DNA of 64,000 bases from a virus: positions 37,717 to 101,716 of the IMG/VR virus record IMGVR_UViG_3300017788_002882; one strand, written 5' to 3'. Shown in pieces: positions 1 to 64,000 of this stretch; positions within the stretch are counted from its first letter, which is position 1; each line of letters begins with the position of its first letter. A program made the translations under genes and the position numbers. The notes beneath the pieces are model-generated. The model ran no database searches, was not told the DNA's origin, and saw nothing but the letters and a program-made list of their open reading frames with translations.

Positions 1-862
1 AGGTACTACTGAATAGACCTGCTGGACTTTCTGTCCACGGAATGTTCATATTCCAAATGGGAGTATTTTCTCTATTAGATACATCACAAGGGGATTCAAA
101 ATTCAATGTATCTGTTTGCCAATATGGTGCTGGTGTAACAAAGTCATAGAGTTCTGTCATCCCCGAAGGATAAACATACATTCTTGCAAAGTTAGTTTGA
201 ATCGGTAAGAAATCGTAGGTAGGTAAAGCTCTATCTAACGTCAAAGTGAAAGTACTTCCTGTAGTCCCCGTAACAGGACTCATGTTTTGGATTCTATACG
301 TTAGGATTTGATTCGTTCCAAAAGTTCCACACCCACCATTACCATCATATACAATAGTCACAAAGTCATTAATGGATGGTGTCCCTGAGAATAAACAGCT
401 TGTTGGTGAATTGTCAAATTCAATTTGCATTGAGGTTTGGCCTGAAAGGGTTGACATATCAACCCAATAACTTGAGGTCAATGTGTAAGCCGTTGTTGTC
501 TGAATTTGAGTTGTACCCGTAGTGAAAAATCCCTTCACTCCCGCTGAGTTATAAACCTGTTGGAAGTTACTATCCATGAACGGAATACCATAAGTATTAC
601 CAGTTGTACCTTGAACGTAGTATGGATACTTAATGTTCTGTTTGTTTGACTGCGGAGAACCTGTGTCGTTTTGTGCGTTGAACGCTGGCATCAATATATT
701 ATTATTGGTTTGGTTGTAATTCGGAACTGCAGTATAACTTACCTCACTATCACCAATTTGAAAATAAGATATGTTGAAATTTCCCTGAGACAAATTTCTC
801 CTTCCTACATCAGTTAGACGAGTGTTAATCAATCCTGCAGTATTTTTAATAATATATGCCAT
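1..862 (-). CDS. Putative phage structural protein, 3' part outside window
   Basis: An uninterrupted minus-strand reading frame runs from an ATG at 862 to the left edge (287 complete codons), so the C-terminus is missing. The protein begins MAYIIKNTAGLINTRLTDVG and continues with polar, Asn/Thr/Gln-rich sequence predicted to be mostly beta. No signal peptide, membrane segment or catalytic motif is visible. It is the last gene seen of the minus-strand group holding the Thr/Pro-linker proteins, 26 bases beyond the stop of its neighbour, which suggests a virion or baseplate/fibre role. I do not recognise a named family with certainty. The reading frame is secure; the role is inferred from composition and position. 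Confidence 0.7.
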   Translation of the reverse strand, partial: MAYIIKNTAGLINTRLTDVGRRNLSQGNFNISYFQIGDSEVSYTAVPNYNQTNNNILMPAFNAQNDTGSPQSNKQNIKYPYYVQGTTGNTYGIPFMDSNFQQVYNSAGVKGFFTTGTTQIQTTTAYTLTSSYWVDMSTLSGQTSMQIEFDNSPTSCLFSGTPSINDFVTIVYDGNGGCGTFGTNQILTYRIQNMSPVTGTTGSTFTLTLDRALPTYDFLPIQTNFARMYVYPSGMTELYDFVTPAPYWQTDTLNFESPCDVSNRENTPIWNMNIPWTESPAGLFSST

Positions 863-888
863 TTTCTATAAATAGTTGTTCTGTTTTT

Positions 889-3384
889 TTATGATATAGG
901 TCCGAAGTCACAATTTACCACCACAGTGAGACAAGTCACATTTGATGGGTTGTTAGTATCTCTCAATCCAAGATAAACTGTACCATTAGGTACGTAAAGA
1001 TAATCTTTTGTATCTCCTGGTAATGTGTTGAATACTCCATTCAACGCATCATTACAAGTTAGATAATATGTGTCAGTCATATCGTATTGTCCTGACCCAC
1101 CAACTATTCCTGTTACGAATACCGAATTAATTCCCTCGAATCCACAAAGTACCGTTGTGTTTGCAAATAATGGTTTGGATGGAACATTACCCGTTGAACT
1201 AAATGTTACAGAATTACTGTTGATTGAGTTAGTTCTTGAATCCGCAACAACTGTACAACATTGACATCCATTAACACTTACTTGAGTAAACTGTGCAAAT
1301 ATTTCTTGTGTCAAGTTAGTAATACAATTACTTTGGGAATTGGTCTGTCCACTTGTTATTGACAACACTGAGGTGTCAGTAATTAAGACAGGACTGTTGT
1401 TAGAAATTTGTAATTGGTAAGTGTCAGCTTCTGTAACAGCAGTGAAAGTTTCAGGACTACAATTAGGTCTGCTTCCAAACTGAGTCGCAGTTTGTGTAGT
1501 TGATGGTGTTTTTGTCACCCCACCCTGTGTGATGTTAAATGTATCAGTAATCAATCCAGTACCAGGACCATTGTAAGTCTTGATAGATGATATTGTAAGA
1601 TTGAAGGACACCGTAACACCTGGTGGTAATGGAGGAGTACTTACAACTTGATAGTAAGTTGTACGTGAATTATAGTTACTCAACGAAATCGATTGGGTCG
1701 CCAAAGTATTTGCGCTCAATGAAAGTTGATAAGTAATTGGTTGTTGGTTGAAACCAACAGTAGCAGTTACTATTTGTGTATTCCCCGCTGAGTCTCTTAC
1801 AGTTATGTTGTAAGTGCCAGCACAAAGATCTTCAAACACATTGGTCGATTGATAAGTTGAACCTCCATTGATGGAGAAAAGGTATGGTGCATTTCCGAAC
1901 CGAACATTTACGGTTATGTCTCCATTACAGTCGGAAACAGTGTCACATGAGTTATTATTTACTGAAAGATTCACTTGCATTGGGATTACTGCAGGACACA
2001 CCCCTTGAGTCATTGTTACACTATAAGTGTTCAATCCACCAGCTATTACCCATCCTGACAATGGTACTGATGCAGAGGAAGTGGAAATAAATAAACCTCC
2101 TCCAACAGGATTGAACGCCACATTCGGGTCAGATCCTCTAACTTCCCATCTCGATTGAGAAGGATTCCATACTATGTTGTATTGACCGTCGCTTGTGGTC
2201 CACGTAGTTCTTCCATTTCTCATTCCGTTGCAAAGGAACTGTAAAGGTCCATATGCTGTTGATGTACTTACTGCAATCAAACATAGTTGAGGACAAACTC
2301 CTGAAGGTGTTACAGTCGGTGTCACAGTTGGGCTTGGTGTAATGCTTGGGGTTGGTGGGAACAAACTACATACAGTTGACGCAGTGTAATCACCATAATA
2401 ATCTACAACTGTCACTTGATAATTACCCTGTGGAATTCCTACTAATGTTTGAGTTCTTTGACCACCCTCCCAATAAATAGAATATGGTGTTGTACCACCA
2501 GTTATTGTTAATGACAACACCCCATTTAATGAATTCGGGGAACTTGGAATTGTAATTGGATTACATCTTACTCCCATATCAAATAAAGTGAAAACTTCAC
2601 AATCATTTTTCAACCTAACAACCGCACTGTTACTTGGAGTTGGACTAGAAGATAAAGTTGGTGTCGGAGTTTTTGTGGTTGTAGGAGTAAATGTTGGAGT
2701 GGTAGTATTGGTCGGAGTTAATGTAGGAGTCTGAGTCGGAGATGGGGTCGGGCAACTAACTGATGCGACAACATTTAATTTTACAACACCATTCGATGGT
2801 TTTGTATAATCCAATGTAACAGACAATCCACTCTGAGTTCCACTTTGAACTACACCACAACAATCAGTATAGAAATAACTTGAACCAGGATTGACTGAAG
2901 TAAAACCTTGGCCACATAATATAGGGGTCGGACTTGGAGTCGCATTAGGTGTTCTTGTTTGAGTCTGAGTTTGAGTTGGGGATGTAGTAACGGTAGGTGT
3001 GGCTCTTGGGGTTTTGGTCGGAGTTACTGTCGCTGTTTGAGTCTGTGTATTTGTCGGTGTAACTGTAGGTGTGGCAGTTGAAGTTGGAGTAATCGCAGGA
3101 TAGCAAGATGAATTATCAGTACATGGATTACCAGTATCAGTTACTATGATTCCCTCAATCAGAAGTGTGTCACCGAAAAATCCATACTTGAACGTAGGAG
3201 TACCTAATGCAGATGAACAGATGTAAAAAGCAAAAGAACTTCCTAAATTTGTACTTGGTAAATTGAGGGCAATACTACTATCAGCTTGACCATTACAGTC
3301 AGTATAAACCACATATAAATCTTGACCTTCACTAGTGGCTAATGAATAGGGTACTTCAATATAATAACAGGTACAAACCGACAT
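889..3384 (-). CDS. Large T/P-linker surface protein with SprB-like repeats
   Basis: 831 residues. The N-terminus (about 1-95) is cysteine-containing and starts MSVCTCYYIE, resembling the start of the neighbouring 1070-residue protein ([10 protein letters not shown]), so the two are likely paralogues. Thr/Pro mucin-like linkers lie near residues 98-152, 210-255 and 345-365. Around 288-345 and 480-545 are two segments of the form TGGTTPYSIYW...GNYQVTVVD and GNAPYLFSING...GTYNITVRD, which match the SprB-type repeat of Bacteroidota surface adhesins. No enzyme motif is seen. There is no obvious signal peptide, which fits a virion protein better than a host-exported one. Likely role: fibre, decoration or adhesin. 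The family link through SprB repeats is fairly good; the exact virion location is unknown. Confidence 0.75.
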   Translation of the reverse strand: MSVCTCYYIEVPYSLATSEGQDLYVVYTDCNGQADSSIALNLPSTNLGSSFAFYICSSALGTPTFKYGFFGDTLLIEGIIVTDTGNPCTDNSSCYPAITPTSTATPTVTPTNTQTQTATVTPTKTPRATPTVTTSPTQTQTQTRTPNATPSPTPILCGQGFTSVNPGSSYFYTDCCGVVQSGTQSGLSVTLDYTKPSNGVVKLNVVASVSCPTPSPTQTPTLTPTNTTTPTFTPTTTKTPTPTLSSSPTPSNSAVVRLKNDCEVFTLFDMGVRCNPITIPSSPNSLNGVLSLTITGGTTPYSIYWEGGQRTQTLVGIPQGNYQVTVVDYYGDYTASTVCSLFPPTPSITPSPTVTPTVTPSGVCPQLCLIAVSTSTAYGPLQFLCNGMRNGRTTWTTSDGQYNIVWNPSQSRWEVRGSDPNVAFNPVGGGLFISTSSASVPLSGWVIAGGLNTYSVTMTQGVCPAVIPMQVNLSVNNNSCDTVSDCNGDITVNVRFGNAPYLFSINGGSTYQSTNVFEDLCAGTYNITVRDSAGNTQIVTATVGFNQQPITYQLSLSANTLATQSISLSNYNSRTTYYQVVSTPPLPPGVTVSFNLTISSIKTYNGPGTGLITDTFNITQGGVTKTPSTTQTATQFGSRPNCSPETFTAVTEADTYQLQISNNSPVLITDTSVLSITSGQTNSQSNCITNLTQEIFAQFTQVSVNGCQCCTVVADSRTNSINSNSVTFSSTGNVPSKPLFANTTVLCGFEGINSVFVTGIVGGSGQYDMTDTYYLTCNDALNGVFNTLPGDTKDYLYVPNGTVYLGLRDTNNPSNVTCLTVVVNCDFGPIS

Positions 3385-3411
3385 TTATAAATTAATTATT
3401 TTCTATAATTA

Positions 3412-4056
3412 TTAACATGTTACGAAATTAAGTATGGTTCCAGATGTATCAACTTGAACCCCGTAATCATTTCCTCCGAATTTGAATTTAGTGAATTGAT
3501 TATTTCCGTTGTATGGATTAAATAAAGTACCTCCAAAGGCATTTTGATATATTTTCACACCAATCACGGGTATTGCATCAGCTTCATTCAAGTAAGTATA
3601 ATAATACAAGAATGTATAATTGTCACTACAAACATTGTCCGAAGTTTCGAACATACTCTGTCCTCTCTGATGAAGTGAGAACACCTGAGTTTGAGTTGGA
3701 CTTGGAGTATTGGTTGTCGTATTGGTTGGGGTTTGAGTTACTGTTGGAGTCACTGTAGATGTTGGCGAAGGGGTCCTTGTTGTAGTCTGAGTCACAGTTG
3801 GAGTTTGCGTTACAGTTGCCGTAATACTTGGGGTTGGGGTCGGTGTTATACCGATTACCTCCCCATCAATACATCCATTAACGTCTTCAATCTTTATGAC
3901 AATACTCGAATTACTATAAGGTGGAGGCACATCAAATGTGTACGGGAAAACTGCCACAGTTGCAACATAAACACAACTTGCACTCAATGAATCACAATAG
4001 TATATTTCAACAGGTGTGTTTGCGGTTACGGAAGTTATTGTGACTTGTTGACTCAT
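3412..4056 (-). CDS. Small T/P-linker structural-type protein
   Basis: 214 residues. The N-terminal part (1-75) is a small beta-type domain (MSQQVTITSVTANTPVEIYY) clearly paralogous to the 75-residue protein encoded just upstream at 4053-4280. A Thr/Pro linker of about 50 residues follows (near 72-125), then a C-terminal globular part containing Tyr/Phe-rich segments and ending FVTC. Its start overlaps the stop of the upstream gene as ATGA, indicating translational coupling. Function unknown. A virion surface role is inferred from the shared linkers and the gene group. Confidence 0.7.
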   Translation of the reverse strand: MSQQVTITSVTANTPVEIYYCDSLSASCVYVATVAVFPYTFDVPPPYSNSSIVIKIEDVNGCIDGEVIGITPTPTPSITATVTQTPTVTQTTTRTPSPTSTVTPTVTQTPTNTTTNTPSPTQTQVFSLHQRGQSMFETSDNVCSDNYTFLYYYTYLNEADAIPVIGVKIYQNAFGGTLFNPYNGNNQFTKFKFGGNDYGVQVDTSGTILNFVTC

Positions 4057-4280
4057 GATACTACAGCGCTTGTTCCTGATATAACACAGTTATTATTATC
4101 AATTGCCTTAATCATATAATTCGGTGAGGAATTATATGGTGCAGGAATATCGAAAATATATGGAAACGAAGAGTTTGTAATCGTTGAAATATAAAAACAT
4201 CCCGAACCATCCACCTGACAAACATAAATGTCAAATGGAGTTTGTCCTGTAATGTTGGTAATTGTTACTTGTACTTCCAT
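4053..4280 (-). CDS. Single-domain paralogue of the adjacent T/P-linker protein
   Basis: 75 residues starting MEVQVTITNITGQTPFDIYV. It has the same order of motifs as the first 75 residues of the protein at 3412-4056 (VTIT...P..IY.C, a Cys, FPY.FD.P.PY, an Asn/Asp-rich stretch with Cys), but stops before any linker. It is therefore a one-domain version of that fold, probably produced by local duplication. It lies 13 bases downstream of the 1070-residue gene and overlaps the next gene by four bases. Function unknown; a structural or decoration role is the simplest reading. Confidence 0.65.
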   Translation of the reverse strand: MEVQVTITNITGQTPFDIYVCQVDGSGCFYISTITNSSFPYIFDIPAPYNSSPNYMIKAIDNNNCVISGTSAVVS

Positions 4281-4293
4281 ATCTATATTTTAT

Positions 4294-7200
4294 TTAACAT
4301 TGAGTTGATGATAGTCCGATTACAACACCTGACCCATTCAAGTCCCAGTTTGCTCCTTGATGGAACACGTAAGTTTGACTTACCACGTTTAATAATGTTG
4401 AGTCAACATACAATATACATCCTGAAGCAATTTCTTGGCAGTTGGAAAATAAGGTTTTAGGGTCGATTATTGCGTCAGAACAAGCATCAAATACGCTTAT
4501 ATCACTCACACCACTATTCCCAAACGTGCCAATATTTGCTGTGGCACAAGTCACACAGTCCGTATAAGTTTGAGTCGGAACTCCCGTAAAATAATTACCA
4601 CCAAAGTTTATTGGTGTAACTTTTGCCGAAGGGATATAAGAGGTATTGAATCTTCCAACGTAATACCAACAATTTGCGTCATTGTCCTTGAATACTTCAT
4701 TAACTGCTATTGGGAAAGATACTGGTTGTGTTTGAATTACTTGAATAATCGTTCCTCTTCCTCCACCGATACGATTACAGGATTGGTAAACATATAGGAA
4801 ATTAGGTGTCACGGAAGGTGACGGTGTAATTGTTTGAGTTGGCGTGTTAGTTGCGGTTGGAGATTTAGTTTGAGACGGTGTTGGTGGAGGTGTAGTTCCA
4901 TTGGTCGCAGTTTGTGAAGGAGTTGCGGTTGCAGATGGAGTTACAGTTGGTGTGACTCCCCCTGTAGCTGATGGTGTATTTGTTGGTGTCGTAGTTGTAG
5001 TTGGTGTCGCGGTAGGGATTGTAGTACAACCTCCACAACTTCCATAAAGCTGAATTATGTTTCCGATATTAGTGTTCGATGACAAATTACTATCATCTCT
5101 TGTATAAGTAACACAACGAATTTGTCCATTAACATTCGCTGAAATAGTCATACCAGTTGTGACTGGAATTCCTGAGAATGATAATGAGTCAGAAGTATAA
5201 TACTCTTGACCATCTTGACAGTCAGTAAATACTTTAACGGAAACACAACTGAATGTCTCATCCAACATTTCAAATGTAACATTACCTCCAATTGCAACTG
5301 TCTTTGTCAAAGTTACTGAAGGAGTCAATGTCACCGTAGGAGTTGACGCATTGTATCCGCTAAGGCTAAAAGATATACCAACCCCTGAACAGAAATTACC
5401 TGTAGGAGATGGTGTCGGGGTGACACCAATTGAATTTAGAAGGAAATTTACATCGTCACAATCAACACTTGGTGTAGGTGTAGGAATTGGTTCCCAATCA
5501 CAATCGAAGTAAGCATTGAAATCAAATGTCGAACAATCGATTGGAGTTGGTGTAGGTGTAGGACAAATTCCTCCCGTGAAATCAGTTGCTGAAATGTCAG
5601 GACATTGTGACCTACAAGGGTAGGCTCCTCTCAACAAACAACTTCCTCCCAATGAGGTACTTAGACACCAATATTCGGAGGTGTAATAAATTACCGCATA
5701 AGTTGTACCATCTCCCGAATAATAATTTTTGGAATTGTAAGTACCCGCTAAGCTATAATTTCCATTGTACCCTGAAAATGCAGGAAGGGTAGTGTACAAA
5801 CAAAAATCAGAATATGTACAAGCTGAAGGTGATGCGGATACTGTTGGAGTATTCGTTGGAGTTGGTTGTGGTGTATTGGTTGGTGTAGGAGTTGGAACAC
5901 ATAATATACAATTATCAAAATCAGGTTCTCCGAAATCTGGCCCACCTGGTCCTGAGAATTCCACAAAACTGTAACACTCCCCATTGTACAAATATGCCGC
6001 ACCAACGAAGGCGGTGTCTTCATCTACGTTTGCGTATAAAACTTCACCATTGGAACATTTCGTCAATAATGCCGCAGTCAAAGCTGTTCTTGGACATAAA
6101 GAATCCGCACAAGTTGGAACTTGAGTGAATGTTACTCCAAGCGAATTATATAATGTTCCAACGGTGAATCCACTTACAATTGTAGCACATCCTTCAAACT
6201 CAGTACTTCCTGTAATATAGTATGTGTTTCCGAGTACATCAGGAATACCTGGTCCTCCGAATCTAAAAATATTGGACCCATTTGTACAATCTTGGAACTG
6301 TACGACTTTACTATTTGTTGGACTTGGACTTTGTGTTGGAGTCTGAGTTTGTGTCTGAGTTTGTGTCGGAGTTTCCGTAGGAGTTGAGGTGTTTGTTGCT
6401 GTTTGAGTTGGAGTCTCCGTTTGGGTTGGTGTCTGAGTTTGTGTCGGAGTTTCCGTAGGAGTTGAGGTGTTTGTCGCTGTTTGAGTTGGAGTTTCTGTAG
6501 GAGTACTTGTGTTCGTTGCAGTTTGTGTAGGGGTCTCAGTTGGTGTTTGTGTAGGAGTTTCAGTCGGCGTGTTAGTCGGTGTTTCAGTTGGTGTTTGTGT
6601 TGGAGTTTCTGTAGGTGTTGATGTATTAGTTGGAGTTTGAGTTGAGGTTTCTGTGGGAGTTTGAGTAGGCGTTTCTGTTGGAGTCTGAGTCGGAGTTTCC
6701 GTAGGTGTTGATGTATTAGTTGGAGTTTGAGTAAGCGTTTGTGTTGAAGTCTGAGTAGGGGTTTCTGTAGGTGTTGATGTGTTTGTTGTAGTCTGAGTCG
6801 GAGTTTCTGTATTTGTTGGAGTTGGAGTCGGTGTTAGTACTTCAAAACAACCTCCACAAAAACTTTCATCAACTTGAACAATTGTTAAACCTGCAGTCGC
6901 AGATACACTTCCAAGAATTGCACAAAAATATCCTGTTCCACCAGGGTAGGGTACATTGTTTATTGATTGAGAAACGTGGCTGCAATCTAAATAACTTATT
7001 GTATTAATCCCACTCGGATCTCCATCATTAGTATATTGAAAACAAACACATCCGTCACCAGATGGAGTTATAGTAGGAGTTGGTGTTAGAGTGGGGGTTT
7101 CTGTAGGAGTGGTTGTTTCTGTGGGCGTTGGTGTTTCGGTATTAGTTGGAGTTGGAGTTGGTGTTTGGTTAGTAGGTGTTTGTGATGGGGTTGGATTTGG

Positions 7201-7506
7201 AGTTGGAGTCACTGGAGCCGCACAACACTCGGTCAAAGTCTGACTTATAGAAGATATAGGCCCAATTATTTGTGTATTATTCTTGTAATAATATATGTTT
7301 GGTGATGGTGTCCCTGTCGTATCGATACAAAGGTCGTTCAAGAATGTACCTGAAAGTGTGTATAAATCTTGTTGAGAGTTTCCACTACAATCTATGTAAT
7401 CAACGTATACGGTATTGTCAAACTTACCAGGGTCGGTATTACCAATTGCATCATCTAAATCGACTTGGTCGATGACTACATCATAATAAAAACACGTACA
7501 CGCCAT
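4294..7506 (-). CDS. Giant T/P-repeat virion or adhesin-like protein
   Basis: 1070 residues with a modular layout. A cysteine-rich N-terminal unit (1-95, [10 protein letters not shown]) is followed by a T-P linker (97-150), a second cysteine unit (150-220), a very long Thr/Pro/Glu/Gln tandem linker (222-398), and several Cys-rich beta units separated by shorter linkers (near 540-565 and 837-900). It ends with [13 protein letters not shown]. That ending resembles SSGVVIGVTTCPL of the protein at 62432-62935, suggesting a shared C-terminal module. The linkers resemble mucin-type stalks and offer dense Thr hydroxyls for glycosylation. No catalytic motif, signal peptide or membrane segment is seen. 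It is the first gene of the minus-strand group after the divergent intergenic region. Confidence 0.75.
6310..6840. repeat. Degenerate tandem repeat encoding a Thr/Pro/Gln/Glu linker
   Basis: Low-complexity tandem array inside the 1070-residue gene, read on the minus strand as runs such as TPTETPTQT and [10 protein letters not shown]. At DNA level a block of about 55 bases starting near 6361 recurs almost exactly near 6439, an offset of 78 bases (26 codons), with one or two silent changes. Shorter copies extend through the array. All copies stay in frame. Such arrays can change length by recombination or slippage without breaking the gene. Confidence 0.85.
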
Positions 7507-7617
7507 AAAAACTTTTTTGTATAATATAAATAACCTGATTACAGGTTTTTACACATTAGGTAATATAGTTTTATCAAAAAACAAATAAAGTGGAGACATC
7601 AGAATATTTATTGTTGT
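7507..7617. promoter_or_regulatory. Divergent intergenic region, likely promoter-bearing
   Basis: This is the only divergent gene boundary in the window, so transcription of both arms must begin in or near it. On the plus strand, TATAAATA at 7525-7532 equals the T4-type late promoter core and lies about 85 bases upstream of the first plus-strand ATG. A small inverted repeat, AACCTG-atta-CAGGTT, sits at 7532-7547 and is followed by T residues. Both signals are weak in such AT-rich DNA. That promoters lie here is inferred from gene orientation; the exact elements are tentative. Confidence 0.4.
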
Positions 7618-7791
7618 ATGAAACTTCTAAAGACAATACAAAACATTATTAAGGAAGCTGAGGAACAATATCATCTTGCTTGTGAATCTTGTGTCCCGAT
7701 TGAAGAAATAGACAAATTAGAAAAACAATACAAAGATTCTTTAAAACTGATGAAATTGTATCAATCAGAGGAAAAAAAGAAAAGTAAATAA
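7618..7791 (+). CDS. Small charged coiled-coil-like protein (57 aa)
   Basis: An ATG at 7618 opens a 57-codon frame starting MKLLKTIQNIIKEAEEQYHL and ending SEEKKKSK. The composition (Lys/Glu-rich, regularly spaced Leu/Ile) suggests an alpha-helical or coiled-coil peptide, with two cysteines near residues 22-25. It is the first plus-strand gene after the divergent region and lies 36 bases before the GT9-like gene. The intergenic space is otherwise unused and the codon composition matches its neighbours, which supports a real gene. Function unknown. Confidence 0.55.
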   Translation: MKLLKTIQNIIKEAEEQYHLACESCVPIEEIDKLEKQYKDSLKLMKLYQSEEKKKSK

Positions 7792-7827
7792 TAGATTTTC
7801 CAACAGTCTTTTGTATATTTCTCCAAT

Positions 7828-8781
7828 ATGAAAGACCCATTATTGGATTTACATTTGTCTAAAGGACTTGGAGATACAATTTCATCTACCCCTGTACTTC
7901 GTAAATTATTTTTTGCATACGGAAAAAAAATATCAGTACTCACAGACCATCCAGACATTTTTAAAAACAACAACTACGTTGACAAAATTTTCAACACTTC
8001 CGAAGTAAGTCGTGAAGATTTGGCAGAAAATTATGAATTGTTGGTGAGTTTTGCTCCGAATTTGGAAAACCAATACAAATTAGGATTACGTCATAATACA
8101 ATGGACATCCGACAGTTTCATGCATCGGGATTGGGATTTTCACTATTACCTGAGGAATGTCACACGGACTTTATTCCTGACGAATGGGAACCGATTCAGG
8201 ATTTACCTGAAAAATTTGTTGTGATTCATCCTGTTCAAAGTTGGGCATCAAGGACTTGGGATATTGAAAAATGGAAATTATTAACCTCAATGTTGAATGA
8301 CAATGGAATTGCGGTTGTATCTGTTGGGAAGTCTTCGAGCGAAATAGGATTTCATATGGTACAAAAACCCATTTTTGATTTTCCTATAAAATTTGGTCTG
8401 AATCTCATGAATCAAACATCCATATCTCAAACTTGGTGGTTAATCCAAAAAAGTTTGGCAATTATTACGATGGATTCAGGACTTTTACATTTGGCAGGAA
8501 CCACAGATGCTCAAATCATTCAATTGGGTAGTTCAATTAATTGGAAATTGAGAGCCCCTTTCCGACACGGAAGACAAGATTATAAATATAATTATGTCGA
8601 TGGTGATTGTAAAATCGCTTGCGCTTCTGACATGAGATATGGTGTCAGAGAATGGAATTCAATACGTGGAATCCCACCACTTGTTGGTTGTTTGGAAAAT
8701 AAATCAGAATTTGTTTGTCACCCCAATGTGCCACAAGTTTTCAATAAAGTTTTAGAAATTCTGAAAATAATAAACCAATAA
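7828..8781 (+). CDS. GT9-family glycosyltransferase (heptosyltransferase-like)
   Basis: 317 residues, close to the usual length for ADP-heptose:LPS heptosyltransferases (GT-B fold). The N-terminus HLSKGLGDTISSTPVLRKL matches the family's glycine-containing first strand and helix (GD.i..tP.lr.L). The second half carries VVIHPVQSWASRTWDIEKW and then the family signature TMDSGLLHLAGTTDAQII, in which the Asp-Ser-Gly-x-x-His-x-Ala pattern binds the nucleotide sugar. The expected role is transfer of a heptose or related sugar to a glycan acceptor. It opens a plus-strand run of sugar-tailoring genes. Donor and acceptor cannot be told from sequence. Confidence 0.85.
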   Translation: MKDPLLDLHLSKGLGDTISSTPVLRKLFFAYGKKISVLTDHPDIFKNNNYVDKIFNTSEVSREDLAENYELLVSFAPNLENQYKLGLRHNTMDIRQFHASGLGFSLLPEECHTDFIPDEWEPIQDLPEKFVVIHPVQSWASRTWDIEKWKLLTSMLNDNGIAVVSVGKSSSEIGFHMVQKPIFDFPIKFGLNLMNQTSISQTWWLIQKSLAIITMDSGLLHLAGTTDAQIIQLGSSINWKLRAPFRHGRQDYKYNYVDGDCKIACASDMRYGVREWNSIRGIPPLVGCLENKSEFVCHPNVPQVFNKVLEILKIINQ

Positions 8782-8801
8782 ATTATAAAATAGTCAAATA
8801 T

Positions 8802-9422
8802 ATGAAAAATAGAACCAAATCTCGTATTGATTTGATTATGGAAATGGGAAAAAAATTTCCGATTGGTAAAGGTATTGAAATTGGTACATTCAAAGGGGAA
8901 TTTTCTAAGAAAATTGTAGAAAATTGGGGTGGGACATTGTACATGGTAGATGTTTGGAGACCCCTTCCGAATGAGGAGTACTTGGATTCGAGTAATCACG
9001 GTAATTATGAAAATGAAATTTATGTCGAGGCAATGAATAACATAAATGGATTTGAAGATAGAGCAATTATGATAAGGGCTTCGTCGGAAATTGCTTCGAA
9101 CATTTTTGAAGATTACTCGTTAGATTTCGTTTACATAGATGCAAACCATGCATATGATTATGTTGTCCGAGACATTGAGTTATGGTTTCCAAAAGTAAAA
9201 AAAGGTGGTTATTTGTGTGGTCATGATTATATTGATATGGATTGGTATAATGACCCTAATTTTTGCGAAAATGGAAAAGACAAACACATCTACAGTTCTA
9301 ACTTTCAGTTTTATCACGGAGTGTTCGGAGTTAATCCTGCTGTTGATGAATTTTGTGAAAAATATAAATATGATTTTCAAATCACAAATGAGTGGTTTGG
9401 GACATGGTGGTTAGAAAAATAA
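8802..9422 (+). CDS. Class I SAM methyltransferase (Methyltransf_24 type)
   Basis: 206 residues. Motif I is GIEIGTFKGEFSKKIVE (SAM-binding loop, near 27-43), followed by VDVWRPL (acidic residue after strand 2) and DFVYIDANHAYDYVVRDIE near residue 110, the IDxxHxYxxVxxD pattern typical of Methyltransf_24 enzymes that methylate sugars or small molecules. KKGGYLCGHDY follows. It is flanked by glycosyltransferases, so an O-methyltransferase acting on a sugar or glycan is likely. The next gene starts two bases after its stop. Confidence 0.85.
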   Translation: MKNRTKSRIDLIMEMGKKFPIGKGIEIGTFKGEFSKKIVENWGGTLYMVDVWRPLPNEEYLDSSNHGNYENEIYVEAMNNINGFEDRAIMIRASSEIASNIFEDYSLDFVYIDANHAYDYVVRDIELWFPKVKKGGYLCGHDYIDMDWYNDPNFCENGKDKHIYSSNFQFYHGVFGVNPAVDEFCEKYKYDFQITNEWFGTWWLEK

Positions 9423-9424
9423 AT

Positions 9425-10147
9425 ATGAAACTTTCAGTTATTGTTTTGTGTTATAATTTCGAAAAATACATTGAACAATGTTTATTATCTATTTTGGCTC
9501 AGAGGACTACCTTTGATTTCGAAATTTTAATTAGGGATGATTTTTCGTCCGACAAGTCATCATCCATTATAAAACGAATTGCATTTTGGAATCCAAATAT
9601 TAAATTCATCGAAGGAACCGAAAATATTGGGTTTGCAAAAAGTTATAAACAACTTTTAGATTTATCACAAGGTGAATATATTGCATATACCGACGGTGAT
9701 GACTATTGGACTAATTTGTATAAATTACAAAAACAATGTGATTTTTTAGATTTCAATCCTGATTACGTTTTAACTTGTACGGGCTATTGGCAAAAGGACG
9801 AAAATGAAAATTTTATCCCGTCAGAACCAAATTTATGGCTCTGCCCACTCAAACGTGATGTCGATAATAACATTCTTTCTGAATATATGTTAGAAGCGAA
9901 TCACTCACATTATGGAAAGTTATATCGTAATGTACCACATTTTTTTGAATATATGTACGATTTACCTTTGTTGGACTGGCCGATGAATTTTGAACTTTCG
10001 TTATTGGGTAAAATTAAATTCTTAGACTACCCAACAGGAGTTTATAGGAAACATTCTCAAGGACTAATGAAGTCCGTAAGTTCCCAAATAAATGCAGGAG
10101 AACAAATTATAACTATCTTGAAAAAAAGGTGGAATGAAATAAATTAA
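9425..10147 (+). CDS. GT2-family glycosyltransferase
   Basis: 240 residues from ATG 9425. An earlier in-frame ATG at 9392 lies inside the preceding gene and would add 11 unlikely residues; the chosen start gives MKLSVIVLCYN, the usual GT2 opening. The GT-A features are all present: SVIVLCYNFEKYIEQCLLSI, EILIRDDFSSD, then GEYIAYTDGDDYWT with the metal-binding DGDD. The C-terminal part has LPLLDWPMNFEL and a trailing FLDYPTGVYRKH. Probably cytoplasmic and adding one sugar to a growing glycan. Donor unknown. Confidence 0.88.
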   Translation: MKLSVIVLCYNFEKYIEQCLLSILAQRTTFDFEILIRDDFSSDKSSSIIKRIAFWNPNIKFIEGTENIGFAKSYKQLLDLSQGEYIAYTDGDDYWTNLYKLQKQCDFLDFNPDYVLTCTGYWQKDENENFIPSEPNLWLCPLKRDVDNNILSEYMLEANHSHYGKLYRNVPHFFEYMYDLPLLDWPMNFELSLLGKIKFLDYPTGVYRKHSQGLMKSVSSQINAGEQIITILKKRWNEIN

Positions 10148-10152
10148 TAAAA

Positions 10153-10794
10153 ATGGCTAATGGAATTTACAAAATAACTGAGGATTTTGAAAAAGCACTT
10201 TCGGACTACACTGGGTCTCCGTATGTGGTGACTTTAGATAATATGAGTAACGGGCTTTTCCTTGCGTTATATTATGAACATAAAATTAAAGGCAGAACTG
10301 AAAAGATAATTACCATCCCATCACGAACTTACCCATCGGTCCCTTGTGAAATTATTCATGCGGGGTTAAAAGTTGGGTTTGAATCCGTAGAAGGTAAAAC
10401 GATAAAAGGAGTATATCAACTTAAAGGCTCTAATGTTTGGGATTCCGCCTTAAGATTCACTGCAGATATGTATATACCAAACACTCACATGTGTATATCA
10501 TTTACTGGTCCATACAAACATTTCAAATTATCCAAGGGCGGTGCAATTTTGACGGATGACCATGAAGCATATCTTTGGTTTAAAAGAGCAAGATATAGTG
10601 GTAGAAGAGAAACTTCATACCATGATGACCATTTTGATATGTTAGGTTGGAACTTTTATATGATGCCAGAGTTAGCTGCTAGAGGAATATTATTAATGAA
10701 CCAATTTTATAATTTGGATGGCACTAAAAAACACAATCAAGATTTAGAATTACCATATCCTGATTTAAGTAAATTTGAAATTTATACAAAATGA
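10153..10794 (+). CDS. Short DegT/DnrJ/EryC1/StrS-type aminotransferase-like protein
   Basis: 213 residues, little more than half the usual length of about 370. It has the large-domain core of the PLP-dependent sugar aminotransferase family: NVWDSALRF with Asp97 in the place of the PLP-ring-binding Asp, and SFTGPYKHFKLSKGGAIL where Lys122 is the best candidate for the internal aldimine lysine, followed by GG and TDD. The small C-terminal domain is mostly absent. It overlaps the next gene (an acetyltransferase) by ATGA, so the pair probably makes an N-acetylated aminosugar. It may be a minimal enzyme or one that works with a partner. Confidence 0.7.
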   Translation: MANGIYKITEDFEKALSDYTGSPYVVTLDNMSNGLFLALYYEHKIKGRTEKIITIPSRTYPSVPCEIIHAGLKVGFESVEGKTIKGVYQLKGSNVWDSALRFTADMYIPNTHMCISFTGPYKHFKLSKGGAILTDDHEAYLWFKRARYSGRRETSYHDDHFDMLGWNFYMMPELAARGILLMNQFYNLDGTKKHNQDLELPYPDLSKFEIYTK

Positions 10795-11378
10795 AAAAGG
10801 CATTAATCGGCGCAGGAGGGTTTGCAGATGAGATAAAGGCTCAGATGAATGAGTTTGATATGATTTGTTTTGTTGATGATTTTTATTACAAAGAAAATAA
10901 TAAAAATATCCTACCTCTATCAGAATTTAATCCTGCCGAATATGAAGTTTTGGTCGCAGTGGGCGATAGTTTTTTACGAAAAGATTTAATTAATAGATTG
11001 CCAAAAGAAACTAAGTATTTTACATTCATACATAGTTCTGCACAAATATTAGGAAATGATGTGGAAATTGGCGAAGGTAGTGTTGTATGTGCGGGAACAA
11101 TAATAACTACAAATTGTATAATAGGAAAGCATACGCATTTAAACTTACATACAACAATTGGGCACGATTGTAGAATAGATGATTACTTTACTACTGCTCC
11201 TGGTGCAAAAATATCTGGAAATAATCAAATAGGTGAGTGTGTGTACATAGGAACAAATGCATCAACTAAACAAAAGTTAAAAATATCAGATAATGTAGTG
11301 GTTGGGATGAACGCAGCAGTTGTAAAAGATATTTCTGAACCAGGAACCTATGTAGGAGTTCCATCAAGAAAAATATAA
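10791..11378 (+). CDS. NeuD/PglD-like sugar O- or N-acyltransferase
   Basis: 195 residues. The N-terminal Rossmann-like subdomain opens MKKALIGAGGFADEIKAQM, matching the GxGGxxxEI start of NeuD/PglD enzymes. From about residue 85 a left-handed beta-helix of hexapeptide repeats follows: VEIGEGSVVCAGTIITTNCI, IGKHTHLNLHTTIGHDCRI, then VYIGTNASTKQKLKISDNV and the closing PGTYVGVPSRKI. The IGHDC segment carries the His expected to act as general base. It presumably transfers acetyl from acetyl-CoA to the aminosugar made by the overlapping aminotransferase gene. Confidence 0.88.
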   Translation: MKKALIGAGGFADEIKAQMNEFDMICFVDDFYYKENNKNILPLSEFNPAEYEVLVAVGDSFLRKDLINRLPKETKYFTFIHSSAQILGNDVEIGEGSVVCAGTIITTNCIIGKHTHLNLHTTIGHDCRIDDYFTTAPGAKISGNNQIGECVYIGTNASTKQKLKISDNVVVGMNAAVVKDISEPGTYVGVPSRKI

Positions 11379-11387
11379 TTTACACAT

Positions 11388-14300
11388 ATGAAGTCATTCA
11401 TTACTCACACAACCGAAAATTATGAACATATAACATTGAATTTGGTTAAAAGTATTAACAAATATTCTGACTATAAAATTATTGTTTACACAATAGACTA
11501 TGATGGTTCTGAAACCCTAAAAAAAGAAACTGAATGTATTAGATTGGATTTGAATCTTCCAAATTTGGACGATTCTAGTTTCGTTTCAGATTTGAATGGT
11601 AATTTATATGTGAATCGAGGACAATTAAGGACTTATCTAACCTTAGGGGCTAAAATTGACGTTATGTTGTCAGCATCGTCGATTGTTGACGAATGGATTT
11701 ATATTGACTCAGATAGTATTGTCAATACAAATATTGATGAGTTATTCTATTATTGTGAAAAAATTACAGATTTTCCTTTAGCAAGTTTAGGGCCCCAACA
11801 ATACGTTTTAATTGTTGATTCTGATGGTAAAGTGAGGGGAAACCCTTATTGGAAAGAAAACGGAACTATTGATAATGAAAATACTTTAGAGTGGCCATTA
11901 ATGAGATTTATGGGTATGAATCCGAATCAGAGAAGTGATTATAGAACCACAAATTTGATTGTAGGAAATTTCAAAACTAAAGAGTTTTTGAGGACATGGA
12001 AAGAACTCAAAGATTTTTTACCGAAATTTGTATCACTAAAGACCATTGTTCCTTATCACGAAGAAACACTATACAATGTATTAACTTGGAAAATTAACCC
12101 GAATCATGAAGGGTTGCCTATTTCATACATAAATGTTGATAGTTCCTCCACATTAAACCACTTTTTTTCGTTTGAATCAAAAAAATTAACGAGATTAGGA
12201 GCCTTTTACACCATACCAGAAAATAAAAATGAAATCAAGATTTTCCACGGAGAAAAACGACAATCAGAAATTGATAAGATGTTTGAAATAATTGATAGTC
12301 AGAAAAAAATCAGAGTATTATTTCTATCCCCCCATCTTTCAACGGGTGGGATGCCATCTTATCTATTAAAGAGAATCGAATCTTTAATTTCATTGTATTC
12401 TGACGTTGAAATTTATGTTGCGGAGTTTTGTGAATATTCAACTCTCTATACAGTCCAAAGGGACAGGATAAAACAACTCATACCTGAAAATAGATTTTGG
12501 ACAATTAATACTCTGAGTAATCACACTGTTGAAAATTCAATGAAGGTTATAGACATCATCAAGGAAAATCAAATAGATGTTGTCCATATTGATGAAATGG
12601 TGGAGGGATTCGATTCATTCAATAAAATGCCAAATGAGTTGAAAAACGCTCTATATACTGATGATAGAACATGGAGAGTTGTCGAGACTTGTCATAATAT
12701 TTGGTTTGACCCCAACACTTCCAAATCGTTTCATCCCGATGCTTATGCTTTTTGTACTCCATACCATAAGGAAGTTTCTTTCAAAAACATGCCGTCTCGG
12801 AAAGAGGTTTTCGAATTTCCTATCGAAAACCGATTCAGAACTCGTGAAGAACAAGTCCGTTGTTTGGAAACTTTGGGATTGGATACTTTGAAGGTTCACG
12901 TTCTTAATGTTGGACTTTGGACTTCAGGGAAAAATCAGAAAGAAGGTCTCGAAATTGCAAGACATTTCCAAAATTACAATGTAGAATTCCATTTTGTTGG
13001 TAATCAAGCATCCAACTTTGAAAGCTATTGGGGACCGTTGATGAACGATTTACCTTCAAACGTCAAAGTTTGGGGTGAAAGAAGTGATGTTGAAACTTTC
13101 ATGAAAGCTTCAGATGTTTTGATGTTCAATTCCACTTGGGAATGTAATCCTTTAGTAATCAGAGAAGCTGCTTCATTTGGTCTTAAGATTATTGCTCGAG
13201 ATCTGCCGCAATATGTTGGAATGTTCAAGGGACTTATTTGCCCACTCGAGAATGATATACTATCGAATGTCCATTTGTTGAAAAGGCTCATTTCATCAAC
13301 ACGAAATTATAAAGTTTTGGATGGAATGACCTCGGAATTTGCTAAAAAACATTATGACTTATATAAATCAATTATTACTCAATCACCAACGAAGAACGTG
13401 AAAAAAAATTCGAATGTGAAAATCAAAAAATACTTCATCACCCAACCTTTCTTAGAAATAATTGGAGAAAGTGATAGTGAGTTCGAAGTCAAATTTTTCG
13501 ATGAAAAAGGTATTTGCCATTATAAAAACAAAATAAAGTCAAACCACTGGGTCAGATTGAATAGACAATACTTTACTAAATGGAATACAAAGATTTATGA
13601 AAATGGTCTTTTGATATATGATAAAACTTTGAATTATAGTGATAAAAGGGTTTTTATTAACTTCGATAGTAAATCTTTGGGTGATACTGTTTCTTGGATT
13701 CCTTATGCACTCGAATTTAAAAAAGCTCACAACTGTGATGTAGTTGTTTCAACGTTTTGGAACCATCTATTTAAGGAAGTTTATCCTGAATTAGAATTTG
13801 TCCAACCAGGAACTGTAGTACACAATATTTTTGGGCAATATAATCTTGGGTGGTTTTGGGACGAAAGTAAGGAACCTGAATTACCTAATACAATCCCATT
13901 ACAAAAAGCCGCATCGAATATATTGGGTCTACCTTTTAGTGAAATCAAACCAAGAATCCATTATAAAATAGGTGAAAGACCATACTCCGAGAAGTACATT
14001 ACAATTGCAACAAATTCCACAGCGGGATGTAAATTTTGGACTAAAGAAGGTTGGCAACAATTGATAAATTATCTAAACTCAATAGGATATAAAGTTGTCA
14101 ATGTCTCGAAAGAAAATAATCCGTTCGACAACTGTGTAAAATTGCAAGATACTTCTATTGAAAATACAATCAATGTTATTCACCACAGTGAATTTTTTAT
14201 TGGACTCTCAAGTGGATTGTCTTGGTTGTCATGGGGAATTGGAAAACATGTGGTTATGATTAGTAACTTTACAGAAGCCGACCACGAATTCACATCGAAT

Positions 14301-14480
14301 TGCACAAGAATTACGAATCCAAGTGTTTGTAACAGTTGCTGGAATAACCCTAACTACAAGTTTGATAAAGGAGATTGGAATTGGTGCCCAGTTCATAAAG
14401 GAACAACTCGCCAATTTGAATGTCACACATCAATAACATCTGAAATGGTGATAAATAAAATACAACACTTATTAAAATGA
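11388..14480 (+). CDS. Three-domain glycosyltransferase (GT-A, GT4, TibC-like heptosyltransferase)
   Basis: 1030 residues, one continuous frame. Residues 1-290 look like a GT-A domain with EWIYIDSDSIVNTNIDELFY (DSD near 105). Residues 303-620 are a GT4 GT-B domain: KIRVLFLSPHLSTGGMPSYL, NVGLWTSGKNQKEGLEIA, FHFVGNQ, and SDVLMFNSTWECNPLVIREA. After a linker, residues 750-1030 resemble the bacterial autotransporter heptosyltransferases (TibC/Aah): FDSKSLGDTVSWIPYALEF, TNSTAGCKFW, FFIGLSSGLSWLSW, then four cysteines, Cys981, Cys984, Cys1000 and Cys1012, in the place where that family binds iron. Known members glycosylate Ser on autotransporters; the acceptor here is unknown. The gene overlaps the FkbM gene by ATGA. 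Confidence 0.85.
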   Translation: MKSFITHTTENYEHITLNLVKSINKYSDYKIIVYTIDYDGSETLKKETECIRLDLNLPNLDDSSFVSDLNGNLYVNRGQLRTYLTLGAKIDVMLSASSIVDEWIYIDSDSIVNTNIDELFYYCEKITDFPLASLGPQQYVLIVDSDGKVRGNPYWKENGTIDNENTLEWPLMRFMGMNPNQRSDYRTTNLIVGNFKTKEFLRTWKELKDFLPKFVSLKTIVPYHEETLYNVLTWKINPNHEGLPISYINVDSSSTLNHFFSFESKKLTRLGAFYTIPENKNEIKIFHGEKRQSEIDKMFEIIDSQKKIRVLFLSPHLSTGGMPSYLLKRIESLISLYSDVEIYVAEFCEYSTLYTVQRDRIKQLIPENRFWTINTLSNHTVENSMKVIDIIKENQIDVVHIDEMVEGFDSFNKMPNELKNALYTDDRTWRVVETCHNIWFDPNTSKSFHPDAYAFCTPYHKEVSFKNMPSRKEVFEFPIENRFRTREEQVRCLETLGLDTLKVHVLNVGLWTSGKNQKEGLEIARHFQNYNVEFHFVGNQASNFESYWGPLMNDLPSNVKVWGERSDVETFMKASDVLMFNSTWECNPLVIREAASFGLKIIARDLPQYVGMFKGLICPLENDILSNVHLLKRLISSTRNYKVLDGMTSEFAKKHYDLYKSIITQSPTKNVKKNSNVKIKKYFITQPFLEIIGESDSEFEVKFFDEKGICHYKNKIKSNHWVRLNRQYFTKWNTKIYENGLLIYDKTLNYSDKRVFINFDSKSLGDTVSWIPYALEFKKAHNCDVVVSTFWNHLFKEVYPELEFVQPGTVVHNIFGQYNLGWFWDESKEPELPNTIPLQKAASNILGLPFSEIKPRIHYKIGERPYSEKYITIATNSTAGCKFWTKEGWQQLINYLNSIGYKVVNVSKENNPFDNCVKLQDTSIENTINVIHHSEFFIGLSSGLSWLSWGIGKHVVMISNFTEADHEFTSNCTRITNPSVCNSCWNNPNYKFDKGDWNWCPVHKGTTRQFECHTSITSEMVINKIQHLLK

Positions 14481-15148
14481 ACTTAGACCAATTTGTATGG
14501 GAACCAAAATGTTATAATGGATTCCGCGAAACCGTAGAACAAGAAATTTTTATTGATAAAATTTATGAAAGACATGTTCGAGTTGAAGAAGGTGATGTAG
14601 TTTTTGACATTGGAGCAAGTTTGGGGCCATTCACATTTTCTATATTAGATAAATCCCCGTCACAAGTTTTTGCTTTCGAACCAAGTTACGAAGAATTCAA
14701 AACATTGGTCCTTAACACAAGACATGGGAACGTAACTCATATCAATAAGGGCATTAGTAACATTGTAGGAGAATTTAATTTTACAGACGTATTCGATTTG
14801 ACAGGGAATCACAAACTATATTCAACATCATTTAAAAAAGTTATTGAAGATTATGGAATCAAAAAAATTGATTTTTTGAAAACGGATTGTGAAAGTGGTG
14901 AGTATGAGATTTTCACTTTAGATAATTTGTTTTGGATTAAAAACAACGTAAAAAAAATATCAGGTGAGTGGCACTTGAGAACTCCTGAACTTAAGGAAAA
15001 ATTTAAGATTTTTAGAGATGTTTACCTACGATTTTTCCCAAACTTCAAAATATTTTCTTTCGATGGAGTTGATATTACTTGGTCAATTTGGAATGAGGAT
15101 TTTATTCCGTACTATAATGAAGTTATGATATACATTGATAATAGATAA
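14477..15148 (+). CDS. FkbM-family methyltransferase
   Basis: 223 residues. The SAM-binding motif VVFDIGASLGPFTFSIL sits near residues 37-53, followed by VFAFEPSYEEFKTL (acidic end of strand 2), HINKGISNIVGEFNF, and DFLKTDCESGEYEIF near 130, the conserved DxxxxDxxGxE-like region of FkbM enzymes. Members O-methylate sugars or polyketides. It is translationally coupled to the three-domain glycosyltransferase (shared ATGA), so the two probably act on the same glycan. A short non-coding gap of 48 bases separates it from the Hint-repeat gene. Confidence 0.87.
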   Translation: MNLDQFVWEPKCYNGFRETVEQEIFIDKIYERHVRVEEGDVVFDIGASLGPFTFSILDKSPSQVFAFEPSYEEFKTLVLNTRHGNVTHINKGISNIVGEFNFTDVFDLTGNHKLYSTSFKKVIEDYGIKKIDFLKTDCESGEYEIFTLDNLFWIKNNVKKISGEWHLRTPELKEKFKIFRDVYLRFFPNFKIFSFDGVDITWSIWNEDFIPYYNEVMIYIDNR

Positions 15149-15196
15149 AGACTTTGAGTTGCACTATATTTATACTTAAGGAAAAAACAAAAAAAT

Positions 15197-17935
15197 ATGA
15201 AAGGAACAGTATTCTCAGCCGATTTTGTCAAAGACTCTAACGGAAACTTAAGATTATTAGAACTGAACACGGATACAGGGTTTATAGATCAGGAATTAGT
15301 AAATTTTGATTTCAATGGATTCTTGACTGTATTGTCTTCTAATAACATCACAACATTAGACATTATTTATAAACCATTTTTGCACATTGATTTTGTTAAT
15401 AAATTGATAGAAGAGGTGAATAATACCTTACCACTTATTTCAATCACCTTACATGATGAAAACATTAATTCAATCTATCCGACATCAGTTCCTGATGCCG
15501 CAGATAAATTTGTGTTGAGATTAGCTTACGACGAAACTGCAATATTTGATAGTGTTTACTGTAAAAATAGATTGAATGTTTATAATTTGTTCACTGAAGG
15601 TTCAATTACAGACAACTGTGTTGGTTATTACCATTCTTCATCTTTGGGAACTTTTGACACCTTAACAAAAGAGGTAAATGCCTCTAATATACCAGATGCC
15701 GCGATAAAAGACATTTACGAATCATTCAATCCAATTGATTTTTACAAAATAAATGTTGACAATGGAACAGTTGAAGAAAATTGGGATAATTTTATTCAAG
15801 ATAAATCTGCAGAAGATATTCTGATTGAACAATACCATTTTCATTCGTCAACTCTCGATGAGAATAACCACGTTACGTCTATCAGATTTTTTGCAATAGT
15901 ATATGGCCCTAATTTAGACATTCTTCCTTTACATAGTTACAAAATAAGTTCAATATTCGAACTACCCACTTCGATTGATTTGGAAGAAAACTCAAATAAA
16001 GTGAAAGATTATCATTTTTATGAATTTGCAACTAATATGTTCAAAAAAGATTCTGCTGGAATCTTATCTTCACACGAAGTTTTAATGGGGGACCAAACTT
16101 GGGAAGAAATATCCGAGATTCAGGTTGGAGATAGTATTCAATCTTATTTAATTAGTGGTTCACCACAAAGTGAATCTGATTTAAATTCTTTGAGTTGGAA
16201 CTATGAAGGTGACGAATTTCCTGAAGGGTCTTATCTAACAACCTCCAATGTAGTATTCAAAGATGTTGCCAATTTAAAATATAATTCTATGATGGAAATG
16301 GTAATAGATAGTGATTCATTATTTTCAGGCATTAATAAAAAATATTTAGTCTATGATAGTTTAACTAATAAAAGTAGTTATAAATTTATCTCAGAAATCA
16401 ATGCAATTACAGACTACCTTTATGACATAAATGGACAACTAATTCAAGTTGATGAACTAAATTTTTATGTATCTTCAGAAAATGGGTTGTCGTTTGTAGA
16501 ACTTGATGTTGAAGATTCGGACACTTATATTATAAATGGATCTACAGCGTTTCATAGTGTAGTTTCTCATAACGCTCCTTGTTTTGTAGCAGGAACTCCG
16601 ATTTTGATGGCAGATGGAAGTCAGTTGAACATTGAAGATGTAAAAATTGGTGACAAAATTTTATCATTCGATTTTAAAAATAATGATTCAAAAATTGGAC
16701 AAGTGCTCAATATATTTTCAAGAAAGGTTAATAAAATTGTCGAATATGAATTTTCTAATGGTGGAATACTCAAATCTACATTGGACCATCCATTATATGC
16801 TTTAGACAAAGGATGGTCATCATATTCTGAAACCTTATCAAATAATTTGTACAGTTTAGAAGAGTCTGTTAAAAAAATTGAAGTCGGTGATACTATAAAG
16901 TTTTACGATAGTACTTCAACTATTACTCAAATGCAAGTTTTTGATGGAGATTTTACGGTTTACAACTTATCAGAAATCGAAAAATACCATAATTACTACG
17001 CTAATAATGTCTTAGTCCATAATCGATTTTGTTTTGTAAAAGGTACAATGATTGAAATGGCAGATGGGACATCAAAAAAAATTGAAGATGTTAAAATAGA
17101 TGATTTAGTAATTTCTTTTAATGAAGAAACAAAAACTAAGGAATCTCAAAAAGTTACAAAAATAGTTTCCCCAATTCACAACGATTTAGTAATTTATCAT
17201 TTCGAAAACGGTAAAAATATTACTTGTACATTTGACCATCCATTCTATGTAAATGGTTTAGAACTAGCTTCATATAAACCTTCTTTGACAAACGACAGAT
17301 ATAAACTTGGTGTCGATGTTTCCCAAATAAAAATCGGTGATGTTGTCAACTTAATTGATGATACGTTTACTACAATAACTTCATTCGAGGAATTAGAAAA
17401 GTCTCAGACTGAAACTTTTATATTTGAAGTAGAAAATAATCATAATTTTTATGCAAACGGTATTCTTACTCACAACAAATTCTGTTTCATAGCAGGAACA
17501 AAAATTTTGTTAGAAGACGATATCGAAAAAAACATAGAAGAAATACAAATCGGTGATGTAGTTTTATCATATAACGAAGAAAAAAAAACCATCGAACCCA
17601 AAAAGGTTACAAACACTTCTTCACCAATACATGATGATTTAGTAGAATATACTTTATCGAATGGGATTAAAATAACTTCAACTTTTGACCACCCGTATTA
17701 TGTTAATGGTTTGGAACTTGCGTCTTACAAACCAGAGTGGACCAATGAAAGATACATTTTACCTTCCAATGTGATTGAAATTAGAGTTGGAGATTTTGTA
17801 AATCTGTCTGACAATGAAACTGTAAAAATTGAATCTATAATGGAATTAAGTCGAATTAACACTCGGACGTATATCATTTCTGTGGAAGACAATCACAATT
17901 TTTACGCAAATAAAATTTTAGTACATAACAAATAA
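15197..17935 (+). CDS. Virion-type protein with four tandem Hint (intein-like) modules
   Basis: 912 residues. The N-terminal 285 residues begin MKGTVFSADFVKDSNGNLRL followed by LELNTDTGF and have no clear family. Four modules of about 150-175 residues follow: A (about 287-461, degenerate, SSHEVLMGDQ with no starting Cys), B (462-611, CFVAGTPILMADGS), C (612-762, CFVKGTMIEMADGT) and D (763-912, CFIAGTKILLEDDI). Each shows the Hint order: a catalytic Cys start in B-D, a IGD...SF strand, a TFDHP/TLDHP block B-like His, and a terminal SHN or HN. HN is followed within one to three residues by the next Cys, and D ends HNK at the protein's C-terminus. Autocatalytic cleavage or cross-linking is plausible. 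Alternative: inactive structural Hint folds. Confidence 0.85.
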   Translation: MKGTVFSADFVKDSNGNLRLLELNTDTGFIDQELVNFDFNGFLTVLSSNNITTLDIIYKPFLHIDFVNKLIEEVNNTLPLISITLHDENINSIYPTSVPDAADKFVLRLAYDETAIFDSVYCKNRLNVYNLFTEGSITDNCVGYYHSSSLGTFDTLTKEVNASNIPDAAIKDIYESFNPIDFYKINVDNGTVEENWDNFIQDKSAEDILIEQYHFHSSTLDENNHVTSIRFFAIVYGPNLDILPLHSYKISSIFELPTSIDLEENSNKVKDYHFYEFATNMFKKDSAGILSSHEVLMGDQTWEEISEIQVGDSIQSYLISGSPQSESDLNSLSWNYEGDEFPEGSYLTTSNVVFKDVANLKYNSMMEMVIDSDSLFSGINKKYLVYDSLTNKSSYKFISEINAITDYLYDINGQLIQVDELNFYVSSENGLSFVELDVEDSDTYIINGSTAFHSVVSHNAPCFVAGTPILMADGSQLNIEDVKIGDKILSFDFKNNDSKIGQVLNIFSRKVNKIVEYEFSNGGILKSTLDHPLYALDKGWSSYSETLSNNLYSLEESVKKIEVGDTIKFYDSTSTITQMQVFDGDFTVYNLSEIEKYHNYYANNVLVHNRFCFVKGTMIEMADGTSKKIEDVKIDDLVISFNEETKTKESQKVTKIVSPIHNDLVIYHFENGKNITCTFDHPFYVNGLELASYKPSLTNDRYKLGVDVSQIKIGDVVNLIDDTFTTITSFEELEKSQTETFIFEVENNHNFYANGILTHNKFCFIAGTKILLEDDIEKNIEEIQIGDVVLSYNEEKKTIEPKKVTNTSSPIHDDLVEYTLSNGIKITSTFDHPYYVNGLELASYKPEWTNERYILPSNVIEIRVGDFVNLSDNETVKIESIMELSRINTRTYIISVEDNHNFYANKILVHNK

Positions 17936-17938
17936 ACT

Positions 17939-18091
17939 ATGGATATTACAAAACACCCAAATCTATATAAAAAGAAACCACTAAGCGAAGTAAAGAATAG
18001 AACAACTTCATATTTGTCTAATACTGAAAAAGCTAGATTAGACAGTGTAATCAACAAGTTTTTTGAATTATTCATCGCTAAACATTTGTAA
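17939..18091 (+). CDS. Small basic helical protein (50 aa)
   Basis: An ATG at 17939 opens a 50-codon frame, MDITKHPNLYKKKPLSEVKN through ...FELFIAKHL. It lies three bases after the Hint-repeat gene, and its TAA shares a base with the ATG of the SET-domain gene (TAATG), a junction that favours a genuine coupled gene. Lys-rich start and amphipathic C-terminal half, with no recognised motif. Function unknown. Confidence 0.55.
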   Translation: MDITKHPNLYKKKPLSEVKNRTTSYLSNTEKARLDSVINKFFELFIAKHL

Positions 18092-18546
18092 TGGATGCAT
18101 ACAATTACATAAAAAATCATGTTTTTGTAAAACTTAAACCAAGCAAAATTTCGGGTGTAGGAGTCTTTGCGATTAAGGAAATTCCAATGGATACAGAATT
18201 GTTTCATGTGTGGGAAGGTAAAACTGGATTCTATCCCATTTCACAGACCGAATTGAATGATTTGGATTCTGATTTACAAAATCACATTCATGATTTATTT
18301 TTATTATCTACTCAATTTCCATTAGACACTAATATCTATGTTAAGTTGACTAAAGGTTGTCATTGGATTTACACAAATCCATACTATTTTGTTAATAGTG
18401 GGTTTTATACTAAAAATGCAAACATTGATAAAGAAAGTATGAAATCAATCGAACATATTAGGAAAGGTGAAGAACTTTTGAGTAATTACCAAAGACATGA
18501 AAAAATAGATACACAATTTTATGGTTCAGTTAATAAAATTATCTGA
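18091..18546 (+). CDS. SET-domain protein (putative lysine methyltransferase), copy 1
   Basis: 151 residues. The SET fold is recognised from KLKPSKISGVGVFAIKEI (near 12-30, the SxIxGxGxFA start), CHWIYTNPYYFVNSGFYTKN near 90-110 in the place of the substrate/SAM-binding NHSCxPN segment, and IRKGEELLSNY near 130, matching the GEELxxDY end motif. The central His-Ser-Cys is changed to Asn-Ser-Gly, so activity is uncertain. SET proteins transfer methyl from SAM to protein lysines. Its 3' end overlaps the adjacent oxygenase gene by 26 bases. It is paralogous to 19129-19602, with the same neighbour type. Ends NKII. Confidence 0.78.
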   Translation: MDAYNYIKNHVFVKLKPSKISGVGVFAIKEIPMDTELFHVWEGKTGFYPISQTELNDLDSDLQNHIHDLFLLSTQFPLDTNIYVKLTKGCHWIYTNPYYFVNSGFYTKNANIDKESMKSIEHIRKGEELLSNYQRHEKIDTQFYGSVNKII

Positions 18547-19120
18547 TAAATTCACAATTTACAAATCTCACGACGAGAATTTTTCTAATATCAAAAACGA
18601 TTGCATCAAATATGTGAAATTAAATGATTCATTAGTTATTCACCCAACTCCACAAAATAAAAACAATTCAATTTGGGTAGAAATAAAATCTGAATGTTTT
18701 TTAACCATTAACAACTTAATCAAAAGTCATGTGGAAAAAATTTCTGGTGAAAAATTTAAAAATTACGCTGAACATTTTTGGATATATACCCAAACTAAAG
18801 GGTTTAATTTAGAATGGATGCATCAACATCTATTAGTTCATCCACCTGGAGTATCATTTATTAAAACAGATTATACTTTCACATACTATTTTCAAACCCC
18901 AACTGATATAAGTGGAGATGAGGGTCACATAGTATTTGAAACTGAGGATGGTGTAAGACATAAGTTTTTACCTGAAGAGGGAGATTTTTTTATTTTTCCA
19001 GCAGACATACGACATACTGCAATACCGACTCCTAACTCTGAGATAGATAGAATCGTTTACGCAGGAAACCTATGTTTAAACATTGAAAATCAACGAGAAA
19101 TTGGGACAACTTTAATTTAA
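18521..19120 (+). CDS. 2OG-Fe(II) oxygenase-like protein, copy 1 of SET-linked pair
   Basis: 199 residues with a jelly-roll oxygenase pattern like PF13759. The first metal ligands are probably His101/His103 in WMHQH, followed by a strand TDYTFTYYFQTP. GHIVFETEDG leads to PEEGDFFIFPADIRHTAIPT with the distal His165, and DRIVYAGN with Arg177 for 2-oxoglutarate. The HxH in place of HxD is usual in that family as I know it. Expected reaction: hydroxylation of a protein or small molecule with 2OG, O2 and Fe(II). Start overlaps the preceding SET gene. The C-terminus is TTLI. Paralogue of 19620-20174. Confidence 0.8.
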   Translation: MVQLIKLSDKFTIYKSHDENFSNIKNDCIKYVKLNDSLVIHPTPQNKNNSIWVEIKSECFLTINNLIKSHVEKISGEKFKNYAEHFWIYTQTKGFNLEWMHQHLLVHPPGVSFIKTDYTFTYYFQTPTDISGDEGHIVFETEDGVRHKFLPEEGDFFIFPADIRHTAIPTPNSEIDRIVYAGNLCLNIENQREIGTTLI

Positions 19121-19128
19121 TAAAAATC

Positions 19129-19602
19129 ATGACACCATTTGAATATATAAAAAACTATGTAGTGAGTGCACTAAAGCCAAGTCGTATTCACGGAGTTGGA
19201 TTTTTTGCAATCAGAGATATTGAAATTGGTGAATCAATATTTAATCCTTGGTTTGGTGAAAGTGGGATATATTCTATCGACCACGATGAATTATTTCAAT
19301 TACCAACGGAATTACAAAAAACAATGTTAGAAACTTTTGACAATAAAATATTCTATATTAACAAAGAAAACCAAGAACAATACATAGAAAAAGAGTATGG
19401 TAAAATTTTCTTCCCATTAGAAAAAGGGTTTCATTGGATTTATATTTGGCCGAAAACTTTTATTAATAGTGGATTAAATAACGCGAATGTCGATACAATT
19501 AATCATGTTAATCCAATTGCATTAAGAAAGATATACAGTGGCGAAGAACTATTAGCGAACTACGGCTCAGAATTTAAGACTACTCCGAAAAACTTTATAT
19601 AG
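19129..19602 (+). CDS. SET-domain protein (putative lysine methyltransferase), copy 2
   Basis: 157 residues, alignable by eye to 18091-18546 over its full length: ALKPSRIHGVGFFAIRDIEI at the N-terminus, FHWIYIWPKTFINSGLNNAN in the middle and IYSGEELLANYG near the end. The Asn-Ser-Gly replacement of the canonical catalytic NHSC is shared with copy 1, so it was present before duplication. It lies eight bases after one oxygenase gene and 17 before another, giving the order SET, 2OG, SET, 2OG. Substrate unknown. Confidence 0.8.
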   Translation: MTPFEYIKNYVVSALKPSRIHGVGFFAIRDIEIGESIFNPWFGESGIYSIDHDELFQLPTELQKTMLETFDNKIFYINKENQEQYIEKEYGKIFFPLEKGFHWIYIWPKTFINSGLNNANVDTINHVNPIALRKIYSGEELLANYGSEFKTTPKNFI

Positions 19603-19619
19603 AAACCCCTATAAAAAAA

Positions 19620-20174
19620 ATGACACATAATGTAAAATACAATTGGGAGTTCAATAAAGAAGACATACTTCGAAAAGTCTATAAAAATAAATCCCTACTG
19701 AAACAACCAAATGGTAATACATCACAAAACACAGATGAATTAATGTTTTGTTGTAGAGAATTTGACTCCATCAAAAATTTTGTTGTTAATCAGTATTTTG
19801 AATTAAAAAAAACTCAACATGTAGATTATGCGGTCAGTATGTGGTCTTACATCCAAACAAAAGATTTGCCTCCATCGAATTATATATGGCACACACACTC
19901 AAAATTAGATGGAGGTAGAACCCAACTTAAAACTGATTACACATTTGTTTTCTATGTACAAATACCCCCAAATTTGGAGAATGGGGAAGGTGACTTATTG
20001 ATTAAAGATAAAAACAATCATATTCATAGGATTACACCAAAGGAGGGTGAAATCATTTTTTTCCCTGGATATTTATGGCATGTTCCAACACACACACCAA
20101 CATCTACTATTGATAGGGTTGTTATTGCGGGAAATATTTCTTCTGAATTTTTATTAAATACCGTTTTAATATAA
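19620..20174 (+). CDS. 2OG-Fe(II) oxygenase-like protein, copy 2 of SET-linked pair
   Basis: 184 residues, paralogous to 18521-19120. IWHTHSKLDGG carries the His91/His93 pair, LKTDYTFVFYVQIPPN follows, then GEGDLLIKDKN, PKEGEIIFFPGYLWHVPTHT with distal His154, and DRVVIAGN with Arg166. The full ligand set His, His, His, Arg is kept, arguing for an active enzyme. With the preceding SET gene it forms the second copy of a two-gene cassette. C-terminus TVLI. Confidence 0.82.
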   Translation: MTHNVKYNWEFNKEDILRKVYKNKSLLKQPNGNTSQNTDELMFCCREFDSIKNFVVNQYFELKKTQHVDYAVSMWSYIQTKDLPPSNYIWHTHSKLDGGRTQLKTDYTFVFYVQIPPNLENGEGDLLIKDKNNHIHRITPKEGEIIFFPGYLWHVPTHTPTSTIDRVVIAGNISSEFLLNTVLI

Positions 20175-20179
20175 TAAAT

Positions 20180-20656
20180 ATGATCACTTACATACCCAAC
20201 TTCCTAAGTAATTATGAATGTGAATATTATATTAATTTGTTCAAATCAAATGATATAGAGTTTATGGAATGGATTCAAAAAAAAAATAGACTTGGTGATA
20301 ATGATGTACTAAAATTTTATTACACAGATATAACAGATAATAAATTTGAGACCGACAAGTTTCCCAATTATATTTTCAAAAAGTTAAGAATACAAATGGT
20401 GAACGAATCAATAGACCAATGTAAAGCTCCACATACTCATGTGAATCCATGGTCGTTTGTCATTTTCCTGAATGAAAATTTCATTGGGGGAGAATTAGTT
20501 TTCGATAATATCGAATATGAACCAAAAACAGGAGATATGGTTTATTTTTCTGGAGAAGAGAGGCACAAACTTAACAATTGTGTCGGTGATAGATATACTC
20601 TCATTGGAGGGATGCAAAATAATCCTTTAAACGTGAAAACAGGAAAATTAATTTGA
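20180..20656 (+). CDS. 2OG-Fe(II) oxygenase, prolyl-hydroxylase-like, tandem copy 1
   Basis: 158 residues, a minimal double-stranded beta-helix. KAPHTHVNPWSFVIFLNENF holds His85 and His87 where classical enzymes have HxD, followed by GGELVFDNIEYEPKTGDMVY, then SGEERHKLNN with distal His129 and GDRYTLIGGM with Arg138. The GGxLxF and GDxVxFxGxxxHxV pattern is typical of phage-encoded prolyl-hydroxylase-like proteins. The whole gene is duplicated next door at 20664-21110. C-terminus GKLI. Substrate unknown; protein proline or a glycan or lipid are options. Confidence 0.82.
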   Translation: MITYIPNFLSNYECEYYINLFKSNDIEFMEWIQKKNRLGDNDVLKFYYTDITDNKFETDKFPNYIFKKLRIQMVNESIDQCKAPHTHVNPWSFVIFLNENFIGGELVFDNIEYEPKTGDMVYFSGEERHKLNNCVGDRYTLIGGMQNNPLNVKTGKLI

Positions 20657-20663
20657 ATGTGGA

Positions 20664-21110
20664 ATGATTGTTTATTATGAAAATTTTTTGAATTCATCAG
20701 AATGTGAGTACTTTACGAATTTATATAAAATAGAAAACGACCAGTATTGCGATGATGATATTTACAAATTTTATTTTATTAATTTAATAGGAAGAGAATT
20801 AATTACCGATAGGTTTTCAACCTTTATATTCAAGAAGTTTAGAGTTCAAATGCTCAACGAATCAATAAATCAGTCTACTATCCCACATCGGCACGTAAAT
20901 CCTTGGTCTTTCATTATTTTTCTTAACGATAATTTTACAGGAGGTGAAGTAATTTTTGACAAAATAAGCTATACCCCCAAAACAGGAGATATGATTTATT
21001 TTTCAGGTGAAGAAAACCACAAAGTCAATAATTGTATTGGAAATAGATATACCTTAGTTGGATTTATGCACAATAACCCAATGAATGTAAAAAAAAACAC
21101 TCTTATATGA
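20664..21110 (+). CDS. 2OG-Fe(II) oxygenase, prolyl-hydroxylase-like, tandem copy 2
   Basis: 148 residues and a clear tandem duplicate of 20180-20656: PHRHVNPWSFIIFLNDNF with His75/His77, GGEVIFDKISYTPKTGDMIY, SGEENHKVNN with His119 and GNRYTLVGFM with Arg128. It lacks about ten residues between the first helices compared with copy 1. Both keep HxH and the VNPWSF motif, so this feature predates the duplication. Overlaps the following SGNH gene by ATGA. C-terminus NTLI. Confidence 0.82.
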   Translation: MIVYYENFLNSSECEYFTNLYKIENDQYCDDDIYKFYFINLIGRELITDRFSTFIFKKFRVQMLNESINQSTIPHRHVNPWSFIIFLNDNFTGGEVIFDKISYTPKTGDMIYFSGEENHKVNNCIGNRYTLVGFMHNNPMNVKKNTLI

Positions 21111-21931
21111 AAAAAAAACTTCTATTAACAATGGGATGTTCCTTCACAGAGGGAGTAGGATGTTATGACCCTGAAGTTGTCTCATACAAAGTTGGTGATA
21201 AAACAAAGTATAAAAAAACAGAAGAAGTTTATTACATTAGTAAAGAAAGATTTCACAAATATTCTTGGCCATCACATCTTCAAAAACAACTCAATTATGA
21301 TACTCTAATCAATTTAGGGTTTGGTGGGTCATCCACCTCAGGTAATGTAAAAGTTTGGTTCGAAAAATACTATAATAAAAATTTTTCTGACGAGTTTGAC
21401 GTTTTGGTTCTTTGGTTATTACCATCTCCAACTAGATTTTCATTCTACAGAGATTCCACACTGATGAATATAAACCCACTGATGGAAAAAAACATTTACA
21501 ATGTTCATAGTTACGAAATCGGAAAAGAATATTTAAAATTCATAAATGATTTAGATATGGACCCAATTCTTGAACAAATTTTTTATGTCAAAATTATGGA
21601 AGAACATTGTATTTCTAAGAAATACAAATTTCTGTATACTCCAATTGATTACCGTCAAAATACTTTTTTTGAAAAATTTCACAATATAAATAATATGATG
21701 AAATTTAATCAATCTATTTTCCCTAACTTCGAAGAAAACTCAAATATGAAATCACTTGTTTGTAGTCATCCAAATGAACTTGGTTATCAATATATCTCTA
21801 ATAATTTATATAATTGGATTAAAACAAATAATCCCGAAATTATTTCAGATAAAAAACCAAACAAATTTGAATCCAAATGGGATGGTTATCCAATTTTTAA
21901 CCATTCACGTGAAGTCAAAATACCTATCTAA
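21107..21931 (+). CDS. SGNH/GDSL-type hydrolase-like protein
   Basis: 274 residues. Block I is LLTMGCSFTEGVG with candidate nucleophile Ser12; LGFGGSSTSGNV supplies the block II/III Gly and possible oxyanion residues; VCSHPNELGYQYIS near the C-terminus matches block V, with the catalytic His but Cys-Ser in place of the usual Asp-x-x. The family includes sugar and glycan O-acetylesterases or acetyltransferases. It is one of eight SGNH-type genes in this window and is more diverged from the 25-28 kb trio. No signal peptide, so it probably acts in the cytoplasm or on virion glycans. Confidence 0.78.
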   Translation: MKKKLLLTMGCSFTEGVGCYDPEVVSYKVGDKTKYKKTEEVYYISKERFHKYSWPSHLQKQLNYDTLINLGFGGSSTSGNVKVWFEKYYNKNFSDEFDVLVLWLLPSPTRFSFYRDSTLMNINPLMEKNIYNVHSYEIGKEYLKFINDLDMDPILEQIFYVKIMEEHCISKKYKFLYTPIDYRQNTFFEKFHNINNMMKFNQSIFPNFEENSNMKSLVCSHPNELGYQYISNNLYNWIKTNNPEIISDKKPNKFESKWDGYPIFNHSREVKIPI

Positions 21932-21967
21932 TAATGATAAAAAAAAAATTTTTGTTATTATATATCT

Positions 21968-23017
21968 ATGAACTCAGAGGTAGACTTAAAAAAATATTTT
22001 TGTACAGTACCATTCAAAAACTTGGAGATTCACACTAATGTCTGTTTTGCATGCTGTCCATCTTGGTTGCCAAACAAAATAGAAACCTCAGAAATTCCTT
22101 TGAAGGAAGTTTGGAATAGTACTCCAATGACTGACATTCGGGAATCAATAATTGATGGATCCTTCAAATACTGTGATAAAGAATTATGTCCTTATTTGAG
22201 TAAACTTATCAACTTTGGTGAAACATCTGGCCCCGTCCAATTGAAAACTGAATCTACACCTAAATCTCCATTTTTGAATGAAGGACCAAAAGTCTTGGTA
22301 ATGAATTTCGATAGGACTTGTAATTATAAATGTCCATCTTGTAGAGTAGATTTGATTGTAGAGGATAAAAAAGGAATACAACGAGTAGAAAAAACAATAG
22401 AGGAAATAGATTCCTTTTACTCCAAGGACGTTAAGACATTATATATAACAGGTTCAGGGGACCCATTTATATCCGTAGGTTTCAGAAACTACTTGCGTAA
22501 TTTTGACCCCAAGAAATATCCTAAACTGAAGTCGATTCATTTTCATACTAATGCATCGATGTGGAATAAAGAAATGTGGGATAGTATGCCAAATGTTCAC
22601 AAATACGTCAAAAGTTGTGAGATAAGTATAGATGCTGGGACAAAAGATACTTACGAAAACAAAACAAGATTAGGAGGAAAGTGGGATAATCTCATAGAAA
22701 ATTTAAATTTCATAAATACAATTCCGAGTTTGAAATATGTCAAAACATCATTTGTAGTACAAGATTCGAACTACAGGGAGATGGAATTATTCTACAATAT
22801 AATGTACTCAATTTTCGGAAAAAAAGTTGGGGTGTTCTTTGGAAAAATAACTAACTGGGGAACATTCGGTGAAGATGAATTTAAATCGAAACAAGTATGG
22901 GATAATTCGCATCCCGAACATGAATTATTCAAAGAAGAATTCAATAAAATTAGTAAGAACAAATATATGTTCCATAACTTACACGAATTTACAGATAAAA
23001 CCAAAACTTTGATATAA
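21968..23017 (+). CDS. Radical SAM enzyme with extra N-terminal cysteines
   Basis: 349 residues. The radical SAM cluster motif is CNYKCPSC (CxxxCxxC, Cys118, 122, 125) after MNFDRT, followed by LYITGSGDPF (the GGE-like loop, here GSGD) and CEISIDAGTKDTYENKTRLG, a typical radical SAM beta-strand/loop. An N-terminal stretch with CFACCPSW and a Cys pair near residue 73 could bind a second cluster. Likely cleaves SAM to modify a protein or sugar. Cysteine-rich N-terminal regions of this sort are also seen in the two twitch-type enzymes at 51-56 kb. Substrate unknown. C-terminus KTLI. Confidence 0.85.
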   Translation: MNSEVDLKKYFCTVPFKNLEIHTNVCFACCPSWLPNKIETSEIPLKEVWNSTPMTDIRESIIDGSFKYCDKELCPYLSKLINFGETSGPVQLKTESTPKSPFLNEGPKVLVMNFDRTCNYKCPSCRVDLIVEDKKGIQRVEKTIEEIDSFYSKDVKTLYITGSGDPFISVGFRNYLRNFDPKKYPKLKSIHFHTNASMWNKEMWDSMPNVHKYVKSCEISIDAGTKDTYENKTRLGGKWDNLIENLNFINTIPSLKYVKTSFVVQDSNYREMELFYNIMYSIFGKKVGVFFGKITNWGTFGEDEFKSKQVWDNSHPEHELFKEEFNKISKNKYMFHNLHEFTDKTKTLI

Positions 23018-23577
23018 TGAAAATATTGGTATTATCTCATACTAGAAGTGGTTCTACTACCTTATGTAAATGGATTTCGAGGGAGATGAAGATTGAGTTG
23101 GATGAAACTCCATATAATAAAAAAACTTTCTATTCAGTTTTTGATAAGAAAGATATAGTTAGAAAAATAGTCATTGAGGAATTCGCACCTCCGAACCATG
23201 TAATTCTTAAATTTGATAAAGTAATTTGTTTGACCCGTGATGATAGTGTTGAAACTGCGATAAGTTTCATCATGGCAAAAAAAACTGATAAATGGCATGT
23301 CGAATATGATATTACTAATGATTGGATTATTGAAAATAAAAATGAAATAATACGGAGGAAAAATTGGTATGATAGTATGAAATCAGTCCTAAAAAAATAT
23401 GATGTACTACAATTAAAATATGAAAACATTTATATCAATAAAACAGAATTGAAATTATTAACTGACTACCTGAATATTACAAGCCCCCAACATTTACATT
23501 TACTTGATTACACTAAAAAATATAGAAAAGATAGATTCCAATTGATTCATGATTTTGAAAGAAAAGATATTATTTAG
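23017..23577 (+). CDS. Sulfotransferase-like protein
   Basis: 186 residues. The start, MKILVLSHTRSGSTTLCKW, matches the 5'-phosphosulfate loop of PAPS-dependent sulfotransferases (RSGSTxL). ILKFDKVICLTRDDSVETAI (near 63-85) corresponds to the 3'-phosphate-binding region (xxxxRDPxxxxxS in the family), and DVLQLKYENIYINKTEL resembles the later YExL segment. It would transfer sulfate from PAPS to a sugar hydroxyl. It overlaps the upstream radical SAM stop and the downstream oxygenase start, so these three are coupled. Shorter than many family members. Ends KDII. Confidence 0.75.
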   Translation: MKILVLSHTRSGSTTLCKWISREMKIELDETPYNKKTFYSVFDKKDIVRKIVIEEFAPPNHVILKFDKVICLTRDDSVETAISFIMAKKTDKWHVEYDITNDWIIENKNEIIRRKNWYDSMKSVLKKYDVLQLKYENIYINKTELKLLTDYLNITSPQHLHLLDYTKKYRKDRFQLIHDFERKDII

Positions 23578-24046
23578 TGCGAAGGAATGCCAATCCATAA
23601 TTTGGGACGAAACCAAAAATATAAATAATCATTCCTATGTAAGTGATAGAAGATACAACTCACAGCCAATAAAGTATGATGAAAATACTAAATGGATATT
23701 CGAAAAACTTTCCGAGTTTTTCCAAGAAGAAACTAAGTTGAAAATCACTGCGATCAAAAATAAAATCCACTTTCATAAATTCGTTGCAGGAGATTGGTTT
23801 GGAAAACATAATGACGCAATTGACAACAGAGTTTATGCGGTTGGGGTTCTATTGAATGAAAATTTTGAGGGGGGTGACTTCAAGTTGTATAACCCCAACG
23901 AATATACATTGAATAAAACCGTTGGCAACGCTTACATATTTGAAGTAAATATAGACCATGAAATCACACCAATTTTAAGTGGAGAAAGATATTCTTTGTT
24001 ATGGTTTTTACAGAAAGATAATTTGATTACAAAAACAATAATTTAA
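23549..24046 (+). CDS. 2OG-Fe(II) oxygenase (canonical HxD)
   Basis: 165 residues. AGDWFGKHNDAIDNRVYAVG holds the classical His87-x-Asp89, followed by LLNENFEGGDFKLYNPN; NIDHEITPI supplies distal His137 and SGERYSLLWFL Arg147. This is the prolyl-4-hydroxylase type core. Unlike the pairs at 18.5-21.1 kb it keeps HxD. The gene starts inside the sulfotransferase gene (29-base overlap), and the next gene begins directly after its stop. C-terminus KTII. Confidence 0.87.
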   Translation: MILKEKILFSAKECQSIIWDETKNINNHSYVSDRRYNSQPIKYDENTKWIFEKLSEFFQEETKLKITAIKNKIHFHKFVAGDWFGKHNDAIDNRVYAVGVLLNENFEGGDFKLYNPNEYTLNKTVGNAYIFEVNIDHEITPILSGERYSLLWFLQKDNLITKTII

Positions 24047-25213
24047 ATGGAAATAGATTTTTGGTTTACAGATATATTCAAAGGGTCAGGTATTCAAGAA
24101 ATGCTCGAAAAAATAGACAGAAATATTTCATTCAAAAATGTTGATACAGACGTAATTGATTCAAATAAATTGAACCTATTAGTTTTTGTTTGGGAAACAA
24201 GTCCAAAACTTCCATACACAACATACACTACTTCGGATGAATTTATAGATTTACTCAAAAAACTTCAGGATAAAAAGTTTTACTTTATGGCAGATTTTTC
24301 AAGAGAAGCCCACAACAGAGTAGATGAACTTAGTTTATCTTTTTTGAATAAATTGAAATCCAACGGAATAGACATCAACCGATTGGTTCTTGTTAAAAAT
24401 GACTCCTTGAAAATCGGTTTACACAAAATGAAATATGAGAATTTCACATTAAATACATTTTTCTTTCCCCACTTTTTCTTATCAACATATAACCATCTCA
24501 AACAATATATTAACCCCGAAAACGAAAGAACAAAAATAGAACCAGATAAAAAATTTCTGTGTTTAAATCGGAGGGTATTTTATCACAAGTATCAAATTAT
24601 TGAAGAGTTGTTCAAAAGAGGTTTATTGGATGAAACACGGCTAACTTGGGTAGACAATTATACCCCTCTCAAAATGATCGATTTAGATTTGGCACATAAA
24701 CTAAAATTAAATGGTCTCGAGTTCAAATCCATACAATTAGAAGGCGATGTTATGTACGGTAGTAGACTATCATATCACGACGAATTCTTATTTACAATTA
24801 ATCCAGATTGGTATTATAATAGTAAAGTAGATATAATTACTGAAACCATGTTATATGACGAGGCGATACATATCACCGAGAAAACTTACAAATCAATTTA
24901 TTTAGGATTACCGTTTGTTGTATCCGCAACCAAAGGACATCTAAAACACCTACGAGACATGGGGTTCAAAACGTTCAATTCAATCATAAATGAGGATTAT
25001 GATGAAATGAATGGTAAAAATAAAGTGAAACACGTTATAGATGCTGCTATAGAATTATCGAACGTATATGATAATCCTGAAGTGATAGAAATTTGTAAGT
25101 TCAACAGAGAACTCTATTTCGATTCTGAATTTCGGAAGAAAATTTGTAAAAAATTTTTTTTGGATAAATTACATGAAATCAAAGATAAATCACACCCTAA
25201 CTCATTAATCTAA
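24047..25213 (+). CDS. Unassigned protein, member of a six-gene [IL][ST]EK family
   Basis: 388 residues. The middle has FLCLNRRVFYHKYQIIEELF and the C-terminal part HITEKTYKSIYLGLPFVVSA then GHLKHLRDMGFKTFNSII and EDYDEM. The same order (Asn-x-x-x-x-His/Lys block, TE block, [IL][ST]EK-[ST]-[FYW]-[KR], PF/PI, a LKxLxxxGFxTF segment and a [DE]xSYD or equivalent) occurs in five other genes here. The ITEK.y..i..g.P. pattern recalls the nucleotide-binding C-terminal half of GT-B enzymes such as GT10 fucosyltransferases, so a glycosyltransferase is a reasonable but unproven guess. No signal peptide. C-terminus NSLI. Confidence 0.65.
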   Translation: MEIDFWFTDIFKGSGIQEMLEKIDRNISFKNVDTDVIDSNKLNLLVFVWETSPKLPYTTYTTSDEFIDLLKKLQDKKFYFMADFSREAHNRVDELSLSFLNKLKSNGIDINRLVLVKNDSLKIGLHKMKYENFTLNTFFFPHFFLSTYNHLKQYINPENERTKIEPDKKFLCLNRRVFYHKYQIIEELFKRGLLDETRLTWVDNYTPLKMIDLDLAHKLKLNGLEFKSIQLEGDVMYGSRLSYHDEFLFTINPDWYYNSKVDIITETMLYDEAIHITEKTYKSIYLGLPFVVSATKGHLKHLRDMGFKTFNSIINEDYDEMNGKNKVKHVIDAAIELSNVYDNPEVIEICKFNRELYFDSEFRKKICKKFFLDKLHEIKDKSHPNSLI

Positions 25214-25217
25214 ATTT

Positions 25218-26030
25218 ATGGAATCATTAAAATACTGGTCTCCCAATGATTTTGAAATTTCATCATTAAGATATAAACTTAATGGTCAAAAAAGAGTTAA
25301 AGAGTTCAGAACTCCAACAAGCACTGAAACTAAATCCTGTACCTATACCTATAATGATTTAGGATATAGAGGAGACTCAATGCATAAAAATGGCTTTCGT
25401 ATTATGTCAATTGGATGTTCATTGACTGAAGGAGTTGGTATTAATGATGATGAAACATGGCCTAATCAATTTACGAAAATGGTTACTAATGGTGTGGATT
25501 TAAACTTTGGTTGTGGAGGAAGGAGTAATGATTATATTAGTAGGTGTTTATTAAGTTATTATGATTTAATTAAACCCGATTTAGTTTTAATCATGTACAC
25601 TTCTTTGGAAAGACGGGAAGTGTGGACTAAAAGTAATGGTGTGAAACCATTTATGCCCCCTTGTTGGGGCTATTTGCGAGACTCTGATGAAGGAAGAAAC
25701 ACCTGTAATAATTTGGTTGATTTACAAAACGATAATTCTGATTTCATAAATTGGTATAAAAATCATTTGTTAATAAAATTATTCTTGGAATCGAAAAAAT
25801 GTAATTGGATTTGGAATGGTTCGTTTGGAGTTCATAAAGAGTTCAAGGAATATAATAGATTTGACGGAGATTATATGAGTGATTCATTTATTGACTTAGC
25901 ATCTGATGAGTCCCATCCAGGCTCAAAACATAATAAAGAATACGTTATTAAATTATTCAATCATTTGAAACAAAACTTTCCGAATTATTTATCGAATGAT
26001 TACCATTCTATTAACCAAAAATTATTTTGA
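25218..26030 (+). CDS. SGNH/GDSL hydrolase-like protein, tandem copy 1
   Basis: 270 residues. After an N-terminal segment MESLKYWSPNDFEISSLRYK shared with the next two SGNH genes, block I is IMSIGCSLTEGVG (Ser68), block II/III is FGCGGRSNDYISRCL (Gly and Asn of the oxyanion hole), and block V is DESHPGSKHNKEY near residue 232 with the catalytic His. The strongly conserved INDDETWP, PDLVLIMYTS, WYKNHLLIKLFLESKKCNWI segments define a distinct subfamily. Likely a glycan O-acyl esterase or transferase. Ends QKLF. Confidence 0.82.
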   Translation: MESLKYWSPNDFEISSLRYKLNGQKRVKEFRTPTSTETKSCTYTYNDLGYRGDSMHKNGFRIMSIGCSLTEGVGINDDETWPNQFTKMVTNGVDLNFGCGGRSNDYISRCLLSYYDLIKPDLVLIMYTSLERREVWTKSNGVKPFMPPCWGYLRDSDEGRNTCNNLVDLQNDNSDFINWYKNHLLIKLFLESKKCNWIWNGSFGVHKEFKEYNRFDGDYMSDSFIDLASDESHPGSKHNKEYVIKLFNHLKQNFPNYLSNDYHSINQKLF

Positions 26031-26032
26031 AA

Positions 26033-26821
26033 ATGAAATCACTTCAATTTTGGAAACCTGAGACATTCGAAATTTCTTCATACAAATATCACCTTGACGG
26101 TAGGAAAAATAAATCCTTTAGTACATCAGGAAGTGATAATACAGGATTGTGTACATATACATATAATGAATTAGGATTTAGGGGAGATTCAATCAATAAA
26201 TCTGGATTCAAAGTAATGTCAATCGGGTGTTCATTAACCGAAGGAGTCGGTGTAAATGACGATGAAACTTGGCCTTACCAATTTACCCAACTCATACCCG
26301 ACAGTGTGAATCTAAATTTTGGGTGTGGTGGTAGGAGTAATGATTATATACTGAGATGCTTAGTCACCCACTATGATTTAATTAATCCTGATTTGGTATT
26401 AATAATGTATACCTCTCCTCAGAGAAGAGAAATATATACAGATAATGGTGGGATTGAACCATTTATCCCAACATTATCTTGGGGTTATATGGATGAAACT
26501 GAAAGAGGAAGAGAAATCCAAAACTGCTTAATAGAATTACAGAATGAAAATGAAGATTTTATCAATTGGTATAAAAATCACATAACCATAAAATTATTTT
26601 TGGAATCAAAAAATTGTAATTGGTTATGGAATGGATCATTCGGTATACCTAAAAAATATTCGGAATTTAATAGGTTTGATGGTGATTATATGAATGAACC
26701 ATTTTTGGATTTGAGTGTTGAAGGTTTACATCCAGGTCCACTTCATAATAAACTTTATGCGGAAAATTTGATGAATCACATGAAAATCAATTTTCCTGAT
26801 TATTTATCGAGTACTTCATGA
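26033..26821 (+). CDS. SGNH/GDSL hydrolase-like protein, tandem copy 2
   Basis: 262 residues from ATG 26033. A TTG at 26027 is also in frame, but starting at the ATG gives MKSLQFWKPETFEISSYKYH, aligned with the starts of both paralogues. Block I VMSIGCSLTEGVG, block II/III FGCGGRSNDYI, and block V EGLHPGPLHNKLY are all present. It closely resembles 25218-26030, including the WYKNH...LFLESKNCNWLWNG segment. It overlaps the FkbM gene by ATGA. Confidence 0.82.
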   Translation: MKSLQFWKPETFEISSYKYHLDGRKNKSFSTSGSDNTGLCTYTYNELGFRGDSINKSGFKVMSIGCSLTEGVGVNDDETWPYQFTQLIPDSVNLNFGCGGRSNDYILRCLVTHYDLINPDLVLIMYTSPQRREIYTDNGGIEPFIPTLSWGYMDETERGREIQNCLIELQNENEDFINWYKNHITIKLFLESKNCNWLWNGSFGIPKKYSEFNRFDGDYMNEPFLDLSVEGLHPGPLHNKLYAENLMNHMKINFPDYLSSTS

Positions 26822-27429
26822 AAAGAACAAAAATGGTGATTGGATTACACACTTCTATGGAATTCTTGGAAGAAACGAAAGATGATAAATCATTAACGGT
26901 TTTTGCATTTGAACCCAACAAAGATATAGTATCCAAAATTTATAACGAATTTGAAATCCCACCAAATTATGTGATAATCGACAAAGCAGTATCAAATATT
27001 GATGGTAAAGTACCTTTTTATATTTGTTCATTGGATTCATGTTCAAGTTTGATGAATTGGGGTAATGGCCCAAAGTTAGGTGAAATGAGAGAAGTTGAGG
27101 TTGAATGTATAAGAATGGACAATTTTATAATAGATAATGAAATTGAAAATATCGAATTTATAATAATTGATACACAAGGGAATGACCTTAACGTCCTGTA
27201 CGGTTTTGGAGAAAAATTTCAAATAGTAGAAAAAGGAACATGCGAGAGTCTTTCCGAAGAGACAAATTGGAAACTTTATGAAAATCAACCATCATTCTCA
27301 GACTTTGCAAAATTTTTCAAAAAAAACAATTACACAATATCATGGGATTGGAATTGGGGGGGAGCAATTCAATTCAACGAAATAAACATCGAATTTGAAA
27401 AATTAAAAAAACTAAATAAGTTAATATAA
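26818..27429 (+). CDS. FkbM-family methyltransferase-like protein
   Basis: 203 residues. VFAFEPNKDIVSKIYNEF, DKAVSNIDGKVPFYI, CIRMDNFI and IEFIIIDTQGNDLNVLYGFG follow the FkbM order (strand-2 acidic residue, xxAxSxxxGxxxF, and IDxxGxE-like IDTQGND). The expected glycine-rich motif I is poorly preserved (MVIGLHTSMEFLEET), so the N-terminus is short or diverged, and SAM binding should be treated as uncertain. It lies between two SGNH paralogues, interrupting the tandem array. C-terminus NKLI. Confidence 0.7.
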   Translation: MKRTKMVIGLHTSMEFLEETKDDKSLTVFAFEPNKDIVSKIYNEFEIPPNYVIIDKAVSNIDGKVPFYICSLDSCSSLMNWGNGPKLGEMREVEVECIRMDNFIIDNEIENIEFIIIDTQGNDLNVLYGFGEKFQIVEKGTCESLSEETNWKLYENQPSFSDFAKFFKKNNYTISWDWNWGGAIQFNEINIEFEKLKKLNKLI

Positions 27430-27431
27430 TT

Positions 27432-28226
27432 ATGAACGCTTTGAAATTTTGGTCTCCGAACAATTTCGAATTTTCTTCCTTAAGAAGTTTACTTACGAGG
27501 AAAAAAGTTAAACTTGGAACAGACAACACAGGATTATGCACTTACTCCTATAATGAGCTTGGATTCAGGAGTGATTCAATCTACAGTAAAGGATTCAAAA
27601 TCATGTCAATAGGTTGTTCAAACACTGAAGGAATAGGTGTGAATGATAATCAAACTTGGCCTCATCAATTTTCTAGATTGATTTCCAATGGAATAGATTT
27701 AAATTTCGGTGCATCGGGTCGAAGTAACGATTATATTTCAAGATGTTTGTTAAGTTATTATGACTTGATAAAACCTGATTTAATTTTGATAATGTACACT
27801 TCACCTCGAAGACGCGAGGTATATACAAAAAATTCAGGAGTGAAACCTTTTCTATATGAAGATTCTTGGGGATTTTTGCGTGAAACCGAAGAAGGTAAAA
27901 TGATTCAAAATAATTTACTTCTATTACAAAATGACAATGAAGATTTTATGAATTGGTATAAAAATCATTTATTGATTAAATTATTTTTGGAATCGAAAAA
28001 AAGTAATTGGATATGGAATGGTTGGTTTAATATACCTTCTGAATATTTGGAATTTAATCGATTTGATGGATTATACGGAAAGTTTGTTGATTACGGTGCT
28101 GATGGAGGCCATCCTGGCCCCCAACACAATAAAATCTACGCAGAAACCTTACTCAAACACATAGAAAGTAACTTCCCGAATTATTTGCCAACTGAAAACC
28201 AAACTTATGAAAGTAAGTTAATTTAA
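27432..28226 (+). CDS. SGNH/GDSL hydrolase-like protein, tandem copy 3
   Basis: 264 residues, third member of the local array. MNALKFWSPNNFEFSSLRSL start, block I IMSIGCSNTEGIG, block II/III FGASGRSNDYISRCL (Cys-Gly of the other copies changed to Ala-Ser), block V DGGHPGPQHNKIY. The WYKNHLLIKLFLESKKSNWI segment is kept. It is the last plus-strand gene; its 3' end overlaps by four bases the end of a small minus-strand gene. C-terminus SKLI, whereas copies 1 and 2 end QKLF and LSSTS. Confidence 0.82.
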   Translation: MNALKFWSPNNFEFSSLRSLLTRKKVKLGTDNTGLCTYSYNELGFRSDSIYSKGFKIMSIGCSNTEGIGVNDNQTWPHQFSRLISNGIDLNFGASGRSNDYISRCLLSYYDLIKPDLILIMYTSPRRREVYTKNSGVKPFLYEDSWGFLRETEEGKMIQNNLLLLQNDNEDFMNWYKNHLLIKLFLESKKSNWIWNGWFNIPSEYLEFNRFDGLYGKFVDYGADGGHPGPQHNKIYAETLLKHIESNFPNYLPTENQTYESKLI

Positions 28227-28339
28227 TGATTGTAAATAAAAGGGTCTCTTTTTCTCAACTCTTCAAGTTTCTTTTTCAATTCTTTTTTTCTTTTACGTTC
28301 CTTAATTTTTTTAAGAAACCAATCTATAATTTTTTTCAT
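28223..28339 (-). CDS. Very small basic helical protein (38 aa)
   Basis: A 38-codon frame on the minus strand, MKKIIDWFLKKIKERKRKKE to ...RDPFIYNH. Its ATG overlaps the TGA of the carbamoyltransferase gene (ATGA), the same coupling used throughout this region, and it fills the space up to the convergent junction exactly. An amphipathic start followed by a Lys/Arg/Glu-rich helix suggests membrane- or nucleic-acid-associated behaviour, but no family is recognised. It may also be a chance frame in AT-rich DNA. Confidence 0.45.
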   Translation of the reverse strand: MKKIIDWFLKKIKERKRKKELKKKLEELRKRDPFIYNH

Positions 28340-30003
28340 AGTATTTTGTATATAATATAATTATCCAAAACTAACAAGTCCAAATCAGTGTCCCTGAAGG
28401 TTTCTATCGCGTCAGATGGTGTGAGTACCATTGTTTTATCTTTAACATTGAATGATGTATTTAAAATAATTGGAAATCCACTTAACTTTTCGAATTCGAT
28501 AAGTAAGTCATGTATGATAGAATTTTTATATACGGTCTGAATTCTTGATGTTCCATCAACATGTACAACTGCAGATAGTTTATCAGCATACTCTTCTCTA
28601 ACTTTCACAATTTGGTTCATGTATGGTATGTCATCATTAACATGAAAAAATTGGTTTTGTTTTTCCTTGATGACCATTGGGGCGAAAGGTCGGAATCCTT
28701 CCCTTTTCTTAATCAACTTATTAATCCTTGATTTCATATTAGGAATGGTAGGGTCCGCTAAAATGGACCGATGTCCTAATGCTCTTGCCCCAAATTCGAT
28801 TTTATCTGTGTACCACCCAACAACTTTACCTTCGTGAATTTTTGCTGCAACGTAGTTTATCAATCTGTCATAATCGTGAATTTGTATAAAGTTCATATTT
28901 TTAATATTGCCTAAATAAAATTCGACATCATATTTCGGGCCTAAAAAAGGGTCTTGTGTAACTCTAGTGAGTAATTTTTTATTCTCTACTAAGTAATGAA
29001 TACAAGCTCCAACACAGGAACCCGCATCCGATGGAGCAACTGGAATCCATATTTTTTCAAAATCTGAACTAGTAGTAATTTTCCCGTTTGCAGTCCCATT
29101 GTATGCACATCCACCACCTAAACAAAGGTTTTTCCCTTCAAATTTCTTCAAGTTATTAACTATGTCAAATAGAACTTCTTCATAACGTAATTGAACCGCT
29201 GCTGCTAAATTTTGATGTGTAGATGTTATTTCTTCTTCAGTTAATCTTGGTAAAATTCCTATATGTTCAATCAATTTCTCATTGAACATAATTCTTTCTG
29301 ACCTATTCCAACAAAACTTATCCATGTCACAAACAAGTTTACCTCCTTTGAATTCTACGAGACTTCTGATTTTTTCGATATATTCTTCAGGATTACCGTA
29401 TGATGCCAATCCCATCAATTTGTATTCACCTTCGTTAGGTTTAAATCCCAAATACGAAGTCATTGTTGAATAATATAGACCTAATGAATGCGGATATTCT
29501 CCTAAACTATAATATCCAATACCATTATCGGATGCCAATCCAAAAGACAGAGTATCAATTTCACCAACCCCGTCGATTGATAAACAAATTGCATTATCAA
29601 AGTTAGAGGTAAAAAATGAATAGTATTGATGAGATAAATGGTGTTCTGAGTAAAATACCCTCCCTTTGAATGGTTTTAAATGTTCTCTAACTTCCCAAAT
29701 ATTTCTGAAGATTTTAAATAATGATTTTATGGAATGTTTTGGTGAATTAAAAAAATTAGTTTTTGAATTCATCAAAACTCTTTTTAACTTAAGATTTAGG
29801 TCTTCATAATAACAAACTAATTCTATATCATCATAAGAAATATTATACTTTTCGAAAATGTATTGGATTGTGTTTTTGGGGAAAGAACTATCATGTTTAA
29901 TACCTGTAAATTTTTCTTCTTCACAAGCAAAAACTAACTCACCGTCCTTAAATAAACATGCAGAAGAATCGTGGTAAAATGATGAAACACCTAATATATA
30001 CAT
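28336..30003 (-). CDS. NodU/CmcH-family O-carbamoyltransferase
   Basis: 555 residues, the usual length for this family. The N-terminus YILGVSSFYHDSSACLFKDG and the next EEEKFTGIKHDSSFP match the Kae1-like ATP-binding domain (metal-binding HDSS and the EExxF motif); YSEHHLSHQYYSFFTS carries the HHxxHxxxxF motif. The C-terminal YrdC-like part has WYTDKIEFGARALGHRSILA and NKLIKKREGFRPFAPMV. Reaction: transfer of carbamoyl from carbamoyl phosphate (via carbamoyl-AMP) to a hydroxyl, here probably of a sugar. Downstream of a C-methyltransferase, so both may tailor the same sugar. Confidence 0.9.
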   Translation of the reverse strand: MYILGVSSFYHDSSACLFKDGELVFACEEEKFTGIKHDSSFPKNTIQYIFEKYNISYDDIELVCYYEDLNLKLKRVLMNSKTNFFNSPKHSIKSLFKIFRNIWEVREHLKPFKGRVFYSEHHLSHQYYSFFTSNFDNAICLSIDGVGEIDTLSFGLASDNGIGYYSLGEYPHSLGLYYSTMTSYLGFKPNEGEYKLMGLASYGNPEEYIEKIRSLVEFKGGKLVCDMDKFCWNRSERIMFNEKLIEHIGILPRLTEEEITSTHQNLAAAVQLRYEEVLFDIVNNLKKFEGKNLCLGGGCAYNGTANGKITTSSDFEKIWIPVAPSDAGSCVGACIHYLVENKKLLTRVTQDPFLGPKYDVEFYLGNIKNMNFIQIHDYDRLINYVAAKIHEGKVVGWYTDKIEFGARALGHRSILADPTIPNMKSRINKLIKKREGFRPFAPMVIKEKQNQFFHVNDDIPYMNQIVKVREEYADKLSAVVHVDGTSRIQTVYKNSIIHDLLIEFEKLSGFPIILNTSFNVKDKTMVLTPSDAIETFRDTDLDLLVLDNYIIYKIL

Positions 30004-31232
30004 TATAAATTATTTTTACCGATTATTTCGAACTTTGGACATGGTACGATAAATTTACCTCCACGTTCTAAGAATTCATGTTCTCTTTCGATAAATTCAG
30101 AAATAAAGTGCCAAGGTAAAACCAGCAAATAGTCAGGCTCCATTTTTCTGACATCTTCCTCAGATAATATCGGAATGTTTGTACCTATTGTTTTGTGTCC
30201 GTACTTGTAAGGACTTCGTTCTGCAATTACCTCGATTAATGTATCATCTATTCCGAAATACTGTAATAAGGTATTTCCTTTACTTGAAGCTCCATACCCA
30301 CAAATTTTCTTCCCTTTTGCCTTCTCTTCTTTCAGAAAATCCAATGTTTGTTTTTTTAGGTCCTGTACTTTTTCGTAGAAATCCATCCATGTTTCTTCTG
30401 AGTCTAAATTTTGTGTTTTTTCCCAATTTAATATCGATTCAACTCTAACATCACAAACATCACGATAAGGTCTTGTTGCAAATTTAGTCTCATCAGAATT
30501 TTTCTTCTTGATGTAAATTCTAAAACTTCCTCCATTTACATCATTCAATTGACAATCAACTATTTTGAGGTCAGCCTCGATCATCAATTTGTTGAGTGAT
30601 GATAATGACCAATAATAAACATGTTCGTGAGTTATGTTGTCAAACGCTAATTGTTTTATCATCAGAGGAGTATAACTCATTTGAATTACGAACAAACCAT
30701 CATCATCAAGAACTTCATTAATATCTTTAAGAAAATCTATAGGTTCATCCAAATCATAAAACATGGCAATACATGTGATTACCTTAGCCTTTTTTTCCGC
30801 AAACTGTGACCTTTTGTAGGATTCTAAAGTGAAATAATCTTCAATTATTTCATCTGCAAATTGTCTTGATTCAACTGTGAAGGTTTCATCTGTTGGGTCA
30901 ATCCCTAACTTTTTGATTTGCTGAGGTACGTAACCTAATAATGTACCATCATTACATGCTATATCCAACCATAAATCATCTCTCTCTAATTTTTGGACTT
31001 TTAATATACTTGAAACTATGTTGAGTAATTCTTTTCGCATAGTTGTATTTGTTCCACTTCTATACCAATATTTTCCAAACATGGAATGAATTGGAGTACA
31101 CTTTTCTAATCGTGCCGCCCCATATCTTTCATCGATTGTCAGGGTCAAATCATGTTTTCCCGCTCTTCCTTCTTCATCTTGTTTGATGAAATCAGAAACA
31201 TATAAATCACCGAAACTAAATAATTTTTTCAT
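30003..31232 (-). CDS. Sugar C-methyltransferase family protein
   Basis: 409 residues. SAM-binding DLWLDIACNDGTLLGYV near residues 86-102, then FAEKKAKVITCIAMFYDLDE and FVIQMSYTPLMIKQLAFDNI with THEHVYYWSLSSLNKLM. The C-terminal domain holds KICGYGASSKGNTLLQYFGI and IGTNIPILSEE. This is the three-part architecture of NDP-4-keto-6-deoxysugar C-3 methyltransferases (TylC3/NovU type, PF08421-PF13489-PF08484). The N-terminal Cys4 zinc motif is not evident here: the protein starts at the sequence after it. Stop/start overlap with the downstream carbamoyltransferase. Confidence 0.85.
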   Translation of the reverse strand: MKKLFSFGDLYVSDFIKQDEEGRAGKHDLTLTIDERYGAARLEKCTPIHSMFGKYWYRSGTNTTMRKELLNIVSSILKVQKLERDDLWLDIACNDGTLLGYVPQQIKKLGIDPTDETFTVESRQFADEIIEDYFTLESYKRSQFAEKKAKVITCIAMFYDLDEPIDFLKDINEVLDDDGLFVIQMSYTPLMIKQLAFDNITHEHVYYWSLSSLNKLMIEADLKIVDCQLNDVNGGSFRIYIKKKNSDETKFATRPYRDVCDVRVESILNWEKTQNLDSEETWMDFYEKVQDLKKQTLDFLKEEKAKGKKICGYGASSKGNTLLQYFGIDDTLIEVIAERSPYKYGHKTIGTNIPILSEEDVRKMEPDYLLVLPWHFISEFIEREHEFLERGGKFIVPCPKFEIIGKNNL

Positions 31233-31972
31233 ATCAAACTTTTATCTCTTTTAAAACCTTCATTTTGCCCCCAATCCATGAACTTATTGAAAACTGAAAA
31301 ACTATTTATTTCAGAACTTTTCAAATCTCTAACATTCGGTCTTATCAATTTCAAATCAAAATCGGGTAATTGAACCACATAATAATCTAATTTTAAAATT
31401 TCTCGGGCGAATTCTGTATGAATATTTCCAGACATTTTTGTTGGAAGACTATCAATTACGTTAAACAAGGTTTCGAAATGACCCATAAAATAATACTCAA
31501 CCAAATAATATTCTTGTGTTGAAGGTCTACCTGTTATGTATATTGGGGTCAGCCCATAAATGACACCTTCTTTGATTAAACTATGATAGAAATCAGGAGT
31601 GTAATTATAAAATGAATAATTATCTGGTCTTGTCATGATTAACATGTCATATTCAATACCACTTTCTTTAATCATGTTCAATGAACTTTTCATCAAAAAA
31701 AGATGTTTCTCATTATGAAACGCCCTATCTCCTGAAAAATCATAATCGTTCACATCATAAATTTTGATTTTTGCACTTGGAATATGTTCCAAAATTGTGT
31801 CTTCAGTAATGTCTTCTTCAATGTGAACATTCAATACTTTACTTGATTGAACCGACTTTTTCCAAGTGGAAAAATAAACATCACAATCAAGGTCATTCAA
31901 AAACTTCCATGATTTGACTGCAATGTCAAATTGTCTACACATTCCTGAAACTAAAACAGCGGTTTTCATCAT
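31229..31972 (-). CDS. Possible glycosyltransferase of unknown family
   Basis: 247 residues from ATG 31972 (a TTG two codons upstream is less likely). The opening MMKTAVLVSGMCRQFDIAVK and the central YDMLIMTRPDNYSFYNYTPD look like a GT-A type nucleotide-binding start and an acidic motif, and the segment IYGLTPIYITGRPSTQEYYL is reminiscent of phage sugar transferases. I cannot assign a family. It sits between a nucleotidyltransferase and a C-methyltransferase. Overlaps the next gene by four bases. C-terminus KSLI. Confidence 0.5.
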   Translation of the reverse strand: MMKTAVLVSGMCRQFDIAVKSWKFLNDLDCDVYFSTWKKSVQSSKVLNVHIEEDITEDTILEHIPSAKIKIYDVNDYDFSGDRAFHNEKHLFLMKSSLNMIKESGIEYDMLIMTRPDNYSFYNYTPDFYHSLIKEGVIYGLTPIYITGRPSTQEYYLVEYYFMGHFETLFNVIDSLPTKMSGNIHTEFAREILKLDYYVVQLPDFDLKLIRPNVRDLKSSEINSFSVFNKFMDWGQNEGFKRDKSLI

Positions 31973-31997
31973 ATTCAATGTAGTTGAAAAACTTAAA

Positions 31998-32435
31998 TTA
32001 TGAATTAACTTTGAGGTTTTTTTTTATGATAGTCGTAGACACATCTTCGGTATAGGGGATGTAAAGTAAAACAAACCCATTATCATCCAACCATTTTTGT
32101 GTAAAATTCATTTGTTTGTAATAGTCCTTTTTTGCCCAATCACTTCCGATTACTATAAACTTTGGATTTACAGAAAGAACTGTCGGTTTTGAATCTTCCC
32201 CTTCAGTGTTTGGAATTACTTCATCAACGTATTTACAACTTAAGAGTACTTCTTTCCTACCTTCATAACTGATAGTTGGATATTCCCCTTTATATCGGTA
32301 TATGAATTCATCTGTATTCAAAGAAACAACAACATAATCTCCAATTTCTTTACATTGACGTAAAAAATTCACATGACCTCTGTGAAATAAATCAAATGTC
32401 CCTCCAGTGTAAACTTTGCGATTACTCAAACACAT
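31998..32435 (-). CDS. TagD-like cytidylyltransferase
   Basis: 145 residues, standard size for glycerol-3-phosphate cytidylyltransferase-like enzymes. VYTGGTFDLFHRGHVNFLRQ has the HxGH nucleotide-binding motif (His18, His21), followed by GDYVVVSLNTDEF, YEGRKEVLLSCKYVDEVIP, FIVIGSDWAKKDYY and YIPYTEDVSTTIIKK with the family's STT. It activates a phosphorylated polyol or sugar with CTP (or another NTP). A CDP-activated building block for the glycan is a likely product. It overlaps the purine nucleoside phosphorylase gene by ten bases. Confidence 0.87.
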   Translation of the reverse strand: MCLSNRKVYTGGTFDLFHRGHVNFLRQCKEIGDYVVVSLNTDEFIYRYKGEYPTISYEGRKEVLLSCKYVDEVIPNTEGEDSKPTVLSVNPKFIVIGSDWAKKDYYKQMNFTQKWLDDNGFVLLYIPYTEDVSTTIIKKNLKVNS

Positions 32436-33217
32436 CTTAAAACATCATTCAATATCAACCACACACGTTCAACAGCTTTATTTGCTGTGTCCTGTACTTC
32501 ATTATGGTTTACACCCGACTTCCCAACAATATTTGTAACCACGGACATAGAAAATATTTTCATCCCTAATTGTTTTCCAACAATCACTTCAGGTATGGTT
32601 GACATCCCAACAGCGTCAGATCCTATTAATTTCAAAAATCTACGTTCAGCAGGCGTTTCATATGTTGGTCCAGATAATGCAGTGAGAACTCCTTGTTTGA
32701 CTCTAAAATTATTTTTATCACCAGTGAATAATCCTACATCTATCAAATCTTTATCATAAACAGATGACATATCAATAAATCTTTCACCTTCGAGTTTTCC
32801 AATCAATGGGTTGGTTCCCATCAAATTTATGTGGTCATTGATTAACATGATGTCTCCGACTTCGAAAGATTCATTTATACCTCCGACCGCATTTGTGGTA
32901 ATCAAAGTTTCAACTCCCAAAGATTTCATAACTCTTATGGGATATGTAATTTCCTGCATCGTATGACCCTCATAATAATGATTCCTACCCTGCATCAAAA
33001 CTAAATTGATTTCACCTATTTGACCGAATACTAAATTACCACTATGTCCTTCAATACCTGTATTCAAAAAATGAGGAATTTCTCGATAATTTATTATGAT
33101 TGGGTCACTTACTTTTTCTACAATTTCACCTAAACCAGACCCCAATATAATTCCAACAGTTGGATGTAAACCAACTCTATTATCAAGGAATTCTATGGAA
33201 TCTCTCAGTTTTTTCAT
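32426..33217 (-). CDS. Purine nucleoside phosphorylase (trimeric type)
   Basis: 263 residues. Clear family motifs in order: VGIILGSGLGEIVEK (phosphate-binding), FLNTGIEGHSGNLV (His of the phosphate site), MQGRNHYYEGH, TTNAVGGINESFEVGDIMLI, ALSGPTYETPAERRFL, GSDAVGMSTIPEVIVGKQLG and VVTNIVGKSG with the Asn that binds the purine base. It cleaves purine nucleosides with phosphate to ribose-1-phosphate and base. Unusual in a glycan cluster: it may scavenge purines for phage DNA synthesis or supply sugar-1-phosphate. Start and stop overlap with both neighbours. Confidence 0.93.
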   Translation of the reverse strand: MKKLRDSIEFLDNRVGLHPTVGIILGSGLGEIVEKVSDPIIINYREIPHFLNTGIEGHSGNLVFGQIGEINLVLMQGRNHYYEGHTMQEITYPIRVMKSLGVETLITTNAVGGINESFEVGDIMLINDHINLMGTNPLIGKLEGERFIDMSSVYDKDLIDVGLFTGDKNNFRVKQGVLTALSGPTYETPAERRFLKLIGSDAVGMSTIPEVIVGKQLGMKIFSMSVVTNIVGKSGVNHNEVQDTANKAVERVWLILNDVLRCV

Positions 33218-33753
33218 TTTGTGTATAATTGGGGATATTCAACAATAACATGAATTCCTCCTTCATTGTAAGCTTCTTTGTACTTATCTTCAATTAATTC
33301 ATGAGATAATAGATTATGAAATGTAATATTTTTACAAAGTGACTGATACTCAGTGAAATAATCCCCTTTGTGTTGATGTCCTGGGTCTATCGGATAATCC
33401 GACCCTTTACCTAATCTGACAATTATATTGGGATTGAATTGATTATTGCTCATCAATTTTATTTTGTCCAAATGATTCAATAATTGATTTGTAGCACAAA
33501 TCAAAAAATCCCATCTGGGGTAAAAAGTAATCACGAAATGTCCAGTCATCGCCATTCCCAAAGACATACCCATTTGTGAATCCTCCATTACTGGTAATTC
33601 AATAATTTTATTTTTTGGAACATTTCCCAACGTTGTACTCATTGGGTTTCCTGGATAAAGAGTTTGTTGTCCAATAAAAATTGTATCGGATTGTTCGGCT
33701 AAAAAAGTCATTGCATTTGTCAATGCATCCTTATAACTTGTATCTTGATTCAT
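33214..33753 (-). CDS. Thiamine-diphosphate E1 beta-like subunit, pyrimidine domain only
   Basis: 179 residues. It matches only the N-terminal pyrimidine-binding domain of E1 beta subunits (2-oxoacid dehydrogenase/transketolase family). SDTIFIGQQT is followed by KNKIIELPVMEDSQMGMSLG with the conserved Glu expected to activate ThDP, then FVITFYPRWDFLICATNQLL (the FxDF...DQ region), NIIVRLGKGSDYPIDPGHQH and the closing YTK. The C-terminal transketolase_C domain is absent. Its partner alpha-like subunit is encoded at 34952-35581, separated by one gene. Likely forms a heteromer that decarboxylates or transfers a two-carbon unit. Confidence 0.78.
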   Translation of the reverse strand: MNQDTSYKDALTNAMTFLAEQSDTIFIGQQTLYPGNPMSTTLGNVPKNKIIELPVMEDSQMGMSLGMAMTGHFVITFYPRWDFLICATNQLLNHLDKIKLMSNNQFNPNIIVRLGKGSDYPIDPGHQHKGDYFTEYQSLCKNITFHNLLSHELIEDKYKEAYNEGGIHVIVEYPQLYTK

Positions 33754-34967
33754 ATTAAACTATTGTAGAAATTAAAGTCTGTTTTGTCATTTTTGATGTC
33801 TTCGAAAATTTGAATATTTTTATCGAAACGATTTTTATTATTCTTGAAAAAACTTATTATATCTTGTTTTTTGGTGTTCAATCTTAAGATTTCATTGATA
33901 ATCATTTCAAATCTTTTTTTTGCATTTGGTTCATTGTCATAACTATGATCGACAATATCATCGAAAAAATCAAAATTATACCTATCCTTCATTTTTTTAA
34001 TATGATTTGCACTTGCCATTATAATTGGAATTTGAGAAAAATATAAAGGTATAAAAGATTTTTCACTCAGGATTATAATATCATTTTTTTCAAAATTGGT
34101 TTCAGTAACTATGTTAATGTATGAATTTTTGTATGGATTGTTTGAATAAGAGGCAACTGTGTCGAATGTATGAGGAGGATAATCAACTTGATAATTTTTT
34201 TCGTAAATGCTATTATGTATTTGAACATCAAGAAGTTTGATAATTTCTTTTTCATATATCAAAACCTCACTTTCAGTAAAGAATTGACTCAAATATGGTT
34301 TGAAATTTGAAAGACTGCCCGAATTGATGAAAAGTTCTCTCATTTCATATCCCCTTATCCAACTCCAATCTGTATCGTCAACTATGTTATGGTACATCAA
34401 ATAAACTAATAGAGCGAACCGATGTATTTTCACCTTTCGATTATATGACATGAATAAAAAATTTCTCTCTTTTTTGTAATTGTAAGGAAATCTGGTCAAT
34501 TCATTAGCAATTGCGAACTTTCCATTATTAGTTGTATGAGTAATCAAATCAACATCAAACTTTGTTTTTACATCATGATTGATTTCATTACAATTAATTA
34601 CTACAAATTTTTTGGTAGGAATACCCATTTTTTTCAATAGGGCATCGAGACTATTGATTAAATTATCATCATCAGATTCAGCATCGTTCTTAACTATCAC
34701 ATAAAAATTCGGATTGAATTTTAATAAGTCAATTACCTTTTCACTGAAGGGTAAATCTTGTTTTGAAACAATTTCTGCCGCTAAATAATATCGATATTCA
34801 TAAAAATAATAATACTTTTGATTATCGTTAGGAATTTCATTGATGTTGAAAACTTTGAATTTGAACCCTTCAGGATTACGCATTCCTACATAACAATCAA
34901 AATAATTGATTACATCCTGTTTGAATACATCGACCTCATCATAAACTAAATTCAAAAAATTACCCAT
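33750..34967 (-). CDS. Unassigned protein, [IL][ST]EK family member 2
   Basis: 405 residues from ATG 34967; an upstream GTG (34991) would extend into the neighbouring gene. NFLFMSYNRKVKIHRFALLV in the middle, NIVTETNFEKNDIIILSEKS near 300 and SQIPIIMASANHIKKMKDRY, then FFDDIVDHSYDNEPNAKKRF. It is closest to 46238-47578, sharing IVTE, IPI and the HSYDN segment. GT-B-like glycosyltransferase is a guess from the [IL][ST]EK motif. It lies between the two genes of the thiamine-dependent enzyme, which is unexpected. Overlaps its upstream neighbour by 16 bases. C-terminus NSLI. Confidence 0.65.
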   Translation of the reverse strand: MGNFLNLVYDEVDVFKQDVINYFDCYVGMRNPEGFKFKVFNINEIPNDNQKYYYFYEYRYYLAAEIVSKQDLPFSEKVIDLLKFNPNFYVIVKNDAESDDDNLINSLDALLKKMGIPTKKFVVINCNEINHDVKTKFDVDLITHTTNNGKFAIANELTRFPYNYKKERNFLFMSYNRKVKIHRFALLVYLMYHNIVDDTDWSWIRGYEMRELFINSGSLSNFKPYLSQFFTESEVLIYEKEIIKLLDVQIHNSIYEKNYQVDYPPHTFDTVASYSNNPYKNSYINIVTETNFEKNDIIILSEKSFIPLYFSQIPIIMASANHIKKMKDRYNFDFFDDIVDHSYDNEPNAKKRFEMIINEILRLNTKKQDIISFFKNNKNRFDKNIQIFEDIKNDKTDFNFYNSLI

Positions 34968-35581
34968 TTTCCAGTTCCGTAGTGCGGCCACTCTTTTTTA
35001 TATTTATACCAAATAACATCTTCAGGAATTTCGGTTTTCTTAGCCCATGTTTCAATAGTTGGTGTATTAGTTGAAACTTCATTATCTTCCACAACAAATC
35101 TAATAGGTAAATCGAAATTTTTAGCGTACTTATAATTTTCCATGAAAGTACCAGTTTCGAATGTCATGTCTCCAACGAAACACCACACCATTTCATCAAT
35201 ACCTTTTCGTTTGTTTGCCATCGCAACACCAACCGCTATTGGTATTATACCACCAACAATTGCCGAACTATAAAACTTCTCGTCTTTATTGACGATTGTA
35301 ATCGACCTACCTTCCAATATTTCTTTTTCCAACCATTCAGGAGATATTCCTTTCAGTAAAGCATGATAATGTGACCTCCACGTTGAAAATACCCAGTCTT
35401 TCCTTGAAATTCTTTTGAATATTTCAACAAGATGTTTTTCATTACCTCCACTCAAATGAACAGGGCCTCGTATTTTACCTGACTCCCAATGTTCAACTAT
35501 TTTATTTTCAAAATGAATAAGTTCCTCTTCATTCCAGTTGTGTTCTCTAACTATTGGATATTGCTCTAAATTTTTTGTCAT
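34952..35581 (-). CDS. Thiamine-diphosphate E1 alpha-like subunit
   Basis: 209 residues. WVFSTWRSHYHALLKGISPE corresponds to the E1 alpha region that reads xxSxHRxHxxxLxxG in relatives, SSAIVGGIIPIAVGVAMANK follows, and WCFVGDMTFETGTFMENYKY with FVVEDNEVSTNTP is the ThDP/metal-binding GDG-to-NN stretch. Two differences from the consensus are visible: GDG is GDM, and the Asn that usually ligates Mg2+ in that stretch appears to be Lys (MENYKYA). Metal binding may therefore differ. Encoded in the same operon as the beta-like subunit. About one-third shorter than a typical alpha subunit. Confidence 0.78.
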   Translation of the reverse strand: MTKNLEQYPIVREHNWNEEELIHFENKIVEHWESGKIRGPVHLSGGNEKHLVEIFKRISRKDWVFSTWRSHYHALLKGISPEWLEKEILEGRSITIVNKDEKFYSSAIVGGIIPIAVGVAMANKRKGIDEMVWCFVGDMTFETGTFMENYKYAKNFDLPIRFVVEDNEVSTNTPTIETWAKKTEIPEDVIWYKYKKEWPHYGTGKWVIF

Positions 35582-35584
35582 AAC

Positions 35585-36196
35585 TTATTTATTAAAAGAT
35601 ACAATTGAGTACCTCGAATTTTTGGCAAATTCCTCAACTGAAGAAACAAAATGAGGAGACCTGAAGACTTTATTGTTCAATAATGTCACTCGATTAAATT
35701 TGGGTAAAATTTGTTTGTTAAATTCGTAATCATTATCGTCTGTAATGTTGAGAATACCTCCCCAATCCCAAATCCATTCTTCATTAACATAATATATTAA
35801 ATTGATATTACCAGCATAATCATCAACATGAGTTCTAAAGTAATCCCCTTTATCTGATTTGTGGCATCTTATGTCAAATTCGGTTAAATCAAAGGGAGAA
35901 ACTTTTTTGAGGAAAGGAACGAAAAATTCATTATAGATATTTTTCAAGTCCTCGTTTTTTTCCAAAATGAATGACCTACTAAATCTTGTTGAATAAACTT
36001 CGTCTTTCTTTGGTAAATAGGGTGATTTCGTTTTGAACACATGTTCATAATGATTTTCTCTCACCTGATGTATTTTTTCCCAAGAATTTTCTGAAGTGAA
36101 CAAATCTTGTATATTTTTTGCAACATCGATTGGTAAAAAGTTGTCAATTATTGAATATCCGATTTCACCTAATTCGTATCTAACCTTATCTAACAT
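35585..36196 (-). CDS. 2OG-Fe(II) oxygenase
   Basis: 203 residues. [20 protein letters not shown] gives the His123-x-Asp125 ligands and the next strand; [15 protein letters not shown] is the GGxLxL turn; [17 protein letters not shown] carries distal His182, and RYSIVSFNK Arg195. This is close to the Tpa1-like/PF13661 type. The N-terminal half ([20 protein letters not shown]) is the usual helical entry. It is the sixth 2OG oxygenase-like gene in the window. It lies three bases from the alpha-subunit gene. Confidence 0.87.
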
Positions 36197-36205
36197 ATGA
36201 ACGAT

Positions 36206-36613
36206 TTATTCCCAACTTATACCCCAATCTTTGAACTCCGCAGCCAAACAATCAGTTTTATAATCTTTTCTGCCACCTACAATTTCTTGTATTCTATTTT
36301 TTGCTGTGTTACGAACTCCATTCAATCCATGAGTCAGTTCCAAATTATTTCCCTCTTTAATTCCTTTTCTGTAATTAGATTCATTGTGCCATATATGTAA
36401 ATTAGTCTGAGCTAAAACTACAATCGATCTTAAAGTCTTTGCGTCAATCACCACATTTTTTTCTTTAAGAATCAAATCAATATCATGTTCAATGTCTCTA
36501 ATTTCTTGTGCGTATTCCTCTTTATGTTCGGGAATAAAAACTTCTTTCAACTGAGAAATACTTAATCTGTCAATCAGTTCCGCTAATGTTGGTAGGTACT
36601 TTCTTTTTTCCAT
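36206..36613 (-). CDS. Conserved-looking phage protein of unknown function
   Basis: 135 residues, predicted mostly helical. MEKRKYLPTLAELIDRLSIS and QLKEVFIPEHKEEYAQEIRD start the protein; an Asp/His-rich central part (EIRDIEHDIDLIL) is followed by NLHIWHNESNYRKGIKEGNN and a basic C-terminal half. I recall similar short proteins near phage glycan genes, but cannot name a function and have no search result. It is one base from the GDP-mannose dehydratase gene and nine from the oxygenase gene, so it is probably in the same operon. Confidence 0.6.
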   Translation of the reverse strand: MEKRKYLPTLAELIDRLSISQLKEVFIPEHKEEYAQEIRDIEHDIDLILKEKNVVIDAKTLRSIVVLAQTNLHIWHNESNYRKGIKEGNNLELTHGLNGVRNTAKNRIQEIVGGRKDYKTDCLAAEFKDWGISWE

Positions 36614-36614
36614 T

Positions 36615-37622
36615 TTATCTATTTAAAAATTTTCTTCCTTTATTAATTCTATCTCTCCAATATTCCAATAAATCATCCATTGTTTGATTGAAGTTTATTG
36701 TCGGCTCCCACCCTGTCATCTCTCTAAATTTTGTTGTATCAGGTATTTGTAAATCTGCGTCAATAGGTCTAAGACGACTTTTATCAACAACAATATCTAT
36801 ATCTTTCACTGTAGATTTAGAAATAAGATAATTCAAAGTATCTCCCACTTTACATGTATGAGTACCACCAATATTATAATATGCACCAGGTGATGGATTG
36901 ATGTTCAATAACATCCAATATGCTCTCACTGCGTCTCTAACATCGGCATAAGTTCGAAGGGAGTCTAAATTACCCACAAATATTTGCGGTTGTTGTAACC
37001 CATGTTCAATCATTGCAATTTGTTTTGCGAAAGTTGATTCGTGAAAAACATCACCTCTCCTTGGACCTGTATGTGTAAACATTCTAGTCGTCATTACCAT
37101 CATTTTGTATGCTTCTCCGTAATACCTTCCGATTAAATCAGTTCCAACTTTTGAAATCGCATATGGTGATGCTGGGTGTAAGGAACATTCCTCATTGATG
37201 GGTAATTTTTCTTTTGGAACTCTCCCGAAAATTTCGCTCGATGCACAAACATGAATGTAAGCGTTTTTATGTGGGGATTTTCTGATGGCTTCTAATAAAT
37301 TTGCAGTCCCAATTATGTTCGTCTGCAAAGTTTCAATCGGGGAATCAAAACTTGTTTGCGGGTATGATTGAGCCCCAAGGTGAAAAACATAATCAGGTTT
37401 GGAAATTTCTATTGCATTAACAATTGAACTGTAATCATTTAAATCTCCATAAATCAGTTTTATCCTGTCCGTAGTGTTAATCACCTCAGTTAAATGTTCA
37501 ATGTTGTCCATTGATTCATTCCATCTACAAAATCCATATATTTTCATATCAGTTTTCTCTAATAAGAAATCCAACATATGTGATCCCACCATTCCTAAAA
37601 CACCAGTTATTAATATATTCAT
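36615..37622 (-). CDS. gmd: GDP-mannose 4,6-dehydratase
   Basis: 335 residues. The short-chain dehydrogenase fold starts MNILITGVLGMVGSHMLDFL with the GxxGxxG NAD(P)-binding loop. DYVFHLGAQSYPQTSFDSPI, ASSEIFG (catalytic Ser/Glu region), SPYAISKVGTDLIGRYYG with YxxxK, TTRMFTHTGPRRGDVF and LDSLRTYADVRDAV are as in GDP-mannose 4,6-dehydratases. It would make GDP-4-keto-6-deoxymannose, the entry point for GDP-fucose, perosamine and colitose. Together with the ColD-like gene at 41406-42593 and the reductases between, this suggests GDP-colitose. GDP-mannose must come from the host. Confidence 0.85.
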   Translation of the reverse strand: MNILITGVLGMVGSHMLDFLLEKTDMKIYGFCRWNESMDNIEHLTEVINTTDRIKLIYGDLNDYSSIVNAIEISKPDYVFHLGAQSYPQTSFDSPIETLQTNIIGTANLLEAIRKSPHKNAYIHVCASSEIFGRVPKEKLPINEECSLHPASPYAISKVGTDLIGRYYGEAYKMMVMTTRMFTHTGPRRGDVFHESTFAKQIAMIEHGLQQPQIFVGNLDSLRTYADVRDAVRAYWMLLNINPSPGAYYNIGGTHTCKVGDTLNYLISKSTVKDIDIVVDKSRLRPIDADLQIPDTTKFREMTGWEPTINFNQTMDDLLEYWRDRINKGRKFLNR

Positions 37623-37635
37623 AATTTAATTTTTT

Positions 37636-38802
37636 TTAAGCATTTTCATATATCTCTCTGAAAATATTTGCCGTCAAACTCCAATTATAATCAATTCCAA
37701 ATGCATCACAATATCCGATATCAAAATCTTTAAGTATAATTCTGTAGGTTTCTTTATTTTCTTTTATCAATAATTTTAATTTTTCGGGAATAAACAAATC
37801 GTTATAAACGATATTGGTTAGTGTAATCACGTTAGACCAAGCAATACTTCCAACAGAATCTTTTACTTCATTGTAATTTTTATCTCTAATCCCAATTAAG
37901 TTATCTATAATACCTAAACACCTTAATTTCATAGAATCGGTGTTATCGAAATCATAGTTGAATATTGGGCCATATAAACCTAATCCATATTTTGACAAAT
38001 TTTTATTTTGCCCTTTGTTACCCAATATTAAAAAAGGGTTTCCTAATAAAACCCCTCGGAATGTTTTTTCAGTATGAAAAATAAATTCATTTGGTTTGTC
38101 ATCAATACCGAATGATTCCAAACGTGGTGCGGTTTCGGTTACAACATCGATTAAATTGTTTACGTTTAGTAACTCATATGAATAAACTTTATGAGGTTTG
38201 TTATAGTCCCGACTTTCTTCAAGAGTTAATTTTCTTTCCTTAAAATATTCATAGGGCCAATTATCTTGAACATGTGCCCACGTATTAACCCCATAATCGA
38301 ATAATCCAAATTTACATAAATAATCCATAAACTCGGCTCGGTGACTTCTTACATGATTATTCAAATTCAAGTAGAGTTTTTTTATTATCTTGTTTGGATT
38401 GTATAATTCCATTGGGGTCTTCCCATAATTTTCAATCAAGGCATAGAAAGTGTAATGTAATAGTGCGGTAGGCCAAAAAAGTACTTCGAAATTTTTGATT
38501 GGGTTTGTATTCAGATTCGAGTAAGCCTCACTGAAATCACAACCGACAAGAAGGAAGCACCTTATATCGTATTTTGTTAAAATATTTTCAAAATTACTCA
38601 CATCTTCCAAATGACTCGGGTTAGAAATATAATCATGCCTCAAGTAATCATGAAACCTGTTATCCGATTCTTCCCATGGTTGCCAAATTATTACATGGTT
38701 ACTCGGTTTTATTTTTTCTATAACATGAGTAATATCTGAGAGATTTTTGGATAAATTCGGGAAAATGATGAGTACATCTTTTATAAACTTATATGAAACC
38801 AT
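37636..38802 (-). CDS. Unassigned protein, [IL][ST]EK family member 3
   Basis: 388 residues. KKLYLNLNNHVRSHRAEFMD and later FIFHTEKTFRGVLLGNPFLI with GNKGQNKNLSKYGLGLYGPI, followed by NYDFDNTDSMK. It keeps the family pattern (Asn...His-Arg block, TEK motif, a P/F/I strand and an acidic DxDN in place of SYD), although the TEK segment is less typical. Length equals that of 24047-25213. No catalytic function proven; GT-B-like transferase suspected. It lies between two deoxysugar genes. Confidence 0.6.
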   Translation of the reverse strand: MVSYKFIKDVLIIFPNLSKNLSDITHVIEKIKPSNHVIIWQPWEESDNRFHDYLRHDYISNPSHLEDVSNFENILTKYDIRCFLLVGCDFSEAYSNLNTNPIKNFEVLFWPTALLHYTFYALIENYGKTPMELYNPNKIIKKLYLNLNNHVRSHRAEFMDYLCKFGLFDYGVNTWAHVQDNWPYEYFKERKLTLEESRDYNKPHKVYSYELLNVNNLIDVVTETAPRLESFGIDDKPNEFIFHTEKTFRGVLLGNPFLILGNKGQNKNLSKYGLGLYGPIFNYDFDNTDSMKLRCLGIIDNLIGIRDKNYNEVKDSVGSIAWSNVITLTNIVYNDLFIPEKLKLLIKENKETYRIILKDFDIGYCDAFGIDYNWSLTANIFREIYENA

Positions 38803-38820
38803 TTTTTTTCCAATAATAAA

Positions 38821-39777
38821 TCAAACTTTATGAAGTTTGAACCATTCAATTGTTTCTTTTATTCCTTGTTCAAAAAAGTATGATGGTTCAAATTCTAATT
38901 CATTTTTTATTCGTTCAATACTCACCGCTCTAAATGGAATTGTTGTGGGTTTGGAATCATCCCAAACAACTTCAGGATTTAGTTCACTAACTTTAACAAT
39001 TGTATCCACAATTTGACCAATAGATATTCCACCACCATATCCCAAATTATATGGTCTCATAGATTCTCCTTTTTCCAAAATCAATAAACAACCTTTAACA
39101 ACGTCCTTTACATAAAGAAAGTCCCTAACAACATCAGGTGACCCCCATACTACAAATGGGTTCTCACCGCTCAATAATCGTTTTATTAATGCGGGTACAA
39201 CATGGCAAGTTTTTAAATCAAAATTATCATAAGGTCCAAAAATTGCAGTCCCTCTTGCAATACAGATTTCCATTTCACCCAAACGTGATACGTGTTCCAT
39301 GAGTTTTTCTCTATATCTTCTCATCCACCCATACCCATAATAAGATTTATAAGGTTCATCAATCCAAAACTCATCTTCGGTCAATGGTCTTCTTATGTCG
39401 GGATAGCCAGTGGAACTATTTAAATCTAAGAATCTTTTTACTTTTGATTTGTAAGATGCTTCTAACACATTTCCAATTATTTGTATTTGATTCAGAGAAA
39501 TTTGTACGTCTGTTGGAACTGTCGATGGATGTGCTATTTGTCCTGCACAATGAATTACGTAATCTGACCCTTCAACAAGTTTGAAACAATCTTTCAGTTT
39601 TGTTAAGTCCAAATTTTCATGAACGAAAATATCATCATGACTATACTGTAATGGAGATTTGTGAGTATGTGTTACAACTTTTGCTCCTTGATTTACAAGT
39701 TCAATCAAATAATGAGTACCAATGAATCCTGACCCACCTGTGACTACAACTTTTTTATTTTTAAAAAAATCTTTCAT
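38821..39777 (-). CDS. NAD(P)-dependent epimerase/reductase (GDP-fucose-synthase-like)
   Basis: 318 residues. KVVVTGGSGFIGTHYLIELV is the Rossmann start; DYVIHCAGQIAHPS, FLDLNSSTGYPD and YYGYGWMRRYREK follow, so the catalytic Tyr-x-x-x-Lys appears as Tyr-x-x-x-Arg. C-terminal segments RGTAIFGPYDNFDL, GSPDVVRDFLYVKDVVKGCL and YNLGYGGGISIGQI are as in GDP-fucose synthases/epimerases. The Arg substitution may weaken catalysis. Candidate for the ColC-type step, or a divergent partner of 40442-41413. Confidence 0.8.
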   Translation of the reverse strand: MKDFFKNKKVVVTGGSGFIGTHYLIELVNQGAKVVTHTHKSPLQYSHDDIFVHENLDLTKLKDCFKLVEGSDYVIHCAGQIAHPSTVPTDVQISLNQIQIIGNVLEASYKSKVKRFLDLNSSTGYPDIRRPLTEDEFWIDEPYKSYYGYGWMRRYREKLMEHVSRLGEMEICIARGTAIFGPYDNFDLKTCHVVPALIKRLLSGENPFVVWGSPDVVRDFLYVKDVVKGCLLILEKGESMRPYNLGYGGGISIGQIVDTIVKVSELNPEVVWDDSKPTTIPFRAVSIERIKNELEFEPSYFFEQGIKETIEWFKLHKV

Positions 39778-40445
39778 ATCAATTTATTTGTTTCGATATA
39801 TCTTTTGTATGAAATTTCACGTTTTCCTATTCCTATTGCGTCATCCAAAAATAAATCACATGGGTCATTGTGAATATAATTTGACAATGAACTACCATAT
39901 AATAATTCATTTTTCACAAAAATTAAGTTTCCCGTCATACAAACTAACGAATAATCCTTAGTTTTAGCTAAATCAACAGTCGACTTGAAACTACTACTGA
40001 AAGTTTTACCATCATAGACATGTACAGTCTGACAATCGAAAAAGGGATTTATTTCTATAACAACAACATTAGGAGTATAATCATTAAGACTATTCCATAT
40101 ATAATAGTCATTTCCGTCAATATCAATACTAAGTATGTCAAAATTTAATTCCAAACCAGTTTTTTTCAAAACATTATCCAATCGACTATCTCCAAGTGGA
40201 GTTATTTCTTCGTAAATAATTATACCCCCCTCTAACTGTGGTAAATGAAAAGGATTTTTATCAATATAAACTCCATACCATCCGTAGTTTTGAACTAAAT
40301 TATATGTATTGGAGAAAATAAGATGATTCATTCCTACCTCACAACACTGTTTGTTATTCAACTTTAACTCATCGATTAAAAATTGCAAAACTCCATCTTC
40401 TCCATACTGAGAATATATTGAATATGAATTGTCAATTATTTTCAA
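39774..40445 (-). CDS. FkbM-family methyltransferase (TTG start)
   Basis: 223 residues. The best start is a TTG at 40445; no ATG lies near the conserved N-terminus (MKIIDNSYSIYSQYGEDGVL), whose SQYGEDGV matches this FkbM subgroup. CCEVGMNHLIFSNTYNLVQN is the SAM motif region, GWYGVYIDKNP the strand-2 acidic region, and FDILSIDIDGNDYYIWNSLN the later Asp/Gly motif. The stop of the upstream epimerase gene overlaps the TTG, so translation is probably coupled. Probable O-methyltransferase on a sugar. C-terminus NKLI. Confidence 0.8.
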   Translation of the reverse strand: MKIIDNSYSIYSQYGEDGVLQFLIDELKLNNKQCCEVGMNHLIFSNTYNLVQNYGWYGVYIDKNPFHLPQLEGGIIIYEEITPLGDSRLDNVLKKTGLELNFDILSIDIDGNDYYIWNSLNDYTPNVVVIEINPFFDCQTVHVYDGKTFSSSFKSTVDLAKTKDYSLVCMTGNLIFVKNELLYGSSLSNYIHNDPCDLFLDDAIGIGKREISYKRYIETNKLI

Positions 40446-41413
40446 TGATTTACAAAAGGGTTGTAACGCTTATCTAAAATGTCTTTATTATTAAGGAACC
40501 AATCTGTAGTTTTTTGAATACCATCTTCCAAAGAAATTTGATTTTTGAAACCATATTTCTTCATTTTATTCATACTCATCAATCTTTTTTTATCACCACT
40601 TGGTATATCTGTGTGCCACTTTACATCAATTTTTCTACCAGAGTGTTTAATGACTAATTCAACTAATTCCTTTATTGAATTTCCTTCTCCTGAACCCAAA
40701 TTGACTGGTTCGGTAATTTTATTTTCAACCGCGAATATCATACCATCAGCAACATCTTCAGCGTGAATGAAATCACGGATTTGAGACCCATCTCCAAAAA
40801 CGTCTAAAACTTCGTTCTCTTGAACTTTGCGTATCAAAGAAGGCACAACCATTGCATTCGCTGGATTAAAGTTGTCATAGGGTCCGTAAACGTTTGCAGG
40901 CCTTACTATCGACACTCGGTTCCAACCATATTGTTTGGAGTAGGTTTCAGTCTGTAATTCCCCGATTCTTTTTGCCCATCCAGCATACATGTCGTTCGGT
41001 GATGGAAATGTACCCCACACACTTTCTTCATAAAAAATTTCAGAAGGAGCATAAACTCCAACTGAACTTGTAAACATATACCATTTGACATCAGACTCAA
41101 ATGCCGCCTGAGTCATATTGGTATTGAACTGTAACATTGGAACCATAAAATCAACAGGTTGATTCATACACATTACTGGAGAACCTTTCACTCCTGCTAA
41201 ATGAAAAATATAGTCTTTGCCCTTACAAATTTCCAAACAGTTATTGAAATGTCTTAGATCAGTTTTAACAAACTCTACATTATCAGGTAAATCTATCGGG
41301 TCGGTTAAATCTGCAATAGTAACCTGAGCCCCTCTATTCATTAATTTCTTGACAAGTTGTCTTCCTATCATTCCAGATCCGCCAGTCACTAATACTTTTT
41401 GATTTTCAAACAT
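40442..41413 (-). CDS. NAD(P)-dependent epimerase/reductase (GDP-fucose/colitose-synthase-like)
   Basis: 323 residues. KVLVTGGSGMIGRQLVKKLM with GxxGxxG, DYIFHLAGVKGSPVMCMNQP, MFTSSVGVYAPSEIFYEESV, PNDMYAGWAKRIGELQTETY with the intact Tyr-x-x-x-Lys, then RPANVYGPYDNFNPANAMVV and FGDGSQIRDFIHAEDVADGM. These are as in GDP-4-keto-6-deoxymannose 3,5-epimerase/4-reductases and ColC. Adjacent to and overlapping the ColD-like gene, it is the best candidate for the final step to GDP-colitose. Confidence 0.83.
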   Translation of the reverse strand: MFENQKVLVTGGSGMIGRQLVKKLMNRGAQVTIADLTDPIDLPDNVEFVKTDLRHFNNCLEICKGKDYIFHLAGVKGSPVMCMNQPVDFMVPMLQFNTNMTQAAFESDVKWYMFTSSVGVYAPSEIFYEESVWGTFPSPNDMYAGWAKRIGELQTETYSKQYGWNRVSIVRPANVYGPYDNFNPANAMVVPSLIRKVQENEVLDVFGDGSQIRDFIHAEDVADGMIFAVENKITEPVNLGSGEGNSIKELVELVIKHSGRKIDVKWHTDIPSGDKKRLMSMNKMKKYGFKNQISLEDGIQKTTDWFLNNKDILDKRYNPFVNH

Positions 41414-42593
41414 CGTTTAATATTTTAGTAAGGTTTATAATTTGTTCATCAGTAAGGTCGATATGATTACCAATATAAAGTGAGTTATTGTGAACATAAT
41501 TTACAAAATCTAAATCTCCCACCACCTTGAAAGGAAAATTATCCAAATATGGTTGGTTTGCTTGATTTCCTCCACCAGCAGTTCCCAGTCTGTACTCTAT
41601 ACCTCTCAAATCCAAACTATCACAAACACTGTCAAAATCATCATTGATATGGAATCTATCTTTATAGAGAGGACGAATTATGAGAGGTAAAGCAAAACTA
41701 CTATTACCGTCGACATTGAATTCAGTAAAGTACTTTTCATTATCCAAATTTTGTAACCAAATTGACAAATTGTGTCTTCGTTTTTCAACGTAACTATCAA
41801 TTCTTTTCATCTGTTCAATCCCCAAAACAGCATTTAACTCCGTACTTCTCATATTGAATCCTGCAACTGCAAAAGTGAACAAAGGGTTAAGTTCAGGATA
41901 ATTTTGTTTATAATAATTTTGAGTTTCTTCAGACACTTCCCTTGTCATACCGTGAGACCTGAACAACTTTGACAACTCATCAATCTTTTCATTGTTTGTA
42001 CAAATCATACCACCCTCAATTGTTGTAATGTGGTGTCCGAAGTAGAATGAAAAAATGGAAATATCTCCGAAAGTTCCAACTTTTTTACCATCATAAGTCG
42101 CCCCATGAGCCTCACAACAATCCTCTATTAACAATATATCATTCTCTTTAGCAATTCTGATAATTTCTTCATTAATCCCGTTGAACCCCAAACAATGAAC
42201 CAAAACTATCGCCTTAGTTTTCTTGGTAATTGCTTTCTTAATATTTTCTGAAGTAATTGCCAAATTATCCAAAGAAATATCAACAAACACGGGAGTCATT
42301 CCCAATTGAACCACGGAAGAAATGTCTGACACCCAGCCCAATGGGGGCACAATGACTTCACCAATTCCTTTGAGTTCTTTGACAATTGCGATTGACAGAA
42401 AATTTCCAGAGTTTCCTGAGTTCAACATTGTACTATGTTTAACCCCCAACCAATTACTCCAAATTTTCTCAAATTCTTGTACTTTGACTCCGTTTGTTAA
42501 TCTTTGATTTGATAAAATAAAACTCGACAAAACTTCTCTGTCTTCCCGACTAACATTGTCATTAATCAAAGGCCAATTATAAGTCTTTCCCAT
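41406..42593 (-). CDS. colD: ColD-like GDP-4-keto-6-deoxymannose 3-dehydratase
   Basis: 395 residues, full-length DegT/DnrJ/EryC1/StrS fold. Near 157-164 LIEDCCEAHGATYDGKKVG supplies the PLP-ring Asp, and at 181-195 FSFYFGHHITTIEGG stands in the place of the internal-lysine loop. In normal aminotransferases the loop has Lys (as in xxxxK.iTTGEGG); here the first His of the pair aligns with it. A His in that position is the hallmark of ColD, which removes the 3-hydroxyl of GDP-4-keto-6-deoxymannose using PLP and glutamate. With Gmd and two reductases nearby, GDP-colitose synthesis is strongly suggested. Confidence 0.83.
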   Translation of the reverse strand: MGKTYNWPLINDNVSREDREVLSSFILSNQRLTNGVKVQEFEKIWSNWLGVKHSTMLNSGNSGNFLSIAIVKELKGIGEVIVPPLGWVSDISSVVQLGMTPVFVDISLDNLAITSENIKKAITKKTKAIVLVHCLGFNGINEEIIRIAKENDILLIEDCCEAHGATYDGKKVGTFGDISIFSFYFGHHITTIEGGMICTNNEKIDELSKLFRSHGMTREVSEETQNYYKQNYPELNPLFTFAVAGFNMRSTELNAVLGIEQMKRIDSYVEKRRHNLSIWLQNLDNEKYFTEFNVDGNSSFALPLIIRPLYKDRFHINDDFDSVCDSLDLRGIEYRLGTAGGGNQANQPYLDNFPFKVVGDLDFVNYVHNNSLYIGNHIDLTDEQIINLTKILNDV

Positions 42594-42610
42594 AATAAGA
42601 AAAATAAAAT

Positions 42611-43345
42611 TTATTTGATTGAAGTCAAAGACTTATCTAATATTAATTTCAATAGATGAATAGGAATATTAATTGGATTATGTACCCCGATTGGATTCGG
42701 ATAAAAAATATCTTCGACACTAAATTTCATAGCTGTTAATATATCAGGAAGTTGATTGTCTCGTAAATGTTTCACAAAAAAAATGTCCTCCCAAACTCCT
42801 TCTTCGATTTCATGTTGCTTCAGGTATTTGATGGTTTTTGACTTTTTTCTAATAGACAATCCTCCATTCCCAATGAATTTACCCTCTTTAGGTTTGGACC
42901 AAGGAGCTCCAATAAAATCATATTTGAGAAAACTTTTAGGGATTTCTCTCAACAATAATGAATCTATTTGGAAATTGAGTATTGTTTCACCTTCAACCAA
43001 CTTCCAAAAATCCAAACTTTTCAATAACTCAGTATGCGATGTTTTGTCAATATCTTCAATGTCCAATTCAGTTAGAACAATATTTTTCCAATCACCAACA
43101 ATTTGTTCTATAAAATTTTTATTGCTCTTACTGTGAAAAATTTGTAACCCCCATTTAACTTCTTGGTTGTTCCTGTTTAAAAAATAAATGTGATTTTTTA
43201 AAATTTGTTCAAAATTAATAACTGTTCTATTCTCAATTATTATTGAATTAAATTTTGATTTTTTTTTCAATACAGGTATAAATCCTTTCGTTTTTTTTTC
43301 AAAATTTGTCAGAAATTCATTAAGTAATGAATGTTGGGGGGTCAT
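42611..43345 (-). CDS. DUF5672-type glycosyltransferase-like protein
   Basis: 244 residues. The C-terminal two thirds match the pattern of DUF5672 proteins: LNFQIDSLLLREIPKSFLKY, DFIGAPW, FIGNGGLSIRKKSKTIKYLK, VWEDIFFVKHLRDNQLP, and AMKFSVEDIFY. The FIGxPW...GNGGxSxR...EDxxF order is typical of these GT-A-like enzymes found in lipopolysaccharide and capsule loci. The N-terminal 85 residues are poorly conserved. Expected to transfer a hexose or similar. Immediately upstream in the operon is an SGNH gene. Confidence 0.78.
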   Translation of the reverse strand: MTPQHSLLNEFLTNFEKKTKGFIPVLKKKSKFNSIIIENRTVINFEQILKNHIYFLNRNNQEVKWGLQIFHSKSNKNFIEQIVGDWKNIVLTELDIEDIDKTSHTELLKSLDFWKLVEGETILNFQIDSLLLREIPKSFLKYDFIGAPWSKPKEGKFIGNGGLSIRKKSKTIKYLKQHEIEEGVWEDIFFVKHLRDNQLPDILTAMKFSVEDIFYPNPIGVHNPINIPIHLLKLILDKSLTSIK

Positions 43346-43349
43346 ATTT

Positions 43350-44123
43350 TTATATTAACTTATTTCCAATTATGTGTTTGTAAAATAATTCGTATTGAAC
43401 AAGGTGCGCTTTTTCTCCCATATGTGTATCAATTATTTCAAAATTAGTTTCTTCCGCAACTGTAACTCCTCCGAACTCGTAAAAAACGTCAAATATTGTT
43501 CTTTTCATACTAGCTCGATGTATCTGTATATGTTTTTCATATGGGATTTGGGGAGGCAAATTATTTATCATATCACCCAAAATATACTTTCTGTCAATTA
43601 ATCGTTCTGTTGGTAAATCATTTATTATGTCTACGTCTGCCGACCAAAAAAAAACTTCAAACCCTTTTGATTTTGAATATTCGAATATTAAATTTTCATT
43701 TTCATAAATTTCTTCGATACAAGGAGGAAGAAGTTTATGTAAAGCAATATCGTTTCTAGTGTCTTCTGAAATTACAGTTCCATCATGAGGATTACCTCCT
43801 AATCTCACCCATTTATAATTTCGGTCATCATCTGACCAAGTAACCCAACGAAACCTACTTGGATAGGTCCAATTTATAATCACTATATCATCTTTTTTAA
43901 ATTCATGAGAGTGTCTACAAATTGTTTGGAAAATTTCGGAATTAGACATACCACCAACTGCGTTATTAACCATTTCCATACCCAATTTTTCTGAAAGTAA
44001 TTCACCCCAACATGGAGGAAATTCTCCCCCACGATATTTTTTCCATTCTTTAAATGGTGGAAACGTTAAATCAAGTTTATGACCTTCGGTAAAACTATCT
44101 CCAAATAAATGTAACTTTTTCAT
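43350..44123 (-). CDS. SGNH/GDSL hydrolase-like protein
   Basis: 257 residues. KKLHLFGDSFTEGHKLDLTF has the GDSFT block I with Ser11; NNAVGGMSNSEIFQTICRHS gives block II/III Gly and Asn; FEIIDTHMGEKAHLVQYELF near the C-terminus contains the block V Asp and His. Between them a KKDDIVIINWTYPSRFRWVT segment resembles the PD.VLIMYTS region of the plus-strand trio. Part of a run of four SGNH-like genes. C-terminus NKLI. Confidence 0.8.
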   Translation of the reverse strand: MKKLHLFGDSFTEGHKLDLTFPPFKEWKKYRGGEFPPCWGELLSEKLGMEMVNNAVGGMSNSEIFQTICRHSHEFKKDDIVIINWTYPSRFRWVTWSDDDRNYKWVRLGGNPHDGTVISEDTRNDIALHKLLPPCIEEIYENENLIFEYSKSKGFEVFFWSADVDIINDLPTERLIDRKYILGDMINNLPPQIPYEKHIQIHRASMKRTIFDVFYEFGGVTVAEETNFEIIDTHMGEKAHLVQYELFYKHIIGNKLI

Positions 44124-44134
44124 TTTTTTGTATT

Positions 44135-44773
44135 CTAAATTTTATATTGAATTTTTTTGAAAATTTCTTCGGCAATCAATTTATAACCTAAAATATTCGG
44201 ATGATAATCTCCCCAAAAAAGATTCTCCTCATTTTTCCAAACACTTCTACTTTCATATTCCCAAACCGAAACATCGTTAGTAACTTCATATTCTCTTAAA
44301 ATATCCACCATAGTACCATTCGGATTTATAAAATAGTTAGGAAGTGTTGTTACATCGAAATCATTTTCATCTTTAAACGTAGGATAAAAACTATTAAAAT
44401 AAAATCGTTTATGTGAGTTTAGTAACTTTTCTAATTTTTTGAAAATTTCGACGGGGTTATTCTCAGGTTTTTTTACTCTGTATCTATGGGGATATGAAAA
44501 CATAATAATGAAAACATCTTCATCTTCAACCATTTTATCATCGAACAATATTTTTACTTCATTGTAAATGTCATGATTACCTGCCCCACAATACCCATTG
44601 TTCACAAATGGACAATTCAATTTTTCAGCGACATATCTCGGCCAAGAATTAAACTTTCTTAGATTGACAATGAAATTTTTTCCCTGAGTTGGATGTGGAT
44701 TTTCCTTATATTTGAGATTTGACTCAACTCCATGTCCTGCCGTCCAACTATCTCCAAACGCCAACAATCTCAT
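44135..44773 (-). CDS. SGNH/GDSL hydrolase-like protein
   Basis: 212 residues. RLLAFGDSWTAGHGVESNLK has block I; NNGYCGAGNHDIYNEVKILF block II/III; and NLFWGDYHPNILGYKLIAEE the clearest block V (Asp-Tyr-His) of all SGNH proteins here, so this one is the best candidate for an active catalytic triad. It overlaps the upstream gene by ATGA. Probably an O-acyl esterase or O-acyltransferase for glycans. Confidence 0.85.
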   Translation of the reverse strand: MRLLAFGDSWTAGHGVESNLKYKENPHPTQGKNFIVNLRKFNSWPRYVAEKLNCPFVNNGYCGAGNHDIYNEVKILFDDKMVEDEDVFIIMFSYPHRYRVKKPENNPVEIFKKLEKLLNSHKRFYFNSFYPTFKDENDFDVTTLPNYFINPNGTMVDILREYEVTNDVSVWEYESRSVWKNEENLFWGDYHPNILGYKLIAEEIFKKIQYKI

Positions 44774-45504
44774 AATTTTTCATTTATGAATTTGATTATG
44801 TTTTCATGAAGATACTTTTCGTAAATAATTTTTTGTGCATCGGACCCATAATGAAAATTTGTTTCACTTATTGGTTTCAAATTTATTTTTTTCGCAAATG
44901 ACTCAACAGACCCATCTATAATATCCATAGAGTCTAGTATTTTCTCATATCCAACTTCTTTCGCAAGTTCCTTGATGTCAACGGCCCATGAAAAAAACAA
45001 AACTTTCTTTTTAAAAAAATTAAATAAGTTTTGAACTGCCATCATTGTATGAAATACTTTAATTTTCATGTTAAAGTCAGAAGTTATTATGTGATTTGTC
45101 ATAAATTCGGATACATCATAATTTCCATCGATAAGTTTATTTATATCATCATTTGCAAATGAATGTTGAAAAGTAAAATACGAAATACCTTTCGTTTGTC
45201 TCCAACAACAAATTTTATTTTCATTATATTCCAAACCTTTAAAATATTTTTGATATTCATCCTTAGGGTCATTTCCATTTAAACCTAAAACTAACCTTGA
45301 TGGTTCAATTATTTGGAATACATAAAAATCTAAAGTGTGAGTATCTAAAGTTAATTTTATTTTTTCTACCATCATTTCATTTCCAACACCAGGTGCAGTC
45401 ACATCAATAATATTACATCCTAAATTTTCAGACATGTAATAAGACCACGGTTTACCAAAACTACCTCCCGAATGTGAACATCCTGCGACTCCAATATTTA
45501 ACAT
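44770..45504 (-). CDS. SGNH-like protein, diverged
   Basis: 244 residues. The start MLNIGVAGCSHSGGSFGKPW gives a Ser-containing block I-like loop (GCSHSGG) rather than GDSxT; DVTAPGVGNEMMVEKIKL supplies Gly and Asn of the later blocks, and ETNFHYGSDAQKIIYEKYLH has the C-terminal His, with Asn in place of block V Asp. It therefore looks like a diverged SGNH protein, perhaps with altered or no catalysis. It overlaps both neighbours by a few bases. Confidence 0.7.
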   Translation of the reverse strand: MLNIGVAGCSHSGGSFGKPWSYYMSENLGCNIIDVTAPGVGNEMMVEKIKLTLDTHTLDFYVFQIIEPSRLVLGLNGNDPKDEYQKYFKGLEYNENKICCWRQTKGISYFTFQHSFANDDINKLIDGNYDVSEFMTNHIITSDFNMKIKVFHTMMAVQNLFNFFKKKVLFFSWAVDIKELAKEVGYEKILDSMDIIDGSVESFAKKINLKPISETNFHYGSDAQKIIYEKYLHENIIKFINEKL

Positions 45505-46235
45505 TTTTTGTGTTTTTGTATGAATTTATAAAAAAAATCAGCCTGTGCTATGTGACCAAATTCACCAAAATGTCCATCGTTTACTACATTGTTAGTTTCG
45601 TGAACAATACGAGCATGAGTTCCAGTCTCTTCCCAACAGATTTCTGAAATACGCTCCATTAAACCCAATCCTCTATTTTCAGAATCCAAAACACTTATGA
45701 TTTTTTCATCATCAATTTTATTGAAATCCGATGTAATGTCGTAATCACTTGTCCAATGATGAATTTTAACTTTTTTCATATCACAAATAAGATTAATTAT
45801 TTTCATCCATCCATAAATCTCTTTATGCCATATTGGATGGGTTCTATTATAAAAAATCTCATCTATAGTATTCTTCGAAAGTAATGTATCAGGAAAATCA
45901 CTATCACACGGTAAAATATTGTTTAAGTTATTATCCCTAAAATTTGCGGCAATAAATCTTTTATTATTTGCCCATCCAACTATTACTCTATCATTTTCTT
46001 CGAATTGGTCACAAACGTCTGTAATACTGATGAAAATATTCGCATTGGATGACCCTCCGACTGCAAGATTTACCACTTCGAATCCAAGTTTTTTAGCCAA
46101 AATTGTTGGCCAAACATCGGGTAATGAACCACCCTTGTATTTTTTATAATGGTCATAATTACTGACAACAAAACTTTCCCCAACAGGATAATATTCTGCA
46201 GTATAACTGTCCCCGAAAACCCATAATTTACTCAT
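45498..46235 (-). CDS. SGNH/GDSL hydrolase-like protein
   Basis: 245 residues. SKLWVFGDSYTAEYYPVGES block I; FEVVNLAVGGSSNANIFISI block II/III; VVNDGHFGEFGHIAQADFFY block V with Asp-Gly-His. Its SSNANIFISITDVCDQF and EENDRVIVGWANNKRF segments parallel the SGNH protein at 43350-44123. Four SGNH-like genes stand in a row (43350-46235). C-terminus HKKC. Confidence 0.82.
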   Translation of the reverse strand: MSKLWVFGDSYTAEYYPVGESFVVSNYDHYKKYKGGSLPDVWPTILAKKLGFEVVNLAVGGSSNANIFISITDVCDQFEENDRVIVGWANNKRFIAANFRDNNLNNILPCDSDFPDTLLSKNTIDEIFYNRTHPIWHKEIYGWMKIINLICDMKKVKIHHWTSDYDITSDFNKIDDEKIISVLDSENRGLGLMERISEICWEETGTHARIVHETNNVVNDGHFGEFGHIAQADFFYKFIQKHKKC

Positions 46236-46237
46236 AA

Positions 46238-47578
46238 TTAAATTAAACTTCTGAAAAATTTATAATCATCTGTATTTCTTAAAATATTCAAAATAATATT
46301 TTTATTTTTTTCGAATCTATCGTAGTTACTTTTATAAAACTCTCTAACTTTTTCTTTATTTCCACTCAGTCTTTTTATCTCATTCAAAATTTCAAATAAT
46401 CTATCCCTGTCATTCACAATATTGTCATAAGAATGGTCTATTATATCTTCAAACATGTCAAATCCGTAAATTTCTTTCAAATGTTTAACATGATGGTGCG
46501 ATGCAACAAAAATCGGTAGTTGATAAAAATAGAATGGACGGAATGATTTTTCAGTAATATGTACTATCAATTCACTATCAAGATAAGATGATTCAGTTAC
46601 AATATTAATATAAGAGTTCTCAAATGTTTCTACTTTTTCAGGAACTCTCATCCAAATAGGTAAACCTTCCACATTTATTTCATGAGAATTCGGTTTGAAC
46701 CAATCTTCTTCAATTTCAAAATCACTTTTTTTAATCTCTATTGACATGAAATAATCTATATCACTTTTGTATTTCTTCATTTCATCTTTAGTAAAAATTT
46801 GAGAGAAAAAAAGTTCATTTTTGCATTGGAAACCTGAAACCAAAGACCAATTAACATCATCAATTAAATTTTCATTTTTCATCAAAATCAAAATTGAATA
46901 TCTGTGTGGTTTAGGTGATCTGTTATGACACAAGAAAAATTTCCCTTTTTTGTTTTCATTAAACCGACTTTCAATTTTTACTAATGAGTTATTTGATGTG
47001 TTAGGTATAAACTTTATGGAGTGAACGTTCAATTCAGGTATGAAAGTATGTTTCAACTCATTCAACTTACTATTATTATTTACAACAAAAATTTTTTTTG
47101 GGTTGATACGGTGTTTTTCGATAAACTGTTTCAAACATTTAAACGCTTTGACTCCCTCAGGTTCATGGGCGGTTAGTAACATAAGAAAAAAATTATCATA
47201 ATTTCTTAAAAATTCCAAGACATTTTCAGGGATTGGTGGGGTTCCCCTCAAAACCGCTTCGATTTGTTCATGGTGGTTAATCGACCCGCAAGATAAAGTT
47301 TTACATAAATCAAATTGATAATAATCCAAAATATAATAATATTTTTCTTTGGGATTTTTTTCTATATCTTCTAACTTACAATTAACAGTATCAAATCTAT
47401 CAGATAGATTAGGAAATTGGTCTTCGTAGAATCCGAATGCTAATCCCCTATTTGTATAGTTCATTATCAATCTACTCCCATCCCAAAAAACGTCCCCGTA
47501 TATTTTTACCCCGTTTGCAACAGGTACATCGCTTCCCTCAATCCAATGGTCATAAATTAAATTTAGTTTTCTTATCAT
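46238..47578 (-). CDS. Unassigned protein, [IL][ST]EK family member 4
   Basis: 446 residues. GKFFLCHNRSPKPHRYSILI in the middle, then NIVTESSYLDSELIVHITEK followed by SFRPFYFYQLPIFVASHHHV, KHLKEIYGFDMFEDIIDHSY and DNIVNDRDRLFEIL. Closest to 33750-34967. The conserved His-Arg after Asn and the Glu-Lys of ITEK are the residues to test for nucleotide-sugar binding. The N-terminal 200 residues are not conserved across the family. C-terminus RSLI. Confidence 0.65.
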   Translation of the reverse strand: MIRKLNLIYDHWIEGSDVPVANGVKIYGDVFWDGSRLIMNYTNRGLAFGFYEDQFPNLSDRFDTVNCKLEDIEKNPKEKYYYILDYYQFDLCKTLSCGSINHHEQIEAVLRGTPPIPENVLEFLRNYDNFFLMLLTAHEPEGVKAFKCLKQFIEKHRINPKKIFVVNNNSKLNELKHTFIPELNVHSIKFIPNTSNNSLVKIESRFNENKKGKFFLCHNRSPKPHRYSILILMKNENLIDDVNWSLVSGFQCKNELFFSQIFTKDEMKKYKSDIDYFMSIEIKKSDFEIEEDWFKPNSHEINVEGLPIWMRVPEKVETFENSYINIVTESSYLDSELIVHITEKSFRPFYFYQLPIFVASHHHVKHLKEIYGFDMFEDIIDHSYDNIVNDRDRLFEILNEIKRLSGNKEKVREFYKSNYDRFEKNKNIILNILRNTDDYKFFRSLI

Positions 47579-48738
47579 GAAATCCGTGTGTTTCCGTATT
47601 GAATAATTCTAACATTTTCATCTTCCGATTTGAATTCTCTCCAAACATCTAAAACAACACTACCCTTCGGAAATGGAAAGTCATAAAACTTTCCTCTATG
47701 TGCTAATAAATAAACCGCAATTTTAGGATTAGAGTCGAATTCGAAGTCGACACCTTTCTTCTGTAAATAGTATCCTGTCAAAATCGATGTCGACCCTTCA
47801 GTGTAATCAACATTCGGTTTATAAGATTTACCCAAAATGACAATCGGAAGTTGGAATTTTTCAGATAATGTCACTAATTTGTCAGCCAAATTTTCCGCTT
47901 GCTTTTCTCTGGCTTTCATAATTGTATCGAATATGTCATAACCCAACTCGTTTGATAGGGTTCTTAAAGCAATATTGTCCCTCGGGTGACATCCTCCTCC
48001 ATCACCCATACCAGCTTTCATGTAGTATGGGCTTACAATTCTTTTAGTACTTCTTTCTAATGCCCCAGTAACAACATCTGTATTGATATTTCCTTTTTTT
48101 TCCGAAACATCTTGAATCATATTAACTAATGCGATTTTCGTGGAAATGAATGTGTTGTAAAATATTTTTATTGCTTCAGCTTCATCCCAAGTTCCCACTT
48201 CGAATCTAGCTTCAGGATTAACAAACGTTTTATAAAAATCAATCAACAAATTTGCATCTCCTGTAAAAGTACCATCTTCTGTTCCAATAATAACCATTTC
48301 GGGATTAACCATGTCTTCCTTGACAGTCCCCATTGCAATGAGATATGGATTATAAATGAACCTGAAATTAGTACATAAATCAATGAATTCTTTTCTTATT
48401 GTACCAGGAAGCACTGTAGAAATTAGAACAACTAATTGGGTTCTATTTGTGTGATTATTTACGTCAGTCAGTACTTCTTTAACGATACTATAGTCAAAAT
48501 CTTTTGGTTCAAGGTGTGAAGTTGGATATTTTCCATCATATAGTGGGTCATGTGGTGTTGGAACCGCGATAAAAATAATTTCTCTTTCAAAACAAACTTC
48601 TTTTATGGTTGTTTTCATTTCAAAGTTTAACCCTAACCTTTCATGTGTGTCGTACCCAAAAACTTCATGTCCAGCATCACTCATGACCTCTGAGGCATCT
48701 CTTCCCAATTTTCCAATTCCAATAAAACCTACTTTCAT
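47575..48738 (-). CDS. UDP-glucose/GDP-mannose 6-dehydrogenase family enzyme
   Basis: 387 residues. MKVGFIGIGKLGRDASEVMS NAD-binding loop; IIFIAVPTPHDP; LVVLISTVLPGTIRKEF; WDEAEAIKIFYNTFISTKIA with the Lys and Asn of the active site; and GMGDGGGCHPRDNIAL with catalytic Cys250, where the usual CxxKD reads CHPRD (Arg for Lys). C-terminal VILGKSYKPNVDYTEGSTSI is the sugar-nucleotide-binding domain. It oxidises a hexose-nucleotide to the uronic acid with two NAD+. The Arg change could alter the rate or substrate. Confidence 0.88.
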   Translation of the reverse strand: MKVGFIGIGKLGRDASEVMSDAGHEVFGYDTHERLGLNFEMKTTIKEVCFEREIIFIAVPTPHDPLYDGKYPTSHLEPKDFDYSIVKEVLTDVNNHTNRTQLVVLISTVLPGTIRKEFIDLCTNFRFIYNPYLIAMGTVKEDMVNPEMVIIGTEDGTFTGDANLLIDFYKTFVNPEARFEVGTWDEAEAIKIFYNTFISTKIALVNMIQDVSEKKGNINTDVVTGALERSTKRIVSPYYMKAGMGDGGGCHPRDNIALRTLSNELGYDIFDTIMKAREKQAENLADKLVTLSEKFQLPIVILGKSYKPNVDYTEGSTSILTGYYLQKKGVDFEFDSNPKIAVYLLAHRGKFYDFPFPKGSVVLDVWREFKSEDENVRIIQYGNTRIS

Positions 48739-50028
48739 TTAGATAATTTTTTTAGTGTTTGAACAAATTTCAATAATTTTATTATATGCGTACGGATATT
48801 TTTTTGTCACATTCCGTCTCAAGATTTCATAATTATGTTTCAAAACTTCCTCCATGCTTTTGAACCACTCAAACTTATTCTCAATTTTATTAATATCATT
48901 TAATACTTTTACAATTGCGTCCATTCTTTGTAAATTGTCCAACTCATCATAACTTTCATCAATCCAATTCGAGAACGTTTTATAACCTAATTTTTTTAGC
49001 TCTTTTAAACTATGTTTGTTTCCCATGACTATAAAAGGGTGATGAGATGTTATAGGTTTAAAAACTTTTTCACTCAAAAAAACTGTTCCTTCCTCATCTT
49101 CAAATCTCGCCTCACTAATTACCGAAATCCAACTGTCATCACAAACTTTATGATTTATTCTATTGATGTAAAAACCTGTGTCTTCAATTTCATTCGATAC
49201 TCCATAAATTAATGATGGCAAAGTTTTTGCAAAGTTTTCAACAGATTGTTGTTCCATAAATTCACCACAATACAGCCTTTGTGAAATGGGAATTTTATTC
49301 ATACTTACCAATCCTTTATCTAATAAATTATTGTAAAATAATCTACTGTAAAACCAAATTCTATGTTCCCTTGGTTTTTTATTCAAGTTGTTATAAAGTT
49401 TTATATTATCAATATTATTTTTTTTATATAACAGTTGTTCTTCAAACGAAGGTAAATCATTACTCTGTATCATTTCTTGAGATTTAAGGAAAACATCATT
49501 TTCAAAATGAGAGTAAGGTAAAGGATTTATCTTTATTTCCTTAGGGTTTGTTTTCAACCATTCCTCATATCTTTGTTCAACGATTGAATTTCCTGTAACG
49601 AAAATAATTTTATTTGCAGGTATATTCCTTTTTTCACATTCTTTATGGAAAAAATTGAAAACCCAATCACTATGGTAGCCTTCAAAACTAGAATCGATAA
49701 GTAAAAAAGCCCCCCCACTAATCAAGTCATTGAGATAAATTTCATTCAGAAATTCAAAAAAACTCACTACGTTGGGATTGGAGGAAAATTCTCCTCCAGC
49801 CCACCAATGTGGGTCATTATTAACCCCGATAGGAATTACGTAAACCTCTGGTCTATCATTAATGTCGATTATTTCGATGTTAGGGTTCAAGTCTTTCACC
49901 GCAAACCGAATTACATTCATTCGATTGAAAAGTGGACAAACCGTAAATCTATATGCACCTATACCATTAAGTTCCCAATTGTCAACAAAATTTCTATGGG
50001 ACGAAACTTCTTCAAAAACAAAGTTCAT
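48739..50028 (-). CDS. Unassigned protein, [IL][ST]EK family member 5
   Basis: 429 residues. LYNNLNKKPREHRIWFYSRL, then VISEARFEDEEGTVFLSEKV and FKPITSHHPFIVMGNKHSLK, followed by ELKKLGYKTFSNWIDESYDE. It clearly pairs with the adjacent 50028-51314 (same SEK.(W/F)KP...HPF...GN block and DESYD), so this is a local duplication. N-terminal part MNFVFEEVSSHRNFVDNWEL is unique. Suspected GT-B fold. C-terminus KKII. Confidence 0.68.
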   Translation of the reverse strand: MNFVFEEVSSHRNFVDNWELNGIGAYRFTVCPLFNRMNVIRFAVKDLNPNIEIIDINDRPEVYVIPIGVNNDPHWWAGGEFSSNPNVVSFFEFLNEIYLNDLISGGAFLLIDSSFEGYHSDWVFNFFHKECEKRNIPANKIIFVTGNSIVEQRYEEWLKTNPKEIKINPLPYSHFENDVFLKSQEMIQSNDLPSFEEQLLYKKNNIDNIKLYNNLNKKPREHRIWFYSRLFYNNLLDKGLVSMNKIPISQRLYCGEFMEQQSVENFAKTLPSLIYGVSNEIEDTGFYINRINHKVCDDSWISVISEARFEDEEGTVFLSEKVFKPITSHHPFIVMGNKHSLKELKKLGYKTFSNWIDESYDELDNLQRMDAIVKVLNDINKIENKFEWFKSMEEVLKHNYEILRRNVTKKYPYAYNKIIEICSNTKKII

Positions 50029-51314
50029 TATTGAAAACTATTATTAATTTCTTTGAAAATCTTTATCAAAGGCTTTTTATTGTTACTCCAACCCATACCA
50101 TCATAATCGTACTTATCTTTAATAATTTCAATGAATCTATTTCTATTGAAGACACATATTTCTTTCATTTCCTCCCTAATTAACTTCAATTCCTCAATTG
50201 ATTTATCTCTGAATTTGTTGATTTCCTTCACAATAATGTCGACCCTCTTATGATGAATTGGTTCATTATCGTAACTTTCATCAAACCATTTATCGAAAGT
50301 TTTAAACCCTAAATCTTTAATATATTTCAAAGTATTGACATTACCTAAAATCATGAATGGATGCCCAACTACTATTGGTTTCCATATTTTTTCAGAAATA
50401 AATAAAACTGATTCATCAATCAATGTCTCAGTGACTATTGACATGAATGTAGCCTTGTGATCGGATAATTCAAGATTACCCGCCCAATTGATGTCCAATG
50501 TCCTGTCGATCATTATGGGGGTCATTTCCGACAATTTAGATATTGATTCTGTTTCTTTACTTTCAAACTTACCAATACTCAATCTACCTTTTTCTAGTAA
50601 GTTTAGTCTTAGTAATTCTGAGACTAAATAAATTCTATGAGGTCTTGGATTTCGGTTATAGGATAAAAAAAGGAACTGATTATCAACAGGTTCAAAATCA
50701 GCCATGTCATCGTTAAAAATTCTATAATCTATCCAAGAATCAAAAATCGAAATAGGAATACAATTGAACTTGAATCCCTTTTCTTTTCTTACCTCATCAA
50801 TAAGTAAATTACCATGTATATAATAAATCGATTCTTCAGGTAAATCCAACTCTTTTATCCAAGAATCTATAATCCCCAAATCATCGTTTTCGGATGACGA
50901 GGCACTATACCCTTCGAATTGATGTATCATTACTATCTTACAATTTCCATTTCTTATATCGTTGATATATTGTTCGGAAATACACTTGAACCCAATCTTT
51001 TCATTTTTTTTGAAAAACCAATTATCAAAAATATTAATTATATACAAATGGTCTTTCCCATTTATTTCTTCTTTGGTTTGAAAAACTATATCATCATTAT
51101 ATCTCGGAGTAATGTTTTCAACAATTACATCGTGACCAAATGGTTTATTTCCATTTTCTATATCGAATAAATTCCAAACCCCCCACATTTTGGGGTAATC
51201 GAATACTCCAGTCTCTCTCAAATACCAAGATTTTGATGCTCCATTTGGTCTATAATAATCTAAAACAGTGTCCCAGTCTTCAAGAGAACAATATACTTTA
51301 TGATTTGTCTCCAT
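50028..51314 (-). CDS. Unassigned protein, [IL][ST]EK family member 6
   Basis: 428 residues, overlapping the start of the previous one by one base. QFLFLSYNRNPRPHRIYLVS in the middle; MSIVTETLIDESVLFISEKI and WKPIVVGHPFMILGNVNTLK, then YIKDLGFKTFDKWFDESYDN. The best conserved blocks are shared with all other members. No transmembrane segments or signal peptide seen. A glycosyltransferase-like role is suggested by the cluster context only. Confidence 0.68.
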   Translation of the reverse strand: METNHKVYCSLEDWDTVLDYYRPNGASKSWYLRETGVFDYPKMWGVWNLFDIENGNKPFGHDVIVENITPRYNDDIVFQTKEEINGKDHLYIINIFDNWFFKKNEKIGFKCISEQYINDIRNGNCKIVMIHQFEGYSASSSENDDLGIIDSWIKELDLPEESIYYIHGNLLIDEVRKEKGFKFNCIPISIFDSWIDYRIFNDDMADFEPVDNQFLFLSYNRNPRPHRIYLVSELLRLNLLEKGRLSIGKFESKETESISKLSEMTPIMIDRTLDINWAGNLELSDHKATFMSIVTETLIDESVLFISEKIWKPIVVGHPFMILGNVNTLKYIKDLGFKTFDKWFDESYDNEPIHHKRVDIIVKEINKFRDKSIEELKLIREEMKEICVFNRNRFIEIIKDKYDYDGMGWSNNKKPLIKIFKEINNSFQ

Positions 51315-52761
51315 CTAAATTGTAATTTTGTTTATCTGAAACGTATTCACCAGGTTCGAAGTGTGTGATTCTCCCGTCTGTCATTCTTACGTCAGGTATT
51401 GATTGGTCAACTTTAATCGAATTATACCATTCTTCCAACTCAGGAAAGGTTTTAACGAAATTTTTGTTTCTCCTTTTATCATGTTGACTGTAAAAACTTT
51501 TAAAATCGTGGAATTGTAATTCCAAATCCATTTCAGTGGTATTATGACCCCTGTTGACAACTTCGATGTAATCAACAAGTCTTTGGATTTGTGCTCCTTC
51601 GTACATGTTGATTAATGGATTTTTTTTATTTTTTCTCCACCACATTGATAATTTACCATGTAAATCTTGTTTGATGTCATCAGGTAAAGTTAATGGAGAC
51701 ATAAACGCAGGCCATCTTAGAATATTGAAATCAACAATTGGTTTATTCCATCCATACTTTGCTTTGAGTGTCAACATATCATCCAAAAATTCAGTGATAC
51801 TGAACAAACATAAACTATTGATTGTCATCATTATAACAACTTGTCTTATATTCGCCTTTTCGATTACTTGTACCAAATTGTTTCTCCAAACTTCGTAATT
51901 CAAACCATCACGAATATATTCTGCCTGTGCTCCATACGCTTCGCAGCTAGTGTATATATCAAACTCTTTGACCTTGATTTCATGAGTCACATTTATCAAC
52001 TTATCAATAGTTTCTTGACTTACCCCCAAATTAGAATTGATTGCAACTCTTAAACTAAGTGATGGATATTTTTTAACTTCCTCCATAAACTGCCAAAAGT
52101 TACGACTCAGAGTCGGTTCCCCTCCAGTAACTCTAATTTCCTGTAGGGTTTTGGTTAGTTCAGGCCACCATTCTAAGAAAGCGGCAACGTATGGGTTATT
52201 TTCATTATGTTTACCATAAATTTCAGACCATGATCCATCAGCATAATACGCGCCAGCGCTACTAGTTTTGAATTTTTGATAAGGTCCATTCTTTTTTATG
52301 TCTTTACCCCACGTAGTTGAATAACCTGAATTACAGTAAGAACAAGCAAAATTGCATGTTCGGTCAAAACTCACCTCGATTGTTTTTGGTGTAATATCCG
52401 CATCCCATGGTAAGTCTTTCAATGCAGCAATTTCTTTTTCGGTATATATTTGGCTTTTATAGACACGGTCAGAAATGTTATTTCTACCGATGTCTTCAAT
52501 TTTCCAACAATAAGAACATTCTGCAGGTTTTGCGCCTTCCAACATCATTTTTCTGATTTCTTTTTTGAAGTCAGTATTGTGTAACGCTGAAGGATTTGTT
52601 TTTATTTTTTCCAAATCAATTGGATGTGGTAATGGTAGATGACAAGAATTTGTAAACCCGTGACCCAAGTGTAGACTGACGTTGTACCATTTTGCGGCAC
52701 AAAAACTACAGCTAATAGAATTTAAATTTTTATCTCTCCAATTTGCTAATTGCTCTGACAT
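51298..52761 (-). CDS. Radical SAM enzyme (twitch-domain type)
   Basis: 487 residues. Core motif SFDRTCNFACSYCNSGYSTT: CxxxCxxC with Cys136, Cys140, Cys143; EIRVTGGEPTLSRNFWQF is the GGE motif, and INSNLGVSQETI the following strand. N-terminal cysteines at ISCSFCAAKW (18, 21), TNSCHL (40) and AECSYCW (82, 85) may bind an auxiliary cluster, as in twitch-type enzymes. It is paralogous to the radical SAM part of 53503-55596. The separate LamG-like gene lies directly upstream (52776-53513). Likely a peptide or sugar modification; substrate unknown. Confidence 0.87.
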   Translation of the reverse strand: MSEQLANWRDKNLNSISCSFCAAKWYNVSLHLGHGFTNSCHLPLPHPIDLEKIKTNPSALHNTDFKKEIRKMMLEGAKPAECSYCWKIEDIGRNNISDRVYKSQIYTEKEIAALKDLPWDADITPKTIEVSFDRTCNFACSYCNSGYSTTWGKDIKKNGPYQKFKTSSAGAYYADGSWSEIYGKHNENNPYVAAFLEWWPELTKTLQEIRVTGGEPTLSRNFWQFMEEVKKYPSLSLRVAINSNLGVSQETIDKLINVTHEIKVKEFDIYTSCEAYGAQAEYIRDGLNYEVWRNNLVQVIEKANIRQVVIMMTINSLCLFSITEFLDDMLTLKAKYGWNKPIVDFNILRWPAFMSPLTLPDDIKQDLHGKLSMWWRKNKKNPLINMYEGAQIQRLVDYIEVVNRGHNTTEMDLELQFHDFKSFYSQHDKRRNKNFVKTFPELEEWYNSIKVDQSIPDVRMTDGRITHFEPGEYVSDKQNYNLDGDKS

Positions 52762-52775
52762 TTTTTTTTGTTTGA

Positions 52776-53513
52776 TTATAAAATAAACTCGTTAGGTACT
52801 CGTTCTAAAAAATTAGTGTTTTTGGAATCGTCATACACTATCCCAATATTATTGATTGTTTTGAAATTATATAGACAAAGAATATTACTATAGTAATTAC
52901 TGTTTATTAACTTTTCATTTTCAGAATTGTGAATCAATTTCACTTCTTCGATATTACTTAAATTCTTTACCATGGTAAAAAAATTATAATCAACTTCACA
53001 GAAATATCTATGTTTTTTTTCCCACGCTTGAGGGCTAGCACATCCTAAAAACAGTTCAGGAATTTTATAGTCCTCAACAAAATCACCCTCTATTTCCATC
53101 TTATTTACCTCTTTAAAATTTTTGTAAGCAAATAACATATTTTTTTTCTTGATAATCGTTATTGTCACTCCATTTTCAACATCTTCAAATCCAACATTTT
53201 TTACATGGAAGTATTTGAATTCATCATTTCCTTTGTTTGTGACCCAATATTCAAATGCACAGCTTCCGTTCGAAGCATTATATGTAAGACCCATGGGTTT
53301 TCCAGGTTTCCCATAAACCATCGATATTTCATCTTTTTTGTATTCTTTTTCAATTTTGAAATTACAACTGATTACAAATGATTTGTTATGAAAAAAGTCG
53401 ACAAATTCATTGTTGGTGTGTTTATTATAATTGGTTACGAACTGATTGTCCGTATGTTCCTTAACATCCCATTCAAACTTAATCCAATATGGTTCTCTAT
53501 AGTTAATTTTCAT
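52776..53513 (-). CDS. LamG-like (concanavalin A-type) domain protein
   Basis: 245 residues from ATG 53513; a TTG further upstream (53528) is unlikely because the ATG start, MKINYREPYWIKFEW, matches the start MKIEYEQPWF of the LamG-radical SAM fusion. Beta-strand-rich, with FVISCNFKIEKEYKKDEISM, VYGKPGKPMGLTYNASNGSC, AFEYWVTN, MLFAYKNFKEVNKMEIEGDF and LFLGCASPQAW in the order of LamG/Con A-like folds. It lacks the radical SAM part. Its ATG overlaps the stop of the upstream fusion gene. Probably carbohydrate binding. Confidence 0.78.
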   Translation of the reverse strand: MKINYREPYWIKFEWDVKEHTDNQFVTNYNKHTNNEFVDFFHNKSFVISCNFKIEKEYKKDEISMVYGKPGKPMGLTYNASNGSCAFEYWVTNKGNDEFKYFHVKNVGFEDVENGVTITIIKKKNMLFAYKNFKEVNKMEIEGDFVEDYKIPELFLGCASPQAWEKKHRYFCEVDYNFFTMVKNLSNIEEVKLIHNSENEKLINSNYYSNILCLYNFKTINNIGIVYDDSKNTNFLERVPNEFIL

Positions 53514-55596
53514 TTTCAATTTGTTCAAAAAAAGACTTCATTTCAGGATAAATTTCTAAAACTTTCAACCCCCTTCGTTTTTCATATTGTTTAACAAAAT
53601 TGTTTAAATCTTCTTTATGTTGTGTAAAAGTAGAATCATCCACATTTTTGTCTGAGATAAAAATATCTCGTAATCTAGAAACTTTTTCAATTTCCTGTAT
53701 AGAAAATCCAACATCAGTTACAGTTTGAACTTGTAAAAAATTTAAACTTCTATAGGTTGAATTGAATTTCATGAATTTTATCCATCTATCAAAATATTCT
53801 TCACTGATATATCCTTTTAACAATCTGAAACTCATAAAAGATGGTTGTCTTAGATATGAAGTATCTAAAATTAATGCCGAACTCCAATATCTGTCGGGAT
53901 TGTAATGTTTTATTTTCAACTCATAAACTTTTTTTATCAGTGATTCATAAGAAAAAACGCTGAAAATATTAAAAGTCGACATTATTACAATAGTGACTGT
54001 CGGTAGTTTACCCAGTATTTTATCAATATTTTGGAATAACTTTTCAAAATTCATCCCATAACGAGTATATTCAGATTGTATTCCATACCCATCACATGAA
54101 GTGAATATGATTATTTCTTTAACCAAATTTTGATTAATTATTTTATCTAATTTTTCTATTAGTTTATCAATCAAATTATCTGGTACACCTAAATTACTAT
54201 TTATCGAAAATTTTAGGTTTCTATTCGGTTCTTTACTTTCCAAAATAAAATCCAAAACTTTCCATGTATCTTTTGACAATAAAGGTTCTCCTCCAGTGAT
54301 TCTAAAAGTATCCATACTTTGGTAAAGATCGGGAAACCACTCCCAAAAACTTTCTACATAAGGGTTATTTTCAGAATTTTTATATGGTTTAGAATCACGT
54401 TCCTCCATCCTTTTTGTCCCATTGTATTCGAAGGTTGAAAGTTGGTATGGACCATAATCATTAATCTCTTCCATCCACTTGGACGAATACTCTGGCCCAC
54501 AATAGGCACATTTGAAATTACAAGTGTTTGAAAAACTAACTTCTACGTACTTAGGGTTGTAGTCCGCATCCCAATCTGACTTTGAAATCTCATCGAAGAA
54601 TGGTTCAGACCAAGGCTCTGAAGATTTGAAAACTCTGTCGGAAAATGAATTAGAATTGTCCTCAACGTTCCAACAATACGAACACTCGCTCGGACGTTCG
54701 TTTTCCAACATTTCTTTTCGAGCTTGTTTTTTGATTTTACTATTATGAAGTGCAGTAGGATTAGTCGCTATTTCATCTAAAGAGACTTTATGTGGTTCGG
54801 GATGGTGGCAAGAATGGGTCGTACCATTATGTAAATGCATGGTCACCTGAGTCCATTTTGCCAGACAAAAACCACATCCTACATTATCTAATTTATTTTT
54901 AACATCTTCAAATCCTTGAGCTGAACTTGTATTTTTTTTCTTCAGAAAATACTTTTTCTTATATTCATCATGTATTATGTGCTCCGATCCAGTTTTGTCT
55001 TCAAAATCAAAAACACACAAAAGGGTGTCATCGAACAGTTCAGAATCACGATTTGTTTGGGTTACAAAAGTTTTGATTAAATTTATCGGGAAAGTTGTTT
55101 CGAAAACTGAGAAATGAAATACATCCATTTCAGTCAATTTTCTGTGGTCAACATTGACGCTGTCAATGTTCTGACACCCAATGTATAAAGGTTCATTAAT
55201 GTAATCATCCACTAAAGGATAATCACATTTGATTGACCCCAAGTGTTTAAAGTTGAAGAAAATTCTATACTCTGAACCATTATAACTTAATGTAATATTA
55301 ATTTCCTTACCGAAAATATTTTCGAAGTAAACTTCATAAGTTTGATGATTGAACACAGGATTACCTTCATAATCTTTTGTCCAAAATTCAAAAAGTAATA
55401 GTTGTTTTGTACAATCGTAACTCACTCCGAAATTTTTACCTGGTACTCCAAAAAACCCTACTTTATCATCTTTTTTATAATCTTCACCAATGGAGAATGA
55501 TAAACTAATAGTATATGATGAATTCATTATAATATTAGCCGAAGATTGCCCGATTTTAGGGTTTAAAAACCAAGGTTGTTCATATTCTATTTTCAT
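53503..55596 (-). CDS. LamG-like domain fused to twitch-type radical SAM enzyme
   Basis: 697 residues. Residues 1-210 form a LamG/Con A-like domain (YTISLSFSIGEDYKKDDKVG, FFGVPGKNFGVSYDCTKQLL, YIGCQNIDSVNVDHRKLTEM). From 240, CGFC (241/244), HSCHHPEPH and ECSYCW (305/308) parallel the N-terminus of 51298-52761; the core motif SFSNTCNFKCAYC has Cys359, 363, 366, then FRITGGEPLLSKDTW and INSNLGVPDNLI. The fusion suggests that the lectin-like domain brings the enzyme to a glycan or glycosylated protein. The same two functions are separate genes immediately downstream. Confidence 0.87.
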   Translation of the reverse strand: MKIEYEQPWFLNPKIGQSSANIIMNSSYTISLSFSIGEDYKKDDKVGFFGVPGKNFGVSYDCTKQLLLFEFWTKDYEGNPVFNHQTYEVYFENIFGKEINITLSYNGSEYRIFFNFKHLGSIKCDYPLVDDYINEPLYIGCQNIDSVNVDHRKLTEMDVFHFSVFETTFPINLIKTFVTQTNRDSELFDDTLLCVFDFEDKTGSEHIIHDEYKKKYFLKKKNTSSAQGFEDVKNKLDNVGCGFCLAKWTQVTMHLHNGTTHSCHHPEPHKVSLDEIATNPTALHNSKIKKQARKEMLENERPSECSYCWNVEDNSNSFSDRVFKSSEPWSEPFFDEISKSDWDADYNPKYVEVSFSNTCNFKCAYCGPEYSSKWMEEINDYGPYQLSTFEYNGTKRMEERDSKPYKNSENNPYVESFWEWFPDLYQSMDTFRITGGEPLLSKDTWKVLDFILESKEPNRNLKFSINSNLGVPDNLIDKLIEKLDKIINQNLVKEIIIFTSCDGYGIQSEYTRYGMNFEKLFQNIDKILGKLPTVTIVIMSTFNIFSVFSYESLIKKVYELKIKHYNPDRYWSSALILDTSYLRQPSFMSFRLLKGYISEEYFDRWIKFMKFNSTYRSLNFLQVQTVTDVGFSIQEIEKVSRLRDIFISDKNVDDSTFTQHKEDLNNFVKQYEKRRGLKVLEIYPEMKSFFEQIENEN

Positions 55597-57020
55597 TACT
55601 TCATTTTTACATTTATAAACCTTGTGTTCGGGTATAATGATTCATTAATATCAATCAACTCAGTAACATCCATTATTTTATTATATCCTTCTTCTTTGTG
55701 CTCAATTTTATTTTGTTGCATTTCAGTTACAAACCGTTTCTCGTTTCTTGCAGTGGTTTCTCCTTTTGCCCATTTACCGTTCACAAAACCTTCATCAACA
55801 TGGTAGATACAATCAAATGATCCTTCTCTACGATAAGGGAGAATAATGTCCTTAACTTCAATATCTTCAGTTACAAATATAGTATTATTGTTATAGAATT
55901 CATAATCATTTACCAAATCTTTGTCTGACAAATCGAAATTATAATGAAGAACCAAATCATCATTACTTTCGAAAACTTCATTTATATTTGTTGAAAACTT
56001 TTTGGAAATTTTAACCTCAGCTATTTTTCCTTTCAGAAAAATTGCAGTATGACTACAAACACCTAGTAGAATTGGTTTGATTGAATCGTGTGTTTTTAAT
56101 TTTTTTTCAATATGTAAGGGTTTGTTTTCTTTAACTCCATTCATATTGTAATTCAATTCATCATTAACATATAGATAATAATCCCCATTCTCTGAATCAT
56201 AAGTTAGAGTAACCCATGTCCATTCATTTTCATATCGTTTAGCGTAATTGTAGTGATGATTACTGTCTCTATCATAAACTATGGATGAAATCGCTCTGGA
56301 ATTGTTGAATGAAATTCCCCAATTGAAACTACCATCTTTTCTCAATAATGGGTATTCTACGAATTTTCGTTCTTCGTCTCCGACCAACCAAATCGGAACT
56401 TTATCGGGTTGTTGTTCAGCATTAAATAATATAGATATTGTATGGTCTTGATGAAGACATGAACTTATTTCTCTATTTGACTTGAAAGCTAAATAGGAAT
56501 CATTTCCATTGAATTGGGCAACCTTTCTGTTTTCATATTTATTGAAAATTTTATAAGTTGTTAATCCTTCGAAATAAGCTCTCCAAAATAAATCATCGTC
56601 TTCTTGACCCCAATCCCAATAGTCGTTTGAATAACCATTGGTTTTTAAGACTTGGTCTTTTGTGAAGAGTACCACTCCACCAAAATATTGCTCATATCCG
56701 AGTTTATACCCATACTTGGACAACTTTGTTGCAATATGAATAGGAAACTCAGTTGGGTAAGAATAATCACAACTATCATCATGAGGAACCATATCAACGT
56801 CATGCCAAGCGATGTAATCACAACCATCCTCGAAGGCATGGTAAGCTGCGATGTTTTTCATCGCACCTCTATTAAAAAGTTTTTTATCCACTTGATGACC
56901 CACATAAAATTTATGAGGAATATCAAGTTTATTTAAATGTTCGGTCAATCGAGGTATTAACTCCTCGAGATGTTCTTTTCTATTTCTATATGGTATACAA
57001 ATCCCCAATTTTGGTTTCAT
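55596..57020 (-). CDS. GT7-type galactosyltransferase with embedded LamG domain, copy 1
   Basis: 474 residues. Residues 1-160 match beta-1,4-galactosyltransferases (GT7): LGICIPYRNRKEHL, KLFNRGAMKN, YIAWHDVDMVPHDDSCDYSY with the Asp74-x-Asp76 metal site, YEQYFGGVVLFTKDQVLKTN and GYSNDYWDWGQEDDDLFWR (135-147). Residues 165-395 are LamG-like (VAQFNGNDSYLAFKSN, WTWVTLTYDSENGDYYLYVN, LLGVCSHTAIFLKGKIAEVK). The C-terminal 80 residues (LPYRREGSFDCIYHVDEGFV, ARNEKRF) look like the end of the GT7 fold. So LamG is inserted inside GT7. Cytoplasmic, donor likely UDP-hexose. Confidence 0.87.
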   Translation of the reverse strand: MKPKLGICIPYRNRKEHLEELIPRLTEHLNKLDIPHKFYVGHQVDKKLFNRGAMKNIAAYHAFEDGCDYIAWHDVDMVPHDDSCDYSYPTEFPIHIATKLSKYGYKLGYEQYFGGVVLFTKDQVLKTNGYSNDYWDWGQEDDDLFWRAYFEGLTTYKIFNKYENRKVAQFNGNDSYLAFKSNREISSCLHQDHTISILFNAEQQPDKVPIWLVGDEERKFVEYPLLRKDGSFNWGISFNNSRAISSIVYDRDSNHHYNYAKRYENEWTWVTLTYDSENGDYYLYVNDELNYNMNGVKENKPLHIEKKLKTHDSIKPILLGVCSHTAIFLKGKIAEVKISKKFSTNINEVFESNDDLVLHYNFDLSDKDLVNDYEFYNNNTIFVTEDIEVKDIILPYRREGSFDCIYHVDEGFVNGKWAKGETTARNEKRFVTEMQQNKIEHKEEGYNKIMDVTELIDINESLYPNTRFINVKMK

Positions 57021-58459
57021 ATTCCTACGTTTATATGAATGATATTATCAACGGTTTCTTTACCGAATTCTCTAAATTTGCATGTTGAAAGCCCATCACT
57101 TTCGATTTTTGCCCCTTCAGTCAAAACTTCATTGTGGAACCTTAACTGATTAAACCTCGTGGTTTGGTTTTTCCATCCTCCATTCTCATAACCATTCTCC
57201 TCATGTGGAAGTAATTTGAAAGTAGATTCTCTGCGATAAGGTACTTTAATTTCTTTATACTCATCGAAAGTATATCCTACAATTTCACAATTATAAATTA
57301 CCGCATTGTTTTTATTTTCTGTCAAATCAATTAGTTGATATCCTTTTATAAATTTTGCATCATAATATAAAACTAATTTATAATCTGATTTATAACTTCC
57401 AAAATTTTGAGTGAGCCCAAAAAACTTATTTTTAGATATTTCTTCAATTTCATCTTCCTCTAAAATGTCATTATATACCGCAAAAGAACTAATACAACCC
57501 TTGAAAAAATAATTATTTTTTTTGTTCGGGTTAGTACATCCCAAATAAAAAAAAGGTTCTTTACCATAATCAAAAAAAGACACTATCCTTTTAGAATCTA
57601 CAAGTTTTCCATCCTGATATAATGAAATTACTTTCTCATGCTTATCAATTGTTACAGTTAAGCTTGTTTTATAGTTTGGAAGAATATCACTATGTATAAA
57701 AATAATTTTCTTATTTTCAGTAAATATTTGAAAAGTATATCTTCTATAAGAATTATACGAAATGCTGCATTCATATCCAGGTATTGAAAATACTGGCATT
57801 ATATCCTCACTTTTATTCTCGTCTAATTCTAAGTCTTCAGGACTAAAGGAAACAAATATTGTTATTTTTCCGTTAGGATTATATGTGGTTTGATTATTAA
57901 AATCAAATATATTTTTTGATTTAATATATGCGTTTTGACCATTAAACTTTAATGCTGCAGTATTTCCACCATCTAGTTTTAATTGTTTAATGTCTAATGG
58001 GATATGAAAATGTTTACATCTATATAACAAATCATCATCTTCATAACCCCATCCCCAATAGTTATTAGAGTATCCATTAATTTTTTCAAATAGATAAAGT
58101 GGAAAAAGTGTAACCCCCCCAAAGTATTGGTCAAAAACAATTCTTTTAAAATCTTTGGTCCCTATTAAATCAGTAGCCAAATGGAGAGGTACTTCACTGT
58201 ATGAATAATCTACATTTTCAGGAAGCATGTCCAAGTCATGAAACACAACGTAATCACACCCTAACTTTTTAGCATAGACTACGCCAATATTTAATAACTT
58301 CCCTCTATTAAAACTTTTTTCATTATCTTGTTCCACAATAATTAGAAAATAATTAATACCAGAGTTCGATAGATATTCTGTAATCCGACTTTTAAATTCA
58401 ATCAAATCAAAATATCTATCTCTATAAGGCACAATTATTCCTAATTTGTGGTTACTCAT
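57017..58459 (-). CDS. GT7-type galactosyltransferase with embedded LamG domain, copy 2
   Basis: 480 residues, paralogue of 55596-57020. LGIIVPYRDRYFDL, KSFNRGKLLNIGVVYAKKLG, YVVFHDLDMLPENVDYSYSE (His74, Asp75, Asp77), VFDQYFGGVTLFPLYLFEKI and GYSNNYWGWGYEDDDLLYR define GT7. LamG-like core near 165-400: LKFNGQNAYIKSKNIFDFNN, LTVTIDKHEKVISLYQDGKL, FYLGCTNPNKKNNYFFKGCI. The C-terminus again has PYRRESTFKLLPHEENGYEN and RFNQLRFHNEV. The copies differ in many residues, so the duplication is old. ATGA overlap between them. Confidence 0.87.
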   Translation of the reverse strand: MSNHKLGIIVPYRDRYFDLIEFKSRITEYLSNSGINYFLIIVEQDNEKSFNRGKLLNIGVVYAKKLGCDYVVFHDLDMLPENVDYSYSEVPLHLATDLIGTKDFKRIVFDQYFGGVTLFPLYLFEKINGYSNNYWGWGYEDDDLLYRCKHFHIPLDIKQLKLDGGNTAALKFNGQNAYIKSKNIFDFNNQTTYNPNGKITIFVSFSPEDLELDENKSEDIMPVFSIPGYECSISYNSYRRYTFQIFTENKKIIFIHSDILPNYKTSLTVTIDKHEKVISLYQDGKLVDSKRIVSFFDYGKEPFFYLGCTNPNKKNNYFFKGCISSFAVYNDILEEDEIEEISKNKFFGLTQNFGSYKSDYKLVLYYDAKFIKGYQLIDLTENKNNAVIYNCEIVGYTFDEYKEIKVPYRRESTFKLLPHEENGYENGGWKNQTTRFNQLRFHNEVLTEGAKIESDGLSTCKFREFGKETVDNIIHINVGI

Positions 58460-58655
58460 CTATGGTAGGTTCTTTTGGTTTGATTGTATTATGCCACTCC
58501 GCTAAATAATATTGGATACGGTCGCTCCACTCTTGTTTTTCAATTTCTTCGACCCAAACTGTTAAAGCGTCCAAAGTATTCGCAATTTTTTCTAAAGCTT
58601 TAACTTTTCGTTGCTCGAGCAACATTTTTTCTTTTTCTTTATCTAATTCTGTCAT
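58452..58655 (-). CDS. Small coiled-coil protein (67 aa)
   Basis: 67 residues, MTELDKEKEKMLLEQRKVKA then LEKIANTLDALTVWVEEIEK. Strong heptad-like Leu/Ile and Glu/Lys pattern in the first two thirds, a Trp-rich end with WHNTIKPKEP. It overlaps the GT7-LamG gene (eight bases) and the upstream GT gene (four bases). No enzymatic motif. Perhaps an adaptor or oligomerisation partner of the neighbouring transferases. Confidence 0.6.
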   Translation of the reverse strand: MTELDKEKEKMLLEQRKVKALEKIANTLDALTVWVEEIEKQEWSDRIQYYLAEWHNTIKPKEPTIDE

Positions 58656-59509
58656 ATCAAAACTATTTTTTTTATTAAATTATTCCATTTTCTATATCTT
58701 TTGAACTCATCAATTCCTGAGGATTCTTCAATCATAAATTCTTCTTTATTCAAATCTATTAAAAAATTTGATTTTTCCAACTCTTGATACATTTTCATAT
58801 ACTCCTCTGAGTAAGAATAATCCTTGTTTACATCCGCAACTTTTTTTATTCTTTCAACTGATGTTGAATCCCACTTAAAATGGTGAACTTGAACTGAATG
58901 TGTGTTATATGGGGCAATCAATGGGTGGCTCCATCCTTGCCATTTCCAAGTTGTGTGACCATCAATCGATGCATAATGTTGTCCATTTGTTAAAGTAACC
59001 CAACCCCTTGAAACACAAATTTTATTCGGACAGGCGTAACTCATTGGATACCGAAAAAAACCCATCACAGGAAATTGTTTCCAAATACTTTCTTTTTCTT
59101 GGATTTTAGGAAAATTACCTCCTTCACCTATTCGGTCGATAAATCCCCCTCTTACTATTTCCCATCCATTCAAGTCACAATCCAAAACGAGGCGTCTCAG
59201 GTCATCTTTTGGATATAAATGAAACTCATCTATATCTGCAACAACCCACCAATCATTTTTATGAGTTGATTTGACTTCATTGTAAAGTTTTGTCACCATT
59301 TCCCAATCAAAAACTTTGTGATAAACTTTTTTTACAATGTTTATATTTTCATACTCAAATATGATTTTTTTTACGTCTTTATCAATTTTGGGATGTAACT
59401 CTGAATTATAACAAACAATTTGAATTTCATCCACATATTTTCGATAATGATTTATAAAATGTGGGAGTAAGTTGACTCCATGTCCTATGACTGTGACTAA
59501 TCTTATCAT
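58652..59509 (-). CDS. GT2/GT92-like glycosyltransferase
   Basis: 285 residues from ATG 59509 (a TTG three codons upstream is disfavoured). MIRLVTVIGHGVNLLPHFIN opening, NDWWVVADIDEFHLYPKDDL with the metal-binding DIDEF near 92-96, GWEIVRGGFIDRIGEGGNFP, YPMSYACPNKICVSRGW and SVQVHHFKWDSTSVERIKKV near the end match the PF13704/GT92-like group, in which DxDEF and HHFKW-like His are conserved. Likely adds a hexose to a glycan. The preceding gene stop overlaps its ATG. C-terminus IVLI. Confidence 0.8.
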   Translation of the reverse strand: MIRLVTVIGHGVNLLPHFINHYRKYVDEIQIVCYNSELHPKIDKDVKKIIFEYENINIVKKVYHKVFDWEMVTKLYNEVKSTHKNDWWVVADIDEFHLYPKDDLRRLVLDCDLNGWEIVRGGFIDRIGEGGNFPKIQEKESIWKQFPVMGFFRYPMSYACPNKICVSRGWVTLTNGQHYASIDGHTTWKWQGWSHPLIAPYNTHSVQVHHFKWDSTSVERIKKVADVNKDYSYSEEYMKMYQELEKSNFLIDLNKEEFMIEESSGIDEFKRYRKWNNLIKKIVLI

Positions 59510-60498
59510 TTTTTCCAAAAACTATAAATTCCCTTATCTATTTCATATTCACTCCACACAAATCTTTCTCTAATTGGTTGTTTTTGTGCCCACTCCCACA
59601 TAATTGTGAGACCCTCTTTCATAGACGTTTTGTATTCGAATCCTAATATATCGATTGATTTTTGATATGTTGGGATTGAATGTTTTACTTCATGTCTTCC
59701 TTCCAAATAAACAACTTCACCTGCCCCAATCACTTCTCTCATAATTTCGGAAGCTTCTTTGATTGAAATTTCTTCAATTCCACCCAAGTTAATGATTTGT
59801 TTTGATGCTTCAGGTCGGATTGCTGCATTCCACAATGGTTTCAAAGAATCATCAATGAATGAAAAAGCTCTTGTCTGTTCTCCATCCCCAAAAATAGTCA
59901 TAGGTAATCCATTGAGATGTTGATACATCCAAATCCCAAGAACATTTCTGTATTTATCCCAAATGTTCTGTTTTATCCCATAAACATTATGGGGGCGTAT
60001 AATTGTCCAATCTAATCCGTGTTGTTCTCCTGCAATTTGAATATCCATTTCACATCCATACTTTGCTACACCGTAAGGATCGATTGGTTTTGGTGTTTGA
60101 ATTTCATCAAAAAGACCAATATATCCATGTCCATAAACTGCTAAAGTTGATGTAAATATTAATCTTTTGACATCATTTTTGATACATTCATTGATTACAT
60201 TTGCGGTAGAAACTAAATTGTTTTCATAGTTATACTTTCTTATAAATGGAGACAATCCTTCAGCAGCATAAGCTGCAAGATGATACACATAATCGGGTTT
60301 GTATTTTTGGAATATATCTTTCAGTTCATCAGATTTACAATCAATTTGATAAAACTTCACTAAATCATTAATATTTTCTTTATATCCACCTGATAAATCA
60401 TCAACACCAATAACTTCAACATCTTTTATATTATCGATTATCCAATCGGCAAGTCTTGAACCTAAAAGACCAGCAACTCCTGTAATTAATACTTTCAT
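59506..60498 (-). CDS. NAD-dependent nucleotide-sugar epimerase/dehydratase
   Basis: 330 residues. KVLITGVAGLLGSRLADWII Rossmann loop; DYVYHLAAYAAEGLSPFIRK; FTSTLAVYGHG with catalytic Ser/Thr; DPYGVAKYGCEMDIQIAGE with Tyr-x-x-x-Lys; RPHNVYGIKQNI; FGDGEQTRAFSFIDD; INLGGIEEISIKEA. GalE-like family: could interconvert UDP-sugars (4-epimerase) or be a 4,6-dehydratase-type enzyme. ATGA overlaps on both sides show coupling with the methyltransferase upstream and the GT downstream. Confidence 0.87.
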   Translation of the reverse strand: MKVLITGVAGLLGSRLADWIIDNIKDVEVIGVDDLSGGYKENINDLVKFYQIDCKSDELKDIFQKYKPDYVYHLAAYAAEGLSPFIRKYNYENNLVSTANVINECIKNDVKRLIFTSTLAVYGHGYIGLFDEIQTPKPIDPYGVAKYGCEMDIQIAGEQHGLDWTIIRPHNVYGIKQNIWDKYRNVLGIWMYQHLNGLPMTIFGDGEQTRAFSFIDDSLKPLWNAAIRPEASKQIINLGGIEEISIKEASEIMREVIGAGEVVYLEGRHEVKHSIPTYQKSIDILGFEYKTSMKEGLTIMWEWAQKQPIRERFVWSEYEIDKGIYSFWKK

Positions 60499-61223
60499 TT
60501 TTTTTTATTAATAATTGTAATCCCACTCGAAGAAGGTTTATCCTTCAATATACGAAAATTATGTAATTTTATCAAGTTCCATTCTTGGCTTTGCTCCAAT
60601 TCTGAAACGAGTTTCGATGGTCCATCGAACCGATGATAATCTTTTTTTGAGTCTTCTGATACAATCAAAGTTTTCTCGTATTCATCATCAGTATCATGTA
60701 AAACAATAACCCCATTCTCTGTTAAGAGTTGAGAATAAAGTTCAAAGTCTTTTTTTACCCCTTCGTATGAATGGTCCCCATCTATAAACAATAAATCTAT
60801 TTTTATATCTTGTCGTACAAAAAAATCGTAATAGGCATCAACCGAAGTTGATTTTATTAAACGGGGATAAAATTTATTTCTGAATAATGAAGTTTCATCT
60901 TCGAGGTCATTTGGTCCTCCAACACCGTTACAAGCGTCAACCAAGTATGTTGTTCCAATATCCCCCCAATTGAAATCAGGATTTCCATCGAAAATTTTTT
61001 GATTGTATAAATCAACTCTTGCTTGAGTCATTATTCTAGGAATAAATCCTCCTCCAGACCCAATACAAACACATACTTTTGACCTCATGTGTTGTATTAA
61101 TGAATATACAATTATACCATCCCCTAAATGAAATTTGGTCGCACCATGGGACCAAAGATAAGGTACTACTTCGCCATTATTTGTTGTAATGAACTTTTCA
61201 ATAAACTCCTGATTTGTAATCAT
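60495..61223 (-). CDS. Class I SAM methyltransferase (Methyltransf_24/CmcI-like)
   Basis: 242 residues. KVCVCIGSGGGFIPRIMTQA SAM-binding motif; VDLYNQKIFDGNPDFNWGD with YLVDACNGVGGPND; IDLLFIDGDHSYEGVKKDFE (IDGxHxYxxV pattern) and LLTENGVIVLHDTDDEYE. Compared with 8802-9422 it is longer and has its own N-terminal region LWSHGATKFHLGDG. Likely a sugar or glycan O-methyltransferase. It overlaps the epimerase gene by ATGA. Confidence 0.85.
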   Translation of the reverse strand: MITNQEFIEKFITTNNGEVVPYLWSHGATKFHLGDGIIVYSLIQHMRSKVCVCIGSGGGFIPRIMTQARVDLYNQKIFDGNPDFNWGDIGTTYLVDACNGVGGPNDLEDETSLFRNKFYPRLIKSTSVDAYYDFFVRQDIKIDLLFIDGDHSYEGVKKDFELYSQLLTENGVIVLHDTDDEYEKTLIVSEDSKKDYHRFDGPSKLVSELEQSQEWNLIKLHNFRILKDKPSSSGITIINKKK

Positions 61224-61235
61224 ATAAAAGATTAT

Positions 61236-61907
61236 CTATTTATTATTTTTCTTTTCAATATTTGCGGGGGTATTTTTACCAAAAGCGTAACTTCCGATGT
61301 GATAAATTTCGTTACTCAAATTTGTATCAACTTTAACCTCATAACCTAAATGATTTATTTTTTTGAACAACGTAAAATCTTCTCCTACCCAATCCTGAGT
61401 TTTATTATCATAGGTGTATTCAAAATAAGGTTTTTTGAGTTGGTTGAATATTTCGGTTTTCATTAGTGCACAACCCATACCAATTGCTTCAACGGTCAAT
61501 AACTCATCTTGTTTTTGTAATGGAACCCAACTTTCCCAATCCGTTATATCCATGAACGCAACTGATTTCATAGGGTTCGACCGTTTCATGTAATTACAAG
61601 CAACGATGTTTTGATTATGTGATAACAGCCTAAGTAATGTTGTGGATGGAAATACCATATCACTATCTAACCACAACACCCAATCAGACTTGATTTGGAT
61701 AGCTTGGTCAATAAGTTGTTCTCTTTGATTTATAAGAATTGTTGATGCATTAAAAAATAAATGAACATCTAAACCCATTTGAGTTGATGTTTTCATTAAA
61801 TTAGTTAAGGAGTATGAAAAATGAGAATAAACCGTATCTCTTGTAGGGACTAATATTGATACAGAAGTTGAAGTACCATCCCATATTGTACTCTTAAAAA
61901 CACTCAT
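61236..61907 (-). CDS. GT2-like glycosyltransferase
   Basis: 223 residues. SVSILVPTRDTVYSHFSYSL opening; INQREQLIDQAIQIKSDWVL; WLDSDMVFPSTTLLRLLSHN with metal-binding Asp81-Ser-Asp83; VEAIGMGCALMKTEIFNQLK; WVGEDFTLFKKINHLGYEVK; NEIYHIG. These are the standard GT-A features of short phage GT2-like enzymes. Donor and acceptor unknown. ATGA overlap with the upstream gene. Confidence 0.85.
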   Translation of the reverse strand: MSVFKSTIWDGTSTSVSILVPTRDTVYSHFSYSLTNLMKTSTQMGLDVHLFFNASTILINQREQLIDQAIQIKSDWVLWLDSDMVFPSTTLLRLLSHNQNIVACNYMKRSNPMKSVAFMDITDWESWVPLQKQDELLTVEAIGMGCALMKTEIFNQLKKPYFEYTYDNKTQDWVGEDFTLFKKINHLGYEVKVDTNLSNEIYHIGSYAFGKNTPANIEKKNNK

Positions 61908-62350
61908 TTTACACCAGGTATTTTTGACATATCCATTTCAGCTTCATTTGCAGCCTCATTAATATTTCTAATGAGTTCTTTTGTTCTATTCATAACAAGC
62001 TTGAAATCGACTACAGGTAAATTACTAATAGTTGTGAATGTTTCTTTGGAGTATTTCCCATCCAAAAGTATTTCAACAGATGCTTTCCTTGAAAGGTTTT
62101 CTATCGTCGCCCATCGACAATACTCGAAATCATTACTCAATAATTTTTGTAGATTTTCGACATTATGTTTTTCCAAAATTCTATCCATAATACTAATTTC
62201 TTCTTTAACATCATTAGTACTTGTTAGTCTTTTTAACTCATCATATCTATCCAAAAATTTGATTAATTTTTCTTTGTCAAACTCAATACCAACCCAAGTA
62301 ATATTTTTGAGTTCATACTCTGACAAAAATTTCTTGTAATTATTTTTCAT
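61904..62350 (-). CDS. Helical protein of unknown function (148 aa)
   Basis: 148 residues, predicted mostly alpha-helical and charged (MKNNYKKFLSEYELKNITWV, YDELKRLTSTNDVKEEISIM). No motif recognised. ATGA-coupled to the GT2-like gene downstream, so probably expressed with the glycan operon. Preceded by an 81-base non-coding gap. Confidence 0.6.
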   Translation of the reverse strand: MKNNYKKFLSEYELKNITWVGIEFDKEKLIKFLDRYDELKRLTSTNDVKEEISIMDRILEKHNVENLQKLLSNDFEYCRWATIENLSRKASVEILLDGKYSKETFTTISNLPVVDFKLVMNRTKELIRNINEAANEAEMDMSKIPGVK

Positions 62351-62431
62351 ATGATGAATATTCAGATAGTAAAAATATAAATGAAAAAATACTATATCTA
62401 AATATTATCTATGGGAATATTAAATCATCTA

Positions 62432-62935
62432 TTATAGAGGACATGTGGTCACACCGATTACTACACCTGATGAATTAATTTGAGGGGAGTAAACTGAGGT
62501 ACTCGTACCATCAGATTTATAATACTCACTATTTCCATTAAATACAGTCGTAAGTTGTGAATTTGTGTACACAGTTTTTCCATTAGCAGCTGCCCAATCT
62601 GCGGTAGCAGTACTGAAATAAACTGCCAAATTGAAACTTGTGGTCGCACTACAAGCGTTGTTTGATGTCGCGTATCCCGCATTTGAAACATTACTAGTGA
62701 ATAAAACCAAACTATTACAGTAATTTTGTGGAGTATCCAAACCTCCCATATCAGATGAAAGGGTGGTTACAGCACCTGCAGAAATAGCGGTTACACCAAG
62801 GGCTTGAGGTGGTTGGCGGTTAACACCCAAAGTTGAATTCAATCCTATGTTAGATCCAGGTATTGGTGTCAATCCAAAAGCTGTATATACGCATCCTATA
62901 GAAATTTCCTGTCCTGTATTTGGTGTGTAGCCCAT
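62432..62935 (-). CDS. Small virion-type protein
   Basis: 167 residues, low-charge, Ser/Thr/Asn/Ala-rich (MGYTPNTGQEISIGCVYTAF), with Cys near residues 15, 73 and 94 and at the end. The tail YYKSDGTSTSVYSPQINSSG then VVIGVTTCPL resembles [13 protein letters not shown] at the C-terminus of the giant T/P-linker protein (4294-7506), so a shared structural module is likely. It lies between the hairpin region and the glycan operon. Probably a fibre or decoration component. Confidence 0.65.
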   Translation of the reverse strand: MGYTPNTGQEISIGCVYTAFGLTPIPGSNIGLNSTLGVNRQPPQALGVTAISAGAVTTLSSDMGGLDTPQNYCNSLVLFTSNVSNAGYATSNNACSATTSFNLAVYFSTATADWAAANGKTVYTNSQLTTVFNGNSEYYKSDGTSTSVYSPQINSSGVVIGVTTCPL

Positions 62936-62956
62936 TTTATATAATTAACTTATAGA

Positions 62957-63006
62957 CCCCCGAACAAAATTTATTTAGTTTTTTTTATAAATAAATATGT
63001 TCGGGG
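62957..63006. terminator. Long inverted repeat (strong hairpin)
   Basis: CCCCCGAACA... (62957 on) pairs with ...TGTTCGGGGG (ending 63006): arms of about 20 bases with one bulge and one mismatch, around a T-rich loop (about 62978-62986). It lies in the 83-base gap between the fibre gene stop (63019) and the start of the next minus-strand gene (62935). A clean U-tract on the outer side is not obvious, so a classical intrinsic terminator is likely but unproven; an mRNA processing or stability structure is possible. Confidence 0.65.
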
Positions 63007-63018
63007 GGTGAATCTGTA

Positions 63019-64000
63019 TTATTGTATATTATCCAATTTATTCTTCAACTCGTCGATTTGATTTTGTTGGTCTTTAACACATTCAATCAGAAGAGCTACA
63101 ATTCTTTCATACTTGACAGCCAAATACCCATTTTCTCTCCTTGTAACAATTTCAGGTAAGATTTTTTCAATTTCTTGAGCAATTACACCGACATCATGAC
63201 CTTCATTTTCGTGAATACCTTCCATTGGAATCCAATCATATTCGTATCCTCCGATTTGTTTGATTTTCTCGATTGAGTTGTTTATCGGTTTGATATTCTC
63301 TTTCAATCTTCTATCTGAACCATAGAACGCAACAACATCATTTGTAGCTCTAATTAATCCGACTGTTGTAGGAGTATTAGTTCCAACACCAAGTGCTCCG
63401 TTGATGTATGCAGTGGTTCCATCGAAAGTGAAATTAGCTTCACCATTTATGGTTCCCGCAGTACCTGTAGCGGTTAATACAAAGTTGTTTGTATTATTGT
63501 TGATCGTTCCAAGTCCAGATGAACCACTAGATCCTGAGCTTCCACTAGATCCTGATGTTCCTGAGCTTCCACTAGATCCTGAAGAACCACTTGAACCTGA
63601 ACTTCCACTTGTGCCAGATGTTCCTGAACTTCCACTAGATCCTGAAGAACCTGAAGTACCCGACGTACCGTTGGTTCCTGAAGAACCACTAGATCCTGAG
63701 CTTCCACTCGATCCTGATGTTCCTGATGTTCCTGAACTTCCACTAGACCCTGATGAACCACTTGAACCTGAAGTACCCGACGTACCTGAACTTCCGCTAG
63801 AACCTGAAGATCCACTAGATCCAGAAGTACCTGATGTTCCAGAACTTCCACTAGACCCTGATGAACCACTCGATCCAGATGTTCCTGATGTTCCAGAACT
63901 TCCACTAGACCCTGATGAACCACTCGATCCAGATGTTCCTGATGTTCCTGAACTTCCGCTAGAACCTGAAGATCCACTAGATCCCGAAGTACCTGAAGTG
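63019..64000 (-). CDS. Tail fibre with collagen-like repeats and S74 chaperone domain, 5' partial
   Basis: Open to the right edge: the minus-strand frame continues from base 63999 to the stop at 63019 (327 residues seen; N-terminus missing). The first 160 or so residues are collagen-like Gly-X-Y repeats with X, Y mostly Ser/Thr (GSSGTSGTSGSS type). A spacer GLGTINNNTNNFVLTATGTA leads to FYGSDRRLKENIKPINNSIE, the S74 intramolecular chaperone/autoprotease start with the conserved Ser-Asp...Lys, then YEYDWIPM, HDVGVIAQEIEKILPEIV and YLAVKYERIVALLIECVKDQ. Such C-terminal domains aid trimer folding and self-cleave. A frame in which the repeats read as Gln/Glu/Val-rich (63474-63977) is a shadow. 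Confidence 0.9.
   Translation of the reverse strand, partial: TSGTSGSSGSSGSSGSSGTSGTSGSSGSSGSSGSSGTSGTSGSSGSSGSSGSSGTSGTSGSSGSSGSSGSSGTSGTSGSSGSSGSSGSSGTSGTSGSSGSSGSSGSSGTNGTSGTSGSSGSSGSSGTSGTSGSSGSSGSSGSSGSSGTSGSSGSSGSSGSSGLGTINNNTNNFVLTATGTAGTINGEANFTFDGTTAYINGALGVGTNTPTTVGLIRATNDVVAFYGSDRRLKENIKPINNSIEKIKQIGGYEYDWIPMEGIHENEGHDVGVIAQEIEKILPEIVTRRENGYLAVKYERIVALLIECVKDQQNQIDELKNKLDNIQ
63514..64000. repeat. Collagen-like DNA repeat array
   Basis: A tandem array in 9-base steps, coding on the minus strand for Gly-Ser/Thr-Ser triplets. Higher-order repeats are visible: the block beginning gttccagaacttccactaga near 63837 recurs near 63890 and, with small changes, elsewhere. The array continues past the right edge. 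Length may vary by in-frame recombination. Confidence 0.9.

What the first reader, a model, noticed from the sequence alone, without database searches (positions are those of the whole stretch)
36615..42593. Phage-encoded GDP-colitose pathway marked by a ColD-type histidine
Gmd (36615-37622), a full-length StrS-fold enzyme with His where the PLP lysine stands (FSFYFGHH, 181-188), and two GDP-fucose-synthase-like reductases lie together. In ColD a His in that place makes the enzyme a 3-dehydratase instead of an aminotransferase. GDP-colitose (3,6-dideoxy-L-galactose) is thus the most economical product. Two [IL][ST]EK and FkbM genes lie among them and may transfer or methylate it.
Basis: partly seen in the sequence, partly recalled or inferred. 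Interest (0 to 1): 0.66.

Follow-up and report, generated by a model that had tools for sequence, protein, structure and literature searches.

The report
Phage cassette for a dideoxy-heptose sugar
This virus carries a run of genes that probably turns a seven-carbon sugar nucleotide (GDP-heptose) into a rare 3,6-dideoxy-heptose, perhaps with an extra carbon branch; the proposed six-carbon sugar, colitose, is less likely, and no product has been tested.

Summary
41406-42593 encodes a full-length StrS-fold protein with His where the PLP lysine stands. The catalytic one is H187, the first of the pair; it is His in 140 of 140 aligned sequences and aligns with E. coli ColD H188. The Fe-S cysteines of the CDP enzyme E1 are absent, so "ColD-type 3-dehydratase" is well supported.

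The colitose reading is not. The "Gmd" (36615-37622) groups with the Campylobacter GDP-D-glycero-D-manno-heptose 4,6-dehydratase (52% identity), not E. coli Gmd (32%). Of 64 viral relatives of the ColD gene, 52 carry a dehydratase of this type nearby and 1 a Gmd type. Of 80 bacterial relatives, 57 lie near a heptose-kinase (HddA-like) gene. The two "GDP-fucose-synthase-like reductases" lack GFS catalytic residues. Best reading: GDP-heptose to GDP-6-deoxy-4-keto-heptose to GDP-3,6-dideoxy-4-keto-heptose, a known route in C. jejuni HS:5.

The cassette is larger than reported (28336-42593) and includes a compact thiamine-diphosphate enzyme pair linked to ColD in viruses and bacteria. That suggests a carbon branch at C4, as in yersiniose; this step is inference. 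A better phage colitose candidate is Synechococcus phage S-CAM7.

The parts
41406..42593 (-). ColD-type sugar 3-dehydratase (StrS fold, H187 in place of the PLP lysine), 395 aa
   Evidence: Pfam PF01041; best PDB hits ColD 2gms/3gr9 E 1e-55, then E1 3bcx E 2.5e-47; H187 in 140/140; no Fe-S cysteines at the E1 insertion
36615..37622 (-).
   Evidence: best PDB hit 7us5 E 9e-107 against E. coli Gmd E 3e-43; 52% vs 32% identity and tree
40442..41413 (-). SDR1, GDP-fucose-synthase-like but without the GFS C109/H179 equivalents and without Tyr-x3-Lys
38821..39777 (-). SDR2, GDP-fucose-synthase-like, invariant Y149-x3-R153 and C191/H192, Thr at the GFS C109 position
39774..40445 (-). FkbM-like methyltransferase candidate (no Pfam match); only in the closest viral relatives
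37636..38802 (-). [IL][ST]EK protein 1, putative GT-B glycosyltransferase (by similarity to its paralogue)
   Evidence: alignment A2
33750..34991 (-). [IL][ST]EK protein 2, putative GT-B glycosyltransferase; true start probably the conserved Met-9 (about 34967)
   Evidence: AlphaFold2 mean pLDDT 89; Foldseek best OtsA, also GT10 fucosyltransferase, E about 1e-3 to 1e-2, TM about 0.4; relatives fused in frame to TPP-beta in 8 viral loci
34952..35581 (-). compact thiamine-diphosphate enzyme, alpha (PP-domain) subunit, 209 aa
   Evidence: PF00676, TIGR03182; GD..(E)DN motif seen directly; near ColD in 54/64 viral loci
33214..33753 (-). compact thiamine-diphosphate enzyme, beta (Pyr-domain) subunit, 179 aa, without the E1-beta C-terminal domain
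   Evidence: PF02779; PRK09212; conserved E57
36206..36613 (-). 135-aa conserved all-helical protein of unknown role; viral companion gene
   Evidence: 50/64 viral loci, 0/80 bacterial; no Pfam or PHROG; AF2 pLDDT 87, no PDB match
35585..36196 (-). 2OG-Fe(II) oxygenase, likely tailoring enzyme
   Evidence: PF13661/PF13640; 14/64 viral loci
32426..33217 (-). purine nucleoside phosphorylase, above the NCBIfam cut-off
   Evidence: PF01048; PRK08202 310 bits against 218
31998..32435 (-). cytidylyltransferase-like protein (TagD / RfaE domain II type)
   Evidence: PF01467; TIGR01518, TIGR02199
30003..31232 (-). sugar C-methyltransferase-like protein
   Evidence: PF08484 and PF13489
28336..30003 (-). 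sugar O-carbamoyltransferase-like protein (NodU/CmcH type)
   Evidence: PF02543 and PF16861; 20/64 viral loci

Best explanation
The cassette is a phage-encoded branch of GDP-heptose metabolism. [quoted passage not shown] 36615-37622 dehydrates it to GDP-6-deoxy-4-keto-heptose; the His-type PMP enzyme 41406-42593 removes the C3 hydroxyl to give GDP-3,6-dideoxy-4-keto-heptose; the two divergent SDRs and probably the compact thiamine-diphosphate pair process the 4-ketone (reduction, epimerisation, or attachment of a C2 unit from pyruvate); [IL][ST]EK GT-B-like enzymes transfer the sugar to a phage or host glycan. Shown here: family membership, the His substitution, the phylogenetic placement of the dehydratase and the conserved gene linkage. 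Inferred: substrates, order of steps, product and acceptor.
For: Dehydratase: best solved relative is GDP-heptose 4,6-dehydratase; 52% identity to 7us5 vs 32% to E. coli Gmd, and a tree that places it with 7us5 away from Gmd; its closest isolated-phage homologues (Bellamy, SynMITS9220M01; 73% to 7us5) lie beside a GHMP kinase and nucleotidyltransferase, in SynMITS9220M01 also a phosphoheptose isomerase. Linkage: in 64 viral ColD loci, 52 have the heptose-type dehydratase and 1 a Gmd type; in 80 bacterial ColD loci, 57 have an HddA-like kinase, 35 an HddC-like transferase, 31 the heptose-type dehydratase, 2 a Gmd type. A SAR116 genome has TPP-alpha, TPP-beta, ColD, SDR1, two more SDRs, the dehydratase, HddC and HddA in one run, and its kinase matches solved heptose kinases. 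ColD: H187 in 140/140, no E1 Fe-S cysteines. Chemistry: the same two-dehydration route to GDP-3,6-dideoxy-heptoses is proven in C. jejuni HS:5 and HS:11 (PMC10440746).
Against: No HddA, HddC or GmhA homologue was found in this record by tblastn, and no GHMP-kinase or NTP-transferase family match in 16 other viral records with the cassette, so the route needs host GDP-heptose and the host is unknown. The C. jejuni C3-dehydratase is 62-67% identical to E. coli ColD, whereas this protein is only 31% identical to that ColD, so substrate transfer by homology is indirect. No RmlC-like C5-epimerase lies in the cassette. The large viral/Clostridial dehydratase clade has no assayed member that I know of. 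Linkage shows association, not substrate.
Confidence: 0.68

Rival explanations
1. One reading: GDP-mannose to GDP-4-keto-6-deoxy-mannose (Gmd), then ColD, then a ColC-like SDR gives GDP-L-colitose.
For: The His-type StrS enzyme is real; the dehydratase and both SDRs share superfamilies with Gmd and GDP-fucose synthase; GDP-mannose is a common host metabolite (general knowledge), so no special host pathway is needed.
Against: Dehydratase groups away from Gmd and scores 172 bits against the 415-bit Gmd cut-off; SDR1 lacks the GFS Cys/His and Tyr-x3-Lys, SDR2 lacks Cys and Lys; ColD neighbours are heptose genes.
Confidence: 0.15
2. C-branched variant (an extension of the best explanation, not exclusive of it): after the two dehydrations the compact thiamine-diphosphate pair adds a C2 unit from pyruvate to the C4 ketone and an SDR reduces the acetyl group, giving a GDP-linked 4-C-branched 3,6-dideoxy-heptose (logic of yersiniose A, but GDP-linked and heptose-based).
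For: TPP-alpha near ColD in 54/64 viral loci and TPP-beta in 41/64; TPP gene within 1.5 kb of ColD in 18/80 bacterial loci; in four bacterial genomes checked the compact copy (203-213 aa frame) occurs once, at the ColD site, while full-length E1-alpha-like genes, where found, lie elsewhere; E1-like alpha/beta enzymes make C-branched deoxysugars in antibiotics and YerE does so on CDP-3,6-dideoxy-4-keto-glucose (PMC12247030).
Against: Cyanophages S-SM2 and P-TIM68 have the fused enzyme with no ColD homologue within about 9 kb either side, so it need not act on a 3-deoxy sugar; the Clostridial ColD-dehydratase pairs mostly lack it; no donor or acceptor is shown.
Confidence: 0.35
3. The His enzyme or cassette is inactive or a relic.
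For: SDR1 lacks a conserved catalytic Tyr.
Against: Intact, tightly packed reading frames, and strict conservation of active-site residues across 58 viral homologues, argue for selection.
Confidence: 0.03

Closest known systems
GDP-3,6-dideoxy-heptose pathway of Campylobacter jejuni HS:5/HS:11 (PMC10440746)
   Same: GDP-heptose 4,6-dehydratase followed by a PLP-dependent ColD-type C3-dehydratase
   Different: C. jejuni uses a C5-epimerase and a C4-reductase and encodes hddA/hddC/gmhA beside them; here two divergent SDRs and a thiamine enzyme pair, and no heptose kinase found in the record; its C3-dehydratase is 62-67% identical to E. coli ColD, this one 31%
GDP-L-colitose pathway (Gmd, ColD, ColC) of E. 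coli O55 and Y. pseudotuberculosis
   Same: His-type StrS 3-dehydratase on a GDP-4-keto-6-deoxy sugar
   Different: dehydratase is heptose-type, not Gmd; no SDR with the epimerase/reductase residues
Synechococcus phage S-CAM7 cluster (KU686212, 162097-165155; L006)
   Same: phage-encoded ColD-type enzyme next to a nucleotide-sugar 4,6-dehydratase and a GFS-like SDR
   Different: there the dehydratase is a true Gmd (62% to E. coli) and the SDR keeps the GFS active site: the better colitose candidate
Yersiniose A pathway (YerE/YerF) and alpha-ketoacid-dehydrogenase-2 branching enzymes (PMC12247030)
   Same: 3,6-dideoxy-4-keto sugar nucleotide plus a thiamine enzyme as the proposed logic
   Different: YerE is a decarboxylase-superfamily enzyme acting on a CDP-hexose; here a compact split E1-type pair beside GDP-heptose enzymes, activity untested

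Membership tests
ColD-type sugar 3-dehydratase | StrS/DegT fold, full length | tested here: met
   PF01041 245 bits; aligned to ColD over residues 5-383
ColD-type sugar 3-dehydratase | His in place of the PLP lysine | tested here: met
   H187, 140/140
ColD-type sugar 3-dehydratase | no Fe-S cysteine insertion (unlike E1/DdhC) | tested here: met
   alignment to 3bcx
ColD-type sugar 3-dehydratase | 3-dehydratase activity | not testable with these tools
   needs assay
GDP-mannose 4,6-dehydratase (Gmd) | closest to characterised Gmd; reaches the Gmd model cut-off | tested here: not met
   172 vs 415 bits; 32% to E. coli Gmd, outside its clade
GDP-D-glycero-D-manno-heptose 4,6-dehydratase | closest to the characterised enzyme and in one clade with it | tested here: met
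   7us5 E 9e-107, 52% identity, clade support 0.84
GDP-D-glycero-D-manno-heptose 4,6-dehydratase | genes of GDP-heptose synthesis in the same genome | tested here: inconclusive
   present for bacterial relatives (57/80 HddA-like), not found in this record or 16 other viral records; this record may be a fragment and the host is unknown
GDP-colitose pathway | ColC/GFS-type SDR with Cys109, His179 and Tyr-x3-Lys | tested here: not met
   SDR1 V118/M188 and no Tyr-x3-Lys; SDR2 T123, Y149-x3-R153, H192; GFS residues recalled from general knowledge; ColC itself was not aligned
GDP-3,6-dideoxy-heptose pathway (C. jejuni type) | C5-epimerase (sugar-epimerase family with His/Tyr dyad) | tested here: not met
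   no such Pfam domain among the cassette proteins; an RmlC-like gene is in the SAR116 cluster
alpha-ketoacid-dehydrogenase-2 type branching enzyme | E1-like alpha/beta pair with intact thiamine-diphosphate motifs | tested here: met
   motif seen in the sequence
alpha-ketoacid-dehydrogenase-2 type branching enzyme | carboligation to a keto sugar | not testable with these tools
   needs assay

The most novel reading that the evidence does not exclude
A phage-encoded route, shared with scattered bacteria, to a GDP-linked C4-branched 3,6-dideoxy-heptose made by a compact split thiamine-diphosphate enzyme acting after a ColD-type dehydratase: a sugar kind not described in the papers I could search.
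Probability: 0.33. Interest if true: 0.72.

Novelty: new variant of a known kind. Interest (0 to 1): 0.5.

Why it matters
It would put rare dideoxy-heptose chemistry, known from a Campylobacter capsule, into a cassette conserved in dozens of viral genomes, and would give the large His-type StrS subfamily seen in at least 80 bacterial genomes a concrete substrate (GDP-6-deoxy-4-keto-heptose). It also links a compact thiamine enzyme of unknown function (PHROG 34187) to keto-sugar chemistry, which can be tested directly in vitro. For annotation, it warns that 'Gmd + ColD + GFS-like' need not mean colitose.

Tried and rejected
(1) Colitose as product: rejected as best reading after the dehydratase tree and neighbour counts. 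(2) E1/DdhC-type (CDP, Fe-S) enzyme: rejected because the cysteines are missing. (3) Phage-encoded supply of GDP-heptose: not found in this record or in 16 viral records. (4) T4-type late promoters (TATAAATA): 11 seen, 10 expected, so uninformative. (5) Link of the cassette to collagen-like fibres: a repeat lies 20 kb upstream in the window, but only 1 of 93 viral loci has one in the fetched stretch. (6) Fold of the 135-aa companion: helical bundle, no PDB match. (7) Phage kinship and host through the gp46-like protein: only distant hits. (8) Literature searches for phage colitose or phage branched heptose: nothing specific in the held library. The ColD tree was rooted on E1, so it does not decide whether the window clade is nearer to ColD or to E1.
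Full report
Setting. The window is 37717-101716 of a 101,716-base IMG/VR viral record, 32% G+C. The genes named in the finding are all present on the - strand. They are part of a longer, tightly packed, co-oriented run; most neighbouring frames overlap by a few bases or are separated by less than 25. The sixteen genes from 42593 down to 28336 are: ColD-like, SDR1, FkbM-like, SDR2, [IL][ST]EK-1, dehydratase, 135-aa protein, 2OG oxygenase, TPP-alpha, [IL][ST]EK-2, TPP-beta, PNP, cytidylyltransferase-like, a 249-aa unknown, C-methyltransferase, carbamoyltransferase.

The histidine. The best solved relatives of 41406-42593 are E. coli ColD structures (E 1e-55), followed by the CDP-sugar dehydrase E1 (E 2.5e-47). 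FSFYFGHHIT aligns with FSSFYSHHIA of ColD. PDB entries of ColD carry N or K in the first place of HH, so the catalytic residue is H187, the first His. It is invariant in 58 viral homologues and 140 aligned sequences. E1 has the cysteine-rich stretch CYCAPGCDNTCKK here; this protein has MTREVSEETQNYY, so it is of the Fe-S-independent ColD kind.

The 'Gmd'. The best solved relative of 36615-37622 is GDP-D-glycero-D-manno-heptose 4,6-dehydratase, 7us5, E 9e-107; E. coli Gmd is E 3e-43. It scores 172 bits against the 415-bit Gmd cut-off. In a 94-sequence tree it lies with 7us5 and the cyanophage proteins of Bellamy and SynMITS9220M01; E. coli Gmd, the S-CAM7 Gmd and three further Gmd-type proteins lie across a long branch. 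Identities: 52% to 7us5, 32% to E. coli Gmd. The Bellamy and SynMITS9220M01 genes sit beside a GHMP kinase and nucleotidyltransferase, and in SynMITS9220M01 near a gene annotated phosphoheptose isomerase.

Neighbours of ColD elsewhere. Scans returned 64 viral and 80 bacterial loci (further viral loci by the dehydratase). Within the fetched stretch, viral loci have the heptose-type dehydratase in 52, Gmd-type in 1, TPP-alpha in 54, TPP-beta in 41 and the 135-aa gene in 50 of 64. Bacterial loci have an HddA-like kinase in 57, an HddC-like transferase in 35, the heptose-type dehydratase in 31, Gmd-type in 2 and TPP-alpha in 26 of 80. Many loci are related, so these counts are not independent events. 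The bacterial loci span Clostridia, Verrucomicrobia, Cyanobacteria, Nitrospinae, Planctomycetes, Pelagibacteraceae and others; a few of the closest 'bacterial' ones (L102, L104, L105) may be viral contigs in metagenome-assembled genomes. The SAR116 genome locus L103 carries RmlC-like, TPP-alpha, TPP-beta, ColD, SDR1, two SDRs, dehydratase, HddC and HddA consecutively. HddC and HddA were the best NCBIfam matches but below the curated cut-offs; the kinase also matches solved heptose kinases, E about 1e-34.

The SDRs. Against E. coli GDP-fucose synthase, SDR1 has V118 and M188 at or next to the C109 and H179 positions and a shifted Tyr that is Phe in 23 of 55 homologues. SDR2 keeps Tyr but has Arg for Lys and Thr for Cys, and keeps His. 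The S-CAM7 enzyme keeps all of these residues. What SDR1 and SDR2 do is open.

The thiamine pair. TPP-alpha (209 aa) and TPP-beta (179 aa, no C-terminal E1-beta domain) look like a compact E1. One PHROG of 405 positions covers both, matching fused proteins in cyanophages S-SM2 and P-TIM68, where phosphoheptose isomerase is near but ColD is not. TPP-beta lies within 150 bases upstream of ColD in 17 of 64 viral loci, and a TPP gene within 1.5 kb in 18 of 80 bacterial loci. E1-like pairs and YerE are known to attach carbon branches to keto sugars (PMC12247030). A C4 branch is therefore a reasonable but unproven proposal.

Transferases. A model of [IL][ST]EK-2 (mean pLDDT 89) is GT-B-like, with weak matches to OtsA, GT10 fucosyltransferase and T4 glucosyltransferases (TM about 0.3-0.4). 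In eight viral loci TPP-beta and an [IL][ST]EK-2 relative form one open frame, which ties this transferase to the cassette.

Known chemistry. C. jejuni HS:5 and HS:11 make GDP-3,6-dideoxy-heptoses by a 4,6-dehydratase, a ColD-type C3-dehydratase, a C5-epimerase and a C4-reductase (PMC10440746). The first two steps match this cassette at family level.

Limits. No activity, substrate, host or glycan is known. No heptose kinase or guanylyltransferase gene was found in this record or in 16 other viral records; these records may be fragments. Placement of the dehydratase is strong, but the large viral/Clostridial part of its clade has no assayed member that I know of.

Noticed in passing
L006 8091-11149 (Synechococcus phage S-CAM7 162097-165155): True Gmd (62% to E. 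coli), GDP-fucose synthase with full active site and a ColD-type enzyme are consecutive; a better phage GDP-colitose candidate than the window, annotated only as a CDP-sugar dehydrase.
   Followed up: partly
window 36206-36613: 135-aa all-helical protein, 65-96% identical across 25 aligned viral members, in 50 of 64 viral ColD loci and 0 of 80 bacterial; no Pfam, PHROG, PDB or annotated-phage match.
   Followed up: partly
L016, L017, L018, L019, L020, L021, L025, L065: TPP-beta and an [IL][ST]EK-2-like putative glycosyltransferase are fused in one open frame.
   Followed up: partly
L183 and L184 (cyanophages S-SM2, P-TIM68): Compact thiamine enzyme with alpha and beta parts fused, beside a zinc alcohol dehydrogenase, sugar kinase and phosphoheptose isomerase, without ColD.
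   Followed up: partly
window 10153-10794: A 213-aa StrS-like protein that seems to lack the middle of the fold (profile positions 97-167 missing), next to a PglD-like acyltransferase.
   Followed up: no
window 15197-17935: 912-aa protein whose C-terminal half holds three similar Hint/intein-like segments, each starting CF(V/I)xGT and ending HN.
   Followed up: no
window 63019-63999: Collagen-like GSSG/GTSG repeat protein with a C-terminal chaperone-like domain, upstream of the long glycan gene run.
   Followed up: partly
window 51298-58459: Two radical SAM proteins and two GT7-type galactosyltransferase-like proteins fused to LamG-like domains.
   Followed up: no
window 18091-18546 and 19129-19602: Two related proteins that read like SET-domain methyltransferases (GVGxFAI), each followed by a protein with oxygenase-like features.
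   Followed up: no
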